The notes beneath the pieces are model-generated. The model was not told the DNA's origin. It saw only the letters and a list, made by a program, of their open reading frames with translations, and did no database searches. A DNA stretch of 64,000 nucleotides, from contig NZ_QMKQ01000010.1 in assembly GCF_003287975.1 (NCBI RefSeq), forward strand, positions 62,001-126,000. The letters run 5' to 3'. Within the stretch, counting starts at the first letter, position 1. The number at the start of each line of letters is the position of its first letter. Shown in pieces: positions 1 to 64,000 of the stretch. Both the position numbers and the translations under genes were made by a program. The stretch is from Arthrobacter sp. AQ5-05. Lineage in GTDB: Bacteria; Actinomycetota; Actinomycetes; Actinomycetales; Micrococcaceae.

Positions 1-302
1 CCCGTGGCGGCCTCGAGCTTGGCGCGCAGCGGTTCGTTGCGCCAGGCCAGATGCGGGGAGAAGAGCACCGAGCCGCCGTCCGGGTCCATCCATCCGGCCG
101 CACCCACGCCCACCGTTGCCTCCGGGGCATCAGCGCCGAGCTCGGCGATGAGCGATGCCACGGTGTCCAGCACCGCGGCCGGGTCATGCCCGAGCGTCGC
201 GTACCGAAGGTGCCGAGAGACCTTCCCGTCCGAGCCAACCAAGCCTGCGGCGATCTTGGTGCCACCGATGTCGATGCCGATGGCAGGGGAACCTGCACTC
301 AT
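1..302 (-). CDS. ROK-family sugar kinase (glucokinase-like), 5' part only
   Basis: This is the N-terminal 100 residues of a gene that runs off the left edge. The protein opens MSAGSPAIGIDIGGTKIAAG, the ASKHA/ROK phosphate-binding signature (DIGGTK), followed by a region starting GVGAAGWMDPDGG that resembles ROK kinases acting on glucose or related sugars. The ATG overlaps the stop of the upstream LOG-family gene (ATGA), so the two are translationally coupled. Without the C-terminal half, including the ROK zinc-binding cluster and the sugar-specificity residues, the substrate cannot be fixed. Glucokinase is the commonest assignment for this type in Arthrobacter-like bacteria. Confidence 0.8.
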   Translation of the reverse strand, partial: MSAGSPAIGIDIGGTKIAAGLVGSDGKVSRHLRYATLGHDPAAVLDTVASLIAELGADAPEATVGVGAAGWMDPDGGSVLFSPHLAWRNEPLRAKLEAAT

Positions 303-1504
303 GCCAGTCCCCGGACCCCGGAGATCGAGCCGTCGTTGAACTCCACCAGGATGCGCACCGCTTCGGCCGCATCCTCGACCAGGAAGATCTTCTCCTCCAT
401 GGCCCGGCCGCGGGCCAGGTCGGCCAGCAGCGGGTAGGCCGGCAGCGTCCGGGTCCAGTGCTCGATGCCCACCAGCACCATCGGGCTGATGCTGCCTTCG
501 GCCCCGTAGAAGTTCTCGCAGGCGTCCTGGAAGATTTCCTGCACGGTCCCGGCTGCGCCTGGCAGGAACACGATGCCCCCGGGGCAGCTCTTCAGCAGCA
601 CGGCCTCGCGTGTGGCGTTGGCGAAGTACTTGGCGATGTGGGTGGCGAACATGTTCGGCGGCTCGTGTCCGTAGAACCAGGTGGGGATCCCCAGGTTCGC
701 CAGGCCCGCGGGCCAGCGTTCGCGCACGCGGGCCGCGGCCCGAGCCCAGCGGGTCACCGACGGGGCGAACCCCGGCTCCTCCGCCAGCATGCCCAGCGCC
801 TCGGCCAGGTTCTCGGTGCTGCCCGACCCCAGGTAGGCGCCCAGGTTCGCGGCTTCCATGGCCCCGGGCCCGCCTCCGGTGGCGACGATGAACCCGGCCC
901 CGGACAGGGCATGGCCCAGCCGTGCGGCCCGCTCGTACCCCGCCGATCCCCGTTCCTGGGCGTGCCCGCCCATGACCCCGACCAGCGGTGCGTGGGACAG
1001 CGCGCCGTCGCGTATCTGCGAATCCAGCCGCGAACCGATGGCGTGGTCGTGCAGGGTGGTGGACAGCGCGGCGTTCAAGGCGTCGTGGGCGCCGGCGCCG
1101 TAGCGGTGCGAGGCCCAGGCGTAGATCCGGGCATCGGTCACCGATTCGTAGGACCCGGCGTCCAGGCCCGCGTAGAGCTCGCTCCCGGAATACAGCTCAC
1201 CGCGGTAGGGGTCGAAGGGCAGTCCGGGGATCTCGGGGAAGACCAGTGCCCCGCCCCCGCGCAACCGGCGCTCGATCTTGCCCTCGATGTCGCAACCCAT
1301 GAACACCGAGCCTGCCGAGCGCAGCTTTTCCAGCACCGCGCTGCGTGCGCGCAGGTCCACCGACTGCACGTGCCAGCCGTGCATGGAGGCCGCCAGGCGC
1401 TTGTCCGTCAGCGCCAGCGCGGTGGCCGCATGCCTGTCGAAGTCGCCCAGCGACGCAATCTCAATGATGCGCGGGAGCGGATGCAGGGCCGGAGTGCTGT
1501 TCAT
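299..1504 (-). CDS. LOG-family (Rossmann-fold nucleotide-binding) protein
   Basis: 401 residues. The C-terminal half is a LOG/lysine-decarboxylase-like fold: GVMGG near 176, GGGPGAMEAAN at 210-220, and PGAAGTVQE near 315. The last corresponds to the family PGGxGTxxE motif with the second Gly replaced by Ala. The family hydrolyses nucleoside 5'-monophosphates (cytokinin-activating LOG in plants, PpnN in E. coli). The N-terminal 170 residues form an extra domain, as in the longer PpnN-like proteins. The gene overlaps the downstream ROK kinase by 4 bp. Whether the Gly-to-Ala change affects activity cannot be told from sequence. Confidence 0.8.
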   Translation of the reverse strand: MNSTPALHPLPRIIEIASLGDFDRHAATALALTDKRLAASMHGWHVQSVDLRARSAVLEKLRSAGSVFMGCDIEGKIERRLRGGGALVFPEIPGLPFDPYRGELYSGSELYAGLDAGSYESVTDARIYAWASHRYGAGAHDALNAALSTTLHDHAIGSRLDSQIRDGALSHAPLVGVMGGHAQERGSAGYERAARLGHALSGAGFIVATGGGPGAMEAANLGAYLGSGSTENLAEALGMLAEEPGFAPSVTRWARAAARVRERWPAGLANLGIPTWFYGHEPPNMFATHIAKYFANATREAVLLKSCPGGIVFLPGAAGTVQEIFQDACENFYGAEGSISPMVLVGIEHWTRTLPAYPLLADLARGRAMEEKIFLVEDAAEAVRILVEFNDGSISGVRGLA

Positions 1505-1605
1505 GACACCTAGGCTAGCGACTTTCGGGTCCCCGGACCGTATTCTTCGGCACGGTGACCCTCCCGGGTTAGGGCTGGAGGTGCTGAACGTGAAACGATG
1601 GGAGG

Positions 1606-4600
1606 ATGACCGAATCTGCTTTTCCCATGGTCGATGCGCGTGAAATCCTGCGTGTCGTCGGCGGTGTCTCCTTCACCCGCGGCAAGGTGCTGGCCACCGA
1701 CGCCGCGCTGAGCGGGTTCGCGTGGGATCCGGTCGACCAGGCCATGTCCGCCACGGTGTCCGAGGATTCCGAGCCCGCCCACGAGGTGCGCATCGCGCTG
1801 GCCGCCAAGAAGGGCGAGCGCGTCATCGACGATGCCGCCTGCCCGTGCGGGGCCGCGCCGGCCTGCCGCCACGTGGCGGCCGTGCTCATTTACTCGAACT
1901 CCATGCACCTGCGTGCCAAGGACGTGGTGTACCGCAACACCGCCGTGGCCGTTCCGGCTTGGCAGCAGGCGCTGCAGGAGCTGCTCGCCCCGGCCCCTGC
2001 CACCCCCACGTCCCTGGGCGGGGCCAACTCCAAGCACCCGGTGCTGCAGATGGGCCTGCAGTTCGAGCTGCAGGACACCACGCTCTCGGCGCACCAGCAA
2101 TGGGCCCCCGGGTCCGGGGTGGGGCAGCTGAAGGTCGCCTCGAGGCGCTGGCGGCTGGGCGTGCGCCCGGTGGTGCGTTCGGGGTCCGACCGCTGGGCGC
2201 GGTCGAACCTGCGCTGGAACACCATCAGCTTCAAGACCTTCGGGCTGAACCTGGACATCGAGCAGTACCGCTGGTTCTGCCAGTTCGTGCCGCTCTACCG
2301 GGCCAAGGGCGAGCTCTACTTCGGCGAGGACAACGACTGGCTCTACCTCGACGAATACGCCTCGGCGCTGCTCTGGGAACTGCTGCCCACGGCCAAGGCC
2401 CTGGGCGTGGCGCTGGTGGGCATGCGCACCAACACCCGGATCCTGCTCTCCTCCCCCGCCCACGTCGCCCTGGGCGCGCGGGCCGGGGAAGACGGACTGG
2501 CGCTGGCACCGTCGCTGTCGATGGGCGGGCACCGCTTCATCCTTGACGCGCATTCGCCGGCCGGCTCCATCGGCAACCACGGCGTCTATGCCGCCACCGA
2601 GGACCAGAACGAGATCTTCCTGGGCCAGGTCCCCGGCGGGCTGAGCCACACCGAGCTGTCGATGCTGCACCACCCCGAGACCCTCAACGTCCCGGAGGCC
2701 GAGACCGGGGAATTCTTCTCCCGCGTCTACCCGCGTCTGGCCCGCAAGCTGCGGTTCACCAGCCCCGACGATTCCGTGGCGCTGCCGGCGGTGCTGCCGC
2801 CCAAGCTGGTGGCCAGGATCCGCTACGGCACCGGCGAAACCGTCGACGTGGACTGGGTCTTCGACTACCAGGGCATGGTCGTGGACGCGGCGGACCGCGA
2901 CACCGCGGTGGAATCCGCGCTGGAATCCGAAGTGCTTCAAATCCTGAACCAATACCCGGCCTTCGAGTCAACGGTGCTGGGCCCCAAGCACCTGGCGGGC
3001 CTTGAGGTCATCGACTTCGTGCGCCGCGTCCTTCCGGCCCTGGCCGGGATCAAGGACCTGGTGCTCAACGAGACCGGCACCCGCCCGGTGTTCCACGAGC
3101 TCACCGAGGCCCCGGAGCTGGTCATCACCACCGTGGAATCGGACCGCCGCGACTGGTTCGACCTGGGCCTGCTGATCTCCATCGGCGGGCGGCAGATCCC
3201 CTACGCCGACATCCTGCGCGCCCTGGCCCAGGGCCAGACCAAGCTGCTGATGCCCGACCGCACCTACTTCTCCCTGGAGGATCCGCTCTTCGCCAAGCTC
3301 CGCGCCCTGGTCGCCGAGGCCAGCGGGCTGCGGGACATGAAGGACAAGGAAGCGGACATCTCCCTGACCCAGTACCAGTACGCCCTGTGGGAGGAACTGG
3401 ATGCGCTGGCCACGCACATCGAGGGCCCGGACCAATGGGTCAGCGCACTGAACTCGCTGGTGGATTTGAAGACCACCGCGGTCACCGACCTGCCCGAGAC
3501 GCTGAACGCGACGTTGCGCCCCTACCAGGTCGAGGGCTTCGGCTGGCTGGCCACGCTGTGGCGCAACGGGTTGGGCGGGGTGCTGGCCGATGACATGGGC
3601 CTGGGCAAGACCGTGCAGACCCTGGCCCTGATGCTGCACGCCCACCAGGTGTGGGCCAACCCCGAGGCCTTTGAGGGCATCACCGCCCAGGCCAAGGTCC
3701 GCGCCCCGTTCCTGGTGGTCGCCCCGACCTCGGTGGTGTCCAACTGGAAGGACGAGGCCGCGCGCTTCGCCCCGAGCCTGCGGGTCGTGGCGGTCACCGA
3801 CACCGAGTCGCGCGCCGCAGCCTCGCTGGCGGCCCTGGCCAAGGAATACGACGTCATCGTCACCTCCTACACGCTGCTGCGCCTGGACGACGACGCGTAC
3901 GCGGACATCAACTGGGCCGGTTTGATCCTGGACGAGGCGCAGTTCGTGAAGAACAAGGCGACCAAGGCGCACCACGTGGCCCGGGACATGCCCGCCCGCT
4001 TCAAGCTGGCGATCACCGGCACGCCCATGGAAAACAACCTCATGGAGCTCTGGTCGATCTTCGCCATCGTCTCCCCCGGGCTCTTCCCCTCGGCGGTGCG
4101 CTTTGCGGAGAACTACCAGCGGCCCATCGAACGCCAGGGACTACCCGAGCCGCTGGTGCGCCTGCGCCGGCGGATCCGCCCGTTCATGCTGCGCAGGACC
4201 AAGGACGCGGTGGTCACAGACCTGCCGCCGAAGCAGGAGCAGGTGCTGCACGTGGAACTGGGCGAGGCGCACCGGAAGGTCTACGACACGCACCTGCACC
4301 GCGAGCGGCAGAAGGTGCTGCGCCTGGTCGACGACATGGACAAGAACCGGTTCACGATCTTCCAGTCGCTGACCCTGCTGCGGATGCTGGCCCTGGACGC
4401 CTCGCTGGTGGATCCCGACTATGGCGACGTCCCCAGCGCCAAGCTGGACGTGCTCTTCGAGCAGCTCGAGGACGTGCTCGCCGAGGGCCACCGCGCGCTG
4501 ATCTTCTCCCAGTTCACCTCCTTCCTGAAGAAGGCCGCGGACCGGCTGGATGCCGCGGGGGTGCCGTACGCCTACCTTGACGGCTCCACGCGCAAGCGCG

Positions 4601-4938
4601 CCGAGGTCATCAACTCGTTCAAGTCGGGTCAGGCCCCGGTGTTCCTGATCTCGTTGAAGGCCGGCGGCTTCGGGCTGAACCTCACCGAGGCCGACTACTG
4701 CTTCCTGCTGGATCCCTGGTGGAACCCGGCTGCGGAATCGCAGGCCGTCGACCGGGCGCACCGCATCGGGCAGACCCGCAATGTGATGGTCTACCGGATG
4801 GTCGCCAAGGACACCATCGAGGAGAAGGTGGTGGCGCTGCAGGATTCCAAGCGCCAGCTGATCTCCTCGGTCATGGACGAGGGCGCGGGCTTCGGCAAGG
4901 TGCTGAACGCGGACGACATCCGCGAACTGCTGCGCTAG
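1606..4938 (+). CDS. SWIM zinc-finger SNF2-family DEAD/DEAH helicase
   Basis: 1110 residues. The N-terminus has a SWIM-type zinc finger (CPCGAAPACRHVA, about residues 79-91), followed by a long linker and a SNF2 ATPase core. Core motifs are motif I ADDMGLGKTVQT near 660, motif II DEAQ near 775, motif III ITGTPMENN, and the C-terminal helicase motifs LKAGGFGLNL and DRAHRIGQT near 1050. Bacterial RapA/HepA-like proteins of this kind remodel nucleoprotein or RNA polymerase complexes; the specific role here is unknown. The ATG directly abuts a GGGAGG run, so a slightly later start or leaderless initiation is possible. Its stop overlaps the convergent tetR gene by 4 bp. Confidence 0.92.
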   Translation: MTESAFPMVDAREILRVVGGVSFTRGKVLATDAALSGFAWDPVDQAMSATVSEDSEPAHEVRIALAAKKGERVIDDAACPCGAAPACRHVAAVLIYSNSMHLRAKDVVYRNTAVAVPAWQQALQELLAPAPATPTSLGGANSKHPVLQMGLQFELQDTTLSAHQQWAPGSGVGQLKVASRRWRLGVRPVVRSGSDRWARSNLRWNTISFKTFGLNLDIEQYRWFCQFVPLYRAKGELYFGEDNDWLYLDEYASALLWELLPTAKALGVALVGMRTNTRILLSSPAHVALGARAGEDGLALAPSLSMGGHRFILDAHSPAGSIGNHGVYAATEDQNEIFLGQVPGGLSHTELSMLHHPETLNVPEAETGEFFSRVYPRLARKLRFTSPDDSVALPAVLPPKLVARIRYGTGETVDVDWVFDYQGMVVDAADRDTAVESALESEVLQILNQYPAFESTVLGPKHLAGLEVIDFVRRVLPALAGIKDLVLNETGTRPVFHELTEAPELVITTVESDRRDWFDLGLLISIGGRQIPYADILRALAQGQTKLLMPDRTYFSLEDPLFAKLRALVAEASGLRDMKDKEADISLTQYQYALWEELDALATHIEGPDQWVSALNSLVDLKTTAVTDLPETLNATLRPYQVEGFGWLATLWRNGLGGVLADDMGLGKTVQTLALMLHAHQVWANPEAFEGITAQAKVRAPFLVVAPTSVVSNWKDEAARFAPSLRVVAVTDTESRAAASLAALAKEYDVIVTSYTLLRLDDDAYADINWAGLILDEAQFVKNKATKAHHVARDMPARFKLAITGTPMENNLMELWSIFAIVSPGLFPSAVRFAENYQRPIERQGLPEPLVRLRRRIRPFMLRRTKDAVVTDLPPKQEQVLHVELGEAHRKVYDTHLHRERQKVLRLVDDMDKNRFTIFQSLTLLRMLALDASLVDPDYGDVPSAKLDVLFEQLEDVLAEGHRALIFSQFTSFLKKAADRLDAAGVPYAYLDGSTRKRAEVINSFKSGQAPVFLISLKAGGFGLNLTEADYCFLLDPWWNPAAESQAVDRAHRIGQTRNVMVYRMVAKDTIEEKVVALQDSKRQLISSVMDEGAGFGKVLNADDIRELLR

Positions 4939-5555
4939 GTGGCCGCCGCCGTCGAGGCGGCCTGGAGGGCGAATCCCGCCAGCAGGATCTCCAGGCCGTA
5001 CTCGAAGGTCCGCTGCGCGCGGTCCCCGGACCCCAGGCCCGCAGCCAGCGCCTCGCGCCAGGGGCCTGCCGCGTCATCGCCGGCCTCCCACACCTGCGCC
5101 GGAGCCGCTGCGTCCAACGCGGAGCCGAGCACGAACGAGTCCAGCACCGTGATCGCGGCCAGTGACTGTTCGGGGCCGAAACCGCCGGCGGACAGGGCGT
5201 CGGCGAGCAGCTCATAGACCCGCAGCGTCGCCGCGTCGCGGACCGTGTAGGCGGTCAGCAACGGGATCAGCTTCGGGTGCCTGGCATAGGAGCGCATGTA
5301 ACCGGTCGCGATCCGCCGCAGCGTGTCCACCCAGTCGGTGCCCGGTTCGGGCAGCTCGATCTTCCCCATCGCCTCACCGCGCATCAATTCGATGATGTCG
5401 GACTTCGACGCCACGTGGTTGTAGAGCGAGGAGGGGCTCACGCCCATGGCCCTGGCCAGGGCCGGGATGGTGAACTCCCCGTGCGCGTCGACCAGTTCCA
5501 GGGCAGCGGCGGCAATCGCGGAGACGGAGAGCTTGGGGGTGCTGGGCCGTGCCAT
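4935..5555 (-). CDS. TetR-family transcriptional regulator
   Basis: 206 residues. The N-terminal helix-turn-helix (PALARAMGVSPSSLYNHV, about residues 29-46) is typical of TetR, and the C-terminal half is an all-helical ligand domain of the TetR_C type. It is divergent from the agmatine deiminase/APC permease pair. Between them lie two copies of a 17-bp imperfect palindrome (5604-5620 and 5659-5675), the obvious binding sites, so it most likely represses itself and that operon. The inducer is not known; agmatine or another amine is a reasonable inference from the neighbours. Confidence 0.88.
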   Translation of the reverse strand: MARPSTPKLSVSAIAAAALELVDAHGEFTIPALARAMGVSPSSLYNHVASKSDIIELMRGEAMGKIELPEPGTDWVDTLRRIATGYMRSYARHPKLIPLLTAYTVRDAATLRVYELLADALSAGGFGPEQSLAAITVLDSFVLGSALDAAAPAQVWEAGDDAAGPWREALAAGLGSGDRAQRTFEYGLEILLAGFALQAASTAAAT

Positions 5556-5603
5556 GGATGGCTCCTGGAAGTGGGGGGGTCGGGGACCTGTTCACAAAAG
5601 TCT

Positions 5604-5620
5604 AACGAACTACATTCGTT
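5604..5620. promoter_or_regulatory. Putative TetR operator, copy 1
   Basis: AACGAACTACATTCGTT has perfect AACGAA/TTCGTT arms around a 5-nt centre. It lies 49 bp upstream of the tetR start and is repeated with three mismatches 55 bp downstream. Its position in the divergent promoter region is the reason for assigning it to the adjacent TetR. Confidence 0.7.
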
Positions 5621-5658
5621 TTGCCCCTTGCGCCACGTGACCCAAGCCACCATAATAA

Positions 5659-5675
5659 AACGAACGACATTCATT
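5659..5675. promoter_or_regulatory. Putative TetR operator, copy 2
   Basis: AACGAACGACATTCATT matches copy 1 at 14 or more of 17 positions. The two copies are 55 bp apart, about five helical turns, which would place two dimers on the same face. This copy lies about 78 bp before the agmatine deiminase start, probably over its promoter. Confidence 0.65.
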
Positions 5676-5752
5676 TATGTGACGGCGATCTCCGCGCGTG
5701 ACCTTCCATCTCGATCGCTTCCCACACACCCAGCACCTTGCAGGAGTCAGAC

Positions 5753-6784
5753 ATGAACTGGATCATGCCCGCCGAGACCTCGGCCCAGAAACGCGTGTGG
5801 ATGGCCTTTCCGCACGAGGGCTACACGCTTGGCGACACCGAGGCCGAGGCCCACGCCGCGCGCTCGACCTGGGCCAACGTCGCCCATGCGGTGGCCGAGT
5901 TCGCACCGGTTTCCATGGTCGTGGACCCGGCTGACACGCAGATCGCCGCGCGCTACCTCGACGAGCGGATCGAGATCCGCACTGCCGAGCTCAACGACGC
6001 CTGGATGCGCGACATCGGCCCCACCTTCGTCACCAATGACGCCGGCGAACTCGCAGCCGTCGACTGGGTCTTCAACGGCTGGGGTGCCCAGGACTGGGCG
6101 GCCTGGGACAAAGACGCGTTGATCGGTGCCGCGGTCGCCGAATGGGCCGGGGTGCCACGCATCGCCTCGAATCTTGTCAACGAGGGCGGAGCCATCCACG
6201 TGGACGGCGAAGGCACGGTGCTGGCCACCGAGTCGGTGCAGCTGGACCCGGGGCGCAACCCCGGGATCACCAAGGAGCAGGTCGAAGCGGAGTTCGCCCG
6301 CACCTTGGGTGCCACCAAGGTGCACTGGCTTCCCCGCGGGCTGGCCCGCGACACCGAGGAGTTCGGCACCCGCGGACACGTGGACATCGTCGCCACCATC
6401 CCCTCCCCCGGCACCGTGCTGGTGCACAGCCAGCAGCACCCCGGGCACCCGGACCACGCCATTTCCCGGGAGCTGATTGCCACCTTCCGCGGCGCCACCG
6501 ACGCGAGGGGCCGCGAATTCAACGTCATCGAGGTCCCCGCCCCGACCGTGCTGCGCGACGCGGATGGCTTCGTGGACTACAGCTACATCAACCACCTGGT
6601 GGTCAATGGCGGCGTGGTGGCCTGCACCTTCGACGACCCGAACGACGAAGCCGCCCTTGCCGTGCTGGCCGCGGCCTACCCGGGGCGCAAGGTCGTGGGC
6701 GTGGATGCCCGCGAGCTCTACGCCCGCGGCGGCGGCATCCACTGCATCACCCAGCAGGAACCCGCAGCCGGGGGCAGGCCATGA
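5753..6784 (+). CDS. aguA: Agmatine deiminase (peptidylarginine deiminase-like)
   Basis: 343 residues. This family hydrolyses agmatine to N-carbamoylputrescine and ammonia. Signatures are WMRDIGPTF, the NEGGAIHVDG loop, TRGHVDIVA (catalytic His) and the C-terminal GGGIHCITQQEP, with the nucleophilic Cys near residue 331. The ATG at 5753 is chosen because AGGAG lies 6 bp upstream; a TTG further upstream sits before that ribosome site. The stop overlaps the APC permease start (ATGA), so they are coupled. No N-carbamoylputrescine amidase (aguB) is present nearby. Some members of this family act on related guanidines, so agmatine itself is inferred. Confidence 0.88.
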   Translation: MNWIMPAETSAQKRVWMAFPHEGYTLGDTEAEAHAARSTWANVAHAVAEFAPVSMVVDPADTQIAARYLDERIEIRTAELNDAWMRDIGPTFVTNDAGELAAVDWVFNGWGAQDWAAWDKDALIGAAVAEWAGVPRIASNLVNEGGAIHVDGEGTVLATESVQLDPGRNPGITKEQVEAEFARTLGATKVHWLPRGLARDTEEFGTRGHVDIVATIPSPGTVLVHSQQHPGHPDHAISRELIATFRGATDARGREFNVIEVPAPTVLRDADGFVDYSYINHLVVNGGVVACTFDDPNDEAALAVLAAAYPGRKVVGVDARELYARGGGIHCITQQEPAAGGRP

Positions 6785-8328
6785 GCCTGTCCACCGCCCG
6801 TCGCACCCAGGCTCCCGTCCCTTCATCCGGCACCGGGCCAATCCGGTCCAAGGGCCTGGCCTCCGGCCAGCTGGGGCTCTTCGCCGCCGTCATGATCGGG
6901 ATCTCGACCATCGCCCCGGCCTACGTCCTGACCTCCTCGCTTGGCCCGACGGTCCAGGCCATCGGAACCCAGCTGCCGGCGATCTTCATCATCGGATTCA
7001 TCCCGATGTTCCTGGTGGCGCTGGCCTACCGCGAGCTGAATGCCGATACCCCGGATTCGGGCACGACCTTCACCTGGGTGGCCAAGGCCTTCGGCCCGGT
7101 GCTGGGCTGGCTGGGCGGCTGGGGCCTGCTGGCCGCCAACATCATCGTGCTCTCCAACCTCGCCGGGGTCGCCGTCGACTTCTTCTACCTGTTCCTGGCC
7201 CAGGCCACCGGCAACCCGGCCCTGGCGGAGCTGGCCGACAACAGGCTCATCAACGTCGCCACCTGCCTGGTTTTCGTGGCGGCCGCGGTGTTCATCGCCT
7301 GCCGCGGGCTGAGAACCACGCGCATGGTGCAATACGTGCTGGTCGGGTTCCAGCTGGCGGTGCTGGCCTGGTTCACGATCAGCGCCATCTCCAAGGCCGC
7401 GGACCGGCCCGGGAACCTGGCCTTTGACGCCTCGTGGTTCAACCCCGTGCACATCGATTCATTCTCCGCCTTTGCCGTGGGCCTGAGCCTGTCGATCTTC
7501 GCGTTCTGGGGCTGGGATGTCTGCCTGACCATGAACGAGGAGACCAAGAACGGCGAGAAGACCTCCGGCATGGCCGCGGCGCTGACCGCCATCGGCGTGC
7601 TGGCGATCTACCTGGCGGGCTCCGTCGCCACGCTCATGTTTGCCGGCGTCGGGGACACCGGGTTGGGCCTGCGCAACCCGGAGAACGCGGAGAACATCTT
7701 CACCGCCATCGCCGCGCCGGTCATGGGCCCGTTCGCGATCCTGCTCTCGCTGGCGGTGCTCTCCTCCTGTGCGGCATCGCTGCAGTCCACCATGATCTCC
7801 CCGGCCCGCTCGCTGCTGGCAATTTCCCACCACGGGGCGTTGCCGAAGCAGTTCACCAGGATCAACAGGTTCCAGTCCCCGGCCTTTGCCACCATGGTTG
7901 CCGGAGGCGTCTCGGCCGGCTTCTACGCGCTGATGCGTGTGCTGAGCAACAACGTCCTAAACGACACCATCCTGGCCCTGGGCATGATGATCTGCTTCTA
8001 CTACGGGCTCACCGCCCTGGCCTGCGTCTGGTACTTCCGCCGCACGGCACTGGACTCGCTGCGCAACTTCGCCCTGCGCCTGCTGGCCCCGCTGTTGGGT
8101 GGCATCGCACTGGTGGCCGTCTTCATCCAGACAGCCGTCGATTCCTGGGACCCGGCCTACGGGTCGGGCTCCCAGCTCTTCGGGGTCGGGCTGGTCTTCG
8201 TTTTGGGCGTGGGCATCATTGCCCTCGGCGCGCTGTTCCTGGTGGGGGCCGCGGCACGCCGTCCGGAGTTCTTCTCCGGCCGCTCCCTGCCCCGAAGCGT
8301 TCCGGCCTCCGGGCGCGAGCGCGTGTAG
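6781..8328 (+). CDS. APC-superfamily amino acid/polyamine permease
   Basis: 515 residues with about 12 hydrophobic segments, beginning near residue 28 (GQLGLFAAVMIGISTIAPAY). That region is the APC-family first helix, with a GxxxxI substrate-binding turn. It is translationally coupled to the agmatine deiminase gene through a 4-bp ATGA overlap, and both probably answer to the divergent TetR. The context suggests uptake of agmatine or exchange of agmatine with its product. The protein could equally carry another amino acid or amine. Confidence 0.85.
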   Translation: MSLSTARRTQAPVPSSGTGPIRSKGLASGQLGLFAAVMIGISTIAPAYVLTSSLGPTVQAIGTQLPAIFIIGFIPMFLVALAYRELNADTPDSGTTFTWVAKAFGPVLGWLGGWGLLAANIIVLSNLAGVAVDFFYLFLAQATGNPALAELADNRLINVATCLVFVAAAVFIACRGLRTTRMVQYVLVGFQLAVLAWFTISAISKAADRPGNLAFDASWFNPVHIDSFSAFAVGLSLSIFAFWGWDVCLTMNEETKNGEKTSGMAAALTAIGVLAIYLAGSVATLMFAGVGDTGLGLRNPENAENIFTAIAAPVMGPFAILLSLAVLSSCAASLQSTMISPARSLLAISHHGALPKQFTRINRFQSPAFATMVAGGVSAGFYALMRVLSNNVLNDTILALGMMICFYYGLTALACVWYFRRTALDSLRNFALRLLAPLLGGIALVAVFIQTAVDSWDPAYGSGSQLFGVGLVFVLGVGIIALGALFLVGAAARRPEFFSGRSLPRSVPASGRERV

Positions 8329-8400
8329 CGTCTCGTCGATGGCCGCCAGGCGCGTCGGCAGCCATCGGGGGTTCCCGGTGGCTCGCGGCCCGCTGGTGCG

Positions 8401-10572
8401 TCAGGGCGTCGAGGCCCGGGTCTTCGAATCCAGCGGGACGCGCAGGGAACCATATCGTTCCATCCGGTGCCAGCGCAGTCGCACGCCGGCCAGCGCGGTG
8501 ACCACCGACTGGATCACCACCAGGTACATCAGCTGCCGGTACACGAGCTGCTGCAGCGGCAGGGTCCACAGGGCGCGCAGCGGCTCGCGGTCGAGCCGGA
8601 ACGCGTAGGCGGCCATGATGAACTGGATCAGCAGGAAGATTCCCCAGAGAACGGCGATCCGCACGGGATCCAGGAACACCAGGCCGTAGATGGCGAACAC
8701 GTCCACGACGGGCGCGAAGAGCGGAAGCAGCACCTGGAAGACCAGCAGGTAGCCAAGCCCCCGGCGTCCCAGCTTCCCGGCCGCGCCCGACTGCGCGACG
8801 GCCCCGCGGTGCTTCCACATGGCCTGCAGCGTGCCATAGCACCAGCGGTAGCGCTGCTTCCACAGGGCCCCGAGGGTTGCCGGTGCCTCTGTCCAGGCCA
8901 GGGCGTCGTCCTCGTACACGACCCGCCAGCCGTCGCGGCACAGGGCCATGGTCAGGTCGGTGTCCTCGGCCAGGGTGTCGTTGCTGACCCCGCCCACCCG
9001 GGCCAGGGCCTCGCGGCGGAATGCGCCGATCGCACCGGGGACCGTGGGCATGCATTCGGCGACGTCGAACAGGCGGCGGTCCAGGTTGAACCCGACGACG
9101 TACTCGATGTGCTGCCACGCACCGAGGATGCCGCCGCGGTTGGCGATCTTGGTGTTGCCCGAAATGGCGCCGACCCGTGGATCGGAAAAGCGCTGGATCA
9201 GAACGTGGACGGTGTCGGGCTCGAAGACGGTGTCCCCGTCGACCATCACCACCAGGTCGTGGCGGGCCGCGGCGATCCCGGCGTTCAGGGCCGAGGGCTT
9301 CCCGCCGTTCTCCTTGCGGATGGTTTCGACATTCGGCAATCCGAGCGCCTCGACGATGTCGGCGGTGCCGTCCGTGGAACCGTCGTCGACGACGATGACC
9401 TGCACCGGATGGGTCGAGGCGGCGATGGACCGCACGGCAGCCTCGATGCCGGCCGATTCGTTGTACGCCGGGACGATCACGCTGACGGGCTCGAGGACCT
9501 CGGTGCGCATCGGCGCCGAGAACCAGGCCCGGTCCCGCTCGGCCGCGCGGGTTCGCCGCACTGCCCTGCTGTGCCGGAAGGCGACAACCATCACCAGCGC
9601 CGCCCTCCCCAGCGTCAGGACCCCGGCCGCGACCAGGCCCCACGAGATGGCCGTGGCAACGGCATCGGTGAACCGGATGCCGAAGACGAACGCGGTCCCG
9701 ATCAAGGAGTCGGCGAAGGACGCCTGCCGGGTGCTGTCCACGCCGATCGAGTCGCCGACCGTGGTGAAGCGGTGGCCGGACGCGGCCTGCTTCCCAAGCG
9801 CCGCGGACAGCGCCTCGACGGTCTGGGACCGGTTCCCCCCTCCGTCGTGCATCAGGACCACCTGGCCACGGGCCCCGGGCTGCAGCAATCGTCCGATGAC
9901 CACCTCGGCGCCGGGGGCGTTCTCGTCTGCGCTGTTGTGCGTGCTGAGCACGGTGAGAAAGCCCTCGTCCGCTGCCGTGTCCATGGCCGACCACTGGCCG
10001 TCGGTGGTCGACGCATTGTCTGTGCTGTGCGGCGGGCGCAGCAGCGACGGCGATAGGCCGGCGATCCCCGCTACGACCTTCTGGGCGCCCCTGATCTCGA
10101 GCTGGCGCCGCCATGCGGGGGCCGCGGAGAGATCGGCATGCGTGAGCGTCTGGATGCCGATCTCGTGACCCTCGGCGACCATGCGCCGCAGCAACTCGGG
10201 GTGCTTGATCGCCAAGGTGCCGGTCACGAAGAAGGTGGCGTGGACCCCGCGCTCCCGCAGGACATCGAGGATCTTCGGCGTCCAGGCCGGGTCGGGCCCG
10301 TCGTCGAAGGTCAGGGCCACGGTGTGGCCGGAGGGGCTGGCCGTGAGGACCTCCTCCCCGCGCGCATCAATGATCGGTCCGCCAGAAGAGACCGCCGCGG
10401 GAACGTTCCCGGTGGCGTGGCTCGCGGGCGCGGGGCGATCGTTGATTCCCGCAAGGTGGTTCATATATCCCTGGACGGCCAGCGACAGCCCTAGCGTCAG
10501 CACGACGACGAGCATGAGGAACCAGTGAGCCCCGATGCCGCCGGTGCGGGCGGCCCGGCGTCCGGTGCTCAC
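8401..10572 (-). CDS. Polysaccharide deacetylase-GT2 glycosyltransferase fusion, membrane-bound
   Basis: 723 residues. An N-terminal membrane helix (about 15-35) is followed by a NodB-type deacetylase domain (about 85-280; TFDDGPDP and VVLMHDGGGNRSQT), a second helix pair, and a family-2 glycosyltransferase (about 360-600; VDDGSTDGT, DGDT, EDTDLT, QRYRW). Several C-terminal helices resemble those of hyaluronan/cellulose-synthase-type enzymes. The expected roles are synthesis and deacetylation of an extracellular polysaccharide. The deacetylase metal-binding motif reads IQTLTHADL where family members have NHTxTHxDL, so the first metal His is Gln, and the Arg motif reads RPPH. Deacetylation may therefore be weak or lost. 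The GTG start overlaps the stop of the upstream gene (GTGA). Confidence 0.88.
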   Translation of the reverse strand: MSTGRRAARTGGIGAHWFLMLVVVLTLGLSLAVQGYMNHLAGINDRPAPASHATGNVPAAVSSGGPIIDARGEEVLTASPSGHTVALTFDDGPDPAWTPKILDVLRERGVHATFFVTGTLAIKHPELLRRMVAEGHEIGIQTLTHADLSAAPAWRRQLEIRGAQKVVAGIAGLSPSLLRPPHSTDNASTTDGQWSAMDTAADEGFLTVLSTHNSADENAPGAEVVIGRLLQPGARGQVVLMHDGGGNRSQTVEALSAALGKQAASGHRFTTVGDSIGVDSTRQASFADSLIGTAFVFGIRFTDAVATAISWGLVAAGVLTLGRAALVMVVAFRHSRAVRRTRAAERDRAWFSAPMRTEVLEPVSVIVPAYNESAGIEAAVRSIAASTHPVQVIVVDDGSTDGTADIVEALGLPNVETIRKENGGKPSALNAGIAAARHDLVVMVDGDTVFEPDTVHVLIQRFSDPRVGAISGNTKIANRGGILGAWQHIEYVVGFNLDRRLFDVAECMPTVPGAIGAFRREALARVGGVSNDTLAEDTDLTMALCRDGWRVVYEDDALAWTEAPATLGALWKQRYRWCYGTLQAMWKHRGAVAQSGAAGKLGRRGLGYLLVFQVLLPLFAPVVDVFAIYGLVFLDPVRIAVLWGIFLLIQFIMAAYAFRLDREPLRALWTLPLQQLVYRQLMYLVVIQSVVTALAGVRLRWHRMERYGSLRVPLDSKTRASTP

Positions 10573-11165
10573 GGGCGGGTTTCCCGGGTGGGTTTGGCCG
10601 GTCCGGCGTCGCTGTGTCCGGGGGCGGTTGCATTGCGACCGGGTGCGTCCCGGCTCTTTCCGCGGGTGGCCGGATCACTGCCGGGGGTCGGTGTGGCACT
10701 TGCCGGAGCGGTGCTCGGCGTGGCCTGCGGGCCAGTGGTTTCGCGGGGAACGGCCGAGCTGGAGGGGGCGGCGGATTCGGTTGCGGAAGAAGGCACGGCG
10801 GGGGCGGCGGTCCGCTCAGGGCTGTTTGTGGCCGCCTCGGTGCTGTCGGCTGCACCGGGTGGCGCCACGGGTGGTTCCCCGGCGCGCTCCGATACCGGGC
10901 CAGGGGTTGGTTGCGGTTTCGTCGGGGCTTCGGGCCCGGCCGCGACCACGGGCCGGCCCCCGGGAACCGGCAGCATCGGTGCCGCAATCGTGGAGCCGCC
11001 GAGGAAGGCGACCAGGAGCAGCACCACGTACAGCGTCATCAGGCCCAGGGCCACCATGCCGGCTTTCTTGAGTCGTTGCAGGCGCCTGCCAGACGGGTCG
11101 ACGAAAACGGGGTCGGTTGCTGCGGTGGAGAATCCTCGGACGGGGGTTTGGCTGAAAGCTGGCAT
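10569..11165 (-). CDS. Single-pass membrane protein with Pro/Ala/Ser/Thr-rich tail
   Basis: About 198 residues from the ATG at 11165. Other in-frame starts exist at 11186 and 11258, none with a clear ribosome site. A basic segment (RRLQRLKKAG) precedes one strong helix (MVALGLMTLYVVLLLVAFLG), followed by about 120 residues rich in Pro, Ala, Thr, Ser and Glu with no fold visible, as expected for an extracytoplasmic spacer. Its stop overlaps the start of the deacetylase-glycosyltransferase gene, so the two are made together and it is probably an accessory subunit of that enzyme. I do not recognise a named family. Confidence 0.65.
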   Translation of the reverse strand: MPAFSQTPVRGFSTAATDPVFVDPSGRRLQRLKKAGMVALGLMTLYVVLLLVAFLGGSTIAAPMLPVPGGRPVVAAGPEAPTKPQPTPGPVSERAGEPPVAPPGAADSTEAATNSPERTAAPAVPSSATESAAPSSSAVPRETTGPQATPSTAPASATPTPGSDPATRGKSRDAPGRNATAPGHSDAGPAKPTRETRP

Positions 11166-11264
11166 CGGTGACCAACGATAACGCATGCCCACAAAGGTCA
11201 CAAAATGGTCACGATCGATGGTGTCGGCGTACAGGCTTTGCCATGTGGGCCCCGACATCGCCCG

Positions 11265-12320
11265 TTAGGGAACCAGCATGACCTTGATGGAAGTTCTCTC
11301 GTCCATGGCCCGGTAGGCCTCGGGCGCCTGCTCCAAGCCCATGACCGTGTCGAAGACCAGGCCGGGGTTGATCCCGCCGGCCAGCACGTCCTCGAGCAGT
11401 TCGGGCAGGTAGGCCCGGGTGCTTGCGGCACCGCCTGCGACCGAGATGTTCTTGGAGAAGAGCACCGAGATCGGCAGCCCGTCCTGGCCGTGCGGAACGC
11501 CCACGAAGCCCAGCGAGCCGCCGGGCCGGGTGCAGCGCAGCGCCTGGTCCATGGCCTCGGCGGTGCCCACGCATTCGAGCACCGAATCCGCCAGCACTCC
11601 CCCGAGCAGTTCGCGCACCTTCACGGCGGCCTCGGCACCGCGTTCGGACACCACATCGGTGGCCCCGAATTCGCGGGCCAGCGCCGCGCGGTCGGCGTGC
11701 CGGGACATCGCGATGATGCGTGTAGCACCCAGGCGCTTGGCGGCAAGCACCCCGCACAGACCCACGGCGCCGTCGCCGACGACCACGACGCTGCGCCCGG
11801 GCGCCACCCTGGCACCGAGGGCGGCATGGTGCCCGGTGCCCATCACATCGGAAAGTGCCAACAGCGACTTGGACAGTGCCTCGTCCGGTTCGCTGACGCC
11901 CGGGACCGGAACCAGGGTGCCGTCGGCGTTGGGGACCCGCACCGTTTCACCCTGCCCACCGTCCACCGGCAACCCGTTCTCGTCGTTCCCGCCCCAGGAC
12001 GCCCGGTGCTCGCAGGCGACCTGGACGCCGTTGCGGCACGGCGGGCAGGTGCCGCAGCTATTGGCCCAGGGGGCCACCACGAAGTCGCCGACCTTCAAGG
12101 TGGCGACCTTGCACCCAAGCGCCGTCACGGTTCCGATGAATTCGTGGCCGATGCGCCGGGGCTCCGGGATCGGGTTGACGCCGCGGTAGGGCCAGAGGTC
12201 CGAGCCGCATACGCAGGCTGCGCCGACCTTGACGATTGCGTCGGTGTCGGCGAGCAGAACGGGATCGGGGCAGTCCTCGACGCGGATGTCCCGCGGTCCG
12301 TGGATCAGGGTGGCGCGCAT
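11265..12320 (-). CDS. Zinc-dependent alcohol dehydrogenase family protein
   Basis: 351 residues, MDR superfamily. The catalytic zinc ligands are visible as C38 (CVCGSD) and H59-E60 (GHE). The structural zinc site is CGTCPPC plus a fourth Cys (C89, C92, C95, C103). The Rossmann region reads VVVVGDGAVGLCG. It most resembles dehydrogenases of the threonine/sorbitol/glutathione-independent type that use NAD(P). It stands alone between the glycosyltransferase pair and a small divergent gene, so the substrate is not indicated by context. Confidence 0.88.
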   Translation of the reverse strand: MRATLIHGPRDIRVEDCPDPVLLADTDAIVKVGAACVCGSDLWPYRGVNPIPEPRRIGHEFIGTVTALGCKVATLKVGDFVVAPWANSCGTCPPCRNGVQVACEHRASWGGNDENGLPVDGGQGETVRVPNADGTLVPVPGVSEPDEALSKSLLALSDVMGTGHHAALGARVAPGRSVVVVGDGAVGLCGVLAAKRLGATRIIAMSRHADRAALAREFGATDVVSERGAEAAVKVRELLGGVLADSVLECVGTAEAMDQALRCTRPGGSLGFVGVPHGQDGLPISVLFSKNISVAGGAASTRAYLPELLEDVLAGGINPGLVFDTVMGLEQAPEAYRAMDERTSIKVMLVP

Positions 12321-12651
12321 GTTTGCCTCCGTAGGCCGGGATTGGTGTTTTCGCTTCCCAGCCTATGCTTGTTCGTTGGGAACGGACATCGCGAAACGAT
12401 CCATATTCCGGACGCCCGGTGCATGTGACCCTTTGTTGCCCCCCTTGGACCTGTGGTGGCAAAGAGTCCCCGGTTCAACGTAGGGTTGACACAGCTTCAC
12501 GAATTCTGGCTGCCAAATAGGCAAGGCTCCGACCTGCAAACCAGATACCAACCCCATAGTTGCACGGCGGGTGGTTCGGATGACGAAGCGGCCCTTTCGC
12601 GCATCCCGCACGCAGGGGCAAGGACAACGATTCTCCAAGGACGTGTGCATC
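12321..12651. other. Intergenic region between divergent genes, no gene seen
   Basis: 331 bp between the dehydrogenase start and the small gene at 12652. It should contain both promoters, but no convincing -35/-10 pair was found. A TTGACA at 12485-12490 lacks a good -10 at the expected spacing. An in-frame ATG at 12580 could extend the downstream gene. Confidence 0.4.
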
Positions 12652-12936
12652 ATGTACAGCCCCACCCTGGCCACCGCTTCGCCCGCCAATCCCCTGCCGC
12701 GCTTTTCCGGCGACTGGATCACCGCGTGGCTCGATGTCGACAACGACACCAGCTTGCTGCACGTGGGCGCCGGGCCCGACGAGTGGATCCTCGAAGCACT
12801 CGCCCCGCACAAGCTCTCGGCAGCGCTGGAAGGCCGCGGGCCCGTCGAGGTCCAGTTCAACCCCGAGCTCCTGGTGGTGCTGCTGCCCGGGGCCCACGAA
12901 CTGGTCGGCAATTCGTTCTTCCGCCTGCGCGCCTGA
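12652..12936 (+). CDS. Small conserved-looking protein of unknown function
   Basis: 94 residues from an ATG preceded by AAGGACG about 9 bp upstream. Starts at 12580 (ATG) and 12571 (GTG) would add 24-27 residues of low-complexity sequence. The composition (GDWITAWLDVDNDTSLLHVG, then EVQFNPELLVVLLP) is globular and acidic, with normal actinobacterial codon use, which supports coding. There is no membrane segment, signal peptide or recognised domain. It stands between a divergent alcohol dehydrogenase and the convergent end of the reductase operon. Function unknown. Confidence 0.6.
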   Translation: MYSPTLATASPANPLPRFSGDWITAWLDVDNDTSLLHVGAGPDEWILEALAPHKLSAALEGRGPVEVQFNPELLVVLLPGAHELVGNSFFRLRA

Positions 12937-12960
12937 GGTCGTTGGCCCCGCAGCAGCTCG

Positions 12961-13968
12961 CTAGATGTCCAGGATCATGCGCAACCCCTTGCAACGGGAC
13001 ACGCAGATCATCATGGTGTCCCCCGCCTGGCGTTCCTCATCGGACAGCAGCGAGTCCCGGTGATCGATATCCCCCGAGACCACCGGGGTCTCGCAGGTCC
13101 CGCAGATCCCCTCCCGACAGGAGTTCAGCACCGGCACCCCGGCCTCCGCGAGCGCATCCAGGATGCTGGTGCCCACCGGCACCTGCACCTCGACGCCGTC
13201 GGTGGTTTCCACGGTGAACTCGTGGTCCCCTGCCGCCGGGGCGGTGGCGGTCGGGTCGGCCACGAACCGCTCGAAGTGGAACCGGGCCTTGTCTTCCCAA
13301 CCGGCGGCCAGCGACGCAATGAAGTCCAGCAGCGGGCCCGGGCCACAGGCGTAGGTGTGGAACGCTGCGTCCGCGTCCCCCAGCAGCTCCTTCAGCGGAT
13401 AGAGACCGGCGGTGTCATCGGCATGCACCTGCACCTTGTCCCCGTAGCGCGCCAGCTCGGCGGTGAACGCCATCGACTCCAGACTCCGGCCAAGGTAGAG
13501 CATTCGCCACGGGATCCCGGATTCCTCCGCCGCGGCGAGCATCGGCAGGATCGGGGTGATCCCGATGCCCCCGGCAATGAACAGGTATTCCGGGGCCGGC
13601 TGCAGCCCGAAGTTGTTGCGCGGTTCTCGGACCTTGACCCGGGCACCGGGCCGCAGGTCGTCATGCACGTAGGCGGAGCCGCCGCGGCCGGCCGGCTCGC
13701 GCAGCACCCCCAGCCGCCAGCGCCGGGCCCCGGCCTCGGAACACAGCGAGTACTGGCGCAGCAACCCGTTGGGCAGCAGCACGTCGATGTGCGATCCCGG
13801 GGTCCAGCCCGGCAGTGGCCGGGCTGCCGGGTGCGCCAGGTGCAAGGAGAGCACGCCCGAGGATTCGGTGCGGATCTCGGCGACCTCCATCTCGAAGAAG
13901 CCGTCCGTCCCGATGCCCAGGAGGGCCCCGGAATCAGGATCCAGTCCGCTGTCTATTGTCATGGTCAC
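12961..13968 (-). CDS. Phthalate-dioxygenase-type reductase (FMN/NAD/2Fe-2S)
   Basis: 335 residues in the order of the PDR/VanB family. An FMN/FAD barrel (RQYSL) comes first, then the NAD(P) domain (GGIGITP), and a C-terminal plant-type ferredoxin domain with CREGICGTC (C284, C289, C292) and a fourth Cys in MMICVSRC. Such proteins pass electrons from NAD(P)H to oxygenases. No Rieske oxygenase is nearby, but a cytochrome P450 lies at the other end of the locus, so that is the likely partner. The GTG start at 13968 overlaps the upstream stop (GTGA) and has GGAGGT 5 bp before it; ATG 13962 is the alternative. Confidence 0.88.
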   Translation of the reverse strand: MTMTIDSGLDPDSGALLGIGTDGFFEMEVAEIRTESSGVLSLHLAHPAARPLPGWTPGSHIDVLLPNGLLRQYSLCSEAGARRWRLGVLREPAGRGGSAYVHDDLRPGARVKVREPRNNFGLQPAPEYLFIAGGIGITPILPMLAAAEESGIPWRMLYLGRSLESMAFTAELARYGDKVQVHADDTAGLYPLKELLGDADAAFHTYACGPGPLLDFIASLAAGWEDKARFHFERFVADPTATAPAAGDHEFTVETTDGVEVQVPVGTSILDALAEAGVPVLNSCREGICGTCETPVVSGDIDHRDSLLSDEERQAGDTMMICVSRCKGLRMILDI

Positions 13969-15113
13969 GATGCACCTCCGGTGCTGTGATGTGTTTCCGC
14001 GGACGATGCCGCGCTGTGCGAAGCCGGGATGCCCGGCAGGGAAGGTTCCAGCGAGTCGACGGCGGCCAGCACCGCGTCGGAGGCCTCGCGCACGGAGATG
14101 GTCACCCGCACTCCCGAGCCGGGGAAGGCACGAACGGAGACGCCGTGGGCCACGCAGGCGGCCTCCAACTCCAACGAGCGCGGTCCGGCGGGAATCCATA
14201 TGAAGTTCCCGCCGCTGGGCGGGACCGGCAGCCGGCGGGCGAGCAACCCCTCGTGCAGGTAGGCACGCTCGGCCACGACCCCGGACACCGTGGCGGCCAG
14301 GTGGGCGTTGTCGGACCAGGCCGCGACCGCGCCGGCCTCGGCCAGCGAACTGAGCCCGAAAGGCGGGGCCACGGCACGGATATCCGCCGCGATGCCCATG
14401 CCGGTGAGCAGGTAGCCGGCCCGGGCCCCGGCCAGTGAGTAGGCCTTGGAGAAGGTCCGCAGGATGACCAGGTTCGGGTGGGACTCCAGCAGGTGCCGCG
14501 AGTCGGTTTCGGCGTCGGCGAACTCCCGGTAGGCCTCGTCGAGCACCACCAGCACGTGCCGCGGCATGCGGTCCAGGAATGCCGTGAGCTCCGCAATCTC
14601 CAGCACGGTGCCGGTGGGGTTGTTCGGGTTGCACAGCAGCACCATGCAGGTCTTTCCGGTAACCGCCTTGCCCATGGCGTCCAGGTCGTGCCGGTGGGCC
14701 GGGTCCAGGGGCACGGGAAGCGATTCGGCGCCGGCCAGGGCAATAAGCATCGGGTATGCCTCGTAGCTGCGCCATGCGTGCACCACGGTGGATCCGGCCG
14801 GAGCGTAGGCATCGAACAGCTGTCCCAGCAGGGCCAGTGATCCGCCGCCCACCACGACCTGTCCCGGGTCCAGGTCCAGCCCGGAAGCGATTGCCGCGAC
14901 CAGCTCGCCACCGACGATGCCCGGGTACCGATTGGCTCCGGCCGCGGCGTCGGCCATCGCGGCAACGGCCGCCGGGGACGGTGCGGTGCACGATTCGTTC
15001 GAGGACCCCACCCAGCGCACGGTGTCCAGGCCCGCCGCCCGCGAGTACCTCGGCAGCGTGGCCACGATCGCGCGCGGCACCGGGCCTGCGCACATGCCGG
15101 TATGCATGCTCAC
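13965..15113 (-). CDS. HisC-like PLP aminotransferase (class I/II)
   Basis: 382 residues, fold type I. Landmarks are NPNNPTG (carboxylate and cofactor binding), LDEAY (Asp for the pyridine N) and TFSKAYSLAGARAGY with the Schiff-base Lys near 223. It resembles histidinol-phosphate aminotransferase/CobD-type proteins. There is no histidine biosynthesis context; it sits between an amino-acid importer and a reductase in an operon headed by a histidase-like lyase. It may transaminate the imported amino acid or a downstream intermediate. The substrate is unknown. Confidence 0.82.
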   Translation of the reverse strand: MSMHTGMCAGPVPRAIVATLPRYSRAAGLDTVRWVGSSNESCTAPSPAAVAAMADAAAGANRYPGIVGGELVAAIASGLDLDPGQVVVGGGSLALLGQLFDAYAPAGSTVVHAWRSYEAYPMLIALAGAESLPVPLDPAHRHDLDAMGKAVTGKTCMVLLCNPNNPTGTVLEIAELTAFLDRMPRHVLVVLDEAYREFADAETDSRHLLESHPNLVILRTFSKAYSLAGARAGYLLTGMGIAADIRAVAPPFGLSSLAEAGAVAAWSDNAHLAATVSGVVAERAYLHEGLLARRLPVPPSGGNFIWIPAGPRSLELEAACVAHGVSVRAFPGSGVRVTISVREASDAVLAAVDSLEPSLPGIPASHSAASSAETHHSTGGAS

Positions 15114-15161
15114 TGTTTTGCTCCGTTCAGGGGGGTTGTCTTGGTGGTGTGCCCGAGCGGG

Positions 15162-15929
15162 CTAGGCCAGGACCTTGGAGAGGAACGCCTGGGTGCGTGT
15201 CTCACGCGGATTCCCCAAGACCTGGGTCGGGCTGCCTGATTCGACCAATTGCCCGTCGGCCATGAAGTGCACGACGTCGCCGACCTCTTTTGCAAAGCCC
15301 ATTTCGTGGGTGACCACGATCATGGTCATGCCGGAGGCGGCCAGCGAACCCATCACGTCCAACACCTCCCCGACCAGCTCCGGGTCCAGCGCGCTGGTCG
15401 GCTCGTCGAAGAGCATCAGCCGCGGCTTCAGGGCCAGCGCGCGGGCGATCGCCACGCGCTGCTGCTGGCCTCCGGAGAGTTGGGCGGGGTAGTGCTTGTA
15501 CTTGTCGGCCAGCCCGACGCGGTCCAGCAGTTCCATGCCCTCGCGCAGCGCCTGCGCCTTGTTGCGCTTCTGCACCACGACCGGTCCCTCGATGACGTTC
15601 TCCAGGGCCGTGCGGTGCGGGAACAGGTTGAACTGCTGGAAGACCATGCCCACTGCGGCGCGTTGCTTTGCCGTCTGGTTTTCCTTCAGTTCGTGCAGCT
15701 TGTTCCCGGAACGGCGGTAGCCGATGCGTTCCCCGGCCACCCACAATTCCCCGTCGTTGATCTTCTCGAGGTGGTTGATGCAGCGCAGGAACGTCGATTT
15801 GCCCGAGCCCGAGGGGCCCAGCAGGCAGGCGACCTGCCCGGCCTGCACCTCCAGGGAGATGCCCTTGAGGATTTCCAAGTGCCCGAAGGACTTGTGGACG
15901 TTGCGTGCCCGCAGCATGGGTTCGCTCAT
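15162..15929 (-). CDS. Polar amino acid ABC transporter, ATP-binding subunit
   Basis: 255 residues. Walker A is GPSGSGKST, the Q-loop lies in VFQQFNLF, the signature is LSGGQQQR, Walker B/D-loop is [13 protein letters not shown], and the switch His is in VVTHEMGFA. This is the GlnQ/HisP group that energises polar or basic amino-acid uptake. The start at 15929 overlaps the permease stop (ATGA). Together with the next two genes it forms a complete importer; a single permease gene suggests a homodimeric channel. Confidence 0.95.
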
Positions 15930-16903
15930 TTGGTGGGCTCCAATTCCGGTTCGTTGGCCTGGGCCGCGGCGGGTTCCGCGGCGGACGGAACCACTGTCTC
16001 GGCGGTTCCCGGGGTGGGCGGCTTCTTGCCCTTCATCGGGGTGAAACCGCGTTCGAAGTGCCGCTCGATGAAGTGCTGTCCGACCGAGAACACCGCGGTG
16101 ACAGCCAGGTACCAGATCGCCGCGACGATCAGCAGCGGAATGGTCTGGAAGTTGCGCGAGTAGATGATCGAGACGCTGGTGAGCAACTCCGAGTAGCCGA
16201 TCACGATGACCAGCGAGGTGTACTTGAGCATGCCGATGGTCTCGTTGCCGGTCGGCGGGATGATCACCCGCATGGCCTGCGGCAGCACGACCCGGCGCAT
16301 GGTCTGCAGGCGGGACATGCCGATGGCCTTGGCGGCCTCGGTCTGTCCCGGCGAAATCGCCCGGATCCCGGAGCGCACGATCTCGCCCATGTAGGCGCCC
16401 TCGTTCAGGCTCAGGCCCAGCAGGGCCGCGGTGAACGGGGAAATGACCGAGTTCGTGTCGATGCTCAGCAACTCGGGCCCGAACGGGACGCCGAGGCCGA
16501 TGGTGGGGACCAGCGCCGCCAGGAAGAACCAGAACAGCAGCTGCACCATCAGCGGGGTGCCGCGGAAGAACCACGAGTATGCCCAGGCGGCGGTGGACAG
16601 GATCGGGTTGCTCGAGAGCCGGCACACCGCCACCACGATGCCCAGCAGGACTCCGATGAGCATCGAGATCCCGGTGAGCATCAGCGTCTTGCCCAGGCCC
16701 GAGATCACCGGTGCGGCGAAGAGGTACTCCCCGACCACGTCCCAGTGGAAACGCTCGTTGGTGAACATCGCGTAGATGGTCATCGCCAGGATGCCCAGCA
16801 CGGCCACGGCAGCCACCCAGCGGCCCACGAAGCGGGCAGGAACGACCCGCAGATCGGCTTCCTCGTTGCGTCGACCTTCGACGACGGCTGCCACCTGGGT
16901 CAT
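15926..16903 (-). CDS. Polar amino acid ABC transporter, permease subunit
   Basis: 325 residues with five to six transmembrane segments and the HisM/GlnP-type EAA loop ([20 protein letters not shown]). The N-terminus is a cytoplasmic tail and the last 50 residues are a Pro/Ala/Glu-rich tail with no fold. The start overlaps the stop of the substrate-binding protein gene, and the stop overlaps the ATPase start, so all three are coupled. Confidence 0.94.
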
Positions 16904-17799
16904 TCCTTGACCCCGTTGACCTCAAAGGTTTCCATGGAGTGCTCGGCCATGTCGTAGTCGGCCAGGATCTTGTCGTAGGTCCCGTCGGCCTTGATGGCCT
17001 CCAGACCCTTCTGGATCGCTCCCATCAACTGTTCCTGGTCCTTGGGAAAGACGATGCCGAAGGCCAGGTCCTGGTAGCGCTCGCCCATGGACAGGGCGCC
17101 CTTGGATTCTGCGGCGATGACCGAACCCGAGGTGGAGTCGACCAAAAACGCCTCGACGCGTTCTGACTGCAGGGCCAGCACGGCCTGGTTCTGCCCGGCG
17201 AAGATGGTGACTTCGATCTTTTCCTTGCCTGCTTCCTCGCACTTCTTGGAGGCCGCGGCTGCGTCGGCGTCCTCGGTGGTGCCCTTCACGATGCCCACGT
17301 GGGTGCCGCAGAGGTCGTCGAGGGTCTTGAGCTTCTCGGCGTTGGCGGCAGTGGTCATCACGCCGCCGCCGGCGGAGAAGTAGTCCAAGAAGTTCACGGC
17401 CTTCTGGCGTTCGACGGTGTCCGACATCGCCGACATCGCCATGTCGTAGCGGGCGGAGGAAAGTCCGGGGATGATCGCGTCGAAGGCGATGTTGTCGAAG
17501 TCCATGGTGACCCCGAGCTGCTTTTCCAGGGCGTCGGCGATCTCACGGTCGATGCCGATGATGGTGGTGCCGTCGGTGTCGTAGGACTCGAACGGCGGGT
17601 ATTCCACGTTGCTTGCCACGTTGATGGTCCCGGATTCCTGGACTTTCTGGGGCAGTTCCTTGAACAGCGGGGCCGAGGTGTCGGTGGCGGCGGGCTTCTC
17701 GGCCTCGGCGGTTCCGCCGCAGGCGCTGACGCCAAGCAGGGCGGCAATGGCCAGTGCGCCGAGGGCGGTGGAACGGATGGTGCGATTCGTGTTCTTCAT
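16900..17799 (-). CDS. Amino acid ABC transporter, substrate-binding lipoprotein
   Basis: 299 residues from an ATG with AGGGAG upstream. It has a lipoprotein signal peptide with lipobox LGVSACGG (Cys27), then an SBP_bac_3 domain: [24 protein letters not shown] and [11 protein letters not shown]. This family binds polar and basic amino acids, and the ABC subunits downstream confirm import. The operon suggests that the imported amino acid is the substrate of the histidase-like lyase upstream. Confidence 0.93.
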
Positions 17800-17873
17800 G
17801 ATGCGAACTCCCTTGTGCTTGCTGCTCGTGGAACTTCTTTTCAGGGGTCCCGTCGTCTTTGGCGGGATGTTTT

Positions 17874-17912
17874 TGGGTGCACCCATCCAACCCACCGGCA
17901 AGGTGCCGGTGG
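17874..17912 (-). promoter_or_regulatory. Intercistronic palindromes between lyase and binding-protein genes
   Basis: A perfect 12-bp palindrome TGGGTGCACCCA (17874-17885) is followed by a 9-bp stem-loop CCACCGGCA-AGG-TGCCGGTGG (17892-17912). They lie in the 152-bp gap between the lyase stop and the binding-protein start. No T-run follows on the coding strand, so this looks more like an RNA-stabilising or partial-attenuation element that could raise binding-protein expression than a full terminator. Confidence 0.5.
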
Positions 17913-17951
17913 ACCGGGGTGTGGTTGTCGTACGGTGGCGCGCTTCCGGCG

Positions 17952-19628
17952 TCAGCCGGCAAGCGCCTGGTTGACCGTGTCCACCACGGTTCCGTCATGG
18001 ACCAGTTCCAGGGCCTTGCGGATCCTGGGGTACATGACGACGTCGGCGCGGATGTGGTCGATGGGCCGTCCGTCGTCTGAGGCGGTTCCGCGGACCAGGG
18101 CCAAGGCCGCGGCGGCGGCCGGGCTCAGGCGGGCATCCGCGGTGGCCTCGAGTCCCAGGCGCAGCTCGAGGGCCTGGGCGGCCATGAGCAGCTCGATGCC
18201 GACCACCGATTCGATGTTGGCCACGATTTGCCGGGTGTGGCGTCCGGCGTTGTTCGCCATCGACACGTGGTCTTCCTGGTTGGCGCAGGTCGGGATGGAA
18301 TCCACCGAGTCCGGGTGGGCGAGGGTCTTGCAATCGGAGACCAGTGCCGCGGCCAGGTACTGCGGGAGCATGTAGCCGCAGTCCATGCCGGTCTGCTCGG
18401 AGTCGATGAGCATGTCCGGAAGCCCGCGGTTCAGCGTACCGTCATCCAGGCGGAAGAGCCGGCGCTCGGTGATGGAGCCTATCTCGGTGACCGCGATCGA
18501 GATGAAGTCGGCGGCGAAGGCCACGTACTCGGCGTGGAAGTTGCCTCCCGACACGGCCTTGAGTTTGCGGGTGTCGGGCAGCGCGGGGAAGATCAGCGGG
18601 TTGTCGGTGGCCGCGTTGATCTCGTTTTCCAGGATGCCGGCGGCGAAGGCCAGCGTGTCCTTGACCGGGCCGAAGACCTGCGGGACGCAGCGCAGCGAGT
18701 AGGCGTCCTGCGGGGGCTGGCGCACCGGGTCGGTGGCGGCGTTTCCGTCGATCAAGGTGGAGCCGGCCAGCAGCTCGCGGATGCGGGCGGCGACCTCAAT
18801 CTGGCCGCGCTGGCCGCGGGCCTGGTGCAGTTCGTCGATGAATGCGTCCCCGAAGCCCATCAGCGCCTCGATGCTCATGGCCGCGGTGATCTGTGCGGTC
18901 TCCAGCAGGTTCTGCGCGTCATAGAGGGCCAGTGCGGCCTGGGCGGCGGAGAAGGACGTGCCGTTGAGCAGTGCCAGCCCGTCCTTGGCCCCCAGCGGCA
19001 GGCGTTCGATCCCGGCCGCTGCCATGGCCTTGATCCCGGAGACGATCTTGCCCTCGAGCATCGCCTCGCCCGAGTCCAGTTCGATGTCCTCCCCGGTGTG
19101 CGGGCGGGACATCACGATGGCCACGTGGGCCAGCGGAATCAGGTCCCCGGAGGCACCAAGCGAACCATACTCGGGGATGGCCGGGCAGACCCCGGCGTTG
19201 AGCATGTCCACGAGCGTGGTGACGATTTCCGGCCGGATGCCGGAGAAGCCCTGGGTGAGCGAAACGATACGGATGAACATGGTCGCGCGGACCACCTCTT
19301 CGTCGACGTAGCAGCCCACGCCGGCGGCGTTGGAAAGCACAAGACGGCGCGACAGCTCGGCGGCGTCGGCCGGTTCGGCGAAGGCGCGGCGTCCCGCCAG
19401 GGAACCGAAACCGGTATTGATGGAGTAGATCGGCGGGGTGTCCTTGCCCGGGCCCATCGAATCCACGACGCCCTGCAGCCAGTTTCGGGACGGTTCCATG
19501 ACCTCGAAGACCGCTTCGTCGATGGCCACCGGGCGGCGGTGGCGGGCGACCTGGATCAGGTCCTCAAGGGTCGTGCGCTGGATACCGATCCGCACCGGCG
19601 CGGTCTCAGGCAATACTGCTGTAGTCAT
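17952..19628 (-). CDS. Histidine-ammonia-lyase-like MIO enzyme, substrate uncertain
   Basis: 558 residues, aromatic amino-acid lyase family. The MIO-forming triad is ASG at 159-161 (GSLGASGDLIPLAH). Other conserved residues are Y68 (YSINTGFG), N222 (LLNGTS), QDAYSLRC, GGNFHAE and E452 (NQEDHVSMA). The last is a histidase residue that contacts imidazole. The selectivity pair that is Ser-His in histidase (LVLSHAAG) reads S99-N100 (LVLSNAAG), and RCQPQ reads RCVPQ. No hutU/I/G neighbours exist. The ATG at 19628 has AGGGAG upstream and lies inside the 3' end of iclR (23-bp overlap). It may be a histidase or may act on a modified histidine or other aromatic amino acid. Confidence 0.85.
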   Translation of the reverse strand: MTTAVLPETAPVRIGIQRTTLEDLIQVARHRRPVAIDEAVFEVMEPSRNWLQGVVDSMGPGKDTPPIYSINTGFGSLAGRRAFAEPADAAELSRRLVLSNAAGVGCYVDEEVVRATMFIRIVSLTQGFSGIRPEIVTTLVDMLNAGVCPAIPEYGSLGASGDLIPLAHVAIVMSRPHTGEDIELDSGEAMLEGKIVSGIKAMAAAGIERLPLGAKDGLALLNGTSFSAAQAALALYDAQNLLETAQITAAMSIEALMGFGDAFIDELHQARGQRGQIEVAARIRELLAGSTLIDGNAATDPVRQPPQDAYSLRCVPQVFGPVKDTLAFAAGILENEINAATDNPLIFPALPDTRKLKAVSGGNFHAEYVAFAADFISIAVTEIGSITERRLFRLDDGTLNRGLPDMLIDSEQTGMDCGYMLPQYLAAALVSDCKTLAHPDSVDSIPTCANQEDHVSMANNAGRHTRQIVANIESVVGIELLMAAQALELRLGLEATADARLSPAAAAALALVRGTASDDGRPIDHIRADVVMYPRIRKALELVHDGTVVDTVNQALAG

Positions 19629-20391
19629 CAAGGGTCTCCCTGGTTGATTTGTTCGGGGTGCTGGCTTGCAGCAAGTCGGTGAGGTCTGCGGCCGCGTCGC
19701 GCATGACCTTCAGCGTCGAAGCGATCCACAGCTTGGATCCGCAGCGGCCCTCGGGGCCGGCCACGTTCAACGAGCAGACCACTTCGCCGCGGCTGAACAC
19801 CGGAATGGCGACGGACACCGATCCCTCGTCGAGCTCGCCCCTGGAAAGGACAACCCCGGAGGAACGGATCTGCGGGATGCTGGACAGGATTTGTTCCGGG
19901 CCCAGGGTGTTGGGGGTGAAGCGCGTCATCGGTCCGGCGAGGACCTGGCGCACAACTTCCGGGGGCGCCCAGGCGAGTATCATGCGTTGCCCGGCCCCGG
20001 CGTGAAGTGGCAGCAATTCGTTGATCGCGAACGTGTACTTCAGCGATTTGTCCGGTTCGGCACGGCGCAGGCACATCGCATGGTCACCGATGCGCACGAT
20101 CATCACCGCGGTTTCACCTACCTTCTCAACGATCGAACGCAATACCGCGTTGCCGACCTCGGCCAGGTGGGACTGGGCCAGGTGTTGGCCGGACATGTGC
20201 AGCAGCGCGCGGCCCGGGCGGTAGCGCCCGTCCTCCTCGGACACGAACTCCTGCTCGCGCAGGACCTTGAAGTACCGATATGCGGAGCTGGAGGGAATGC
20301 CCAGCTTGAGGGACACGGCATCGACCGTGGTCTCGCCGCTGGCGGTGATCTCCGCCAGAATTTTCAGCCCGCGCTCAAACGAGGATGACAT
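19606..20391 (-). CDS. IclR-family transcriptional regulator
   Basis: 261 residues from an ATG with AAGGGAG upstream. The N-terminal winged helix (TVDAVSLKLGIPSSSAYRYF) and the C-terminal IclR ligand domain are both recognisable. It is the first gene of the lyase/transporter/aminotransferase/reductase operon and is divergent from the P450, so it is placed to control both directions from the 180-bp spacer. The ligand is unknown; a pathway intermediate is likely. Confidence 0.9.
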   Translation of the reverse strand: MSSSFERGLKILAEITASGETTVDAVSLKLGIPSSSAYRYFKVLREQEFVSEEDGRYRPGRALLHMSGQHLAQSHLAEVGNAVLRSIVEKVGETAVMIVRIGDHAMCLRRAEPDKSLKYTFAINELLPLHAGAGQRMILAWAPPEVVRQVLAGPMTRFTPNTLGPEQILSSIPQIRSSGVVLSRGELDEGSVSVAIPVFSRGEVVCSLNVAGPEGRCGSKLWIASTLKVMRDAAADLTDLLQASTPNKSTRETLDDYSSIA

Positions 20392-20483
20392 GTCCGCTCC
20401 CTTCCCCCAATCGAATGTGATGGTCCGCACATTCCGGCTCCACGGGATAGATATTCCATGGTTCATCCGGGGAGGACAATCTT

Positions 20484-20504
20484 GATTCTCGCATAGTGGG
20501 AATC
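20484..20504. promoter_or_regulatory. Candidate IclR operator in the divergent spacer
   Basis: GATTCTC-N7-GGGAATC is an imperfect inverted repeat with 6 of 7 arm positions matching. It lies midway between the iclR and P450 starts. A CATAGT hexamer inside it could be a -10 for the P450. IclR proteins bind short palindromes of this kind, but the site is assigned only by position. Confidence 0.4.
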
Positions 20505-20571
20505 GAATTAACTCGCGTTCCCGCGCCTCGCTAGGTTGGGTGTCATTCACCCCTACCCGCAGGAGGCACCC

Positions 20572-21780
20572 ATGGAATCCGTCCTTGCCGCATCGACGGT
20601 CCCGGTCTTCACCCAAGACCCCTACGCGCCGGAGCACCTGGCCGACCCGTACCCGCTGTTCGCGAAGATGCGCGCCGCGGGCCCGGTGGTCATGATGCAG
20701 GAGCACGGCCTGCACGCGGTCACGCGTTTCGCCGAATGCAAGGAGGTCCTGGACGACTACCGCACCTACATCTCCGGGGCCGGGGCCGGGCCGAAGAACC
20801 TGCACCACGAACCCAGCTGGCGCGCCCAGGGCATCATGGAGTCCGACCCGCCGATCCACACCGACATGCGCCATGCCATGGCCGGGGTCATCTCCCCGCG
20901 CGGGGTCCGCTCGCTACGCGCCGGCTTCGAGGCCTACGCCACCGAACTGGTCGACTCCCTGCTGGAGGCCCGCAACGTCGACCTGGTCAAGGACATGGCC
21001 GAGGTCTTCCCGCTGCGTGCCTTCGGCGACGCCGTCGGCATCCCGCGCGAGGGCCGGGCCGAGAACCTGCCGGCACTGGGTGCGGCGAACTTCTCCACGT
21101 TCGGCCCCGACACCCCCCTGGCCCGCGAACACTTCGCGGCCGGTTCCGGGATGAACGACTGGGCCATGGCCAATACGGCCCGCAAGAACCTGTCCCCCGG
21201 ATCGCTCGGCGCGCAGATCTGGGAGTATGCCGACCGCGGGGAGATCAGCACGGACCAGGCCGCGTTGCTGGTCCGTGCGATGCTTTCGGCAGGACTGGAC
21301 ACCACCATCTTCTCCCTGGGCGCCACGCTGCTGGCACTGGCCAGCAACCCGGGCGAATACGCCAAGGTCCACCAGAGCCCGAAGCTGGTGAAGTTCGCCA
21401 TCGACGAGGCCTTCCGCTACGAGTCCCCGTTCCAGTCCTTCTACCGCACCACCTCGCGGGCCACCGAGCTGGGCGGGGTGGAACTGCCGGCCGACACCAA
21501 GGTCGCGGTCTTCGTCGGCTCGGCCAACCGCGACGCCGAACGTTGGGGCCCGAGGGCCGACGAGTACGACATCACCAGGTCCGCCGGCGGGCACCTGGCT
21601 TTCGGTATGGGCATCCACCAATGCGTCGGCCAGCCGCTCTCCCGGCTGGAAATGGAGGTGCTGCTCACCGAGTTCACCAAGCGCGTGAAGTCGGTGGAGC
21701 TCACCGCCGAGCCCGAGCAGTTCCTGCACACCACGCTACGCGGCTGGTCCTCGATCCCGGTGTCCATCACCCCGGCCTGA
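20572..21780 (+). CDS. Cytochrome P450, CYP199-like
   Basis: 402 residues with AGGAGG 5 bp before the ATG. The heme ligand is C351 in FGMGIHQCVGQ. The I-helix oxygen-activation motif is AGLDTT at 240-245, and the K-helix ExxR is in DEAFRYESP. Recalled similarity to CYP199A (4-methoxybenzoate demethylase of Rhodopseudomonas) is extensive, for example ESPFQSFYRTTSR, GSANRD and the TLRG near the end. CYP199 enzymes oxidise para-substituted benzoic and cinnamic acids. The only electron-transfer gene nearby is the PDR-type reductase. An acrylate made by the lyase (cinnamate- or urocanate-like) would be a sensible substrate, but this is inference. Confidence 0.9.
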   Translation: MESVLAASTVPVFTQDPYAPEHLADPYPLFAKMRAAGPVVMMQEHGLHAVTRFAECKEVLDDYRTYISGAGAGPKNLHHEPSWRAQGIMESDPPIHTDMRHAMAGVISPRGVRSLRAGFEAYATELVDSLLEARNVDLVKDMAEVFPLRAFGDAVGIPREGRAENLPALGAANFSTFGPDTPLAREHFAAGSGMNDWAMANTARKNLSPGSLGAQIWEYADRGEISTDQAALLVRAMLSAGLDTTIFSLGATLLALASNPGEYAKVHQSPKLVKFAIDEAFRYESPFQSFYRTTSRATELGGVELPADTKVAVFVGSANRDAERWGPRADEYDITRSAGGHLAFGMGIHQCVGQPLSRLEMEVLLTEFTKRVKSVELTAEPEQFLHTTLRGWSSIPVSITPA

Positions 21781-21970
21781 GTGCGCAGGCGGCAGCGATT
21801 CCGGTTCCGGGGTGCGTCCGCGGGAGCGCCGGACCACCAGTTCGGCGGGGAACTGCCGGTGTTCGCGCGGCCCGCCCTTGGACCGGAGGGTCTTGGCCGC
21901 CCACGGTGCGCCAGCCTTCAGCGGGACCTGCCTTCGCTCCGCACCGTGCGGCCAGCGGCTCTTGATTAAG

Positions 21971-22017
21971 AAACCGGTGGCCGGTCCCCCGCGTTGCGGG
22001 GAACCGGCCACCGGTTT
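21971..22017 (-). terminator. Terminator hairpin after sucD
   Basis: A 15-bp perfect stem (21971-21985 with 22003-22017) continues into an inner 6-bp CCCCGC/GCGGGG stem. On the minus strand it is followed by TTTCTTAAT. It lies 16 bp beyond the sucD stop and probably also stops transcription from the convergent P450. Confidence 0.8.
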
Positions 22018-22033
22018 GGTGCGCTCTAGGGAA

Positions 22034-22936
22034 TTAGAGGGCGGCGTAGACTTCGCGCAGCAGCGTTGCGGTTTCCGACGGGGTCTTGCCGACCTTCACG
22101 CCGGCAGCCTCGAGTGCTTCCTGCTTGGCCTGTGCCGTACCGGCCGAGCCCGAGACGATGGCGCCAGCGTGGCCCATGGTCTTGCCCTCGGGAGCGGTGA
22201 AGCCTGCCACGTAGCCGACGACCGGCTTGGTGACGTGGGCCTTGATGTACTCGGCGGCACGCTCTTCGGCGTCGCCGCCGATTTCGCCGATCATGACGAT
22301 GGCCTTGGTCTCCGGGTCCGCCTCGAACGCAGCCAGGGCGTCGATGTGGGTGGTGCCGATGACCGGGTCGCCGCCGATGCCGATGGCGGTGGAGAAGCCC
22401 AGGTCGCGCAGTTCGTACATCATCTGGTAGGTCAGGGTGCCGGACTTGGAGACCAAGCCGATCGGGCCCTTCTGGGTGATGTTGTTCGGCGTGATGCCGA
22501 CCAGTGCCTCGCCCGGGGTGATGATGCCGGGGCAGTTCGGGCCGATGATCCGGGTGACCTGGTTGCCGTTGGCGTCGACCTTGGACTGGGCCAGGGCCCA
22601 GAACTCGGCCGAGTCCTGTACCGGAACGCCCTCGGTGATGACCACAACCAGGCCGATGCCTGCCTCGATGGCTTCAACGACTGCATCCTTGGTGAAGGCA
22701 GGCGGCACGAAGACGATGGAAACGTCCGCGCCGGTCTCGGCCATGGCTTCCGCCACTGCGCCGAAGACCTTGATTTCCTTCTCGCCGTGCAGCACGGTGG
22801 TGCCGGCCTTGCGGGCGTTGACGCCACCGACGATGTTGGTGCCGGCCTTCAGCATCAGGGCGGTGTGCTTGGTACCCTCGCCACCGGTGATGCCCTGAAC
22901 GATGACCTTGGAATCCTTGTTAAGGTAAATGCTCAT
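22034..22936 (-). CDS. sucD: Succinyl-CoA ligase, alpha subunit
   Basis: 300 residues, the usual length. The CoA-binding Rossmann domain ([12 protein letters not shown], the family GxTGxxG region) is followed by the ligase domain with the phosphohistidine segment GHAGAIVSG. With SucC it forms the TCA-cycle enzyme that interconverts succinyl-CoA and succinate with nucleotide triphosphate synthesis. It is 16 bp downstream of sucC in one operon and followed by a strong terminator hairpin. Confidence 0.97.
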
Positions 22937-22952
22937 GTTCGCGTATCCCTAC

Positions 22953-24122
22953 TTACTTCGCTGCGTTGGCGAGCTCGGCGGCCTTGTCGGCGCCCTCGTC
23001 CATGGTTGCTGCCAGGGTGACCAACGGGTGGTTGGCCTCGGCAAGAATGCGGCGGCCTTCTTCGACGTTGTTGCCGTCCAGGCGTACGACCAGCGGCTTG
23101 TTGGCTGCGGAACCGAGCTCGGCCAGTGCGCCGACGATGCCCTTGGCAACGGCGTCACATGCGGTGATGCCACCGAAGACGTTCACGAAGACCGACTTGA
23201 CCTGCTCGTCGTTCAGGATGACGTCCAGGCCGGCGGCCATGACCTCGGCGGAGGCTCCGCCGCCGATGTCCAGGAAGTTGGCGGGCTTCACGTTGCCGTG
23301 GTTTTCGCCGGCGTATGCAACGACGTCCAGGGTCGACATGACCAGGCCTGCACCGTTGCCGATGATGCCCACTTCGCCGTCCAGCTTGACGTAGTTCAGG
23401 TCCATGGCCTTGGCCTTGGCCTCGAGCGGATCCGCTGCTTCCTTGTCCTCGAGCTCGACGTGGTGCGGGTGGCGGAATTCGGCGTTCTCGTCGATGGAGA
23501 CCTTGCCGTCCAGTGCAACGATGTCACCGGCGCCGGTGCGAACCAGCGGGTTGACCTCGACCAGGGTTGCGTCTTCCTTCTTGAAGACGTCCCACAGCTT
23601 CAGGATTGCCGCGGCGACCTTTTCGGTCAGTTCCGGTGCGAAGCCTGCTGCTGCGACGATCTCGTCGGCCTTGGCCTGGTCGATGCCCACGGCCGGGTCA
23701 ACGGCGATGCGGGCCAGGGCCTCGGGACGCTCGACGGCGAGTTCCTCGATTTCCATGCCGCCTTCAACCGAGCACATGGCCAGGTAGTTGCGGTTCGCGC
23801 GGTCCAGCAGCACGGAGAAGTAGAACTCCTCGGCGATGTCGGCACCCTGGGCGATCATGACCTTGTTCACGGTGTGGCCCTTGATGTCCATGCCGAGAAT
23901 GTCGGATGCGTACTTGAACGCCTCGTCGGCGGTCTTTGCGACCTTCACGCCACCGGCCTTGCCGCGGCCTCCGACCTTTACCTGGGCTTTAACGACCACG
24001 ACGCCGCCGATTTTCTCGGCTGCGGCCTTGGCTTCTTCAGGTGTGTAGGCAACGATGCCGGCCAGCACGGGTACACCGTGCGACTCGAACATATCGCGCG
24101 CCTGGTATTCATACAGGTCCAC
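22953..24122 (-). CDS. sucC: Succinyl-CoA ligase, beta subunit
   Basis: 389 residues from a GTG ([19 protein letters not shown]), the correct family length, with AGAAGGAC about 9 bp upstream. The upstream in-frame ATG would add 22 unrelated residues. ATP-grasp features include [17 protein letters not shown] and, near the C-terminus, VNVFGGIT and the nucleotide-binding GGASAEVM region. It is the first gene of the sucCD operon. Confidence 0.97.
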
Positions 24123-24361
24123 GGGCTTGTGTCCTTCTTGTCGAAGTCTATGCTGACTCAAGGCACGGCTCCGTAAACACGGTTCCATGCATTGAGGGGG
24201 AGAGTCCGTCCTGGAAACAGGGCAGGCTCCATTCCACAGCCTAGCGCCTTGGCGCCCAATGGCACAGTTCTACAAACGGTAGAGCCCGAGGGGCCGTGAC
24301 ACCCGCCACAGGCCCCGCAAACATGGCGTTCGCGGGAGTATCCTCACGCTCGGCAACGCAG

Positions 24362-26767
24362 CTAGTCAAGCTTGGTCAGCGGGGCGTACCGCAGCAATAG
24401 CCGTTTCTCCGCGTCCGCGAACTTCACCTTGGCCACGGTCTTGTCACCTGCACCCTCCAAGGCCAGGACCACGCCCTCCCCGAAGGTGCCATGGCTGACC
24501 TTGTCCCCCACCGACAGGGAGATGATTTCCTTGTTCGGCTGCACCCGGCCCTTGGCCCGTGCCATGGGCGCGGTGCTCAGCGTGTGGATTTCCGGGGCGC
24601 CGGAGAGCCTGCCCCCGCCGCCGGATCCCGTGCCGGCACCCCAGTAGGAGCCTGACTCGTAGCGGCTGGTGGCGAAGTTGCTGCTCCCCCCAAAGGACTC
24701 GAAGCTGGAGCGCTTGGTGCCCTCGCGCTTCCACTCCACCAGGGTTTCCGGGATTTCCTCGAGGAACTGGCTGGCGGGGTTGTACTGCGACTGTCCCCAC
24801 AGGCTGCGGTACTCGGCGCGGGTCAGGTACAGGCGCTGGCGTGCCCGGGTGAGCCCCACGTAGGCCAGCCGGCGCTCCTCGGCCAGCTCCTTCCCATCGG
24901 TCAGGGACCGCTGGTGCGGGAAGATGCCGTGTTCCATGCCGGTGAGGAAGACCACGGGGAATTCCAGGCCCTTGGCCGTGTGCAGCGTCATCAACGTGAC
25001 CATTCCCTCACGGTGGGCCATGTCCACGCCCTCCGCATCGGAGGGTGCGTCGGGGATGGAGTCGGCGTCCGCCACCAGCGCCACGCGCTCAAGGAAGTCG
25101 GTGAGCGTGCCGTCGGGGTTCTCCTTCATGAAGTCCCGGACCACCGCCACCAGCTCGGCAAGGTTTTCCACTCGGGACTCGTCCTGCGGGTCGCTGGAGG
25201 AGCGAAGCATTTCCAGGTATCCGGTCTGCTCCAGCACCGCTTCAAGCGCCTCGGCCGGGCCGGATCCGTCGGCGACCACGGCCAGGTCGTCCATGATCTT
25301 CACGAACGCGCCGACCATGTTCTGGCCGCGGGTTCCCAGCCCCGGCGCGTCATCGGCACGCCGCAGCGCCTCCATGAAGGAGATCCGCTCGCGTTCGGCC
25401 AGCGCGGCCACCGAGTACTCGGCCCGGTCCCCGATGCCGCGCTTGGGCTCGTTCAGGATCCGGCGCACGTTGATGTCGTCCGCGGGGTTCACCAGCACCC
25501 GCAGGTAGGCCAGTGCGTCCTTGACTTCCTTCCGGTCGTAGAATCGGGTTCCGCCAATGACCTTGTACTTCAAGTCCACGCGGATCAACTGCTCCTCGAG
25601 GGAACGGGACTGCGCATTGGTGCGGTAGAAGATGGCAACATCGCCGGGACGGATGGACTCCTCGTCGTTCAGGCGCAGGATCTCCTCGGCGATCCAGCGG
25701 GCCTCGTCCGACTCGGACTCCCCCACGTAGCCGATGATCTTCTCGCCGTCGCCCTCGGCGGTCCACAAACGCTTCTCGGGCCGGTCCGGGTTTCGCTTGA
25801 TGACCTCGTTGGCGGCCGAGAGGATGGTCTGGGTGGAGCGGTAGTTCTGCTCGAGCTTGATGGTCACAGCGTCCGGGTAGTCCTTGGCGAATTCGACGAT
25901 GTTGCGGATGTCGGCCCCGCGGAAGGCGTAGATCGACTGGTCGGAGTCGCCCACCACGGTCAGTTCCCCGCCCGGGGTCGGGCCGTCGGGCCCGGTCAGT
26001 TCGCGCACCAGGGCGTACTGGGCGTGGTTGGTGTCCTGATACTCGTCGACCATGACGTGGCGGAAGCGCCTGCGGTAGTTGTCCGCCACCGCCGGGAAGG
26101 CACGGAAGATGTTGACCACGTGGGCAATGAGGTCATCGAAGTCCAGGGCGTTGGCCGCGCGCAGCCGTTCGGTGTAGCCCCGGTAGACCTGGGAGACCGC
26201 CGAGGCGAACGGGTCGTTGGAGGCAACGGTCGCAGCATACTGCTCGTCGTCGATGAGCTCGTTCTTCAACGCGGAGATCTTGTGCGCCATGGACTTGGGC
26301 GTGAACCTCTTGGGGTCCAGTTCCAGGCCCTTGGACACCAGCGTGATCAGGCGCAGGGAATCGGCGGAGTCGTAGATGGAGAAGGTGGACTTCAGTCCCA
26401 CCGAGGCCGCCTCGCGGCGCAGGATCCGCACGCACGAGGAGTGGAAGGTGGACACCCACATCTTCTTGGCAACGTCCTCGCCCACCAGCGCGGAAATACG
26501 TTCACGCATCTCGGCTGCGGCCTTGTTGGTGAACGTGATGGCCAGGATCTCGTGCGGGCGCGCCCTCCCGGTGGCCAGCAGGTAGGCCATGCGGTGCGAG
26601 AGCACACGCGTCTTGCCGGAGCCGGCGCCGGCAACGATCAGCAGCGGGGACCCGGAGTGCTTGACGGCCTGCTCCTGCTGGGGGTTCAGCCCGGCAAGCA
26701 GCGCCTGGGCATCTGGGAGGGGCGGGGCTTGGGCGGGCGCGACGAAGTCATCGAAAAGAAAATCCAT
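24362..26767 (-). CDS. pcrA: ATP-dependent DNA helicase, UvrD/PcrA type
   Basis: 801 residues, SF1A helicase. Motifs are AGAGSGKTRVL (I, about residues 47-57), TFTNKAA (Ia), VDEYQDTN (II), VVGDSDQSIYAFRGAD (III), QNYRSTQTIL (IV), TLHTAKGLEFPVVF (V) and VGLTRARQRLYL (VI). The C-terminal 100 residues carry a Gly/Ser linker and the PcrA Tudor-like domain (VGDKVSHGTFGEGVV). It unwinds DNA in repair and replication restart. It stands alone, convergent with nothing and divergent from a small membrane protein gene. Confidence 0.95.
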   Translation of the reverse strand: MDFLFDDFVAPAQAPPLPDAQALLAGLNPQQEQAVKHSGSPLLIVAGAGSGKTRVLSHRMAYLLATGRARPHEILAITFTNKAAAEMRERISALVGEDVAKKMWVSTFHSSCVRILRREAASVGLKSTFSIYDSADSLRLITLVSKGLELDPKRFTPKSMAHKISALKNELIDDEQYAATVASNDPFASAVSQVYRGYTERLRAANALDFDDLIAHVVNIFRAFPAVADNYRRRFRHVMVDEYQDTNHAQYALVRELTGPDGPTPGGELTVVGDSDQSIYAFRGADIRNIVEFAKDYPDAVTIKLEQNYRSTQTILSAANEVIKRNPDRPEKRLWTAEGDGEKIIGYVGESESDEARWIAEEILRLNDEESIRPGDVAIFYRTNAQSRSLEEQLIRVDLKYKVIGGTRFYDRKEVKDALAYLRVLVNPADDINVRRILNEPKRGIGDRAEYSVAALAERERISFMEALRRADDAPGLGTRGQNMVGAFVKIMDDLAVVADGSGPAEALEAVLEQTGYLEMLRSSSDPQDESRVENLAELVAVVRDFMKENPDGTLTDFLERVALVADADSIPDAPSDAEGVDMAHREGMVTLMTLHTAKGLEFPVVFLTGMEHGIFPHQRSLTDGKELAEERRLAYVGLTRARQRLYLTRAEYRSLWGQSQYNPASQFLEEIPETLVEWKREGTKRSSFESFGGSSNFATSRYESGSYWGAGTGSGGGGRLSGAPEIHTLSTAPMARAKGRVQPNKEIISLSVGDKVSHGTFGEGVVLALEGAGDKTVAKVKFADAEKRLLLRYAPLTKLD

Positions 26768-26839
26768 GATGGCCCCAGTCTACGGCGGTGCGCCCACCGG
26801 TTGGCCTGGCCCGGATCATTTGGCGGCATAATTGGGGTC

Positions 26840-27475
26840 ATGGCCAAGTCACAGAAGAAAAAGAAGCAGTACAACCGCCCCGCCCCGGCAGCGCCGGTTC
26901 CCAACCCCTCGACGCAGCGCTCCCCGGAGAAGGCCGCCAGCAACGGGGGCCTGATCCTGGTTGCCGGGTTCGTCGTGGTGCTCTTCCTCTTTTGGTACTA
27001 CCACCTGCTCGTGCTGAACCAGATGACGGACCTGTCCAACGGGTTGGCCATGCCGGACCAGATGGTTGGCGGCTACTCCGCCGAGCACATCGAGGCGTTG
27101 CGCCAGGCCATGGATGCGGATGCCGTCGGGCAGCTGAACTACGTGCACAAGACCGCCGGCCTGCTTTTCCCGCTCTTCCTGGCGCTGGTAACCATGCTGG
27201 CGGTGAACATCAACACCTCCCGCGGCATTGGCCGCTGGATCCTGTGGGCGGTGCCCATGCTCTTCGCCGTCGTTGACCTGTGGGAGAACCGTGCCATCGA
27301 TGCCCTGTTCACCGGTGCGCTGGACCCGGCCGCCGTGTCCCTGGCTTCCACGCTGACCACCACCCGCTGGATCCTGCTCTTTGCCACCGCGGCAATCCTG
27401 TTCGGGGTGCTCATCGCCTCGCTTGTGCGCACGTTCCGCGAAAAGTGGGAGTTGTCCAAGAAGGGCCTGCTCTAG
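26840..27475 (+). CDS. Four-helix membrane protein of unknown function
   Basis: 211 residues. A Lys-rich, Pro-rich cytoplasmic N-terminus (MAKSQKKKKQYN) is followed by about four transmembrane segments, starting near residue 38 (LILVAGFVVVLFLFWYYHLL). An extracytoplasmic segment of about 60 residues lies between helices 1 and 2. No catalytic motif or named family is recognised. It is divergent from pcrA and is followed by tRNA-Arg on the same strand. The start is the only suitable ATG; its ribosome site is weak. Confidence 0.75.
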   Translation: MAKSQKKKKQYNRPAPAAPVPNPSTQRSPEKAASNGGLILVAGFVVVLFLFWYYHLLVLNQMTDLSNGLAMPDQMVGGYSAEHIEALRQAMDADAVGQLNYVHKTAGLLFPLFLALVTMLAVNINTSRGIGRWILWAVPMLFAVVDLWENRAIDALFTGALDPAAVSLASTLTTTRWILLFATAAILFGVLIASLVRTFREKWELSKKGLL

Positions 27476-27576
27476 GGCCTGGGAGTACGCGGCAGTCAAA
27501 CGGCGCGCTGCGCCACATTGACCAAGCTTCGCCAAAAAACCGTTAGGATTGATCCGGATCGTTTTTGGCGAAACGC

Positions 27577-27653
27577 GCCCCTGTAGCTCAGTTGGATAGA
27601 GCGACTCTCTCCTAAAGAGTAGGCCATCGGTTCAATTCCGGTCAGGGGCACCA
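27577..27653 (+). tRNA. tRNA-Arg(CCT)
   Basis: Acceptor stem GCCCCTG/CAGGGGC, D-arm GCTCAGTTGGATAGAGC, anticodon stem ACTCT/AGAGT with loop CTCCTAA (anticodon CCT at 27611-27613), T-arm GTTCAATTCC, discriminator A and encoded CCA. It reads the rare Arg codon AGG. A 15-bp hairpin follows 4 bp later. Confidence 0.95.
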
Positions 27654-27657
27654 AGCG

Positions 27658-27691
27658 AGAGCGCGACCTGCAAATCTGCAGGTCGCGCTCT
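27658..27691 (+). terminator. Hairpin downstream of tRNA-Arg
   Basis: A perfect 15-bp stem (27658-27672 with 27677-27691) with a 4-nt AATC loop directly follows the tRNA. The downstream TGTCG is not T-rich, but the strength and position support termination or 3' processing. Confidence 0.75.
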
Positions 27692-27874
27692 TGTCGTTGG
27701 GGCCGTTTCGGGTGTGCCCGGACGCCTTGGCCCTGCTGCGGGTTGGACAAGCGGCACGTGGGTGCATGCCCTGGCGATGCCCGGTTCCCACGGCTTGGCA
27801 AGTGCAGTCCATGGTCGTCGTGGCATCCATCGCCCTGTGCGGTTTCGGGGCGCGCCACACACCTCGGCGTTAAG

Positions 27875-27945
27875 AAAAAAGGTGCCGTCGACCGGTGAAA
27901 CCGTGGGATAACTCCCATTACATCCCACGGCACCGGTCGACGGCG
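27875..27945 (-). terminator. Strong minus-strand terminator with no adjacent gene
   Basis: The outer 13-bp stem CCGTCGACCGGTG/CACCGGTCGACGG (27885-27897, 27931-27943) encloses an inner 9-bp stem CCGTGGGAT/ATCCCACGG with a 12-nt loop. On the minus strand it is followed by six Ts (27880-27875). It lies 226 bp beyond the ROK stop, past another hairpin, so it may end a separate short transcript. Confidence 0.75.
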
Positions 27946-28058
27946 TCAAGAGCCGGGTCCCCAGCAGCCGACCTGCCGTTCCCCCACGCGTTAGCTTTGC
28001 GGAAAATCAAGACTGTCACACAAACAACGGTGGGCAGCTCGGATGCAACCAACTCTTA
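27881..28058 (-). ncRNA. Candidate small RNA
   Basis: A perfect -35 TTGACA (28093-28088, minus strand), a 17-nt spacer and a weak -10 TTAGAT (28070-28065) are followed about 180 nt later by the hairpin plus six Ts at 27875-27945. No open reading frame with a ribosome site lies between. The predicted transcript would be about 180 nt. It matches no RNA family I recognise, and the -10 is poor, so this remains a candidate. Confidence 0.3.
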
Positions 28059-28113
28059 CCGGTCATCTAAATCCATTAGAGATAGATTGTCAACCGACCC
28101 ATCAGTAGTAAGA

Positions 28114-28151
28114 CAATGGGTCGTCAGATAGTCACATCCGACGACCCATTG
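28114..28151 (-). terminator. Terminator hairpin after ROK repressor gene
   Basis: A 12-bp perfect stem CAATGGGTCGTC/GACGACCCATTG (28114-28125, 28140-28151) with a 14-nt loop lies 18 bp after the ROK stop. On the minus strand it is followed by the moderately T-rich TTACTACTG. Confidence 0.65.
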
Positions 28152-28168
28152 ACGCAATATTTGACCGC

Positions 28169-29398
28169 TTAGCGCAACAACAGCGCCGCGGCCTTGGGAG
28201 AAAGGCTCGCGTCCATGATGGCGCAGGCACCGCCAATCGCCCCCACCTCATGGCCCAAGGTCGAGGACCGGACCTCGACGGCATGGACGTTCTTGGAGCT
28301 GAAGCGTTCGTTGATGATTGCCCTCACGTCCTCCAGGCACCACTGGCCGACTTCGGACCACAACGGACCGGCAAGGACCACCAGCCCGACGTCCAGGGTG
28401 TTGCACAGTTGTCCGGCGACCTGGCCGACGTGGCCCATGCATTCACGGATCAGTTCCACGGCGGTTTCGTTGCCGGACTTCGCCAGGGCCACGATTTCGC
28501 CCATTCCGGCAGCGCGCTGTTCCGCGGTGCCGTCGTCGGGCACCGTGAGGCTCAGGCCGCGTGCGCGGGCTTGCTGCGCAATCAGGTTGAATGACAAGGA
28601 GGCGTGCAGGCAGTCGTTGCGGCCGCAGATGTCGCACTCCTGGGCAACGACACCGGTGGAGTAGTGCCCGATCTCGCCGGCGTTGTTGCTGATGCCACGG
28701 TGGATTTCGCCGTCCAGGACCATGCCTGCACCGATTCCGGCACCCACATACATCGTGACGAAGTTGTCGCGTTCGGCGTCATTGCCCTTCCACTGCTCGG
28801 CAATGGAAACGGCAATGGTGTCTTTTTCGATGACCACGTCGAGCTTGAGCATGCGGTGCAGCGGCTCGACCATGTCGACATCTTTCCAGCCGTCGAGCAG
28901 TGGCGGGTCGACCATGACCCCGCGATCGGGATCCAGTGGTCCGGGGACCACCACGCCCACGCCGAGCACGTTGCTGCGCGGCACGCCGGATTCGGAAATG
29001 ATCTCGTCCACGGTCTGCGCCATGGTCTCGATGGTTTTCTCCGGAACCTCGACGGCAGGGATATCCAGGCGACGCGAGTGCATGATCTCGCCACGGAGGT
29101 TCAGCATGACCACGGTGATGACTCCCGGGTCAAGATGGATGCCCACGGCCACCATGCGGTTGGCCTCGAGTTCCAGGACGGTGCGGGGCTTGCCCGGACC
29201 GGAAACAATCGTGCGGTCCTCGCGGACGAGCCCCTCGTCCAGAAGACGGCGCACGACGTTTGAAATGGTCTGCGGGGAAAGCCCGGTTGAGCCGGCAAGC
29301 TCTACACGGCTGACCCCGTCGACTGCACGGCGGATCGATTCAAAGATGACCGCCTGATTAAAATCCCCGAGTCGACCTAAGTTGGTGCCCCGCTGCAT
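28169..29398 (-). CDS. ROK-family transcriptional repressor (NagC/XylR-like)
   Basis: 409 residues. The N-terminal winged helix (SRVELAGSTGLSPQTISNVV, about residues 30-49) is followed by a ROK sugar-binding domain with GVGVVVPGPLD, YVGAGIGAGMV, AGEIGH and the zinc cluster CDICGRNDC. It should repress carbohydrate genes and release DNA on binding a sugar or sugar phosphate. The ATG at 29398 has GGAG 6 bp upstream; an in-frame TTG precedes it. No sugar operon is adjacent, so its targets lie elsewhere or are itself. Confidence 0.9.
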   Translation of the reverse strand: MQRGTNLGRLGDFNQAVIFESIRRAVDGVSRVELAGSTGLSPQTISNVVRRLLDEGLVREDRTIVSGPGKPRTVLELEANRMVAVGIHLDPGVITVVMLNLRGEIMHSRRLDIPAVEVPEKTIETMAQTVDEIISESGVPRSNVLGVGVVVPGPLDPDRGVMVDPPLLDGWKDVDMVEPLHRMLKLDVVIEKDTIAVSIAEQWKGNDAERDNFVTMYVGAGIGAGMVLDGEIHRGISNNAGEIGHYSTGVVAQECDICGRNDCLHASLSFNLIAQQARARGLSLTVPDDGTAEQRAAGMGEIVALAKSGNETAVELIRECMGHVGQVAGQLCNTLDVGLVVLAGPLWSEVGQWCLEDVRAIINERFSSKNVHAVEVRSSTLGHEVGAIGGACAIMDASLSPKAAALLLR

Positions 29399-29606
29399 CA
29401 ATTCTCCATTTGTAGATCCACTTTTGATCCCCCGTTGGCCTTGCCCGAACCGCTAGCCCCCAATGACTAGGACGGTTCGTCGGACGTGGCATCTGGCCGA
29501 ATTGACTCCAGTATCCACCGTTAAATGGAAAAACGCGCGCCGAGGCCTGTCCACAAAGCACGTTATCACTCCCGCCTGTGCTTTGAATGGTTGTTAAGCT
29601 CAAGTT

Positions 29607-30008
29607 GTGCCAAAGATTCTTACCATCGCCGCCCTGCAATTGCTCGACCCCTCCGGACGCATCCTTTTGGTGCGAAAACAAGGCACCGTGATGTTCATGC
29701 AACCCGGTGGCAAGCTCGAGCCCGGCGAAAGCCCCATGGCCGCGGTATTGCGCGAGGTCAAGGAGGAACTGGGCCTTGCCTTGCCACCTGGCCAGGTCGA
29801 AGCCCTGGGCCTGTGGAAGGGTCCGGCGGCCAACGAGGCCGACACGGACATCCATGCGCACCTCTTCGGGGCCAGTACTTCCGATACGCCCAGGATCCAG
29901 GCCGAGATCGAACAGATGCTCTGGATCGACCCGGCGACAGCACTCACCCGCGGCGACATCGCCCCGCTGCTGCGGGACAAGGTGCTGCCGGGATTGCTGG
30001 GCCGTTGA
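29607..30008 (+). CDS. Nudix hydrolase
   Basis: 133 residues from a GTG. The Nudix box is complete: GGKLEPGESPMAAVLREVKE followed by ELG, giving the Gx5Ex7REVxEExGU pattern at about residues 34-56. The family cleaves nucleoside diphosphates linked to another moiety; the substrate here is unknown. It is divergent from the ROK repressor gene and convergent with the ABC exporter gene (9-bp gap). No strong ribosome site is seen before the GTG. Confidence 0.9.
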   Translation: MPKILTIAALQLLDPSGRILLVRKQGTVMFMQPGGKLEPGESPMAAVLREVKEELGLALPPGQVEALGLWKGPAANEADTDIHAHLFGASTSDTPRIQAEIEQMLWIDPATALTRGDIAPLLRDKVLPGLLGR

Positions 30009-30017
30009 GCCCGGGGA

Positions 30018-31871
30018 TCACTGCGCGAACTGGGTGTCGTGCAGCTCGGCGTAGCGCCCGCGCACGGCCATGAGCTCGGAGTGGGTGCCGCGCTCGGCGA
30101 TCCGCCCGTCCTCGATGACCAGGATCAAGTCCGCGGAGCGGATGGTGGAGAGCCGGTGGGCAATCACCAACGCGGTGCGGTCCTGCAGGGCCTCGGCCAG
30201 GGCTGCCTGCACGGCGGCCTCGTTGGCCGAGTCCAGCGCCGCGGTGGCCTCATCGAGGATGACCACCTGCGGGGCTGCCAGCAGCAGCCGGGCGATGGTC
30301 ATGCGCTGGCGTTCCCCGCCCGAGAGCCGGTAGCCGCGCTCCCCAACCACGGTGTCCAGTCCGTCGGGCAGGGACGCGATGGTCGGTTCCAGGCGTGCCC
30401 TTTCCAGGGCCTGCCAGATCTCCGCGTCGCTGGCGCCGGGCTTCGCCAGGCGCAGGTTCGAGCCGATGGTCTCATGGAAGAGGTGCCCGTCCTGGGTGAC
30501 CATCGAGACCGTGGAGCGCAGCGAGTCGAGCTTGAGCTTGCGGATGTCGACCCCGGCCAGTTGCACGCTGCCGGAATCCACGTCGTAGAGCCGCGCCAGC
30601 AGCGAGGCGATGGTGGACTTTCCGGCACCCGAGGAACCGACCAGGGCCACCGTGGAGCCGGCGGGGATCTCGAAGTCGATGCCGTGCAGCACGGTTTCCC
30701 CGCCCCGGGTGTCGAGCACCGAGACGTCTTCCAGCGATGCAAGGGACACCTTCTCGGCGCTGGGGTAGGCGAAGGAGACGTTGGTGAACTTCACCGACAC
30801 CGGACCCGCATCCAGCACCCTGGCGTCGGGGGCATCGGTGATCAGCGGCTTGAGGTCCAGGATCTCAAAGACCCGGTCGAAGCTCACCAGTGCGCTGGTG
30901 ATCTCCACCCGGGCGTTGGCCAGGGCGGTCAGCGGGGCATAGAGCCGGGTCAGCAGCATCCCAAGGACCACCACGTCGCCGGCGGCCAGTTCCCCGCGCA
31001 TCGCGTAGACCCCGCCCAGCCCGTAGACCAGGGCAAGGGCCAGTGCGGCCACCAGGGTGAGCATGGAGACGAAGAAGAACTGGCGCATGGCCATCTTCAC
31101 CCCGATGTCCCGCACCCGTCCGGCGCGCAGCCCGAATTGGGCCGATTCCTCGGCCGGGCGGCCGAAGAGCTTGATCAAGGTGGCGCCGGGCGCGGAGAAG
31201 CGTTCGGTCATCTGGGTGCCCATGGAGGCGTTCAGATCCGCCGATTCCCGGCGCAGCAGCGCAATGGACTTCCCGAAGTGCCGGGCCGGGAGCAGGAAGA
31301 TCGGCAGCAATACCAGCGCCAGCGCGGTGACCTGCCAGGAGGTGGAGAACATGACCCCTGCGGTGAGCACCAGGGCCACGGTGTTGGACACCAGTCCCGA
31401 GAGCGTGCCGGCGAAGGCGGACTGGGCGCCGATCACGTCGTTGTTCAGTCGGCTGACCAGCGCGCCGGTGCGGGTGCGGGTGAAGAAGGCCACGGGCATC
31501 TTCTGCACGTGGTCAAAGACCGCGGTGCGCAGATCGAAGATGATTCCCTCACCCAGGCGCGAGGAATACCAGCGCACCACCAGCGAGACGATGGCATCGG
31601 CGACGGCCACGATCGCGATGATTCCGGCGATCTTCAGCACCACCTGGACCCCGGACTGGGCCACGATGGCATCGACCACGCGCCCGGCCAGCACCGGGGT
31701 GATCACCGCCAGCACCGCGGAGAACACCGAGAAGAGCACGAAGACCAGCAACCTGTTCTTGTAGCTCGCCGCAAAGGACAGCACCCGCCGCGGGGTCGTA
31801 TCCGCGTAGGCCTTGCCCTTGTCGCCGGACATCCGCCACAGCGAATGCCAGGCCGCGTTTTCCATGCTCAT
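30018..31871 (-). CDS. ABC exporter, fused permease-ATPase (MsbA/LmrA-like)
   Basis: 617 residues: six transmembrane helices in the first 340, then a nucleotide-binding domain with GSSGAGKST (Walker A), the LSGGERQRM signature, VVILDEATAALDS (Walker B) and an IAHRLSTI switch. Half-transporters of this type dimerise to export lipids, peptides or drugs. It stands alone with no partner gene, so it is probably a homodimer; the substrate is not indicated. Confidence 0.93.
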   Translation of the reverse strand: MSMENAAWHSLWRMSGDKGKAYADTTPRRVLSFAASYKNRLLVFVLFSVFSAVLAVITPVLAGRVVDAIVAQSGVQVVLKIAGIIAIVAVADAIVSLVVRWYSSRLGEGIIFDLRTAVFDHVQKMPVAFFTRTRTGALVSRLNNDVIGAQSAFAGTLSGLVSNTVALVLTAGVMFSTSWQVTALALVLLPIFLLPARHFGKSIALLRRESADLNASMGTQMTERFSAPGATLIKLFGRPAEESAQFGLRAGRVRDIGVKMAMRQFFFVSMLTLVAALALALVYGLGGVYAMRGELAAGDVVVLGMLLTRLYAPLTALANARVEITSALVSFDRVFEILDLKPLITDAPDARVLDAGPVSVKFTNVSFAYPSAEKVSLASLEDVSVLDTRGGETVLHGIDFEIPAGSTVALVGSSGAGKSTIASLLARLYDVDSGSVQLAGVDIRKLKLDSLRSTVSMVTQDGHLFHETIGSNLRLAKPGASDAEIWQALERARLEPTIASLPDGLDTVVGERGYRLSGGERQRMTIARLLLAAPQVVILDEATAALDSANEAAVQAALAEALQDRTALVIAHRLSTIRSADLILVIEDGRIAERGTHSELMAVRGRYAELHDTQFAQ

Positions 31872-31883
31872 GTGGTGCTCTTT

Positions 31884-32648
31884 TCATGCTGACGGGGCCA
31901 TGAAGCACGCAACGGGGATCCCGGAAGCCTGCCACTGGCCGATACTAGTCGGCAGGCATACCGCCGACTGTGGTTCCAACCGATTCTGCCTCGTTTTTCT
32001 TCCCCTGTTCGCCACCGGCACCCCGACCCGCCCGCGGCCGGCGCGGGCCGAGCGCGGCCGGCGCGGGCCGAGCGCGGCCGGGCACATGGCGGCAAGCACG
32101 ATCACGATCCCCACGACCGTCCGCACGTAGATGGCCGTGCCGTCGGCGGGCAGCAGCATGTCAAGCAGCAACGCACCGATCAGCTGGCCGGCAATCAGGC
32201 CCAGCCCGGTGACCAGGATCCCGATATGCCGTGTCAGGATGGCGGAAAGGATCAGGTTCCCGGCCCAGGGCACCGGGCACATACAGCCACGGCTCGGGGG
32301 CAGTAACGGGACGTGGCCGCCGAGGGCCGGCTTCAGCAGCCATGCCGCCAGCAGGACGACAGCTCCGAGGGTGTGGTTCACCAGGGCACCGGGCAGCGGG
32401 AAACCCACGCCCGCGGCCACTGTCCCATTGAAACCGTGCTGGGGACCCATGATGACGCCCGAGGCAAACACCGCCAGGATGGGCACCACCGGGGCAGCCG
32501 GGTCGGCCGGCCCGGCCGCGACCCCGTCCTGGAGCCGAATCCCCATTTCCCCGTTGATGCGGGCCTGCAGGGACATTGCGTGGCCCGCCAGCACGGCCGG
32601 CAGGACGCCGGCAACCATGATCGTGCGCGGGGAATACCTGGTGGACAC
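31884..32648 (-). pseudogene. YdcZ/DUF606-like membrane protein, apparently degraded
   Basis: An open frame of 254 residues from a GTG at 32648 (AAAGG upstream). Pieces resemble YdcZ/DUF606 small-multidrug-like transporters: AMSLQARINGEMGIRLQDG near the N-terminus and GALVNHTLGAVVLLAAWLL and IAGQLIGALLLDMLL later. However, the first half looks shortened and the middle (PPSRGCMCPVPWAGN) is atypical. After the last helix the frame enters a 20-bp GC-rich tandem repeat (32034-32080). Dropping one unit gives an alternative hydrophilic tail ending at a TAG at 31945. The gene is probably decaying or repeat-altered; a functional protein is not excluded. Confidence 0.5.
32034..32080. repeat. 20-bp GC-rich tandem repeat, about 2.35 copies
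   Basis: The unit GCGCGGGCCGAGCGCGGCCG occurs at 32041-32060 and 32061-32080, with a partial copy at 32034-32040. It lies in the 3' coding end of the YdcZ-like gene. The unit length is not a multiple of three, so a change in copy number shifts the frame. Confidence 0.9.
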
Positions 32649-32778
32649 GTGTGTACCTTTGGCGCTTTGGGCTGGACGGCTCGATGAACCAGCGGGCCTA
32701 TCCATCCCCGGTCCGGCACTGGGCCAACATTCCCAATGGATGGGGTTGTCGGTGCGGGCCCTGCCGACCGGCGCCGGC

Positions 32779-35118
<2,340 letters not shown>

Positions 35119-35199
35119 GTGTCCTCCACGTTCAACAACGGTATCGCGGACCGCGGCCGCTCGCGTGCCCTGACGGGGAAACCCGTTTCCGGATGGTTC

Positions 35200-36033
35200 C
35201 TAGGAACCGGATCCAACCCTGTCGGCATGCGTATATATGTTTACCGTACTACCCCGGGAGAATGCCGCAAGTGTCAACCCGGTTTCATCGGCCAGTTCCA
35301 CTGCCAGCGAAGAAGGAGCACTGACGGCCGACAGCACCGGAATCCCGGCCATCGCGGCCTTTTGCACCAGTTCGAAAGAGGCCCGCCCGGAGACTTGCAG
35401 GACGGAGTCATGAAGCGGTAATTTATGCTCGCGCAGCGCGGCCCCGACGACCTTGTCCACGGCGTTGTGCCGTCCCACGTCCTCGCGCAGCACCAGCAGT
35501 TCCCCGGCGGTGGTGAACAGGCCTGCGGCGTGCACTCCCCCGGTGGCGGAGAACAGTTCCTGGGCCTCGCGCAGGGTGTCGGGCATCTTCAACAGCGTCT
35601 GGACCGGCAGGTGGCCGCGGGCCGGATCCAGCGGGTAGGAGGACTTCTTGGCGACCTCGTCGATGGAGTTGGTCCCGCAGATCCCGCAGGCGGAGGAGGT
35701 CACCACATGCCGTGCCGCGGACAGGTCCGGGGACTGTGCCCCGAAGCCGAGCTGCACGTCAATGACGTTGAAGGTTTGGTTGCCGTCCTCGTCGGTGCCG
35801 GCGCAATAGCGCATGGACACCAGGTGCTCGGTGCGGCTGATGAGGCCCTCGGCCAGCAGGAAACCTGCAACCATGTCGAAGTCGTCGCCCGGGGTGCGCA
35901 TTGAGGTGGTGAAGGAGGTGCCGTTGAAGCGTATTTCCAGCGGCTCCTCGACGGCAAGCTTTTCCTCGCGGGCGAGCCGTGCCCCGTCCAGTGTTGCCCT
36001 GGTGATGCGCCTGCGGACTATTTTCCGTCCCAT
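35200..36033 (-). CDS. fdhD: Formate dehydrogenase accessory sulfurtransferase
   Basis: 277 residues, normal for FdhD. The sulfur-carrying cysteines C116 and C119 are in SSACGICGT, and the C-terminal part has EDVGRHNAVDKV and VSGRASFELVQKA. FdhD passes sulfur from a cysteine desulfurase to the molybdenum cofactor and is needed for formate dehydrogenase activity. Its place between the FdhF/YdeP gene and moeA fits that role. Confidence 0.96.
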   Translation of the reverse strand: MGRKIVRRRITRATLDGARLAREEKLAVEEPLEIRFNGTSFTTSMRTPGDDFDMVAGFLLAEGLISRTEHLVSMRYCAGTDEDGNQTFNVIDVQLGFGAQSPDLSAARHVVTSSACGICGTNSIDEVAKKSSYPLDPARGHLPVQTLLKMPDTLREAQELFSATGGVHAAGLFTTAGELLVLREDVGRHNAVDKVVGAALREHKLPLHDSVLQVSGRASFELVQKAAMAGIPVLSAVSAPSSLAVELADETGLTLAAFSRGSTVNIYTHADRVGSGS

Positions 36034-36088
36034 GTCCTTCTCTTGCCTTTCCGGCCTTGGCTGTTGTTTCTACGAGTTGCCGGGCCAG

Positions 36089-37282
36089 CTACCACGGTAA
36101 CCGAAGGTAGGAAACCGGGGAGCCGGCATTCGCCCCGTCCTGCCCGACCACCAGGATCGCATCGGCCGCGGCCAGCCCGCGCAGCATCGCCGGGGAGACA
36201 TGCTCCGCCGGGGCCAGGGCATCGGGCCCTGCGGGACCGGGGATCCAGCGGGCCGGGACCAGGCGGGTGCGCCCGGGCAGCGGGGCGAAGTCCGCGGCGA
36301 AGGTCGCGGAGCGCAGCCTGGCCGTTTCGCGCCCGGTGGCCCCGCGCAGCAGCGGGTCCAGCAGCGTGGCGACGGCCATGAGCGCGGCCAGCGGGTTTCC
36401 GGGCAGGGCGACCAACAGCCGGTTTCCGGGCAGTGTCGAAAGCATCGAGGGGTGGCCGGGGCGCATGGCGATGGAGGGGACCACTTCCGTTCCGCCCACT
36501 TCGCGAACCGCGGCGCGCACGAAGTCCCGATCGGAGAACCCGGTGCCGCCGGTGGTGACGATGATGTTCGCCGCCCGGGCCGGTGCCGAGTCGATCGCCG
36601 CCACCGTGGCTTCGAGGCTGTCCCCGATGCGCACCGCGCTGCCGACGGTGCCGCCCAGGGCGGCCACGACCTGGGGCAGCACCGGGGAGAACCCGTCGCG
36701 GACCTGTCCGGGGGCCGGGTGCCCCACAGCGATGACTTCGTCGCCCGTGAACACCAGGTGCACCGAGGGGGTTGCCGCCACCAGGAGTTCGTCGTGGCCC
36801 GAGACCGCCGCCGTGGCGATCACCCCTGCCCGCAGGGGGGTTCCGGAGCGGGCCAGCAGCTCGCCCTTGGCGGCTTCGGTTCCGGCGGGGCGGATGTCGG
36901 CCCCGAGGCGCAGTTGGCGGTCGCCGTGGAGCAGCCCGCCTTCCAGCCGGGAGTGCTCGACGCGCAGGATGGCTGTGGTGCCTTCGGGAACCAGCGACCC
37001 GGTGACCACCGCGGTGGCTTCTGAGGAGCCAAGCACCAGGTTTTCGCCCGCGCCCGGGTTGCCGGCCAGCGCCCTGAGCAGCTGCCAGGGTCCAGTGCCG
37101 TTGACCGCGTATCCGTCCATGGCGGAGGTCGCGCAATGCGGCATCGGGTAGGCGGTCACCAGGTCGGCGGCGAGGATCCGTCCTGCGGCAAGGTGCAGGG
37201 GAACCGTTTGGGGCGCGGCGGCGATCCGGGTGCCCAGCCGGTGGGCCTCGGTGCGGGCGCCGTCCCAGGATTGGTCTTTCAA
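36089..37282 (-). CDS. moeA: Molybdopterin molybdenumtransferase
   Basis: 397 residues. MoeA landmarks: PMPHCATSAMDGYAV, the VFTGDEV segment, VTTGGTGFSDRDF and LPGNPLAALMAV. It inserts molybdate into adenylylated molybdopterin. It is followed by fdhD and preceded, 11 bp away, by the DUF6457 gene, in one transcription unit with mobA and the HNH gene. No moaA, moaC, moaD or moaE lies in the window, so earlier cofactor steps must be encoded elsewhere. Confidence 0.94.
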   Translation of the reverse strand: MKDQSWDGARTEAHRLGTRIAAAPQTVPLHLAAGRILAADLVTAYPMPHCATSAMDGYAVNGTGPWQLLRALAGNPGAGENLVLGSSEATAVVTGSLVPEGTTAILRVEHSRLEGGLLHGDRQLRLGADIRPAGTEAAKGELLARSGTPLRAGVIATAAVSGHDELLVAATPSVHLVFTGDEVIAVGHPAPGQVRDGFSPVLPQVVAALGGTVGSAVRIGDSLEATVAAIDSAPARAANIIVTTGGTGFSDRDFVRAAVREVGGTEVVPSIAMRPGHPSMLSTLPGNRLLVALPGNPLAALMAVATLLDPLLRGATGRETARLRSATFAADFAPLPGRTRLVPARWIPGPAGPDALAPAEHVSPAMLRGLAAADAILVVGQDGANAGSPVSYLRLPW

Positions 37283-37293
37283 CGCGGCGCGGC

Positions 37294-37572
37294 TCAGGCG
37301 TCGTCGGTGGAGGCGGGGCGTGCGGCCAGCACTGTCCGTGCCAGGGAGTCGGCCGACTCCATCGCCGGTTTCGTGCCGGCCCGGCCGCTGCCCACGGCAA
37401 GGCCTGCCACATAACCGGCCACGTAGGTGGTCAGCGGGGCGGCGGGGCGGACGATGGTGTGCGCGGCAACGCCGGCCAGCGAGAGCACCTGGTCGATGTC
37501 GATTTCGGTGTCGTTGAGTTCATACGCCGCCAGGAGTTCCCTGACCCATTGATCGAGCTGGGCTTCCGGCAT
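37294..37572 (-). CDS. DUF6457 protein
   Basis: 92 residues, acidic and largely helical (LDQWVRELLAAYELNDTEID), ending in an Ala/Ser-rich tail. This domain occurs in actinobacteria next to, or fused to, MobA, and here it lies 15 bp downstream of mobA and 11 bp upstream of moeA. A role in molybdenum-cofactor assembly is inferred from context only. Confidence 0.75.
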   Translation of the reverse strand: MPEAQLDQWVRELLAAYELNDTEIDIDQVLSLAGVAAHTIVRPAAPLTTYVAGYVAGLAVGSGRAGTKPAMESADSLARTVLAARPASTDDA

Positions 37573-37587
37573 GATGCATTCTCCTTG

Positions 37588-38256
37588 TCAGTGGCCGTTG
37601 GCCACCGCTATCCCGTGCCGCCCGGCATCCCCGGGCGTATCGATGTCGCTGAAGTCCGCGTCGGGAAGCTTCAGCCGTTCCATCTGCACTGTAGCAAGCA
37701 GACGCATCATTGACGCATTCTCGAGACTTCCGCGGGGTTCGGAGGCCCGGCTGATGGCTTCGCGCAAGGAGGAGGTTAGGACAGCGCAGGAGAGCGTCTG
37801 CAGCACCCCGGAGGCATCCTGGGGCACCCATGCCTCGGTTCCCTGAACCGGGTTGTCGGTGGCGGCCAGCAGTGCCGCGACCACCGGGCCCGGATCCAGG
37901 AGGTCGGAGGCCAGCACGATGGTCAGCTCGGAAGCCTCGTTTTCGCGCTGCGCGCTTTCGTCGTCGGGTCCGTCGTCCAGGGCGGCCCGTCCGGCGGCGA
38001 CCGCCGCGGCGGGGCCCGCAAAGGTTGGATACTCGCGGGTGATGACCACGCGCTGGTGGTCCGGGGCACAGTCCATGTACCGGGTGACGGCTTCGGCCAG
38101 GGCATGGGCGCCGACCACGGCGATGGCCTGGGCGTCACGGACGGCGTTGAGCGAATGCTCCAGCAACGTCTCGCCGCGGTGTTCAAGAAGGGGCTTGCTG
38201 ACCCCGCCGAGCCGGGACCCACGGCCACCGGCCACGATGATCGCATCGAATTTCAT
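37588..38256 (-). CDS. mobA: Molybdenum cofactor guanylyltransferase
   Basis: 222 residues from an ATG with GGAG upstream, overlapping the HNH stop (ATGA). The nucleotidyltransferase signature is IIVAGGRGSRLGGVSKPLL at the N-terminus, a variant of LAGGxSxRMGxxK. FAGPAAAVAAG follows, and DIDTP near the end is the family metal/GTP site. It makes MGD from molybdopterin and GTP, as required by the bis-MGD enzyme encoded downstream. Confidence 0.9.
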   Translation of the reverse strand: MKFDAIIVAGGRGSRLGGVSKPLLEHRGETLLEHSLNAVRDAQAIAVVGAHALAEAVTRYMDCAPDHQRVVITREYPTFAGPAAAVAAGRAALDDGPDDESAQRENEASELTIVLASDLLDPGPVVAALLAATDNPVQGTEAWVPQDASGVLQTLSCAVLTSSLREAISRASEPRGSLENASMMRLLATVQMERLKLPDADFSDIDTPGDAGRHGIAVANGH

Positions 38257-38750
38257 GCTGCACTCCGTAAAAAGGGACTCCAAGCCTCTGCGGGGCGTTC
38301 CAGTTCGGTGATGAACCATTGGGCGCCTCGCGGTCGGCTCGGGGCGAACCGCAGCTTCCAGCCCAGCTGTGCCAGCGTCCGGTCTCCCTTGGCGCTGTTG
38401 CAGCCTTGGCATGCCGCTACTAAATTCTCCCATGAATCCTCGCCGCCGCGGCTCCGCGGCACGATGTGGTCGATCGTGTTGGCGCTTCGTCCGCAGTACG
38501 CGCAGCGGTGCCCGTCGCGGCGCAGCACCCCGCGGCGCGAGACATTGGCCACGGAGCGGTACGGCAGGCGGATGTAGCGGTTCAGCAGGATCACCGTGGG
38601 CCTGGGCACCACCTGGTTGACCCCGACGACCGGGTCCCGGTCGTCATCGGCAAGGACGGTGGCCTTTCCGGTGAGGACAAGGAGAAGTGCCCGGCGGAAG
38701 GTAATGACCGCCAGCGGTTCAAATCCTGCATTCAGTACAAGGGTTCGCAT
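38253..38750 (-). CDS. HNH endonuclease family protein
   Basis: 165 residues from an ATG (MRTLVLNAGFEPL) with GAGG 8 bp upstream. The C-terminal HNH zinc module is complete: CAYCG, TIDHIVPRSRGG, and NLVAACQGCNSAKGD. Single-domain proteins of this type are very common in actinobacteria, and their targets are unknown. The overlap with mobA suggests they are cotranscribed, but no molybdenum role is implied. Confidence 0.92.
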   Translation of the reverse strand: MRTLVLNAGFEPLAVITFRRALLLVLTGKATVLADDDRDPVVGVNQVVPRPTVILLNRYIRLPYRSVANVSRRGVLRRDGHRCAYCGRSANTIDHIVPRSRGGEDSWENLVAACQGCNSAKGDRTLAQLGWKLRFAPSRPRGAQWFITELERPAEAWSPFLRSAA

Positions 38751-39087
38751 GTGCGCATCCTCTGTTCCTGACCCGGCGCAACAGAGGGACCCGTCCACGA
38801 CGGAAATCCCTCACGGTGGCGCACGCGGCACTCGGCTTTGGCTCCTGTGCCCTAGCCTAAGACAATGGATGACTGTTTTGCTCGCATTTGTCGGCAACTG
38901 GTTAAAAAATCCACCGAAAATTTGCCCGCGGTACACCCCTGGAAGGGTGTTCCGGCCGTTCCCGGGGTATCCGGCGCGGGCCTCACGGGCCGTGCATGCC
39001 GTCCCGGGCAGACCCCTGTTGGCGGCATCAACCACAAAGGCCCCGGTGGATCCTTGCGGATCGACCGGGGCCTTGGAACGCTTGTGC
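38751..39087. other. Intergenic region, no gene seen apart from nlpC terminator
   Basis: 337 bp. It should contain the promoter of the HNH/mobA/moeA unit. A plus-strand frame from 38865 lacks a ribosome site and has atypical composition. The left end carries the terminator of the NlpC/P60 gene (39037-39074). Confidence 0.5.
39037..39074 (-). terminator. Terminator hairpin after NlpC/P60 gene
   Basis: AAGGCCCCGGT pairs with ACCGGGGCCTT and, past one mismatch, GGATCC-type inner arms close on a TTGC loop. It lies 14 bp after the stop. On the minus strand TTTGTGGTTG follows. Confidence 0.8.
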
Positions 39088-39915
39088 TTAGCCCTTGAGG
39101 GTGTAGTACCCGTAGAGCGGGTTGCGTGTCACGTCGTGGATCATGGTGTCGACGGTCGGGTTCTGTGCACCGATCATCTTGCCGCCACCGAGGTAGATGC
39201 CAACGTGGCCGCCACCGTTCTGGAACACCAGGTCGCCCGGCTTCGGGCTGGAGGTGCGAACGAACTGGCCCGAACCACGGATGGCCGAGGTGCCGCGGGC
39301 GATGTTGATGCCGTGCTGCGCGTAGACGTACTTGACGAAGCCGGAGCAATCCCAGCCCGACGGGGTGTTGCCGCCCCATACATACGGAACGCCCACGTAC
39401 TTGGCAGCGGTAGCCGCGATGCCGGAGAGGTTGGCGGTGTTGACCGAGTCGCTCTTGACCTTGGGGGCCGAGGAGGTGGACTGGGTGGTGCCGCGGTTCG
39501 AGCGGGTTACCGGCGCCAGGGCATCGGCATTGCTGGAACGCGTCGAAGAAGTGGTGGAGCGCGGGGTGACCTCGTTGGCCACGGCGATCACGACGGGGGC
39601 CGGAGCCGGCTTGGAGGTGAACGCTGCACGCTCGATGTTCAGGTCCTTGGCGCGTTCGGTCGAGACCGAGACTGCCTTGACTGCTACGCGCTCTGCGGAA
39701 AGGCCTTCAACGGGGACGGCGCTTGCTTCGCGGGATACGTTGCCCTGGGCTGCGGGAACGCCCAAGGTCAATACGAGACCTGATGCGGCTGCAATGACTG
39801 CTGCCTGGCGGCCAACCGATCCAGCGTTCGAGGCTACGGCCTTCGAGATGGATTCTAACGGGTTGGTCCGAACCGGGGTCGCGCGGTGGCGGCCCAATGC
39901 TTGACGTGTAGTCAC
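39088..39915 (-). CDS. Secreted NlpC/P60 peptidoglycan endopeptidase
   Basis: 275 residues from a GTG with AGGAGAGG about 9 bp upstream. The N-terminus has a long signal peptide (hydrophobic core AAVIAAASGLVLTLGVPAAQG, cut near 57), followed by a low-complexity linker. The C-terminal NlpC/P60 domain has the catalytic Cys in WDCSGFVKY and His in GHVGIYLG. It should cleave peptide stems of peptidoglycan outside the cell. A c-di-AMP riboswitch occupies its leader. It lies next to an M23 peptidase with the same control. Confidence 0.93.
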   Translation of the reverse strand: MTTRQALGRHRATPVRTNPLESISKAVASNAGSVGRQAAVIAAASGLVLTLGVPAAQGNVSREASAVPVEGLSAERVAVKAVSVSTERAKDLNIERAAFTSKPAPAPVVIAVANEVTPRSTTSSTRSSNADALAPVTRSNRGTTQSTSSAPKVKSDSVNTANLSGIAATAAKYVGVPYVWGGNTPSGWDCSGFVKYVYAQHGINIARGTSAIRGSGQFVRTSSPKPGDLVFQNGGGHVGIYLGGGKMIGAQNPTVDTMIHDVTRNPLYGYYTLKG

Positions 39916-39934
39916 GTAGTAATGCCTCTCCTGA

Positions 39935-40050
39935 TGCCTGCGAGGTGAGCTGTCGGGTTCGAGTGGGAGTCACTCGGCAATCCGGCCGCCAGGCCGAACC
40001 ACTTAACCCCAAGGCTTCCTGGTGTGGAAACCGAAAGTGGGTCCCCCGCC
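39935..40050 (-). promoter_or_regulatory. c-di-AMP (ydaO/yuaA-type) riboswitch upstream of NlpC/P60 gene
   Basis: On the minus strand the leader carries the conserved 3' segment GAACCCGACAGCTCACCTCG followed by CAGGC, an internal GGGGTTAAGT, and a 5' GGGACCCACTTTCGG. Order and spacing match actinobacterial ydaO elements, which turn off cell-wall hydrolase genes when c-di-AMP is high. The same blocks recur in front of the neighbouring M23 gene. Confidence 0.85.
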
Positions 40051-40163
40051 ACTGCCAAACGAGTTCTTGAACGGACACCGTGGGCTGGCAGTGCTCGGCA
40101 CTTCCCGCGGCGGTGATCAGGGTTGGTCCCTGAGCACTTACTTAGAATATATGAAGCGAATCC

Positions 40164-40194
40164 AAAAGTCACGTTCTGGTCACGGAACGGTGAC
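40164..40194 (-). terminator. Terminator hairpin after M23 peptidase gene
   Basis: GTCAC-GTTC pairs with GAAC-GTGAC with a single bulged base and an 8-nt loop. On the minus strand it is followed by TTTT. It begins 9 bp after the stop of the M23 gene and separates it from the next riboswitch leader. Confidence 0.65.
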
Positions 40195-40202
40195 AATTGC
40201 CG

Positions 40203-41210
40203 TTATAACCAGCCCTCGGGGTTTACCCACTTGCCGTTGACGATGACCTCGAGGTGCAGGTGCGGGCCGGTTGAGTTGCCCGTGCTGCCACTGAGCGAGA
40301 CGACGTCTCCACGCTTGACCTTTTGTCCCACGGTGACCTTCAAGGCCGAGTTGTGGTTGTAGCTGGTGTGCAGGCCGTTTCCGTGGTCGATCTCCACGCG
40401 GAAGCCGGAGTGGCCCGCCCAGGCTGCCTGCACGACGGTGCCGGCGGCGCTGGCCTTGATCGGCGTACCCATGGGAACTGCGTAGTCCAGACCGTTGTGG
40501 TTCATGTAGCCGGGGCCGGTCGGATTCTTGCGGTGGCCGAAGCGCGAAGTCAATCGAATGCTGTCCACCGGCTGGGCCAGTACACCGCTCGTGGCGATCT
40601 TGGTGACATCCCCGCCTGCGGCGGTCATGACCGTGGCCAGCTTGTCTTCCTTGGTGAATTCGCTGGTCAGCGAGGCGCGCTCGATCTTGACCGCGTCACC
40701 AGTCGGGGCCTGGACATCGACCACGACCGACTGGGCGACGCGCTGGGCGTCGGCGACGGCGCTCTCGGGCTCCTGTCCGGGGGATGCGGCGGCGAAGGCC
40801 AGGCCGGAAACGGCAGCAACCGCGGCAATCTTGTGCGTGAACCCCAAGCGGGCGCGCTGCGGCCGGGGAACGAACTTGATGACGTTGTCCAGCTCGTCGG
40901 CTTCGGCCGGGGCGGCCAGCGGGGCCGCGGGGGCGGCCAGTGCCACGGGAATCTCGGTGGCGGCAATGGCTGCCGCGTCCGGGGATGCGCCGTAGCGCAG
41001 GCCCGCATCGAAGCGGCGGCCGGTGTACTGCAGGGAACCAGTTGACTCGACGGATTCGGGGACCACGCCCAGTGCGCGGCGGCCGGGACGTCGGGAAGTG
41101 TTTTCACCACTCAGGGCGGTGTCTACGATCTGCTCCAACGAGCCTTCAGCAGGCAAAGCATCAACGGGTCCGGACGCACGGCGGCGGCCGGAAGTGTGCT
41201 GCTGAGTCAA
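40203..41210 (-). CDS. M23-family metallopeptidase (LytM-like)
   Basis: 335 residues from a TTG; GAGAGG lies 8 bp upstream and no better start exists. A cytoplasmic/linker N-terminus of about 130 residues precedes a hydrophobic stretch (HKIAAVAAVSGLAFAAASPG), which may be a late signal or anchor. The C-terminal M23 domain has NHNGLDY (zinc His and Asp) and HLHLE (catalytic and zinc His) after SRFGHR. It should hydrolyse peptidoglycan cross-links. The leader carries a c-di-AMP riboswitch. Confidence 0.9.
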   Translation of the reverse strand: MTQQHTSGRRRASGPVDALPAEGSLEQIVDTALSGENTSRRPGRRALGVVPESVESTGSLQYTGRRFDAGLRYGASPDAAAIAATEIPVALAAPAAPLAAPAEADELDNVIKFVPRPQRARLGFTHKIAAVAAVSGLAFAAASPGQEPESAVADAQRVAQSVVVDVQAPTGDAVKIERASLTSEFTKEDKLATVMTAAGGDVTKIATSGVLAQPVDSIRLTSRFGHRKNPTGPGYMNHNGLDYAVPMGTPIKASAAGTVVQAAWAGHSGFRVEIDHGNGLHTSYNHNSALKVTVGQKVKRGDVVSLSGSTGNSTGPHLHLEVIVNGKWVNPEGWL

Positions 41211-41230
41211 ATGGTCAACCTCTCATGTAT

Positions 41231-41360
41231 CGCCTGCGAAGTTAGCTGTCGGATTCGAGTCATGAGATCAACTCGGCCGAGCCCACCTAGGCGGACTCAA
41301 CTTCACCCCAAGATCCTTGGCCACTGGCCAGGAACGGTTGAAATGGGTCCTCCGCCCCTA
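41231..41360 (-). promoter_or_regulatory. c-di-AMP (ydaO/yuaA-type) riboswitch upstream of M23 gene
   Basis: On the minus strand the leader has GAATCCGACAGCTAACTTCG then CAGGCGA near its 3' end, GGGGTGAAGTTGAGTC in the middle, and GGAGGACCCATTTCAACCG at its 5' side. These are the conserved blocks of the ydaO family. Only about 20 nt separate it from the start codon, so control may be at translation or by early termination. Confidence 0.88.
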
Positions 41361-41482
41361 CCGGGAATTCTTGCTCCTGGATCCGCCGGTAGGGTTATGC
41401 GAACCGGATCAGGACTGGATTGCCTAAGTGCAACCCAACGAGAAACCCTACCGGGGTTTATGCCAAAGTTACAATTCCGTTA

Positions 41483-42178
41483 TCAATCCATGCGGCGGAC
41501 AAACACATGCGCGCTGACTTCGGTCGGAAGCTCCAGGGCGCCCTCAATGCCTTCGACCCGCACCACCACGTACTCCCCGGCCCTTTCTAGGGTGACTAGG
41601 GCACCTGGGCGGATGCCGCCCTCATCGAGCTGAACCAGCAGCTCGGGTTCCACCTGGATGGTTTCGGCCAGGCGCTCGATGCGGACCGGGCCGAGGTTGC
41701 CGTCCAGCAGGGCCGAATCGAGATTTTGGACACTCACGGAGATCTCGGCCAACCCGGGCCCTCCCAGCGCCTCGAGCCCCGGGATCGGGTTGCCGTACGG
41801 GGAAGCCGCCGGGTGGCCCAGCAACTTGTACAGCCGCTGCTCCACGCGCTCGCTCATCACGTGCTCCCAGCGGCAAGCTTCCTCATGGACGTACTCCCAC
41901 TCCAGGCCGATCACGTCGGCAAGCAGGCGTTCGGCCAGGCGGTGCTTGCGCATCACGCCGGTGGCGACTTCCGCGCCATGTTCTGTCAGTTCGAGGTGGC
42001 GATCGGTGGTGACAACGACCAGCCCGTCGCGCTCCATGCGGGCCACCGTCTGCGAAACCGTGGGCCCGGAGTGCCCCAGGCGCTCGGCAATACGTGCGCG
42101 CAGGGCGACGATGCCCTCCTCCTGGAGTTCCAGGATGGTGCGCAGGTACATTTCGGTGGTATCGATCAGGTCTGACAC
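41483..42178 (-). CDS. DtxR/MntR-family metal-dependent repressor
   Basis: 231 residues from a GTG. The N-terminal winged helix (RIAERLGHSGPTVSQTVARM) is followed by the metal-binding dimerisation domain (EEACRWEHVMSERVEQRL, with the Cys/Glu/His ligands of DtxR/IdeR) and an SH3-like C-terminal domain. Iron or manganese is the corepressor in this family. The Cys in EEACRWEH favours the DtxR/IdeR iron type. It is divergent from serC. Confidence 0.9.
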   Translation of the reverse strand: MSDLIDTTEMYLRTILELQEEGIVALRARIAERLGHSGPTVSQTVARMERDGLVVVTTDRHLELTEHGAEVATGVMRKHRLAERLLADVIGLEWEYVHEEACRWEHVMSERVEQRLYKLLGHPAASPYGNPIPGLEALGGPGLAEISVSVQNLDSALLDGNLGPVRIERLAETIQVEPELLVQLDEGGIRPGALVTLERAGEYVVVRVEGIEGALELPTEVSAHVFVRRMD

Positions 42179-42374
42179 GTTTGCAGCTCCCGCATGGGTT
42201 GATTTTTACAAGAGATCACTACGCTTCCCACTCTACCTGCGTTCACATTTCCGACTCGCTATTACGCATTGGGCGTCCGAGTGCGGGATTATTGAACAAC
42301 TGGGCATCCCCGAATCGCATCAGACAACGGATGCGAGGGTGTCAAAGCGTAAAACCCCCTTTATGAGGAGCAAC

Positions 42375-43496
42375 ATGAGCACCGGCCTGACCATTCCCCA
42401 AGACCTCTTGCCCGTGGACGGCCGATTCGGTGCCGGACCTTCCAAGGTCCGCCCCGAACAGGTCCAGGCACTGTTCGAGGCAGGCACTCGGCTCTTGGGC
42501 ACCTCGCACCGCCAGGCCCCCGTGAAGAACCTGGTCCGCGAGATCCAGGAGGGCCTCAAGGCCTTCTTCAACGCCCCGGCGGACTACGAAGTGGTCCTGG
42601 GCGTTGGCGGATCCACCGCTTTCTGGGACATCGCCGCCTTCGGCCTGGTCCGCAACAAGGCCCAGCACCTGTCCTTCGGCGAATTCGGCTCGAAGTTCGC
42701 CGCCGCGACCAACAAGGCCCCGTTCCTGGAGCCGTCTTCAATCATCACCTCCGAGCCCGGCTCCCGCCCGGTTCCCGTGGCCGAGGTTGGCGTGGACGTA
42801 TACGCTTGGCCACAAAACGAGACCTCCACGGGCGTCGCCGCCCCGGTGCACCGCGTCGAAGGTGCCGATGAGGGCGCCCTGGTCGTCATCGACGCGACCT
42901 CCGCCGCCGGCGGACTGGATGTGGATGTCTCGCAGGCCGATGTCTACTACTTTGCCCCGCAGAAGAACTTCGCCTCCGACGGCGGACTGTGGATTGCGCT
43001 CTTCTCCCCGGCCGCAATTGCCCGCGCCGAGGAAATTGCCGCCTCCGGACGCTGGATACCGGACTTCTTGAACCTGAAGACGGCGATCGACAACTCGCGA
43101 CTGAACCAGACCTACAACACCCCGGCCCTGTCCACCCTGGTATCGCTCAACGCCCAGGTGCAGTGGCTCAATGCCAACGGCGGCCTGAAATTCGCCGCAG
43201 CACGCACGGCCGACTCGGCTTCCCGCATCTACGACTGGGCCGAGGCCTCCGAGGTCGCCACCCCGTACGTCGTCGCACCCGAAGACCGCTCCAACGTCAT
43301 CGCCACGATCGACTTCGACGATTCGATCGATGCCGCCGCGGTGGCCAAGACGCTGCGCGCCAACGGCGTGGTGGACGTGGAGCCGTACCGCAAGCTGGGC
43401 CGCAACCAGCTGCGCGTGGCAACGTTCGTGGCCATCGAGCCCGAGGATGTCTCTTCGCTGCTCAAGTGCATCGAGTACGTGCTGAAGAACAGCTAG
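42375..43496 (+). CDS. serC: Phosphoserine aminotransferase
   Basis: 373 residues from an ATG with AGGAG 4 bp upstream; an earlier ATG at 42363 lies before that ribosome site. The opening DGRFGAGPSKVRPEQV is typical of actinobacterial SerC, and the PLP Lys is near 197 (YFAPQKNFASDGG). It converts 3-phosphohydroxypyruvate and glutamate to phosphoserine and 2-oxoglutarate in serine synthesis. It is a single-gene unit with a very strong terminator. Confidence 0.96.
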   Translation: MSTGLTIPQDLLPVDGRFGAGPSKVRPEQVQALFEAGTRLLGTSHRQAPVKNLVREIQEGLKAFFNAPADYEVVLGVGGSTAFWDIAAFGLVRNKAQHLSFGEFGSKFAAATNKAPFLEPSSIITSEPGSRPVPVAEVGVDVYAWPQNETSTGVAAPVHRVEGADEGALVVIDATSAAGGLDVDVSQADVYYFAPQKNFASDGGLWIALFSPAAIARAEEIAASGRWIPDFLNLKTAIDNSRLNQTYNTPALSTLVSLNAQVQWLNANGGLKFAAARTADSASRIYDWAEASEVATPYVVAPEDRSNVIATIDFDDSIDAAAVAKTLRANGVVDVEPYRKLGRNQLRVATFVAIEPEDVSSLLKCIEYVLKNS

Positions 43497-43515
43497 GTTC
43501 TTCGCAAAGCATCCG

Positions 43516-43565
43516 GGCGGCGCCCCGGCACGGGTCAACACCGCGTGCCGGGGCGCCGCCTTTTT
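43516..43565 (+). terminator. Rho-independent terminator of serC
   Basis: A perfect 17-bp stem (43516-43532 with 43544-43560) with an 11-nt loop is followed by TTTTT (43561-43565). It begins 19 bp after the serC stop. Confidence 0.95.
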
Positions 43566-43620
43566 GGCGTGGACTCCAATGCCGACGGGCAACCCCGGCA
43601 AGGCCCGCCGCGCACGGGAA

Positions 43621-43660
43621 AGGGGGCTGGCGGTGACCATTCGGTCATCGCCAGCCCCCT
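43621..43660 (-). terminator. Terminator hairpin after DUF3027 gene
   Basis: AGGGGGCTGGCG pairs with CGCCAGCCCCCT and the stem continues through a G-U pair to an ATTC loop, about 18 bp in all. It lies 40 bp past the DUF3027 stop. The minus-strand tail TTTCCC is only weakly T-rich. Confidence 0.75.
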
Positions 43661-43700
43661 CCAACCCTCCAGGGGACAAGTCCCCTGGTTTACTATTCGA

Positions 43701-44198
43701 CTACCTGGCGTCCGGGTCCTCGGAATCCTGCGTTTCGGCGTCCTCGGGCGTTGCGGCCTCGTCGGTCGCCTCGCCGTCCGCGGGCGCCTCGGCATCGGCA
43801 TCGCCGGATTCCTCGCCCGGGGCCTCAATGCCGGCTTCTGCGGCAGCGGCCTCCTCGGCGGCGCGACGCTCGGCGTCCATTTCCTCCGGGCGGACTCGTT
43901 CGGCCCAGGGAACCCAGGCCGGGGCCAGCAGTGCATCCTCGCCGGGAAGTATCCCGACCTCGCACACCGTGATGTCCTTGGCCTGGGCGCGCGGGATGCG
44001 GGTCAGCGTCGCGAACCAGTACCATCCCTCGTAGCCGATGCGCAGCGACTCAAAGCGATGGGTCACCAGGCGTTCGCCGTCGTTGACCGCCTCAAGGTAC
44101 TCGCCAATCATCGCTTCGTCGGTGATCTCCAACAGCGCGGCGCGTGCCTGGTCAACGGCCTTGGCCAGGGTTGTGTCCAATATCGGTTTGCGTGCCAT
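43701..44198 (-). CDS. DUF3027 protein
   Basis: 165 residues. The N-terminal 100 residues match the actinobacterial DUF3027 domain (LRIGYEGWYWFATLTRIPRA, then VCEVGILPGEDALLAPAWVPW). The last 60 residues are an acidic Ala/Glu/Asp-rich tail with no fold. It is 4 bp downstream of the cold-shock gene, so they form an operon. Function unknown. Confidence 0.88.
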   Translation of the reverse strand: MARKPILDTTLAKAVDQARAALLEITDEAMIGEYLEAVNDGERLVTHRFESLRIGYEGWYWFATLTRIPRAQAKDITVCEVGILPGEDALLAPAWVPWAERVRPEEMDAERRAAEEAAAAEAGIEAPGEESGDADAEAPADGEATDEAATPEDAETQDSEDPDAR

Positions 44199-44202
44199 GT
44201 GA

Positions 44203-44586
44203 TCAGGCGTCCAAGTCGTCGGCTACGGCGCGCAGCACGGCTGCGATCTTGGCGCCATGGGCTTTTTCCGGGTAGCGGCCGTGGCGCAACCCGTTGGAGA
44301 CGGAGTCGAGCACCTTGATGAGGTCCTCGATCAGCACTGCGGTGTCAACGGCCGGCTTGCGCTTGGCACGGGCCACCGAGGGTGCATCTTCGAGGATGCG
44401 CACGCTGAGCGCCTGCGCGCCCTTGCGCCCCTCGGCAATGCCGAATTCCATGCGTGTGCCTGCGCGCAGCTCGGTCACGCCCGCGGGCAGCGCCGAGGCG
44501 TTCAAATACACTTCCTGGCCCTCGTCGGTTACCAGGAACCCGAACCCCTTGGAGGGTTCGTACCATTTCACTTTGCCGGTTGGCAC
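44203..44586 (-). CDS. Cold-shock domain protein with C-terminal extension
   Basis: 127 residues. The N-terminal cold-shock OB fold has RNP1 KGFGFLV and the opening TGKVKWYEPSKGFG. The remaining 60 residues form a helical extension (VDTAVLIEDLIKVLDSVSNG) not present in 67-residue CspA proteins. It should bind single-stranded nucleic acid. Pairing with DUF3027 is a recurring actinobacterial arrangement. Confidence 0.92.
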   Translation of the reverse strand: MPTGKVKWYEPSKGFGFLVTDEGQEVYLNASALPAGVTELRAGTRMEFGIAEGRKGAQALSVRILEDAPSVARAKRKPAVDTAVLIEDLIKVLDSVSNGLRHGRYPEKAHGAKIAAVLRAVADDLDA

Positions 44587-44836
44587 GTCTAGCTACCTCG
44601 TCCTTGCGTCACAATGGGCCAACCGCGGGGGTCGAAAACCGTTCCGCGTTCCCATTTTCTGGCGATCTCCCGGCGCGAAACCACACAACCCGGCCCCCGA
44701 TGGGGGCTTGTGGGCGGGCTCTTGCGTCCGGGGAAGTCTATATCTTCTAGGGTACGACATCAGCGCCTTGCCCCCTTCCATGGCCGGAGTCCGATCCCGA
44801 TGTGGCTCTTTGCCCGGTGCGCGGTAGTTTTAAGGG

Positions 44837-45067
44837 GTGAACACCACCGCCCCGACCTCGGCTTCCCAGCGCATCCTGACCTTCCTGTCCGGAGGCATCG
44901 CCGTCCTCTCGCTGGCAGCACTGGCAGTGATCCTCATCCAGTACATGATGCAGGTCGCCCCGGCGCCGGCATTCCTGGCAGTTGCGCTCTACGGCTTGCC
45001 GCTGGCCTTCATCCTGCTCATGGTGGTCCTGGTGCTGAACTTCCGCGAGCGCCGCCGCTCCCGCTAG
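44837..45067 (+). CDS. Small two-helix membrane protein
   Basis: 76 residues from a GTG abutted by AAGGG. Two hydrophobic helices (about 15-37 and 42-68) are followed by a basic tail RERRRSR, which predicts both ends in the cytoplasm. No known family is recognised. It is divergent from the cold-shock operon and precedes the two-component system by 135 bp. Confidence 0.7.
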   Translation: MNTTAPTSASQRILTFLSGGIAVLSLAALAVILIQYMMQVAPAPAFLAVALYGLPLAFILLMVVLVLNFRERRRSR

Positions 45068-45202
45068 CGCCGTCCTCCCTGCGCTTCGGGGCCCGTCTCC
45101 GGCAAATTCCGGGTACCTTGGCGGCGTTCGTGCTGCGAAGCACCCTTGCATGCACAACGAACACACAGGGTTCTTACAGATAGCGGTTGCAGACTGGTAC
45201 CC

Positions 45203-45913
45203 ATGAACGCCAAAACCCCCGAAGCAAAGCTCCTGGTCGTCGACGACGAACCAAACATCCGCGAATTGCTTTCCACCTCCCTGCGCTTTGCAGGCTTCGA
45301 GGTGGTGGCGGCGGCAAACGGCCGCGAGGCCCTGGCTGCCGTGGAGGCAGATACCCCTGACCTTGCGGTGCTCGATGTGATGCTCCCGGACATGGACGGT
45401 TTCACCATCACCCGCCGCCTGCGCGCCGCAGGCAAGCACTTCCCCGTGCTGTTCCTCACCGCACGCGACGACACCGAGGACAAGGTCACCGGACTGACCG
45501 TCGGCGGGGACGACTACGTCACCAAGCCCTTCAGCCTCGACGAGGTCGTGGCACGCATTCGTGCGGTGCTGCGCCGCACCCAGCCTGCCGAGGAGGACAG
45601 CGCGGTCATCCGCGTCGATGACCTCGAGCTCGACGACGACGCGCACGAGGTCCGCCGCTCCGGCGAGGTCATCGAGCTCTCCCCCACGGAATTCAAGCTG
45701 CTGCGCTACCTGATGATGAATCCCAACCGGGTGCTGTCCAAGGCGCAGATCCTGGACCACGTATGGGAATACGACTTCAACGGCGACGCCTCCATCGTGG
45801 AGTCGTACATCTCCTACCTGCGCCGCAAGATCGACTCCCGGCCCGAGTGGCCCTCGCTGATCCAGACCAAGCGCGGTGTCGGCTACCTGATGCGAACCGC
45901 CGACCGCCGCTAA
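45203..45913 (+). CDS. OmpR-family response regulator
   Basis: 236 residues. Receiver domain: acidic pair DDE at 14-16, phospho-acceptor Asp58 (VLDVMLPD), Thr and Lys of the active site (LTARDD, YVTKPFS). The C-terminal winged helix has SPTEFKLLRYLM and the recognition-helix region SIVESYISYLRRKID. It resembles the MprA/TrcR group of actinobacteria. The kinase gene follows after 22 bp. Confidence 0.95.
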   Translation: MNAKTPEAKLLVVDDEPNIRELLSTSLRFAGFEVVAAANGREALAAVEADTPDLAVLDVMLPDMDGFTITRRLRAAGKHFPVLFLTARDDTEDKVTGLTVGGDDYVTKPFSLDEVVARIRAVLRRTQPAEEDSAVIRVDDLELDDDAHEVRRSGEVIELSPTEFKLLRYLMMNPNRVLSKAQILDHVWEYDFNGDASIVESYISYLRRKIDSRPEWPSLIQTKRGVGYLMRTADRR

Positions 45914-45935
45914 GACGAAAGACCGGTTCCCCCAC

Positions 45936-47435
45936 GTGGAAAGCGCCCGCAGGTTCTGGCGACAGGTGTCGCTGCGCACCAAGCTCGTGGCCCTCATGAG
46001 CTCGTTGATGATCTTGGGGATCGTGGTCACCGCTGTCGGCTCGGCCCAGTCCCTGCGCCTGATGCTCACCGCGCAGCTGGACACCGACCTGAAGTCCAAC
46101 ACCGCCACGATCACCGCCACGATGCTCAACGACTATGCGGGCATCGCCTCCATCAACCCCAAGTCCAACGGGCTTGCCCGGTTCTACGGGGACTTGCGCA
46201 ACGAGTCCGGGGACATCCTCTACACCATGCCGCGCAAGGCGGCCGCGGACAACAAGCCGCTGGATGCCCCGGACGTCGACGCCCAGGCCCTTGACCGGCT
46301 GCGCGGGGAACCCGCCGCCTCGCTGACGGTGCGCGGCACCAGGCTCGGCTCGGCCGGCTGGCGGGTGCGCATCGTGGATCTGCCGCGCACCGACTACGAC
46401 CTGGTCTATGCGCTGCCGATGACCTCGGTGCAGGACACCGTCACCAAGGCCACGATGCTGGTGATGTCCACCGGCATGCTCGCCACGCTGCTGATGTCGA
46501 TGATCGCCTACGGGATCACCACCCGGGCCCTGCTGCCGCTGCTGCGCGTCGAACGCACCGCGGCGGCCATTGCCGCCGGCGACTTGTCCCGGCGCGTGGA
46601 GGATTATCCGCCGGAGACCGAGGTCGGGCGGCTCTCGCGCTCGCTGAACGCGATGCTGGCGCACATCGAGCATGCCTTCCGGGGCCGTGCGGCCTCCGAG
46701 CGCAAGATGCGCCGCTTCATCCAGGACGCCTCCCACGAGCTGCGCACCCCGCTGGTGACGATCCAGGGGTATTCGGAGTTCTACCGGCAGGGCGGGCTGA
46801 ACGACCCGGAGATGCTACGCACCGCGATGGGGCGCATCGAGGCCGAGTCCAAGCGCATGGCCCAGCTGGTCGAGGACCTGCTGACCCTGGCACGGCTGGA
46901 CGAGCAGCGCCCGCTGGAACGCAAGCCCATCGACCTGCTGCTGCTGGCCGGGGACGCTGCCGAGGACACCCGGGTCAACGCCGTGGACCGCAGGGTGCGG
47001 CTGATCGGGCTGGATGGCGGGGCCCCGCAACCGGCGCCCACCAGCGGGGACGAGGCAAGGCTGCGCCAGATCGTGGCCAACCTGATGACCAACGCCCTGC
47101 GCTACACCCCCGAGGGCACCGACATCGAGATCGCCGTGGGCGTCAAGCCCGTCATCGATGGACGCTCGGATGCGGTGCTGGAGATCCGCGACCACGGGCC
47201 GGGCATCTCCGAAGAGGACGCCGGACGGGTGTTCGAGCGCTTCTACCGCGCCGATTCCTCCCGCCAGCGGGAGACCGGCGGCACCGGGCTTGGCCTGGCC
47301 ATCGTCGCGGCGATCGCCGCGCAGCACGACGGGTCCATCAGGCTCAGCGACACCCCCGGCGGCGGGGCGACCATGTCGATCCACCTGCCCTACGTCGCAC
47401 CCGAGGCAGATCCCGAGGACGACGAGCAGGACTAG
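45936..47435 (+). CDS. HAMP-domain sensor histidine kinase
   Basis: 499 residues from a GTG. Helix 1 (about 17-38), an extracytoplasmic sensor loop of about 125 residues, helix 2 (about 168-195), a HAMP linker, the phospho-acceptor H267 in DASHELRTPL, then the ATPase domain with N box (NLMTNALRYTP), DHGPGIS and GGTGLGLAI. The partner is the response regulator just upstream. The signal is not known; the loop has no recognised sensor fold. Confidence 0.94.
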   Translation: MESARRFWRQVSLRTKLVALMSSLMILGIVVTAVGSAQSLRLMLTAQLDTDLKSNTATITATMLNDYAGIASINPKSNGLARFYGDLRNESGDILYTMPRKAAADNKPLDAPDVDAQALDRLRGEPAASLTVRGTRLGSAGWRVRIVDLPRTDYDLVYALPMTSVQDTVTKATMLVMSTGMLATLLMSMIAYGITTRALLPLLRVERTAAAIAAGDLSRRVEDYPPETEVGRLSRSLNAMLAHIEHAFRGRAASERKMRRFIQDASHELRTPLVTIQGYSEFYRQGGLNDPEMLRTAMGRIEAESKRMAQLVEDLLTLARLDEQRPLERKPIDLLLLAGDAAEDTRVNAVDRRVRLIGLDGGAPQPAPTSGDEARLRQIVANLMTNALRYTPEGTDIEIAVGVKPVIDGRSDAVLEIRDHGPGISEEDAGRVFERFYRADSSRQRETGGTGLGLAIVAAIAAQHDGSIRLSDTPGGGATMSIHLPYVAPEADPEDDEQD

Positions 47436-47625
47436 GGCCAAGCTCCCCACGCGTTGTCCACACCCCGTTGCGGCCCAGCCCGCAGCGGGGTGTGCCGCTT
47501 CTAGCCTGAAGACGGAAGCACGCAGCGAACACAGCGGCGAGCTTCCCGCCGGGAACCGACGGGGGCGAACCCCGTTTGCACGGCCCCGGCGCCACGGAAC
47601 CCATTGCACGGGAGTGAAAAGCAAC

Positions 47626-47916
47626 ATGAGCACGTTTGCCGCCAACACCAACGAGATGCAGGCCCGGTCCATGAACCTGCATGCCACCATCGAGCGCGTC
47701 CGGGCGGAGGTGAATTCGTTGACCTCCTCGCTGCAGGACCTGCAGGGCACCTGGCAGGGTGCGGCCTCGGCCAATTTCCAGTCCGTGGTCGCCGACTGGC
47801 GCAACACCCAGGCCCGAGTGGAGGAATCGCTGTCCTCCATCGGCACCGCGCTGAACCGCGCCTCGGTGCAATACGACGAGGCCGAGGCCGCCAACGCCTC
47901 GCTGTTCACCTACTGA
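47626..47916 (+). CDS. WXG100-family (ESAT-6-like) protein
   Basis: 96 residues with GGGAG 11 bp upstream. It is a helical hairpin with the central turn TWQG near residue 43 (the W-x-G motif) and the C-terminal YxxxD/E-type signal YDEAEAAN. Such proteins are secreted by ESX/type VII systems, usually as dimers. No eccC, eccD or second WXG100 gene is nearby, so the export machinery must be elsewhere. It follows the sensor kinase gene after 190 bp. Confidence 0.9.
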   Translation: MSTFAANTNEMQARSMNLHATIERVRAEVNSLTSSLQDLQGTWQGAASANFQSVVADWRNTQARVEESLSSIGTALNRASVQYDEAEAANASLFTY

Positions 47917-47971
47917 CAGCCCTCGGGTGCCGGAGCCGGTGCGTGGTCCGGGCGCGTATTAGTCTGGGGAC

Positions 47972-48868
47972 GTGTCCATCCTCATTGATCCCCCGTCGTG
48001 GCCGGCCCACGGAACGTTCTTTTCGCATCTTGTCTCCGATGCGTCCCTCGGCGAGCTCCATGGCTTTGCCCGGGCCCAGGACCTGCCGGAGCGCGCCTTC
48101 GACCGCGACCACTACGACGTGCCGCAAAGTCGCTACGCCGACCTGGTCGTGGCCGGAGCGCTCCCGCTCCCGGCCACCGAGCTGGTGCGCCGGCTGATTG
48201 CCTCCGGGCTGCGGGTGCGCGCCAGGGAACGCCCCGAACGCCTCGACGCGGTGCTGCTGGCCCGCTGGGAGTCGCTGGGACTGGGCGCGCCGGGAATTGA
48301 ACGAGAACTGCTGGCCCGTTGGTCCGAGGAACGGCGGGTCTACCACGACCGGGCGCACCTGTTGGCGGTGCTCGCGTCCCTGGACACCTTGGCCGGTCCG
48401 CACCGGCAGGACGCCGGTCACCTACCCGTTTACCTGGCCGCGTGGTTCCACGACGCCGTGTACCGGGGCACAGCAACCGACGAGGAGGATTCCGCCGCGC
48501 TGGCCGCGGAACTGCTGCCGGGCGTTGGCGTTGGCGCACCGGTGGTGGACGAGGTGGTTCGACTCGTCCTGCTGACCACGACCCACAAACCCGCACCCGG
48601 GGACCACGCCGGGGCGCTGCTCTGCGACGCGGACCTAGAGGTGCTGGCACGCAGCGCCGCGGCCTACCGTCGTTACGCCGCGGCGGTGCGCCGCGAATAC
48701 GCCCACGTCTCGGATGCCGACTTTGCCCGCGGACGTGCCGCGATCCTGCGTGGGTTGTTGGCGGGCGGGTCGCTGTACTCCAGCGATCGCGGCCGGGAAT
48801 TGTGGGAGGAACGGGCCCGAGCCAATCTGGAGGCCGAGCTGGCGGAGCTGGAGCCCATGGGTCGATAG
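47972..48868 (+). CDS. DUF4031-HD domain fusion protein
   Basis: 298 residues. Residues 1-85 match DUF4031 (MSILIDPPSWPAHGTFFSHL, DRDHYDVPQSRY). The rest is an HD-superfamily metal-dependent hydrolase with YHDRAHLLAVL near 124, WFHDAVY near 159 and a later LLCDADLEVL. Separate HD proteins of this sort are annotated as predicted phosphohydrolases. The fusion suggests one enzyme with a substrate-binding front end; the substrate is unknown. Its 3' end is overlapped by the convergent phosphotransferase frame. Confidence 0.85.
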   Translation: MSILIDPPSWPAHGTFFSHLVSDASLGELHGFARAQDLPERAFDRDHYDVPQSRYADLVVAGALPLPATELVRRLIASGLRVRARERPERLDAVLLARWESLGLGAPGIERELLARWSEERRVYHDRAHLLAVLASLDTLAGPHRQDAGHLPVYLAAWFHDAVYRGTATDEEDSAALAAELLPGVGVGAPVVDEVVRLVLLTTTHKPAPGDHAGALLCDADLEVLARSAAAYRRYAAAVRREYAHVSDADFARGRAAILRGLLAGGSLYSSDRGRELWEERARANLEAELAELEPMGR

Positions 48869-49677
48869 GTTCGGGCCGAAACGCCGGAACCGGGGTGCCT
48901 ACGCAGTGCTTGGACCCAAAGGCTTTCAGGTTCCTTCACGAACCGCGTGGCCCGCGCCCAATGTTCCCCGTGCCCGTCCACGGACATCCGCCCCCAAGGC
49001 TGGGCGTCGCCGCGATGGGATTCGCGCAGGAAGTCATGCATGGCCTGTGTATGCGCTCCCATGGCCCGCGGCAATGCGGCGCGCAACCCGGCAGCGGCGT
49101 CGTAGCCCTCGATGACCAATACGCGCAACCGGGAGGCCGCCTCGCCCGGGTCTTGGCCGTCATTGAAGAAGGCAAAGGACTGGGCCGCATATGCCAGGTC
49201 CCACAACTGCGTGCTGGGTCCGGCACCATCCCAGTCGATGAAGGCCGGTTGGCGGCCCGTGACAAGGTTCCACGGTGCCAGGTCGTTGTGGCAGACCAGC
49301 TCAGGGCTCTCGACCGGGATCAGGGTGTTCCAGGTCTTCTCCGGGGACACCTGGAACGTTTCGGCCACATCATGGATCCGCCGGATCCGGCGCCCGATTT
49401 CCCGCAGGGCATCCCCCGGCAACGGCCGGTCATTCGGTGCCGGGATTCCAGGCACAAATTCAACCACTTGCCGGCCCGGTGCGTCCCGGCCTCGAGGTTC
49501 CGGGGCCTCCCCAAGGCCTTGTTCCCGCAGATGGGCCATGAACCTGTGGACCGATCCGGTGCAGGATTGCCAGGGCTTGCGCACCGTTGCTCCACTGCGG
49601 ACCACCGCCGCGGCGGCATTCCCGCCCTCCAGCGGCTCTTCGATTTCAGGCATGGCCCCAGGGTGGTCCGGCGCCAT
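48673..49677 (-). CDS. Aminoglycoside phosphotransferase-like (APH) protein, extended C-terminus
   Basis: 334 residues from an ATG with GAGG 8 bp upstream. The APH-type kinase core is visible: VVRSGATVRKP (nucleotide site), VEFVPGI, the catalytic loop VCHNDLAPWN and metal-binding FIDWDGAGP. Small proteins like this phosphorylate small molecules; resistance is not implied. The normal end of the fold is near WVQALRRHP. The last 65 residues are Arg/Ser-rich and lie antisense to the DUF4031-HD gene (196-bp overlap), so the native stop was probably lost or moved. Confidence 0.78.
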   Translation of the reverse strand: MAPDHPGAMPEIEEPLEGGNAAAAVVRSGATVRKPWQSCTGSVHRFMAHLREQGLGEAPEPRGRDAPGRQVVEFVPGIPAPNDRPLPGDALREIGRRIRRIHDVAETFQVSPEKTWNTLIPVESPELVCHNDLAPWNLVTGRQPAFIDWDGAGPSTQLWDLAYAAQSFAFFNDGQDPGEAASRLRVLVIEGYDAAAGLRAALPRAMGAHTQAMHDFLRESHRGDAQPWGRMSVDGHGEHWARATRFVKEPESLWVQALRRHPGSGVSARTYRPMGSSSASSASRLARARSSHNSRPRSLEYSDPPANNPRRIAARPRAKSASETWAYSRRTAAA

Positions 49678-49819
49678 CGAATGTCCTCGTGTTAACGCCG
49701 CGGGCCGCCCTCCCATGCGGCGAACCTCCTCCGCAAGGGAAGTGGTGCACCGCCGGGAAAGCGGCCCGTGGTTTTGGCTGGTGAAGCCTACGCGCTAGGC
49801 GTGGGGTGTTGCAGGGGGA

Positions 49820-51463
<1,644 letters not shown>

Positions 51464-51635
51464 TTATGTCCTTTCGGGACGTTCATGCGTATCTACGACC
51501 TGAGGCAACGCCCGCGACGGACGAAGAATCCACGATGTCATGGGACGATCGCAAAAGCTTCTCGCTGCCTTGGTCAAGGACTCACTCAAACAACATCCCT
51601 AAACCGCACGGATCCGGTCGAAACTTCGATCGAGT

Positions 51636-51662
51636 TAGCAGTCGGGACGTGTGAGTGCTAAT
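51636..51662. promoter_or_regulatory. CIRCE element (HrcA operator) upstream of groL
   Basis: TTAGCAGTC-N9-GAGTGCTAA matches the CIRCE consensus TTAGCACTC-N9-GAGTGCTAA with one mismatch in the left arm. It lies about 180 bp upstream of the groL start and should bind the heat-shock repressor HrcA. Confidence 0.9.
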
Positions 51663-51670
51663 ACAAATCT

Positions 51671-51697
51671 TGGCACTCAACCACCCGGAGTGCAAGC
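51671..51697. promoter_or_regulatory. Second, weaker CIRCE-like element
   Basis: TTGGCACTC-N9-GAGTGCAAG keeps the 9-nt spacer and the GCACTC/GAGTGC core but differs at three outer positions. It starts 35 bp from the first element. Position and spacing make chance less likely, but binding is not certain. Confidence 0.6.
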
Positions 51698-51737
51698 TGT
51701 GGGTCTTTGCCGAGAGCGTAGTTCGCCACGCTTCGGC

Positions 51738-52406
51738 CTAGCGGTAGTTGCTTCCCAGCACGATGGCGATATTGCCCGGGATGTTTGCGCTCTGCATGAT
51801 CGAGGTGATGCCCAGTTCCCCGGCCGCTGCCTCCGCGGTGGCCCGCTGGGTCTCGGATCGGTAGTAGACCGTGGAGTAGGTGACCTTCTTGGTCCAGTTC
51901 GATGCCGAGACATTGCTGAACCCGGCGTTCAAGAGCTCGGTGCGGGCCTGGCCGGCAAGTCCGCCGACCTTCGCCCCGTTGTAGACGCCCACGACCATGG
52001 TCGTGTCGACGTCCTCCGGCAGCCCGCTTTCGCTGGCGTCGGTGGACTCGGAAGCTTCGGTCGACTCGCCGGGGTCCGTGGAACCGCTTTCGGAAGGCGT
52101 TTCGCTGGGATCCTCGGTGGTGGTCGGCGATTCGGAGGCGTCGGAGGAAGCCGGGGCCGAAGTCGTGCTCGGGGAGCTCGCGGCCACCGGTGCGGGGTCG
52201 TTCGAGGTGCCCATGAGCTTGGGCAGGACCATGAAGGAGAAGAGTCCCACCACCAGGGCAAGCGCCCCGAAGACCATCAGCCAGCGCAACCCGGATCGGG
52301 CTCCGCCCACGGATGCGGCGGCAGCCCAGCCGTTTTCGCGGTGCGATCCGCTACGGTTGCTGAACTCAGGGACGCGATCAAATTCATCGCGCGGATAGTT
52401 GGTCAT
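51738..52406 (-). CDS. LytR_C-domain membrane protein
   Basis: 222 residues from an ATG with GAGGAC upstream. A cytoplasmic N-terminus of about 40 residues is followed by one helix (WLMVFGALALVVGLFSFMVL), a Ser/Thr/Glu/Pro-rich linker of about 70 residues, and a C-terminal LytR_C domain (VGVYNGAKVGGLAGQARTEL). Such proteins are found in the envelope of actinobacteria; the LytR catalytic (LCP) domain is absent. It lies between groL and DUF3263, 94 bp after the latter. Confidence 0.85.
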   Translation of the reverse strand: MTNYPRDEFDRVPEFSNRSGSHRENGWAAAASVGGARSGLRWLMVFGALALVVGLFSFMVLPKLMGTSNDPAPVAASSPSTTSAPASSDASESPTTTEDPSETPSESGSTDPGESTEASESTDASESGLPEDVDTTMVVGVYNGAKVGGLAGQARTELLNAGFSNVSASNWTKKVTYSTVYYRSETQRATAEAAAGELGITSIMQSANIPGNIAIVLGSNYR

Positions 52407-52500
52407 GCCCGTCCTCGGTGATGTGTCTTGCAATGTGGGCATGCGCGGGTGCAGGAACACAAGCGCTTCCGGGCCCCGAAACGCCCGACGTGCGTTGCAA

Positions 52501-52797
52501 TCATGCCTCGGATTCGAGCCGTTTCGCCGACCGAGCGCGATGCCTCGTCGTTCGTAGTCTACGCAATCGCTTGACCAGCATGGGGTCATGGGCCAGCGCC
52601 GCGTCCGTGTCGATCAGCGTGTTCAACAACTGGTAGTAGTTGGTTGGCGAGATGGAAAACATCTCTGAGATGGCTTGTTCCTTGGCGCCGGCATACTTCC
52701 ACCATTGGCGTTCCAGTGCGAGAATCCGCTGGGAACGCTCATCCAGCTCGCTGGATTCATCAAGCTCAAACTCGAGCCCAAGTGCCTCGGATGACAT
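52501..52797 (-). CDS. DUF3263 protein
   Basis: 98 residues from an ATG with GAGGG upstream. The body ([20 protein letters not shown], then [14 protein letters not shown]) matches the actinobacterial DUF3263 family, a predicted helix-turn-helix-like helical protein. The tail is strongly basic ([18 protein letters not shown]), consistent with nucleic-acid binding. It is divergent from ung and probably shares a transcript with the LytR_C gene, as in related genomes. Confidence 0.9.
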
Positions 52798-52923
52798 TGC
52801 ACTTCCCTCAACAATCCAGTTCCCGGTCCACGGCGAACTACCGGGCAATCTGCCTCAACTGTAACTATTCTAACGTGTCTCCCCGACACTTCGGCTGTCC
52901 AACCGGGCCGGCATCTGCCCACA

Positions 52924-53706
52924 ATGGATCCCATGGACACGCACGAAACACCCCTGTTCGAGCTCCCCGCCCCGGCCGTCGACACCGCCCCATTCCCGTT
53001 TGCCAACGGGCTTGCACCCGCCGTGTCCGGAGGATTCGTGGCCGAGGACTGGGCGCAGGCGCTGGCCCCGGTGGAGGGCACGCTGGTTGAGATCGCCCGG
53101 ACGCTGGAAGCCAGACGCGCCTCCGGCGAGCGCATCCTGCCGGCGCCGGGGAACATCCTGCGGGCCTTCAAGCGCCCGCTGGCCGAAGCCCGGGTGCTGG
53201 TCATGGGCCAGGACCCCTATCCCACGCCGGGGCATTCCATGGGGCTGAGCTTTGCCGCGCTGCCTCAGGTGCACCCGTTGCCGCGCAGCCTGAAGAACAT
53301 CTATGCCGAGCTGCACGAGGATACCGGCGTGCCGGTCCCGTCGCACGGGGATCTTTCCGCGTGGGCCAACCAGGGCGTGGTGCTGTTGAACCGGGTGCTG
53401 ACCGTGGGAGCCTCCGCGGCAGGGTCGCACCGGAAGCTGGGTTGGGAGTCGGTGACCGATGCCGCGATGGCGGCGCTGGCCGCGCGCGGCGGTCCGTTGG
53501 TGGCGATCCTGTGGGGCAAGGACGCCCAGGCACTGGCACCGGCGCTGGCACCGATCCCGATCATCGCCTCGGCGCACCCCTCGCCGTTGTCGGCGCGGCG
53601 CGGGTTCTTCGGGTCCAAGCCCTTCACCCGGGCCAACGCACTGCTGGTGGAAGCCGGCGGGGCGCCCATCGACTGGGCCCTGCCGATGGCGCCGCCCCGG
53701 TCCTAG
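52924..53706 (+). CDS. ung: Uracil-DNA glycosylase
   Basis: 260 residues. Family-1 UDG motifs: water-activating [13 protein letters not shown] (Asp near 97), [10 protein letters not shown], and the DNA-intercalation loop [14 protein letters not shown] with the catalytic His. It removes uracil from DNA for base-excision repair. Start at 52924 or the in-frame ATG at 52933 (MDTHE). Its stop overlaps the convergent thrE-like stop by 4 bp. Confidence 0.96.
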
Positions 53707-55502
53707 CGGCGGCGGATGTTGCGGCGCTCGGCGAGTGCCTCGGCGCCGATCAGCGGGCGGGCGAGCGTGTCGCCGAAGACCACACCGCCGGCAATGGCCA
53801 TCATGATGGTGAAGGCCGTGAACATCTCCACCATGGCCGAGGACATGTCCGCGACGTCAAAGACGATCCCGTACATGGAGCGGAAGATCATCAGTCCGGG
53901 CAGCAGGAACACGATCGCGGGGGCCGCGAGCACCAGTTGCGGGGCGCGCATCTTGTAGGCCACCCAGCGCCCGGCCATGCCGACGAAGGTCGCCGCGACG
54001 GCCGGCGACGCCCGGTCCCCCACGCCCAGGGCCTGGATGCCCAGCAGGATCAGGTATCCCAGCAGGGCGATGGCCCCGGTGGGCAGCAGGAGCTTGGGTT
54101 CGGACTGCTCGGTGATCGCCCCGGCGATGACGGCCACCACCACCAGGACGGCCAGCAGCCAACCGGGGTAGGAGATCGGGTCGATGGCGCTGACATCCAG
54201 CGTCGGGGCGCCCAGCAGCTGCCCGGAGACCAGTGCGGCCATGATCCCGGTCAGGATCGCCGCATAGGTCAGCCCCGCGGAGAAGAAGCGCCCGGCGGCG
54301 GTGACGGGGAACCCGTTGATCGCATCCTGCAGGGCCGAGACGAACCGGGAGGAGGGCAACAGCAGCAGGATGCCGCCGGCGACCACCAGCGCCGGGTCGA
54401 TGGGCGCATGCAGCGCATGGAAGAGCACGGCGATGGCCGTGATCACGAACGTGGCGGTGGCGACCGAGAAGAACTCGGGCACCCGCCAGCGGGCGGCGTA
54501 CTTGAGGATCTGCCCGACGGCCACCGAGGAGACGAAGGCCAGGGCGGCGCCCATCAGCGAGCCGCCGATGAAGACCACGAAAAAAGCAGCAAAGGCGCCG
54601 GCTGCCGAAGCGATCATCCAGCGCGGGAACGGCTTGGGCTTGCGCGAGACCTCCCGCAACCGGTCCACCGACTGCTGCCTGGTCACGCCGCCGGCAACGA
54701 TGTCCGAGACCAGCCGGTGCACCTGCGCCAGGCCGGCAAAGTTGCTGGTCCAGGAGCGCACCACGCGCAGCATCGAGTACGACTCGCCCTCGGGCGGGGA
54801 GAAGTTCAGGTGGATGGACTGGTTGGTGATGTCCACGTCGGTGTGGCTCAGCCCGAGGGCAGCGGTCACCGCGATGACGCTGGTTTCCACCTCCAGGGCC
54901 CCTGCCCCGTAGCGGAACATGGTTTCGGCCAGGTCCAGGGCGAATTCGAGGGTCTTGCGCGCCGAGGCGTCCTTCGCCGCATTCACCTTCGGGTTGGCAT
55001 AGGGGGTGCCCTTGAGCCGCTCCACGATGTTGAACGCCTGGGTGGGCGGGGTGTCGGAGGCCAGCAGGCGCGAGATCATGCGCCGGGCCGCCGGGTTGGC
55101 GCGTGGAGGCAACGCCGGGGCGCCGGAGGAGGTGACGCCCACCTGACCGGTCTTGGCGTTGATGGCGTCCTGCGCCAGGGTGGTGGGCCGCGGCCTGCGG
55201 GCGGGCCGAGCCGGCTTCGCAGGCCGGGCCGGCCGGGGGCTTCCGGGGCGCTTGGCAGCCGGCTTCCCCCCGGATCCGTCCGCGGCTGCGGCGGAGGGCT
55301 TCGCGGGCACGGCTGCGTCCTTCGGGATGCCGGCGTGCGGGATTCCGGGGGCGCTTTGCGCGTGCGCGGCAGCGTCCTTCAAGGCCTGGGCAATGTGGAC
55401 CATTTCCCGTGTCTGGACACGTCGAATGCTCGAGACCTGCGGGTTGGGATCCTCGCCCGGGGACGCCGGCGTGGTGGTGTCCGGTCCCTTACCTGAAGAC
55501 AC
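53703..55502 (-). CDS. Threonine/serine exporter, ThrE family
   Basis: 599 residues from a GTG chosen for its strong AGGAG 7 bp upstream. The first 110 residues are a Lys/Pro/Ala-rich cytoplasmic linker. A ThrE domain follows ([20 protein letters not shown], then FSPPEGESY) with about five helices, and a second ThrE_2-like membrane domain completes about ten helices. It matches the two-domain exporter of Corynebacterium that carries out threonine and serine efflux. The substrate is inferred from family. Confidence 0.9.
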
Positions 55503-55702
55503 GCTTTCTCCTGTCAATTGCGCTTGTTCCCACCCACCATACAGCCGCCTTGTTGCCCGGCGATCCACCCGCCGCGCGCCCGGTAATGGCGGCCGCGCTT
55601 GATGCCGGCGATACAGCCGCGGGAATATCCGCAGGACCTCCTGCGTTGAGCCACTTTGAATGCAAACGCATATAAATTCTGTCGGAAGAAACACGGGAGA
55701 TC

Positions 55703-56761
55703 ATGAGTAATTCCACTGGCAACGTTCAGCCTCTTGAGATCGGGATCGAGACCTTCGGCGACATCACCGCCGATGCCAACGACGTGCCGCTGCACGCGGC
55801 ACAGGTGCTGCGCAACGTGGTCGCCGAGGCCCGGGCCGCCGAAGCCGCAGGGCTCGACTTCTTCGGGGTGGGTGAACACCACCGCGACGACTACTCGATC
55901 TCCGCGCCCGAGGTGGTGCTCGGAGCCATCGCCTCGGTGACCGAAAAGATCCGTCTCGGCACCGCGGTGACGGTGTTGAGCTCGGATGATCCGGTGCGCG
56001 TCTACGAACGTTTCGCCACCCTCGACGGCCTGTCCAACGGCCGGGCCGAAGTCATCCTGGGACGCGGCTCCTTCATCGAATCCTTCCCGCTCTTCGGCTA
56101 CGAGCTCACCGACTACGAACTGCTCTTCGAGGAGAAGCTCGCCCTGTTCGCAAAGCTGCGCAAGGGCGAGCCGGTCAGCTGGTCCGGCCAAACCCGCTCG
56201 GCACTGCGCAACCAGGCCGTTTACCCGCCCATCGAGCGCGGCACGCTGGATGCCTGGGTGGGTGTGGGCGGAAGCCCCGAATCGGTGGTGCGCGCGGCCA
56301 AGCACGGGCTGCCGCTGTTCCTGGCCATCATCGGCGGGCAGCCCATGGCCTTCGAACCGTTGACCCGGCTCTACAAGCGCTCGCTGGAGGAGTTTGGCCA
56401 CCAGGGCCAGAAGATCGGCGCGCACTTCCACGGCCTGGTCGCCGACAGCGACGAGGAAGCCATGGATCTGTTGTGGCCGCACTACAAGACCACCATGGAC
56501 CGACTGGGTGCCGAGCGCGGCTGGCCGCCGGCAAGCCGCATGCGCTTCGAGGCCTCCACCGGACCCGATGGGTCGATGCTTGCCGGCAGCCCGGAGACGG
56601 TGGCCAGGAAGATGGCCCGCTTTGCGCAGGGTCTCGGGCTCTCCCGGATCGACATCAAGTACTCGGCCGGAACCCTGCCGCACGAGACCATGATGCGCAG
56701 CATCGAGCTGCTGGGCACCAAGGTCAAGCCGCTGGTCCTGGACATGCTCAGCGACAAGTAG
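55703..56761 (+). CDS. LLM-class flavin-dependent oxidoreductase
   Basis: 352 residues, bacterial-luciferase-like TIM barrel. Typical segments: GLDFFGVGEHHRDDYSIS, IRLGTAVTVLSSDDPVRVYE and VILGRGSFIESFPLFGY. It uses FMNH2 or F420-type flavin supplied by a separate reductase; the substrate is unknown. It resembles the group annotated as alkanal-monooxygenase-like proteins. It stands alone with a bidirectional terminator shared with tRNA-Val. Confidence 0.88.
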   Translation: MSNSTGNVQPLEIGIETFGDITADANDVPLHAAQVLRNVVAEARAAEAAGLDFFGVGEHHRDDYSISAPEVVLGAIASVTEKIRLGTAVTVLSSDDPVRVYERFATLDGLSNGRAEVILGRGSFIESFPLFGYELTDYELLFEEKLALFAKLRKGEPVSWSGQTRSALRNQAVYPPIERGTLDAWVGVGGSPESVVRAAKHGLPLFLAIIGGQPMAFEPLTRLYKRSLEEFGHQGQKIGAHFHGLVADSDEEAMDLLWPHYKTTMDRLGAERGWPPASRMRFEASTGPDGSMLAGSPETVARKMARFAQGLGLSRIDIKYSAGTLPHETMMRSIELLGTKVKPLVLDMLSDK

Positions 56762-56797
56762 ACGCGGCCCCATGGCGGTAAGCAGGCCCGATTAACG

Positions 56798-56827
56798 AAA
56801 AGAGCCCCGGATATCCGGGGCTCTTTT
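56798..56827. terminator. Bidirectional terminator
   Basis: A perfect 30-bp palindrome from AAAAGAGCCCCGGAT through its mirror to TTTT. It has A-run and T-run on opposite sides, so it can stop transcription of the LLM gene (plus) and of tRNA-Val (minus). Confidence 0.93.
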
Positions 56828-56834
56828 CCTTGGG

Positions 56835-56908
56835 TGGTTCTTAGCAGACTCGAACTGCTGACCTCTCGCGTGTGAAGCGAGCGCTCTAACCAACTGAGCT
56901 AAAGAACC
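56835..56908 (-). tRNA. tRNA-Val(CAC)
   Basis: On the minus strand: acceptor GGTTCTT/AAGAACC, D-arm GCTCAGTTGGTTAGAGC, anticodon stem CTCGC/GCGAG with loop TTCACAC (anticodon CAC), T-arm GTTCGAGTC and discriminator A at 56835. CCA is not encoded (ACCCA follows). It reads GUG. Confidence 0.95.
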
Positions 56909-57381
56909 GTCATGCAACTCCCGAAGGAGTACCTAGCAAGATTAGCCGAGCACCTCGGCACACACCAAATCGAATGAACCGATCCCGTTACCGGGCTTCC
57001 CGCTGGCCCCCGAGCCGGAGCCCGCCGCACCCAATCTGCGGCCACGCCCGGGCGCGAAAAACGAAGGTGAATTCCTGGCGAACCCGCACCCTTCCGACGT
57101 CGCCATGAACCGCGGGATTCCGGGCCTTCTTGGCCCCCGGCCCGGTTCCGTGCCACGCAGGTTTCCGGGGGTTCGGCGAGTCGTTATGAAGCCGTGTTTA
57201 CAACGGGGCTTCCGGCGGGTAATAATTTCACTGTCGAAATCTTCGACGCCCAAACTGGGCCCTACAAGGAAGCTGCCGGGAGCCGCCGGCAGCGGTCCCC
57301 TACCGGCCAAAGAACCGGCCCGGCGTAATTCCGGGAACCACTTCTTTTGTTCGCTCTATTTCGCCTAGAGGACCGCTCCCA
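56909..57381. other. Intergenic region, no gene seen
   Basis: 473 bp between tRNA-Val and the acetyltransferase. Frames on both strands here have no ribosome site, no recognisable domain and atypical composition. It must hold the promoters of the tRNA and the acetyltransferase; no clear -35/-10 pair was found. Confidence 0.5.
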
Positions 57382-57966
57382 GTGCTTCCCATCATTGAGT
57401 ATTCCCTGTCCTATTCCGTGCCCACCGGCACCGAACGTGATGCCCTGTCCGCACTCACACTGAACCCCGATGCCCGCTGGCACGAACGCATGGACCAAGC
57501 AAGGTTCGTGGTCACCGCGCTGCACGAGGGCACCCGGGTGGGAGTGGGAATCGTGCACACCTCCGTGACCGCACCGACCATGGTGCCCAGCCCCATGGAA
57601 CTCGGCGGCATGTTCGTGCACCCCGCCTACCGCCGGCTGGGCATCCGCCAGCACATGGCCGAGGCCAGGCTCACCTATGCCCTGTCCATGGGCGGCACCC
57701 CGATCACCGTCATCGACAACCGCAACCAGGCCTCGTGGGGCTACTACGAGCGTTCCGCCCGGTGGACGCCGGAACGCGAGTACACCGGATACTTCACCGG
57801 GCTGCCGATGACCATCTGGGTGTCCACCGAATCCTCCTGGTACCGCACGGCCATGGGCCTGAACCCGCTGGTCCCGGCCCAGCCCAACACCGTCCTGCCG
57901 CACGGTGCCACCCCGCAGCGGCCGCTGGCCTTCGGGCCGGACCAGGACAACGCCGTTCCCGCGTAG
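57382..57966 (+). CDS. GNAT-like N-acetyltransferase
   Basis: 194 residues from a GTG with GAGG about 10 bp upstream. The acetyl-CoA-binding core is MFVHPAYRRLGIRQHMAEAR (about residues 77-96), the GNAT motif A with R/Q-x-x-G-x-G/A modified to RRLGIRQ, followed by a beta strand and NRNQASWGYYE, typical of motif B. The C-terminal 60 residues are an extension. The substrate is unknown; no operon partner is present. Confidence 0.75.
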   Translation: MLPIIEYSLSYSVPTGTERDALSALTLNPDARWHERMDQARFVVTALHEGTRVGVGIVHTSVTAPTMVPSPMELGGMFVHPAYRRLGIRQHMAEARLTYALSMGGTPITVIDNRNQASWGYYERSARWTPEREYTGYFTGLPMTIWVSTESSWYRTAMGLNPLVPAQPNTVLPHGATPQRPLAFGPDQDNAVPA

Positions 57967-57997
57967 GAAAACGCGGACGGATGGCGATGGAAAGGGA

Positions 57998-59524
57998 CTA
58001 TTCCCGTGCGGCTCCGGGGCGCATGTCGCCCGTGTCGATGTAGCGCTGGTGCCAAGACAGCGACTCCCCCAAAAGGTGCGGGGTGTGTTTGCCGTAGCTG
58101 GAAACCTTGGCGCGGTCGAAGTAGTCCTGCAGCATCGGGCGGTACTCCGGGGCAGAGCATTTGTCGATGATGACCTGGGCGCGCTGCTTGGGCGAGAGGC
58201 CGCGCAGGTCGGCAAGCCCGCGTTCGGTAATCAGGATCATGGTGTCGTGCTCGGTGTGGTCGACGTGGCTGGCCATCGGCACGATGCCGGAGATCTTCCC
58301 GCCCTTGGCCGTCGAGGGGGACATGAACACCGAGAGGTAGCCGTTGCGGGCGAAGTCGCCCGAGCCGCCGATGCCGTTCATGACGTGCGAGCCGACCACG
58401 TTGGTGGAGTTCACGTTCCCGTAGATGTCGGCCTCGATCATGCCGTTCAGGGCGATGCAGCCCAGCCGGCGCACCAGCTCCGGGTGGTTGGAGATCTCCT
58501 GGGGGCGCAGCAGGATGCGCTCGCGGTAGAAGTCGACGTGCGCATTGAACTCGTCGATGCCGTCGGAGGACAGGGAGAAGGAGGTCGCCGAGGCGAACCC
58601 GATCGTCCCGTCCTTGAGCAGGGACAGCATGCCGTCCTGGATGACCTCGGTGTAGGCCTGCAGGCCCTTGTAGCCATCGCGGGCCAGACCCGCGAGCACG
58701 GCGTTGGCGATGTTCCCCACGCCGGACTGCAGCGGCAGCAGCTTGTCGGTCAGCCGTCCGGCACGGATCTCGTGGTCCAGGAAGTCCAGCAGGTGGTCGG
58801 CGATCTGCTTGGAGGTCTCGTCGACGGGTGCGAACGGGCTCAAGCGGTCCGGGGCGTCGGTTTCCACCACGGCGACGATCTTGGCCGGGTCAACCCGCAG
58901 GTAGGGCTCGCCGATCCGCTGGTCGGCAGTGGTCATCTCGATCGGCTTGCGGTGCGGGGGCAGAGCGGTGCCGTAGTAGATGTCGTGCATGCCTTCCATG
59001 GCGGCGGACTGCTGCGTGTTGACCTCGAGGATGACCTTGTCGGCCATGTCCAGCCAGGTCTTGTTGTTGCCCACCGAGGAGGAAGGGATCAGCCGTCCGT
59101 CCTCTGTCACGCCGACGACCTCGATGATGGCCAGGTCGATCTTGCCGTAGAAGCCGAACCAGGCGTGCTGCGCCACATGGGAGAGGTGGATGTCCATGTA
59201 TTCCATCTCGCCGGCGTTGATGCGGCGGCGCAGATCCGGATCGGACATGTACGGCAGGCGCAGCTCCATGCCGCCGGCGCGGGCCAGCACCCCGTCGAGC
59301 TCCGGGGCGGTGGAGGCGCCGGTGAGCACGTTGATCTTGAACGGGTTCCCCCCGGCCTGCTCCTTTTCCATGAGCGCGGCGAGCGCTCCCGGGACTGCCT
59401 TCGGGTAGCCGGCACCGGTGAACCCGCTCATGGCCACCGTCATGCCCGGCTTCACCAGGTCTGCGGCCTGCTCGGCCGACATGCGGAGGTCAAGGAACTT
59501 TGAGTAATGGATCCGATCGTGCAC
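57998..59524 (-). CDS. Acetyl-CoA hydrolase/succinyl-CoA:acetate CoA-transferase family
   Basis: 508 residues from a GTG with AGGAAGG 6 bp upstream; a GTG at 59551 precedes the ribosome site. Class I CoA-transferase: the N-terminal domain starts MTVAMSGFTGAGYPKAVP, the catalytic Glu is probably in YTEVIQDGM, and the C-terminal domain has NGIGGSGDFARN and CSAPEYRPMLQDYF. It resembles AarC/Cat1 enzymes that use succinyl-CoA and acetate, a way to bypass succinyl-CoA ligase. It is a monocistronic gene. Confidence 0.92.
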   Translation of the reverse strand: MHDRIHYSKFLDLRMSAEQAADLVKPGMTVAMSGFTGAGYPKAVPGALAALMEKEQAGGNPFKINVLTGASTAPELDGVLARAGGMELRLPYMSDPDLRRRINAGEMEYMDIHLSHVAQHAWFGFYGKIDLAIIEVVGVTEDGRLIPSSSVGNNKTWLDMADKVILEVNTQQSAAMEGMHDIYYGTALPPHRKPIEMTTADQRIGEPYLRVDPAKIVAVVETDAPDRLSPFAPVDETSKQIADHLLDFLDHEIRAGRLTDKLLPLQSGVGNIANAVLAGLARDGYKGLQAYTEVIQDGMLSLLKDGTIGFASATSFSLSSDGIDEFNAHVDFYRERILLRPQEISNHPELVRRLGCIALNGMIEADIYGNVNSTNVVGSHVMNGIGGSGDFARNGYLSVFMSPSTAKGGKISGIVPMASHVDHTEHDTMILITERGLADLRGLSPKQRAQVIIDKCSAPEYRPMLQDYFDRAKVSSYGKHTPHLLGESLSWHQRYIDTGDMRPGAARE

Positions 59525-59707
59525 GGCTGCCCTTCCTAGGATGTGCGACACACTGGCCTCGTGTCGCCTGCGCCACTTTAGCCCTTGATTGCATCACATT
59601 CGTCCTGTTTTGCGCTCGCCTGGCGCCAACGGTTCCAACACTCGGTGAGCCGCCCCGAATTTGCGGTGACCGGCAGGTGAAAGCCGGATGCCGGATAGCA
59701 TTGCGGG

Positions 59708-59818
59708 ATGACCGAGAAGCAGAAAATGATCTGGACCATGTCCGCCATCGGAATCCTGGTGGTTGCCGGTTGGGTGTTTATCGGCTCCGGGGGTCTGGCG
59801 CTGCTGTTCGATTCCTGA
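59708..59818 (+). CDS. 36-residue single-helix membrane protein
   Basis: The product starts MTEKQKMIWTM and has one hydrophobic helix (SAIGILVVAGWVFIGSGGLA) followed by a short polar end. The ribosome site is weak, but the charged start, clean helix and size match small membrane proteins common in actinobacteria. Codon use is normal. It is in the gap between the divergent CoA-transferase and the transglutaminase-like gene. Function unknown; chance occurrence is possible. Confidence 0.45.
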   Translation: MTEKQKMIWTMSAIGILVVAGWVFIGSGGLALLFDS

Positions 59819-59844
59819 CCGGTTGGCGTGGCAGACCCGGTCCC

Positions 59845-60804
59845 ATGACCTGCGCCCTGACCACGACAGCCCGGTTGCGCCGTGCCGACGCCTTCTGCGG
59901 CAATCCGGCGGTCGGCACGACCCGCTTCACCCCCATCATTGACGGCGGCGACCCGGTGTTGCTGGATCTCGGCGCCCGGCTGCGGGTCGGCACCGGCAGC
60001 GACTTGGAGTTCCTGCGCGAGGCCCACCGGTGGATCCAGCAGCGGATCCGCCCCGTGTATTCGCTCAACGAAACCCAGCCGGCTTCGGCCACGCTGGCCA
60101 AGTGCCGGGGTGCGTGTTCGCAGCGCATTGCCTTGCTGGAGGCGTTGGCGCGAGGAGCGGGAATCGCCACCCGCTCGGAGGCCCTGCTGATCCATGGATC
60201 GTTTTGGCATCCGCGGTTCAGGTATGTGCGCCGCGCGGTCCCCCAACGCATCCTTATCGCCTGGCCGGATTTCTTGGTCGATTCGGCCTGGATGAATCTC
60301 TCGGATCTCTTCGTGGCGGATGCCAAGAACCCGGCCCCGGCCTTCGCAAACCAGGGAGCCGAGACCCTCTTTGATGCCATCGCCACCGGATCCGCCAGCT
60401 GGGTGGCAAGCGGCTGCGCCGAGGGATCCTGCATGCCCGGCGACCTGGCCCGGGTTGACCGGTTGCTGGGCAGGTTCGCGGACCGGGACGCGGTCTTTGC
60501 CCGTTACGGCCAGAACCCGCCGGGCATCCTGTGCGTGCCCCTCGAACCCGTCTTCGGCCGGTGGGCGGCCAAGGGATGGATTTCCGGCCATCCCAGGGCG
60601 ATTGGCCGGGACAAGAATCAGGCCGGGCCGAGCTGCCGCACGTATTGCCGGCACACATGGACCCGTTTGAAGGCCCGGCGCATTGGTTCCTCGTCCTTGA
60701 TATCGGCATGCATGAAGGCCGGCACCGGCCGGGACAACCCCTACGGGCCCTGGAACCCTTCATTCGGATCTTTGTCTCCCTTGTACACGTGCAGATATCG
60801 GTAG
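59845..60804 (+). CDS. Transglutaminase-like protein, end uncertain
   Basis: 319 residues as read. The central part resembles a transglutaminase/protease-like fold: the likely catalytic Cys is in AKCRGACSQRIALLEALARG and the His in LIHGSFWHPRFRY, followed by a downstream Asp-containing strand. Compared with other parts, the last 60 or so residues (from about CRTYCRHTW) are atypical and lie antisense to the GNAT pseudogene (186-bp overlap), so the true end may be earlier and lost. No signal peptide is seen. The role is unknown. Confidence 0.6.
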   Translation: MTCALTTTARLRRADAFCGNPAVGTTRFTPIIDGGDPVLLDLGARLRVGTGSDLEFLREAHRWIQQRIRPVYSLNETQPASATLAKCRGACSQRIALLEALARGAGIATRSEALLIHGSFWHPRFRYVRRAVPQRILIAWPDFLVDSAWMNLSDLFVADAKNPAPAFANQGAETLFDAIATGSASWVASGCAEGSCMPGDLARVDRLLGRFADRDAVFARYGQNPPGILCVPLEPVFGRWAAKGWISGHPRAIGRDKNQAGPSCRTYCRHTWTRLKARRIGSSSLISACMKAGTGRDNPYGPWNPSFGSLSPLYTCRYR

Positions 60805-61183
60805 TATCGGTAGGCCTCTTCAAAACAGTTGCCCTGGTACCAGCCGTTTGCCGCGGCGTCTTCCCGGGTCCAGGTATCCAGGGTCCTGGTCCCGAACGGC
60901 AGGCGGGGCAGGGCTTCGGCCAGCAGTGCCGTCGCAATCCCCTGCTGCCGGGCACTTGGATGCACGGCGATCGAATCAATGGTTGCCGAATCTCCGTTCG
61001 GTTCGATGTCGAGCAGGCCCACGATCGTGCCATTGTCCTCCGCCACCAGGCTCAGGTTCGGGCCTCGATGTCGCTGCGGTCTGTGCGGACTTCGTCGTAG
61101 AAGTTGCTGTCCAGGAAGCTGAGCAGCCGGCATTCGGGCCAGCCCCGTTCGTCCGCCGGGTGGTATTCACGGATTTTGAACAT
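60618..61183 (-). pseudogene. GNAT acetyltransferase pseudogene (frameshift and amber codon)
   Basis: From ATG 61183 the frame reads MFKIREYHPADERGWPECRL and goes well to DRSDIEAR. A missing base near 61055 then shifts it to a stop. The next frame continues with NLSLVAEDNGTIVGL and the acetyl-CoA motif VHPSARQQGIATALL. At 60741-60743 an in-frame TAG interrupts FQGP*GLSRPVPAFMHADIK, most simply a Tyr TAC to TAG change. The end, with VHVCRQYVRQLGPA, fits the family. Two lesions argue for decay, though sequencing error cannot be excluded. Confidence 0.8.
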
Positions 61184-61331
61184 GACGGCAGGGCCTATCG
61201 TTGGATGGCGTGGACCGAGTATTGAGCGTACTGGCGGTAGTCCTGCAGATTCAGGTCACTCCGCCAAGCTGGCACTGGCTGGTCAAACACTTCAAGAGCA
61301 TCCTGCCGGGACCTGCGACCGGCCAAACGCA

Positions 61332-61373
61332 AAACGGGTGTGCCCGCCACTCCAGTGGCGGACACACCCGTTT
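61332..61373 (-). terminator. Terminator after 46-residue membrane protein gene
   Basis: AAACGGGTGTG and CCGCCACT pair with AGTGGCGG and CACACCCGTTT (one mismatch, 2-nt loop). On the minus strand it is followed by TTTTGCGTTT. It lies 48 bp after the small-protein stop; a shorter 9-bp hairpin (61386-61410) sits between. Confidence 0.8.
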
Positions 61374-61420
61374 GTACCGTGCATTGGCCCGGGACGTTCA
61401 TTCCCGGGCCAACCTCAAAC

Positions 61421-61561
61421 CTATGCGACCTGTTCGGTGCCCGGCTCTTCATGCTCGTTGTGTGCCTTGCGGTAACGAGCGACCATCGAAAAAGTCAGTA
61501 CGCTCAGTAGTCCGATCATCGTGAAGGCCGTAATGATGAGTGCTTCATGACCTGGTGTCAT
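61421..61561 (-). CDS. 46-residue single-helix membrane protein
   Basis: The protein begins MTPGHEALIITAFTMIGLLS, has one transmembrane helix to about residue 28, then a charged tail (ARYRKAHNEHEEPGTEQ). AAAGGACG lies about 8 bp before the ATG and two hairpins follow the stop, which together support a real gene. The topology resembles small subunits of sodium symporters, but no transporter gene is adjacent. The nearest good promoter on this strand is about 500 bp upstream (62073-62101). Confidence 0.7.
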   Translation of the reverse strand: MTPGHEALIITAFTMIGLLSVLTFSMVARYRKAHNEHEEPGTEQVA

Positions 61562-62150
61562 TATGATTCGTCCTTTCATGACAATGCGGCGATTTGACGG
61601 GCTTCTGCCCCTTCTCTTATCAACCGCCGGAAGTGCCAGGCTCGTCGCCGGGAGGCGTCAAGCCCTGGGCCCGTTCCGTTTCTTGCTTTGTTTCCGTTGC
61701 ATGCCCCGACACCATTGGAGGGGCGTTCCTGCGCTTCGGACAGTCCTCGTCATGTGGCCAAGCCTGCAACGTGCCTGGCCGCTGCGCGCCCTCGATGACC
61801 CGCATCGATGCGCGAGCGAAACGTGCCGGCAATGAATTCCGGCAGGCTTGCCTCATCGAATCGCACGGCGCGCCCTCGGGGCTACCCGATCCAAGCGGCC
61901 GTTTGCGGAGCTCGGGATAAGTTGGCATTGCCATCAGCGCTGCATCCGGCCTTGACCAATGCATCCCGGGACCACTGTCCGAACCTCCCCTGGGTCCGCA
62001 TGGGATTTTGAGCGGCTGTGCGAATCAATTCGACGGCTCACGCTCTTCTAGCAACCCTTGAGGAGGTCTTTAATTATCGCATATTTGTACTAAATAGACA
62101 AATCGATGGTCGGCTGAACGCGGCATAATCATCCGGTCGGCCAAAGGCAT
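61562..62150. other. Long intergenic region, possible long leader
   Basis: 589 bp between the small membrane-protein gene and the glycosyltransferase. No supported reading frame was found. Its right end is locally rich in A+T and carries a good minus-strand promoter. A transcript from that promoter would have a leader of about 505 nt before the small gene. No riboswitch family was recognised in it. Confidence 0.5.
62073..62101 (-). promoter_or_regulatory. Sigma-70-type promoter, minus strand
   Basis: -35 TTGTCT (62101-62096), 17-nt spacer, -10 GATAAT (62078-62073). It matches the consensus at 4 of 6 and 5 of 6 positions and lies in an AT-rich patch. It points toward the small membrane-protein gene. 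Confidence 0.6.
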
Positions 62151-63431
62151 TCACCATTCCAATTCCTCGAGCAGAAGCGACTCGTCGGCCGCATCGCGGG
62201 CGATGTCCACGCCGAGCCGCCGGGCGCAGAGGCGGTAGTCGTCGTTTCCCGAGACCGTGGCGATGGCCCGGGCGATGGTGCCGGCCGAGGCGCGGCGGGA
62301 CACCTCGACACCGGCACCGCGGGAGGTGACGCGGACGGCGTTTCCGGACTGGTCGCGACCGTGATGCAGAATGACCAGCGGCACCCCCGCCGCCAGCGCC
62401 TTGACCACGGTGCCGTGCCCTCCATGGGTGATGACCAGGCTGGCCCGAGCCATGGCCTGGTGGTGGGGCGCGGCGGCCACCACCGCCACGTTGGCCGGCG
62501 CATGGATCTGTCCGGGGTCGACCGCGGGGCCGGTGGTCACCAGCCCGCGCACCGGCAGGCTCCCGAGTGCGTCCACGATGCGTTGCATGCACTGGACGTG
62601 GTTCTGGAACGTCGAGGACATGGCCACCAGGACCAGCGGCTCCTCGCCTGAGGGCGGGGCCCACGGGGCGTTGGAGGTCCAGGCCGGGTCATCGAGGATC
62701 GGTCCCACGTAGCGGGCGTTGGCCGGAAGCTCGGCAGGGAAGTCAAAGGCCGAGGAGGTGAGGATCAGCTGGCGCCTGGCGCGATGCACCTGGGCCCACG
62801 TGTTGGGCACCGGGGCCAGCCCGTGATCGGCACGCAACTCGTTCAACGGGGCAAGCGCGAACCTGTCTGCCAACCTGGTGCCGCCGAAGGACGTCACGCG
62901 GTCGCGCAGTGCACCCAGCGGCCCCTTCGCCGGGGTGAAGCCGGTGCCGACCTGCGGCATGCCCTTGGCGGGCAGCGGGTAGGTGTTGGGCATCAGGACG
63001 TCGAAGGGAACCCCGCGAGCCTCGGCCCCCACCATGGCGCCGAAGGCGAAGAACGAGGTCAGCACCAGGTCCGGCCGCACCTCGTCGATGGCCTCCGCAG
63101 TGTCACTGGCCTGCTGCGGGGCCCGGTGCCCGATCATGTTTTCGAACATGTCCCGGGCCAGGGCCATCGGGCCGTGCAGCGCCCAGTCACGGACCTCTCC
63201 GGTGTGGCCATCGGTCCAGGAACGGAACGAGGCCCCGGCAGCGGCCGCCTGGTCTTCCATGGAATCGTCGGCGAGCACCACGACCTCATGCCCTCGGCGG
63301 GCCAGCCGCCGGGCGACGCCGAGTTCCGGCGGAACGGTGCCGCCGGCGTCCTTGAGTGCGAAGAGATAGGTGCGGCGGGTCGCTTCCGGCGTTGGTCCTG
63401 CGCCCCGGGACCCGGCTGTTGGATCGCTCAT
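62151..63431 (-). CDS. MGT-family glycosyltransferase (GT1, macrolide-type)
   Basis: 426 residues from ATG 63431 (GTG 63440 is an alternative). The GT-B fold has an N-terminal GGTVPPELGVARRLARRGHE and the C-terminal nucleotide-sugar motif PHHQAMARASLVITHGGHGT, followed by the GVPLVILHHGRDQSGNA signature. Members glycosylate macrolides, lipids or carotenoids. No biosynthetic cluster is adjacent, so the acceptor is unknown. Confidence 0.9.
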   Translation of the reverse strand: MSDPTAGSRGAGPTPEATRRTYLFALKDAGGTVPPELGVARRLARRGHEVVVLADDSMEDQAAAAGASFRSWTDGHTGEVRDWALHGPMALARDMFENMIGHRAPQQASDTAEAIDEVRPDLVLTSFFAFGAMVGAEARGVPFDVLMPNTYPLPAKGMPQVGTGFTPAKGPLGALRDRVTSFGGTRLADRFALAPLNELRADHGLAPVPNTWAQVHRARRQLILTSSAFDFPAELPANARYVGPILDDPAWTSNAPWAPPSGEEPLVLVAMSSTFQNHVQCMQRIVDALGSLPVRGLVTTGPAVDPGQIHAPANVAVVAAAPHHQAMARASLVITHGGHGTVVKALAAGVPLVILHHGRDQSGNAVRVTSRGAGVEVSRRASAGTIARAIATVSGNDDYRLCARRLGVDIARDAADESLLLEELEW

Positions 63432-63577
63432 GGCAGCCACGGTACGCCGCGGGTACGGCGCGCAACATCCGTGCCTGTACCTGTTTTTCCCGGTTCCGGG
63501 CGCGGTTCACACTTCCGGCAGGATCAGCGGATGCCTCGCGATATCCCCAAGTGCCGGAGCCGAGTAGGCTTCGGGGC

Positions 63578-64000
63578 ATGACCACCGCCGTCGTATTCAC
63601 CGCAGTGCTCGCCCTTTTGGTCCTCTTCCAGCTGGCCCTGGCGTTCGGCGCCCCGTGGGGCCGGTTCGCATGGGGTGGGCGGCATCCTGGCACGCTGCCG
63701 GTTCCCCTCCGGTTCGCTTCGGTGTTCTCCGTGCTGGTCTATGGGTTCATCGCGTTGCTCGCCCTGGACCGGGCGGGCGCCATCGAGTTGTTTCCCGCCG
63801 GGTTCTCCCGGGTCGGAATCTGGGTCGTGTTCGCCTATCTGGCACTTGGGGTGGCGATGAATGCGATTTCCCGGTCCAAGCCGGAGCGTTTCTCGATGAC
63901 TCCGGTGGCGCTGGTGCTTGCTGTTCTTGCGCTGCTCATCGCGCTTTCACCCGCGCCCGAGCGGGCGTTCGCCGGCATGGTGCTGGATAACGGAAGCGGT
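63578..64000 (+). CDS. Four-helix membrane protein, cut by right edge
   Basis: The first 141 codons run to the window end with no stop. Four hydrophobic segments (about 5-22, 46-64, 79-97, 108-122) are joined by short loops. The arrangement is like small DUF-type integral membrane proteins; I recognise no family. It is divergent from the glycosyltransferase gene. Confidence 0.65.
   Translation, partial: MTTAVVFTAVLALLVLFQLALAFGAPWGRFAWGGRHPGTLPVPLRFASVFSVLVYGFIALLALDRAGAIELFPAGFSRVGIWVVFAYLALGVAMNAISRSKPERFSMTPVALVLAVLALLIALSPAPERAFAGMVLDNGSG

Follow-up and report, generated by a model that had tools for sequence, protein, structure and literature searches.

A probable N-methylhistidine utilisation locus in Arthrobacter sp. 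AQ5-05 that pairs a histidase-like lyase with a CYP199-like cytochrome P450

Organization of the locus

By analyzing the window (the whole stretch of 64,000 nucleotides presented above), we found in this soil bacterium an eight-gene locus that is probably an N-methylhistidine utilisation operon, in which a histidase-like lyase would produce N-methylurocanate and a P450 with its reductase would convert the latter into urocanate for the Hut pathway. Its features are the following:

20572-21780, plus strand: CYP199-like cytochrome P450, proposed N-methylurocanate N-demethylase (CYP199 chains are its top solved-structure matches)
20486-20502, no strand: 17-bp palindrome TTCTCGCATAGTGGGAA, proposed IclR operator (related sites in the P450/iclR spacers of relatives)
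19606-20391, minus strand: IclR-family regulator (profile matches; homologue in 40 of 42 P450 loci)
17952-19628, minus strand: lyase of a histidase-like MIO clade, proposed to deaminate N-methylhistidine (Ala-Ser-Gly motif present)
19329-19331, minus strand: codon of lyase Asn100, the histidase (HAL) recognition position, His83 in P. putida (by alignment)
17892-17912, minus strand: strong hairpin lacking a T run, in the gap between the lyase and SBP genes
16900-17799, minus strand: family 3 solute-binding lipoprotein (SBP) of an amino-acid importer (profile matches)
15926-16903, minus strand: importer permease, HEQRo type (profile matches)
15162-15929, minus strand: importer ATPase (profile matches)
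13965-15113, minus strand: HisC-like aminotransferase, proposed (methyl)imidazolepyruvate/histidine transaminase (under the cut-offs of the HisC models)
12961-13968, minus strand: PDR-type reductase (flavin/NAD region and C-terminal 2Fe-2S), proposed P450 redox partner

All eight genes of the initial annotation were found, their family assignments were upheld by profile or structure matches, and the P450 is indeed divergent from iclR across a 180-bp spacer. The 4-bp overlaps described earlier exist at the SBP/permease, permease/ATPase and aminotransferase/reductase junctions, but iclR and the lyase gene overlap by 23 bp. Given the 152-bp gap between the lyase and SBP genes, with its strong hairpin (a possible processing or attenuation site), and the 48-bp gap between the ATPase and aminotransferase genes, the single coupled transcription unit that had been claimed is no more than likely. 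The local absence of hutU also holds, since the window encodes no urocanase and the sole urocanase match of the genome sits outside it, on contig C2, together with the genome's other PF00221 match. As the cell thus also encodes a canonical HutH and a urocanase, the lyase is not its only histidase.

The lyase belongs to a separate histidase-like clade

The window lyase is a PF00221 protein (E = 8.4e-162) with the MIO triad Ala-Ser-Gly within GASGDL, and so shares family and motif with the lyase of the canonical Hut pathway (HutH/U/I/F). In contrast to that enzyme, it falls in a separate clade, is additional to HutH and has lost His83. The lyase fails the HutH equivalog model TIGR01225 (517.5 bits for a cut-off of 539.15, with 607.8 for the genome's own canonical HutH) and, against our model, passes the broader histidase model NF006871 (542.5 bits, cut-off 524). 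At the recognition position, which in HutH is the His83 of an SH motif in the aromatic-binding region, clade members carry Asn (51/64) or Asp (13/64), whereas all 18 canonical enzymes carry His. Asn100 is the residue found in the window lyase, whose remaining pocket residues are retained. This count omits the lyases of L079, L104, L107, L108, L112 and L113 (missing, short or split gene calls) and, on the canonical side, the divergent PF00221 proteins L142_02 and L150_06; the lyase tree omits L149_04 as well. In favour of our model, at least one additional PF00221 lyase was found in 57 of the 58 genomes carrying the clade lyase.

According to one report (PMC11432326), the H82L substitution in GkHAL eliminates activity on histidine. 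The same report, citing its ref. 21, has canonical HAL acting on N-tau-methylhistidine, which, if so, would make a special lyase less needed and counts against our model. Literature searches returned no measured activity for any member of the clade.

The P450 and a second Hut set are mutually exclusive

We compared 69 related loci, that is 63 out of 80 (L054-L116) plus six of 20 further loci fetched, the remaining 14 being 13 contigs already counted, as judged by equal length, and one canonical locus (L053); L117-L133, about 40-44% identical, were excluded. A CYP199-like P450 was present in 42 loci and a dedicated urocanase/imidazolonepropionase/deiminase set in 21, with no locus having both and six having neither, five of which lie on short or cut contigs. 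This distribution suggests that the P450 and reductase replace a second Hut set. Of the two conditions that were together to refute the initial annotation, the second, a lack of conservation of the P450 and reductase with the lyase in relatives, does not hold: besides the 42 P450s, the reductase occurs in 37 of the P450 loci and in none of the 27 others. The aminotransferase has a homologue in both groups (17/42 P450 loci and 14/21 Hut-set loci). Lyase stop and reductase start overlap by 4 bp in nine of the 11 loci with called adjacency, while the two genes are not adjacent in the window.

The dedicated urocanases form a divergent clade, with a mean identity of 77% within it and 45% to others (calls longer than 450 aa only, 17 dedicated and 21 others), and the downstream enzymes of these sister loci are HutU/I/F homologues. 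On the lyase tree, a quick one, the P450 label needs four changes, two of them forced by starred branches. Among 295 family genomes, the window P450 was found at an identity of at least 64% in 15, all of them within the 20 having the lyase at 70% or more, so that the association exceeds chance; a phylum-wide draw at E 1e-160 returned one of 396 genomes, namely the own genome. On balance, we lean towards the view that the P450 module and the second Hut set are interchangeable and were swapped repeatedly behind one lyase, the P450 N-demethylating methylurocanate into Hut.

The P450 and its proposed reductase partner

The best solved-structure matches of the P450 are CYP199 chains (E = 9e-99). 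CYP199 naming requires more than 40% identity to CYP199A4, and the window P450, at 42.0% over 393 columns, is a borderline member. It retains the heme Cys and the equivalent of Asp251 and, like the two-component benzoate demethylase CYP199A4, those of Phe182, Phe185, Phe298 and of Arg92 and Arg243, which we take to be carboxylate-binding and count in favour of our model. It differs from CYP199A4 by Val181 to Asn, Val295 to Phe and, against our model, Ser95 to Gly and Ser244 to Ala. Throughout the 42 lyase-linked P450s Val181 is replaced by Asn, and the Thr252 equivalent is Thr in 39 and Ser in three. While CYP199A4 works with a separate ferredoxin and reductase, the proposed partner here is a PDR-type flavo-ferredoxin.

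This reductase has the PDR-type arrangement, with Fer2 at residues 257-326 of 335 and a match to phthalate dioxygenase reductase (2pia, fourth-best) spanning residues 22-335; its NAD domain lies narrowly under the Pfam cut-off (21.9 vs 22). The top two matches fall in the C-terminal portions of two P450 chains of 779 and 786 aa (6laa and 6kbh), which chain length and matched range indicate to be P450-reductase fusions. All three share its domain order, but, unlike the two fusions, the window reductase stands alone.

We also considered a P450 paralogue (54-58% identical) of one related genus, located about 5-6 kb from a canonical hutH in seven of the eight fetched loci (L154-L159 and L161); at the other, L160, no hut gene was seen. 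From sequence reading, this paralogue lies in shared synteny with threonine dehydrogenase- and 2-amino-3-ketobutyrate ligase-like genes, so its hut link may be incidental, and it was set aside.

Proposed pathway and alternative readings

We propose that the ABC importer takes in N-methylhistidine, most likely the N-tau isomer, and that the HisC-like aminotransferase would turn the matching imidazole-pyruvate into the amino acid; in relatives, LldD-/GlcD-like dehydrogenases may admit imidazole-lactates, which would likewise join the route at the amino-acid stage. The specialised lyase would then remove ammonia to give N-methylurocanate, and the PDR reductase, drawing on NAD(P)H, would feed the P450, which would hydroxylate the N-methyl group and thereby release formaldehyde and urocanate. 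Ordinary Hut enzymes encoded elsewhere in the genome would complete urocanate breakdown. In P450-less relatives, the dedicated hydratase, imidazolonepropionase and deiminase paralogues probably handle the methylated intermediates. We infer all substrates, the order of the steps and the methyl position.

The methyl position is the point at which a variant deserves most weight. The clade, the exclusivity and the formaldehyde link (below) would fit any removable N-alkyl group, yet it seems unlikely that the substrate is a different N-alkyl histidine, such as the N-pi-methyl form that derives from anserine: judging from known structures, N-tau would lie at the far ring edge, as would residue 83 and the CYP199 pocket, which is para-directed, and one published paper deals with N-tau-methylhistidine degradation.

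Co-location of the genes holds for any step order, and the P450 might instead act before the lyase, demethylating the amino acid or the imidazole-lactate and leaving the lyase as a mere second histidase for the histidine formed. We regard this as improbable, since the lyase clade also occurs without P450, next to the divergent urocanase set, His83 is lost in 64/64 aligned members, and nearly all carriers have a second PF00221 lyase. Moreover, CYP199 enzymes are known to act on aryl carboxylic acids that carry no amino group.

Urocanase was found in 36 of the 38 P450-locus genomes searched, and in 20/20 family lyase carriers compared with 240/295 family genomes overall, a weak enrichment. Against our model, the draft assemblies of Arthrobacter AZCC_0090 (L060) and Geodermatophilus TF02-6 (L115), both with the P450 locus, yielded no urocanase and, for the latter, no second lyase. 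Behind the reductase of L073, at 18 bp, lies a mycothiol-dependent formaldehyde dehydrogenase that scores 642 bits against a cut-off of 512.9 and has 92-93% identical orthologues in L076 and L087 (one clade, 3/42 P450 loci); two of these three genomes have another copy above cut-off. Its place directly behind the reductase in three loci may point to demethylation, but its restriction to one clade counts against our model. Consequently, although the Geodermatophilus locus would suit a P450 that oxidises methylurocanate otherwise, by epoxidation or ring hydroxylation, in a pathway bypassing Hut entirely, we judge this very unlikely. Two candidates were set aside. A role of the flanking Zn alcohol dehydrogenase (11265-12320) as formaldehyde dehydrogenase is not supported, as it scores under every cut-off listed. 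In one genome (G062) the lyase has a broken urocanase at a distance of 13 kb; its reading as a relic of a Hut-set locus was rejected, as it is nearest to canonical urocanase (87%).

The earlier reading, that an imported amino acid is deaminated and its acrylate oxidised by the P450, is favoured by the comparative evidence for a modified imidazole, but its aromatic (tyrosine/cinnamate) option is disfavoured because in sister loci urocanase, imidazolonepropionase and formimidoylglutamate deiminase accompany a lyase of this very clade. CYP199 enzymes O-demethylate 4-methoxybenzoates, and more distant P450s of the group appear to have PDR reductase partners and to lie near aldehyde dehydrogenase-like genes, but for this reason, and because the lyase is a HutH-family protein preserving the histidase NQEDHVSM segment, conversion of e.g. 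O-methyltyrosine to a cinnamate that the P450 O-demethylates is the least probable reading.

Relation to known N-methylhistidine degradation

The turnover of muscle protein and of anserine/balenine yields N-methylhistidines as abundant end products, and our literature searches on their microbial fate yielded almost nothing. Bacterial N-tau-methylhistidine degradation is the subject of a 2022 paper by Beliaeva, Atac and Seebeck (doi 10.1021/acschembio.2c00437). The route, in a Bacillus, reportedly gives glutamate and N-methylformamide without a P450. There, a histidase-like lyase would open a Hut-like path for N-methylhistidine, a logic that the P450-less sister loci resemble, whereas here the P450 and reductase stand in place of the dedicated hydratase, propionase and deiminase. 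The P450 branch appears to be a new variant of this degradation; no paper in which a P450 acts on methylurocanate turned up in searches that cover subscription journals poorly. If our reading is true, it provides a gene signature for microbial N-methylhistidine breakdown, a function for the P450/PDR pair and for a lyase labelled "histidine ammonia-lyase" by a broad model, and a natural example of one metabolic problem solved by two unrelated enzyme modules.

A putative IclR operator

The 17-bp palindrome between iclR and the P450 gene recurs in the P450/iclR spacers of relatives and before the lyase gene in four P450-less loci, and 20486-20502 is the one place in the genome where the pattern occurs without a mismatch. 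IclR may act at this site and would thereby control the divergent promoters. Three one-mismatch palindromes exist elsewhere in the genome. Two of them resemble chance; the third stands before an IclR gene, behind which comes a gene for a HutG-like formimidoylglutamase (L167) that scores 183 bits against a cut-off of 229 and is truncated at the end of the locus.

Organization of the P450/lyase locus

In the 4.65-Mb genome, the window spans G000:C10:62001-126000, and the nearest named relatives having the locus are Paeniglutamicibacter. ORF and profile searches bore out the arrangement described in the initial annotation, in which a P450 gene diverges across a 180-bp spacer from the iclR, lyase, importer, aminotransferase and reductase genes:

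20572-21780, + strand, P450, divergent and facing iclR
19606-20391, - strand, iclR
17952-19628, - strand, lyase
between lyase and reductase, - strand, SBP, permease, ATPase and HisC-like aminotransferase
12961-13968, - strand, PDR-type reductase

The coupling of these genes stood in part: we found three 4-bp overlaps, but a 152-bp gap with a hairpin separates the lyase and SBP genes.

The lyase differs from canonical HutH

First, 29 of 295 family genomes passed E 1e-100, 20 of them at 70-100% identity (the clade) and nine at 44-45%. In a collection of named genomes (80 loci kept of 117 confirmed), identity likewise dropped from 62% to 44% with no intermediates, and on the lyase tree the clade stands apart from canonical HutH at 100% SH-aLRT. 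Second, against the HutH model (cut-off 539.15) the window lyase scored 517.5 and the second PF00221 protein of the same genome, which adjoins a urocanase, 607.8. Third, two or more PF00221 matches were present in 57 of the 58 clade-carrying genomes; 56 of these 57 had one reaching at least 577 bits, clade members scoring at most about 548, and urocanase was present in 56/58. Judged from sequence, the lyase forms a clade apart from canonical HutH. This clade is rare: apart from the 20/295 family genomes, a stricter phylum-wide threshold retained 1/396, the own genome alone. Its members belong to Actinomycetota and Pseudomonadota, and one, at 65% identity, is on a Streptomyces plasmid.

Following P. 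putida HAL numbering, equivalents of Tyr53, Asn195, Gln277, Tyr280, Arg283, Phe329 and Glu414 are retained in the pocket. The His83 equivalent is Asn in 51/64 and Asp in 13/64 clade members, and His in 18/18 canonical enzymes. This position belongs to an SH motif credited with histidine recognition, and GkHAL H82L lacks histidine activity (PMC11432326).

The P450 and a dedicated Hut set are alternatives

By tblastn with identity thresholds, we compared 69 loci (63, L054-L116, plus L034-L037, L040 and L043), scoring a Hut set when urocanase, or imidazolonepropionase and deiminase, was present. The P450 occurred in 42 loci, a dedicated Hut set in 21, both in none and neither in six. All three Hut-set genes were found in 20/21 Hut-set loci, the remaining one (L116) being cut by a contig end. 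Among the six, five (L082, L090, L100, L108, L112) have the lyase close to a contig end or a contig <6 kb, and the sixth, L079, has a urocanase at a distance of 27 kb. With the reductase in 37/42 P450 loci (missing or under threshold in L063, L066, L086, L095 and L101) and in 0/27 others, the two oxygenase components that the initial annotation associated with the lyase are conserved with it in relatives. The aminotransferase (17/42 P450 and 14/21 Hut-set loci), an LldD-like dehydrogenase (eight and seven) and a GlcD-like dehydrogenase (nine and seven) occur in both types. The TRAP transporter is limited to Hut-set loci (7/21), and HutC to eight of these 21 plus L079, with none in P450 loci.

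Two sister loci exceeded profile cut-offs, L050 for hutU and hutI and L091 for hutF. The dedicated urocanases (17 sequences, compared with 21 others) form a distinct clade, with mean identity of 77% within and 45% to others, and 49 positions switched. In L088, L091 and similar alphaproteobacterial loci, the lyase is accompanied by HutC, a TRAP transporter and L-/D-2-hydroxyacid dehydrogenase homologues, a gene set that suggests use of imidazole-lactates.

A candidate methylurocanate demethylase

The window P450 groups with CYP199, enzymes that para-demethylate aryl carboxylates. Equivalents of the two CYP199 Arg residues that hold the carboxylate are conserved, one in all 38 sequences covering the position and the other in 42/42; three pocket Phe are retained, and Val181 is replaced by Asn in 42/42.

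In Pimelobacter simplex (two strains) and one Nocardioides, a gene for S-(hydroxymethyl)mycothiol dehydrogenase directly follows the reductase gene. The L073 gene scored 642.3 bits on the profile (cut-off 512.9), and those of the remaining two loci were assigned by an identity of 92-93%; two of these three genomes carry a further copy over the cut-off. Among gene calls of all other loci, relatives reached just 27-32%, all from the window's own genus or copies thereof. Urocanase was found in 36/38 P450-locus genomes searched, the exceptions being L115, with a single lyase, and L060.

For a P450 that would release formaldehyde from the lyase product, in loci where the dedicated hydratase set is missing and canonical Hut is retained, the simplest reading is an N-demethylase acting on methylurocanate. 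The P450 and reductase appear to replace the second Hut enzyme set in a new variant of methylhistidine degradation, making the locus a coherent, testable catabolic module. We prefer the N-tau-methyl isomer as substrate, since residue 83 of the lyase and the para pocket of CYP199 would both face the far ring edge. In 2022, Beliaeva and colleagues reportedly described a Bacillus route that ends in glutamate and N-methylformamide. N-tau-methylhistidine is reported as a substrate of canonical HAL in PMC11432326, citing Beliaeva et al. 2022.

Possible re-pairing of the modules

On a quick lyase tree without bootstrap, the P450 label needed four changes, two of them forced by starred branches; Geodermatophilaceae and Leucobacter P450 loci were placed among Hut-set lyases, and one Streptomyces branched separately from the main group of P450 loci. 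The P450 tree placed Leucobacter with Brevibacterium, and Geodermatophilaceae and the same Streptomyces with Nocardioidaceae. Because placements differ between the two trees, the P450 module and lyase may have been re-paired in evolution.

In seven loci of one related genus (L154-L159 and L161, from G085, G062, G163, G136, G176, G122 and G007), a P450 that falls within the lyase-linked clade and is 54-58% identical to the window P450 lies some 5-6 kb from canonical hutH; no PDR reductase was found beside this P450. More distant CYP199-like P450s (about 48-51%) adjoin PDR-type reductases in L162, L163 and L164, near genes resembling MFS transporters and aldehyde dehydrogenases; these pairs broaden the two-component P450/PDR group and are perhaps aromatic demethylases.

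A shared palindrome

Each of 33 P450/iclR spacers (27 genomes, six under two ids) held a best 17-mer scoring 10-14/15 against TTCTCACA-N2-GTGAGAA (two central positions free); of 200 shuffles per spacer, 0 to 3.5% scored as high. Since this consensus had been derived by eye from spacers of this kind, the enrichment in them is partly by construction. In Brevibacterium, P450 and iclR point in the same direction. In 1.51 Mb of sequence from 84 loci, with some genomes included twice, 32 sites scored at least 13, all of them intergenic; 20 shuffled palindromes each gave 0 to 9 such sites (median 0, at most one for 18/20). Sites elsewhere than in the spacers, which are free of that construction, include those upstream of the lyase gene in four loci that have a Hut set and no P450 (L074, L075, L097, L116).

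The own genome has one exact match, at the window locus, and three with one mismatch. A one-mismatch palindrome stands upstream of an IclR gene, with a gene for a HutG-like formimidoylglutamase coming next (L167:1501-3015, G000:C17 near 38576); this IclR is possibly a related regulator.

Other genes

A further urocanase in Pimelobacter simplex (L170, G306:C4:1020000-1030000) adjoins genes resembling a luciferase-type monooxygenase, an MFS transporter and an IclR regulator. Elsewhere in the window we noted:

1627-4938, SNF2-family helicase, 1103 aa, scoring below cut-off on the defence-associated ZorD and DrmD models
5753-8328, agmatine-deiminase-like gene with a 4-bp overlap with an amino-acid permease-like gene
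8401-10572, protein of 723 aa in which a polysaccharide deacetylase is fused with a PgaC-like glycosyltransferase
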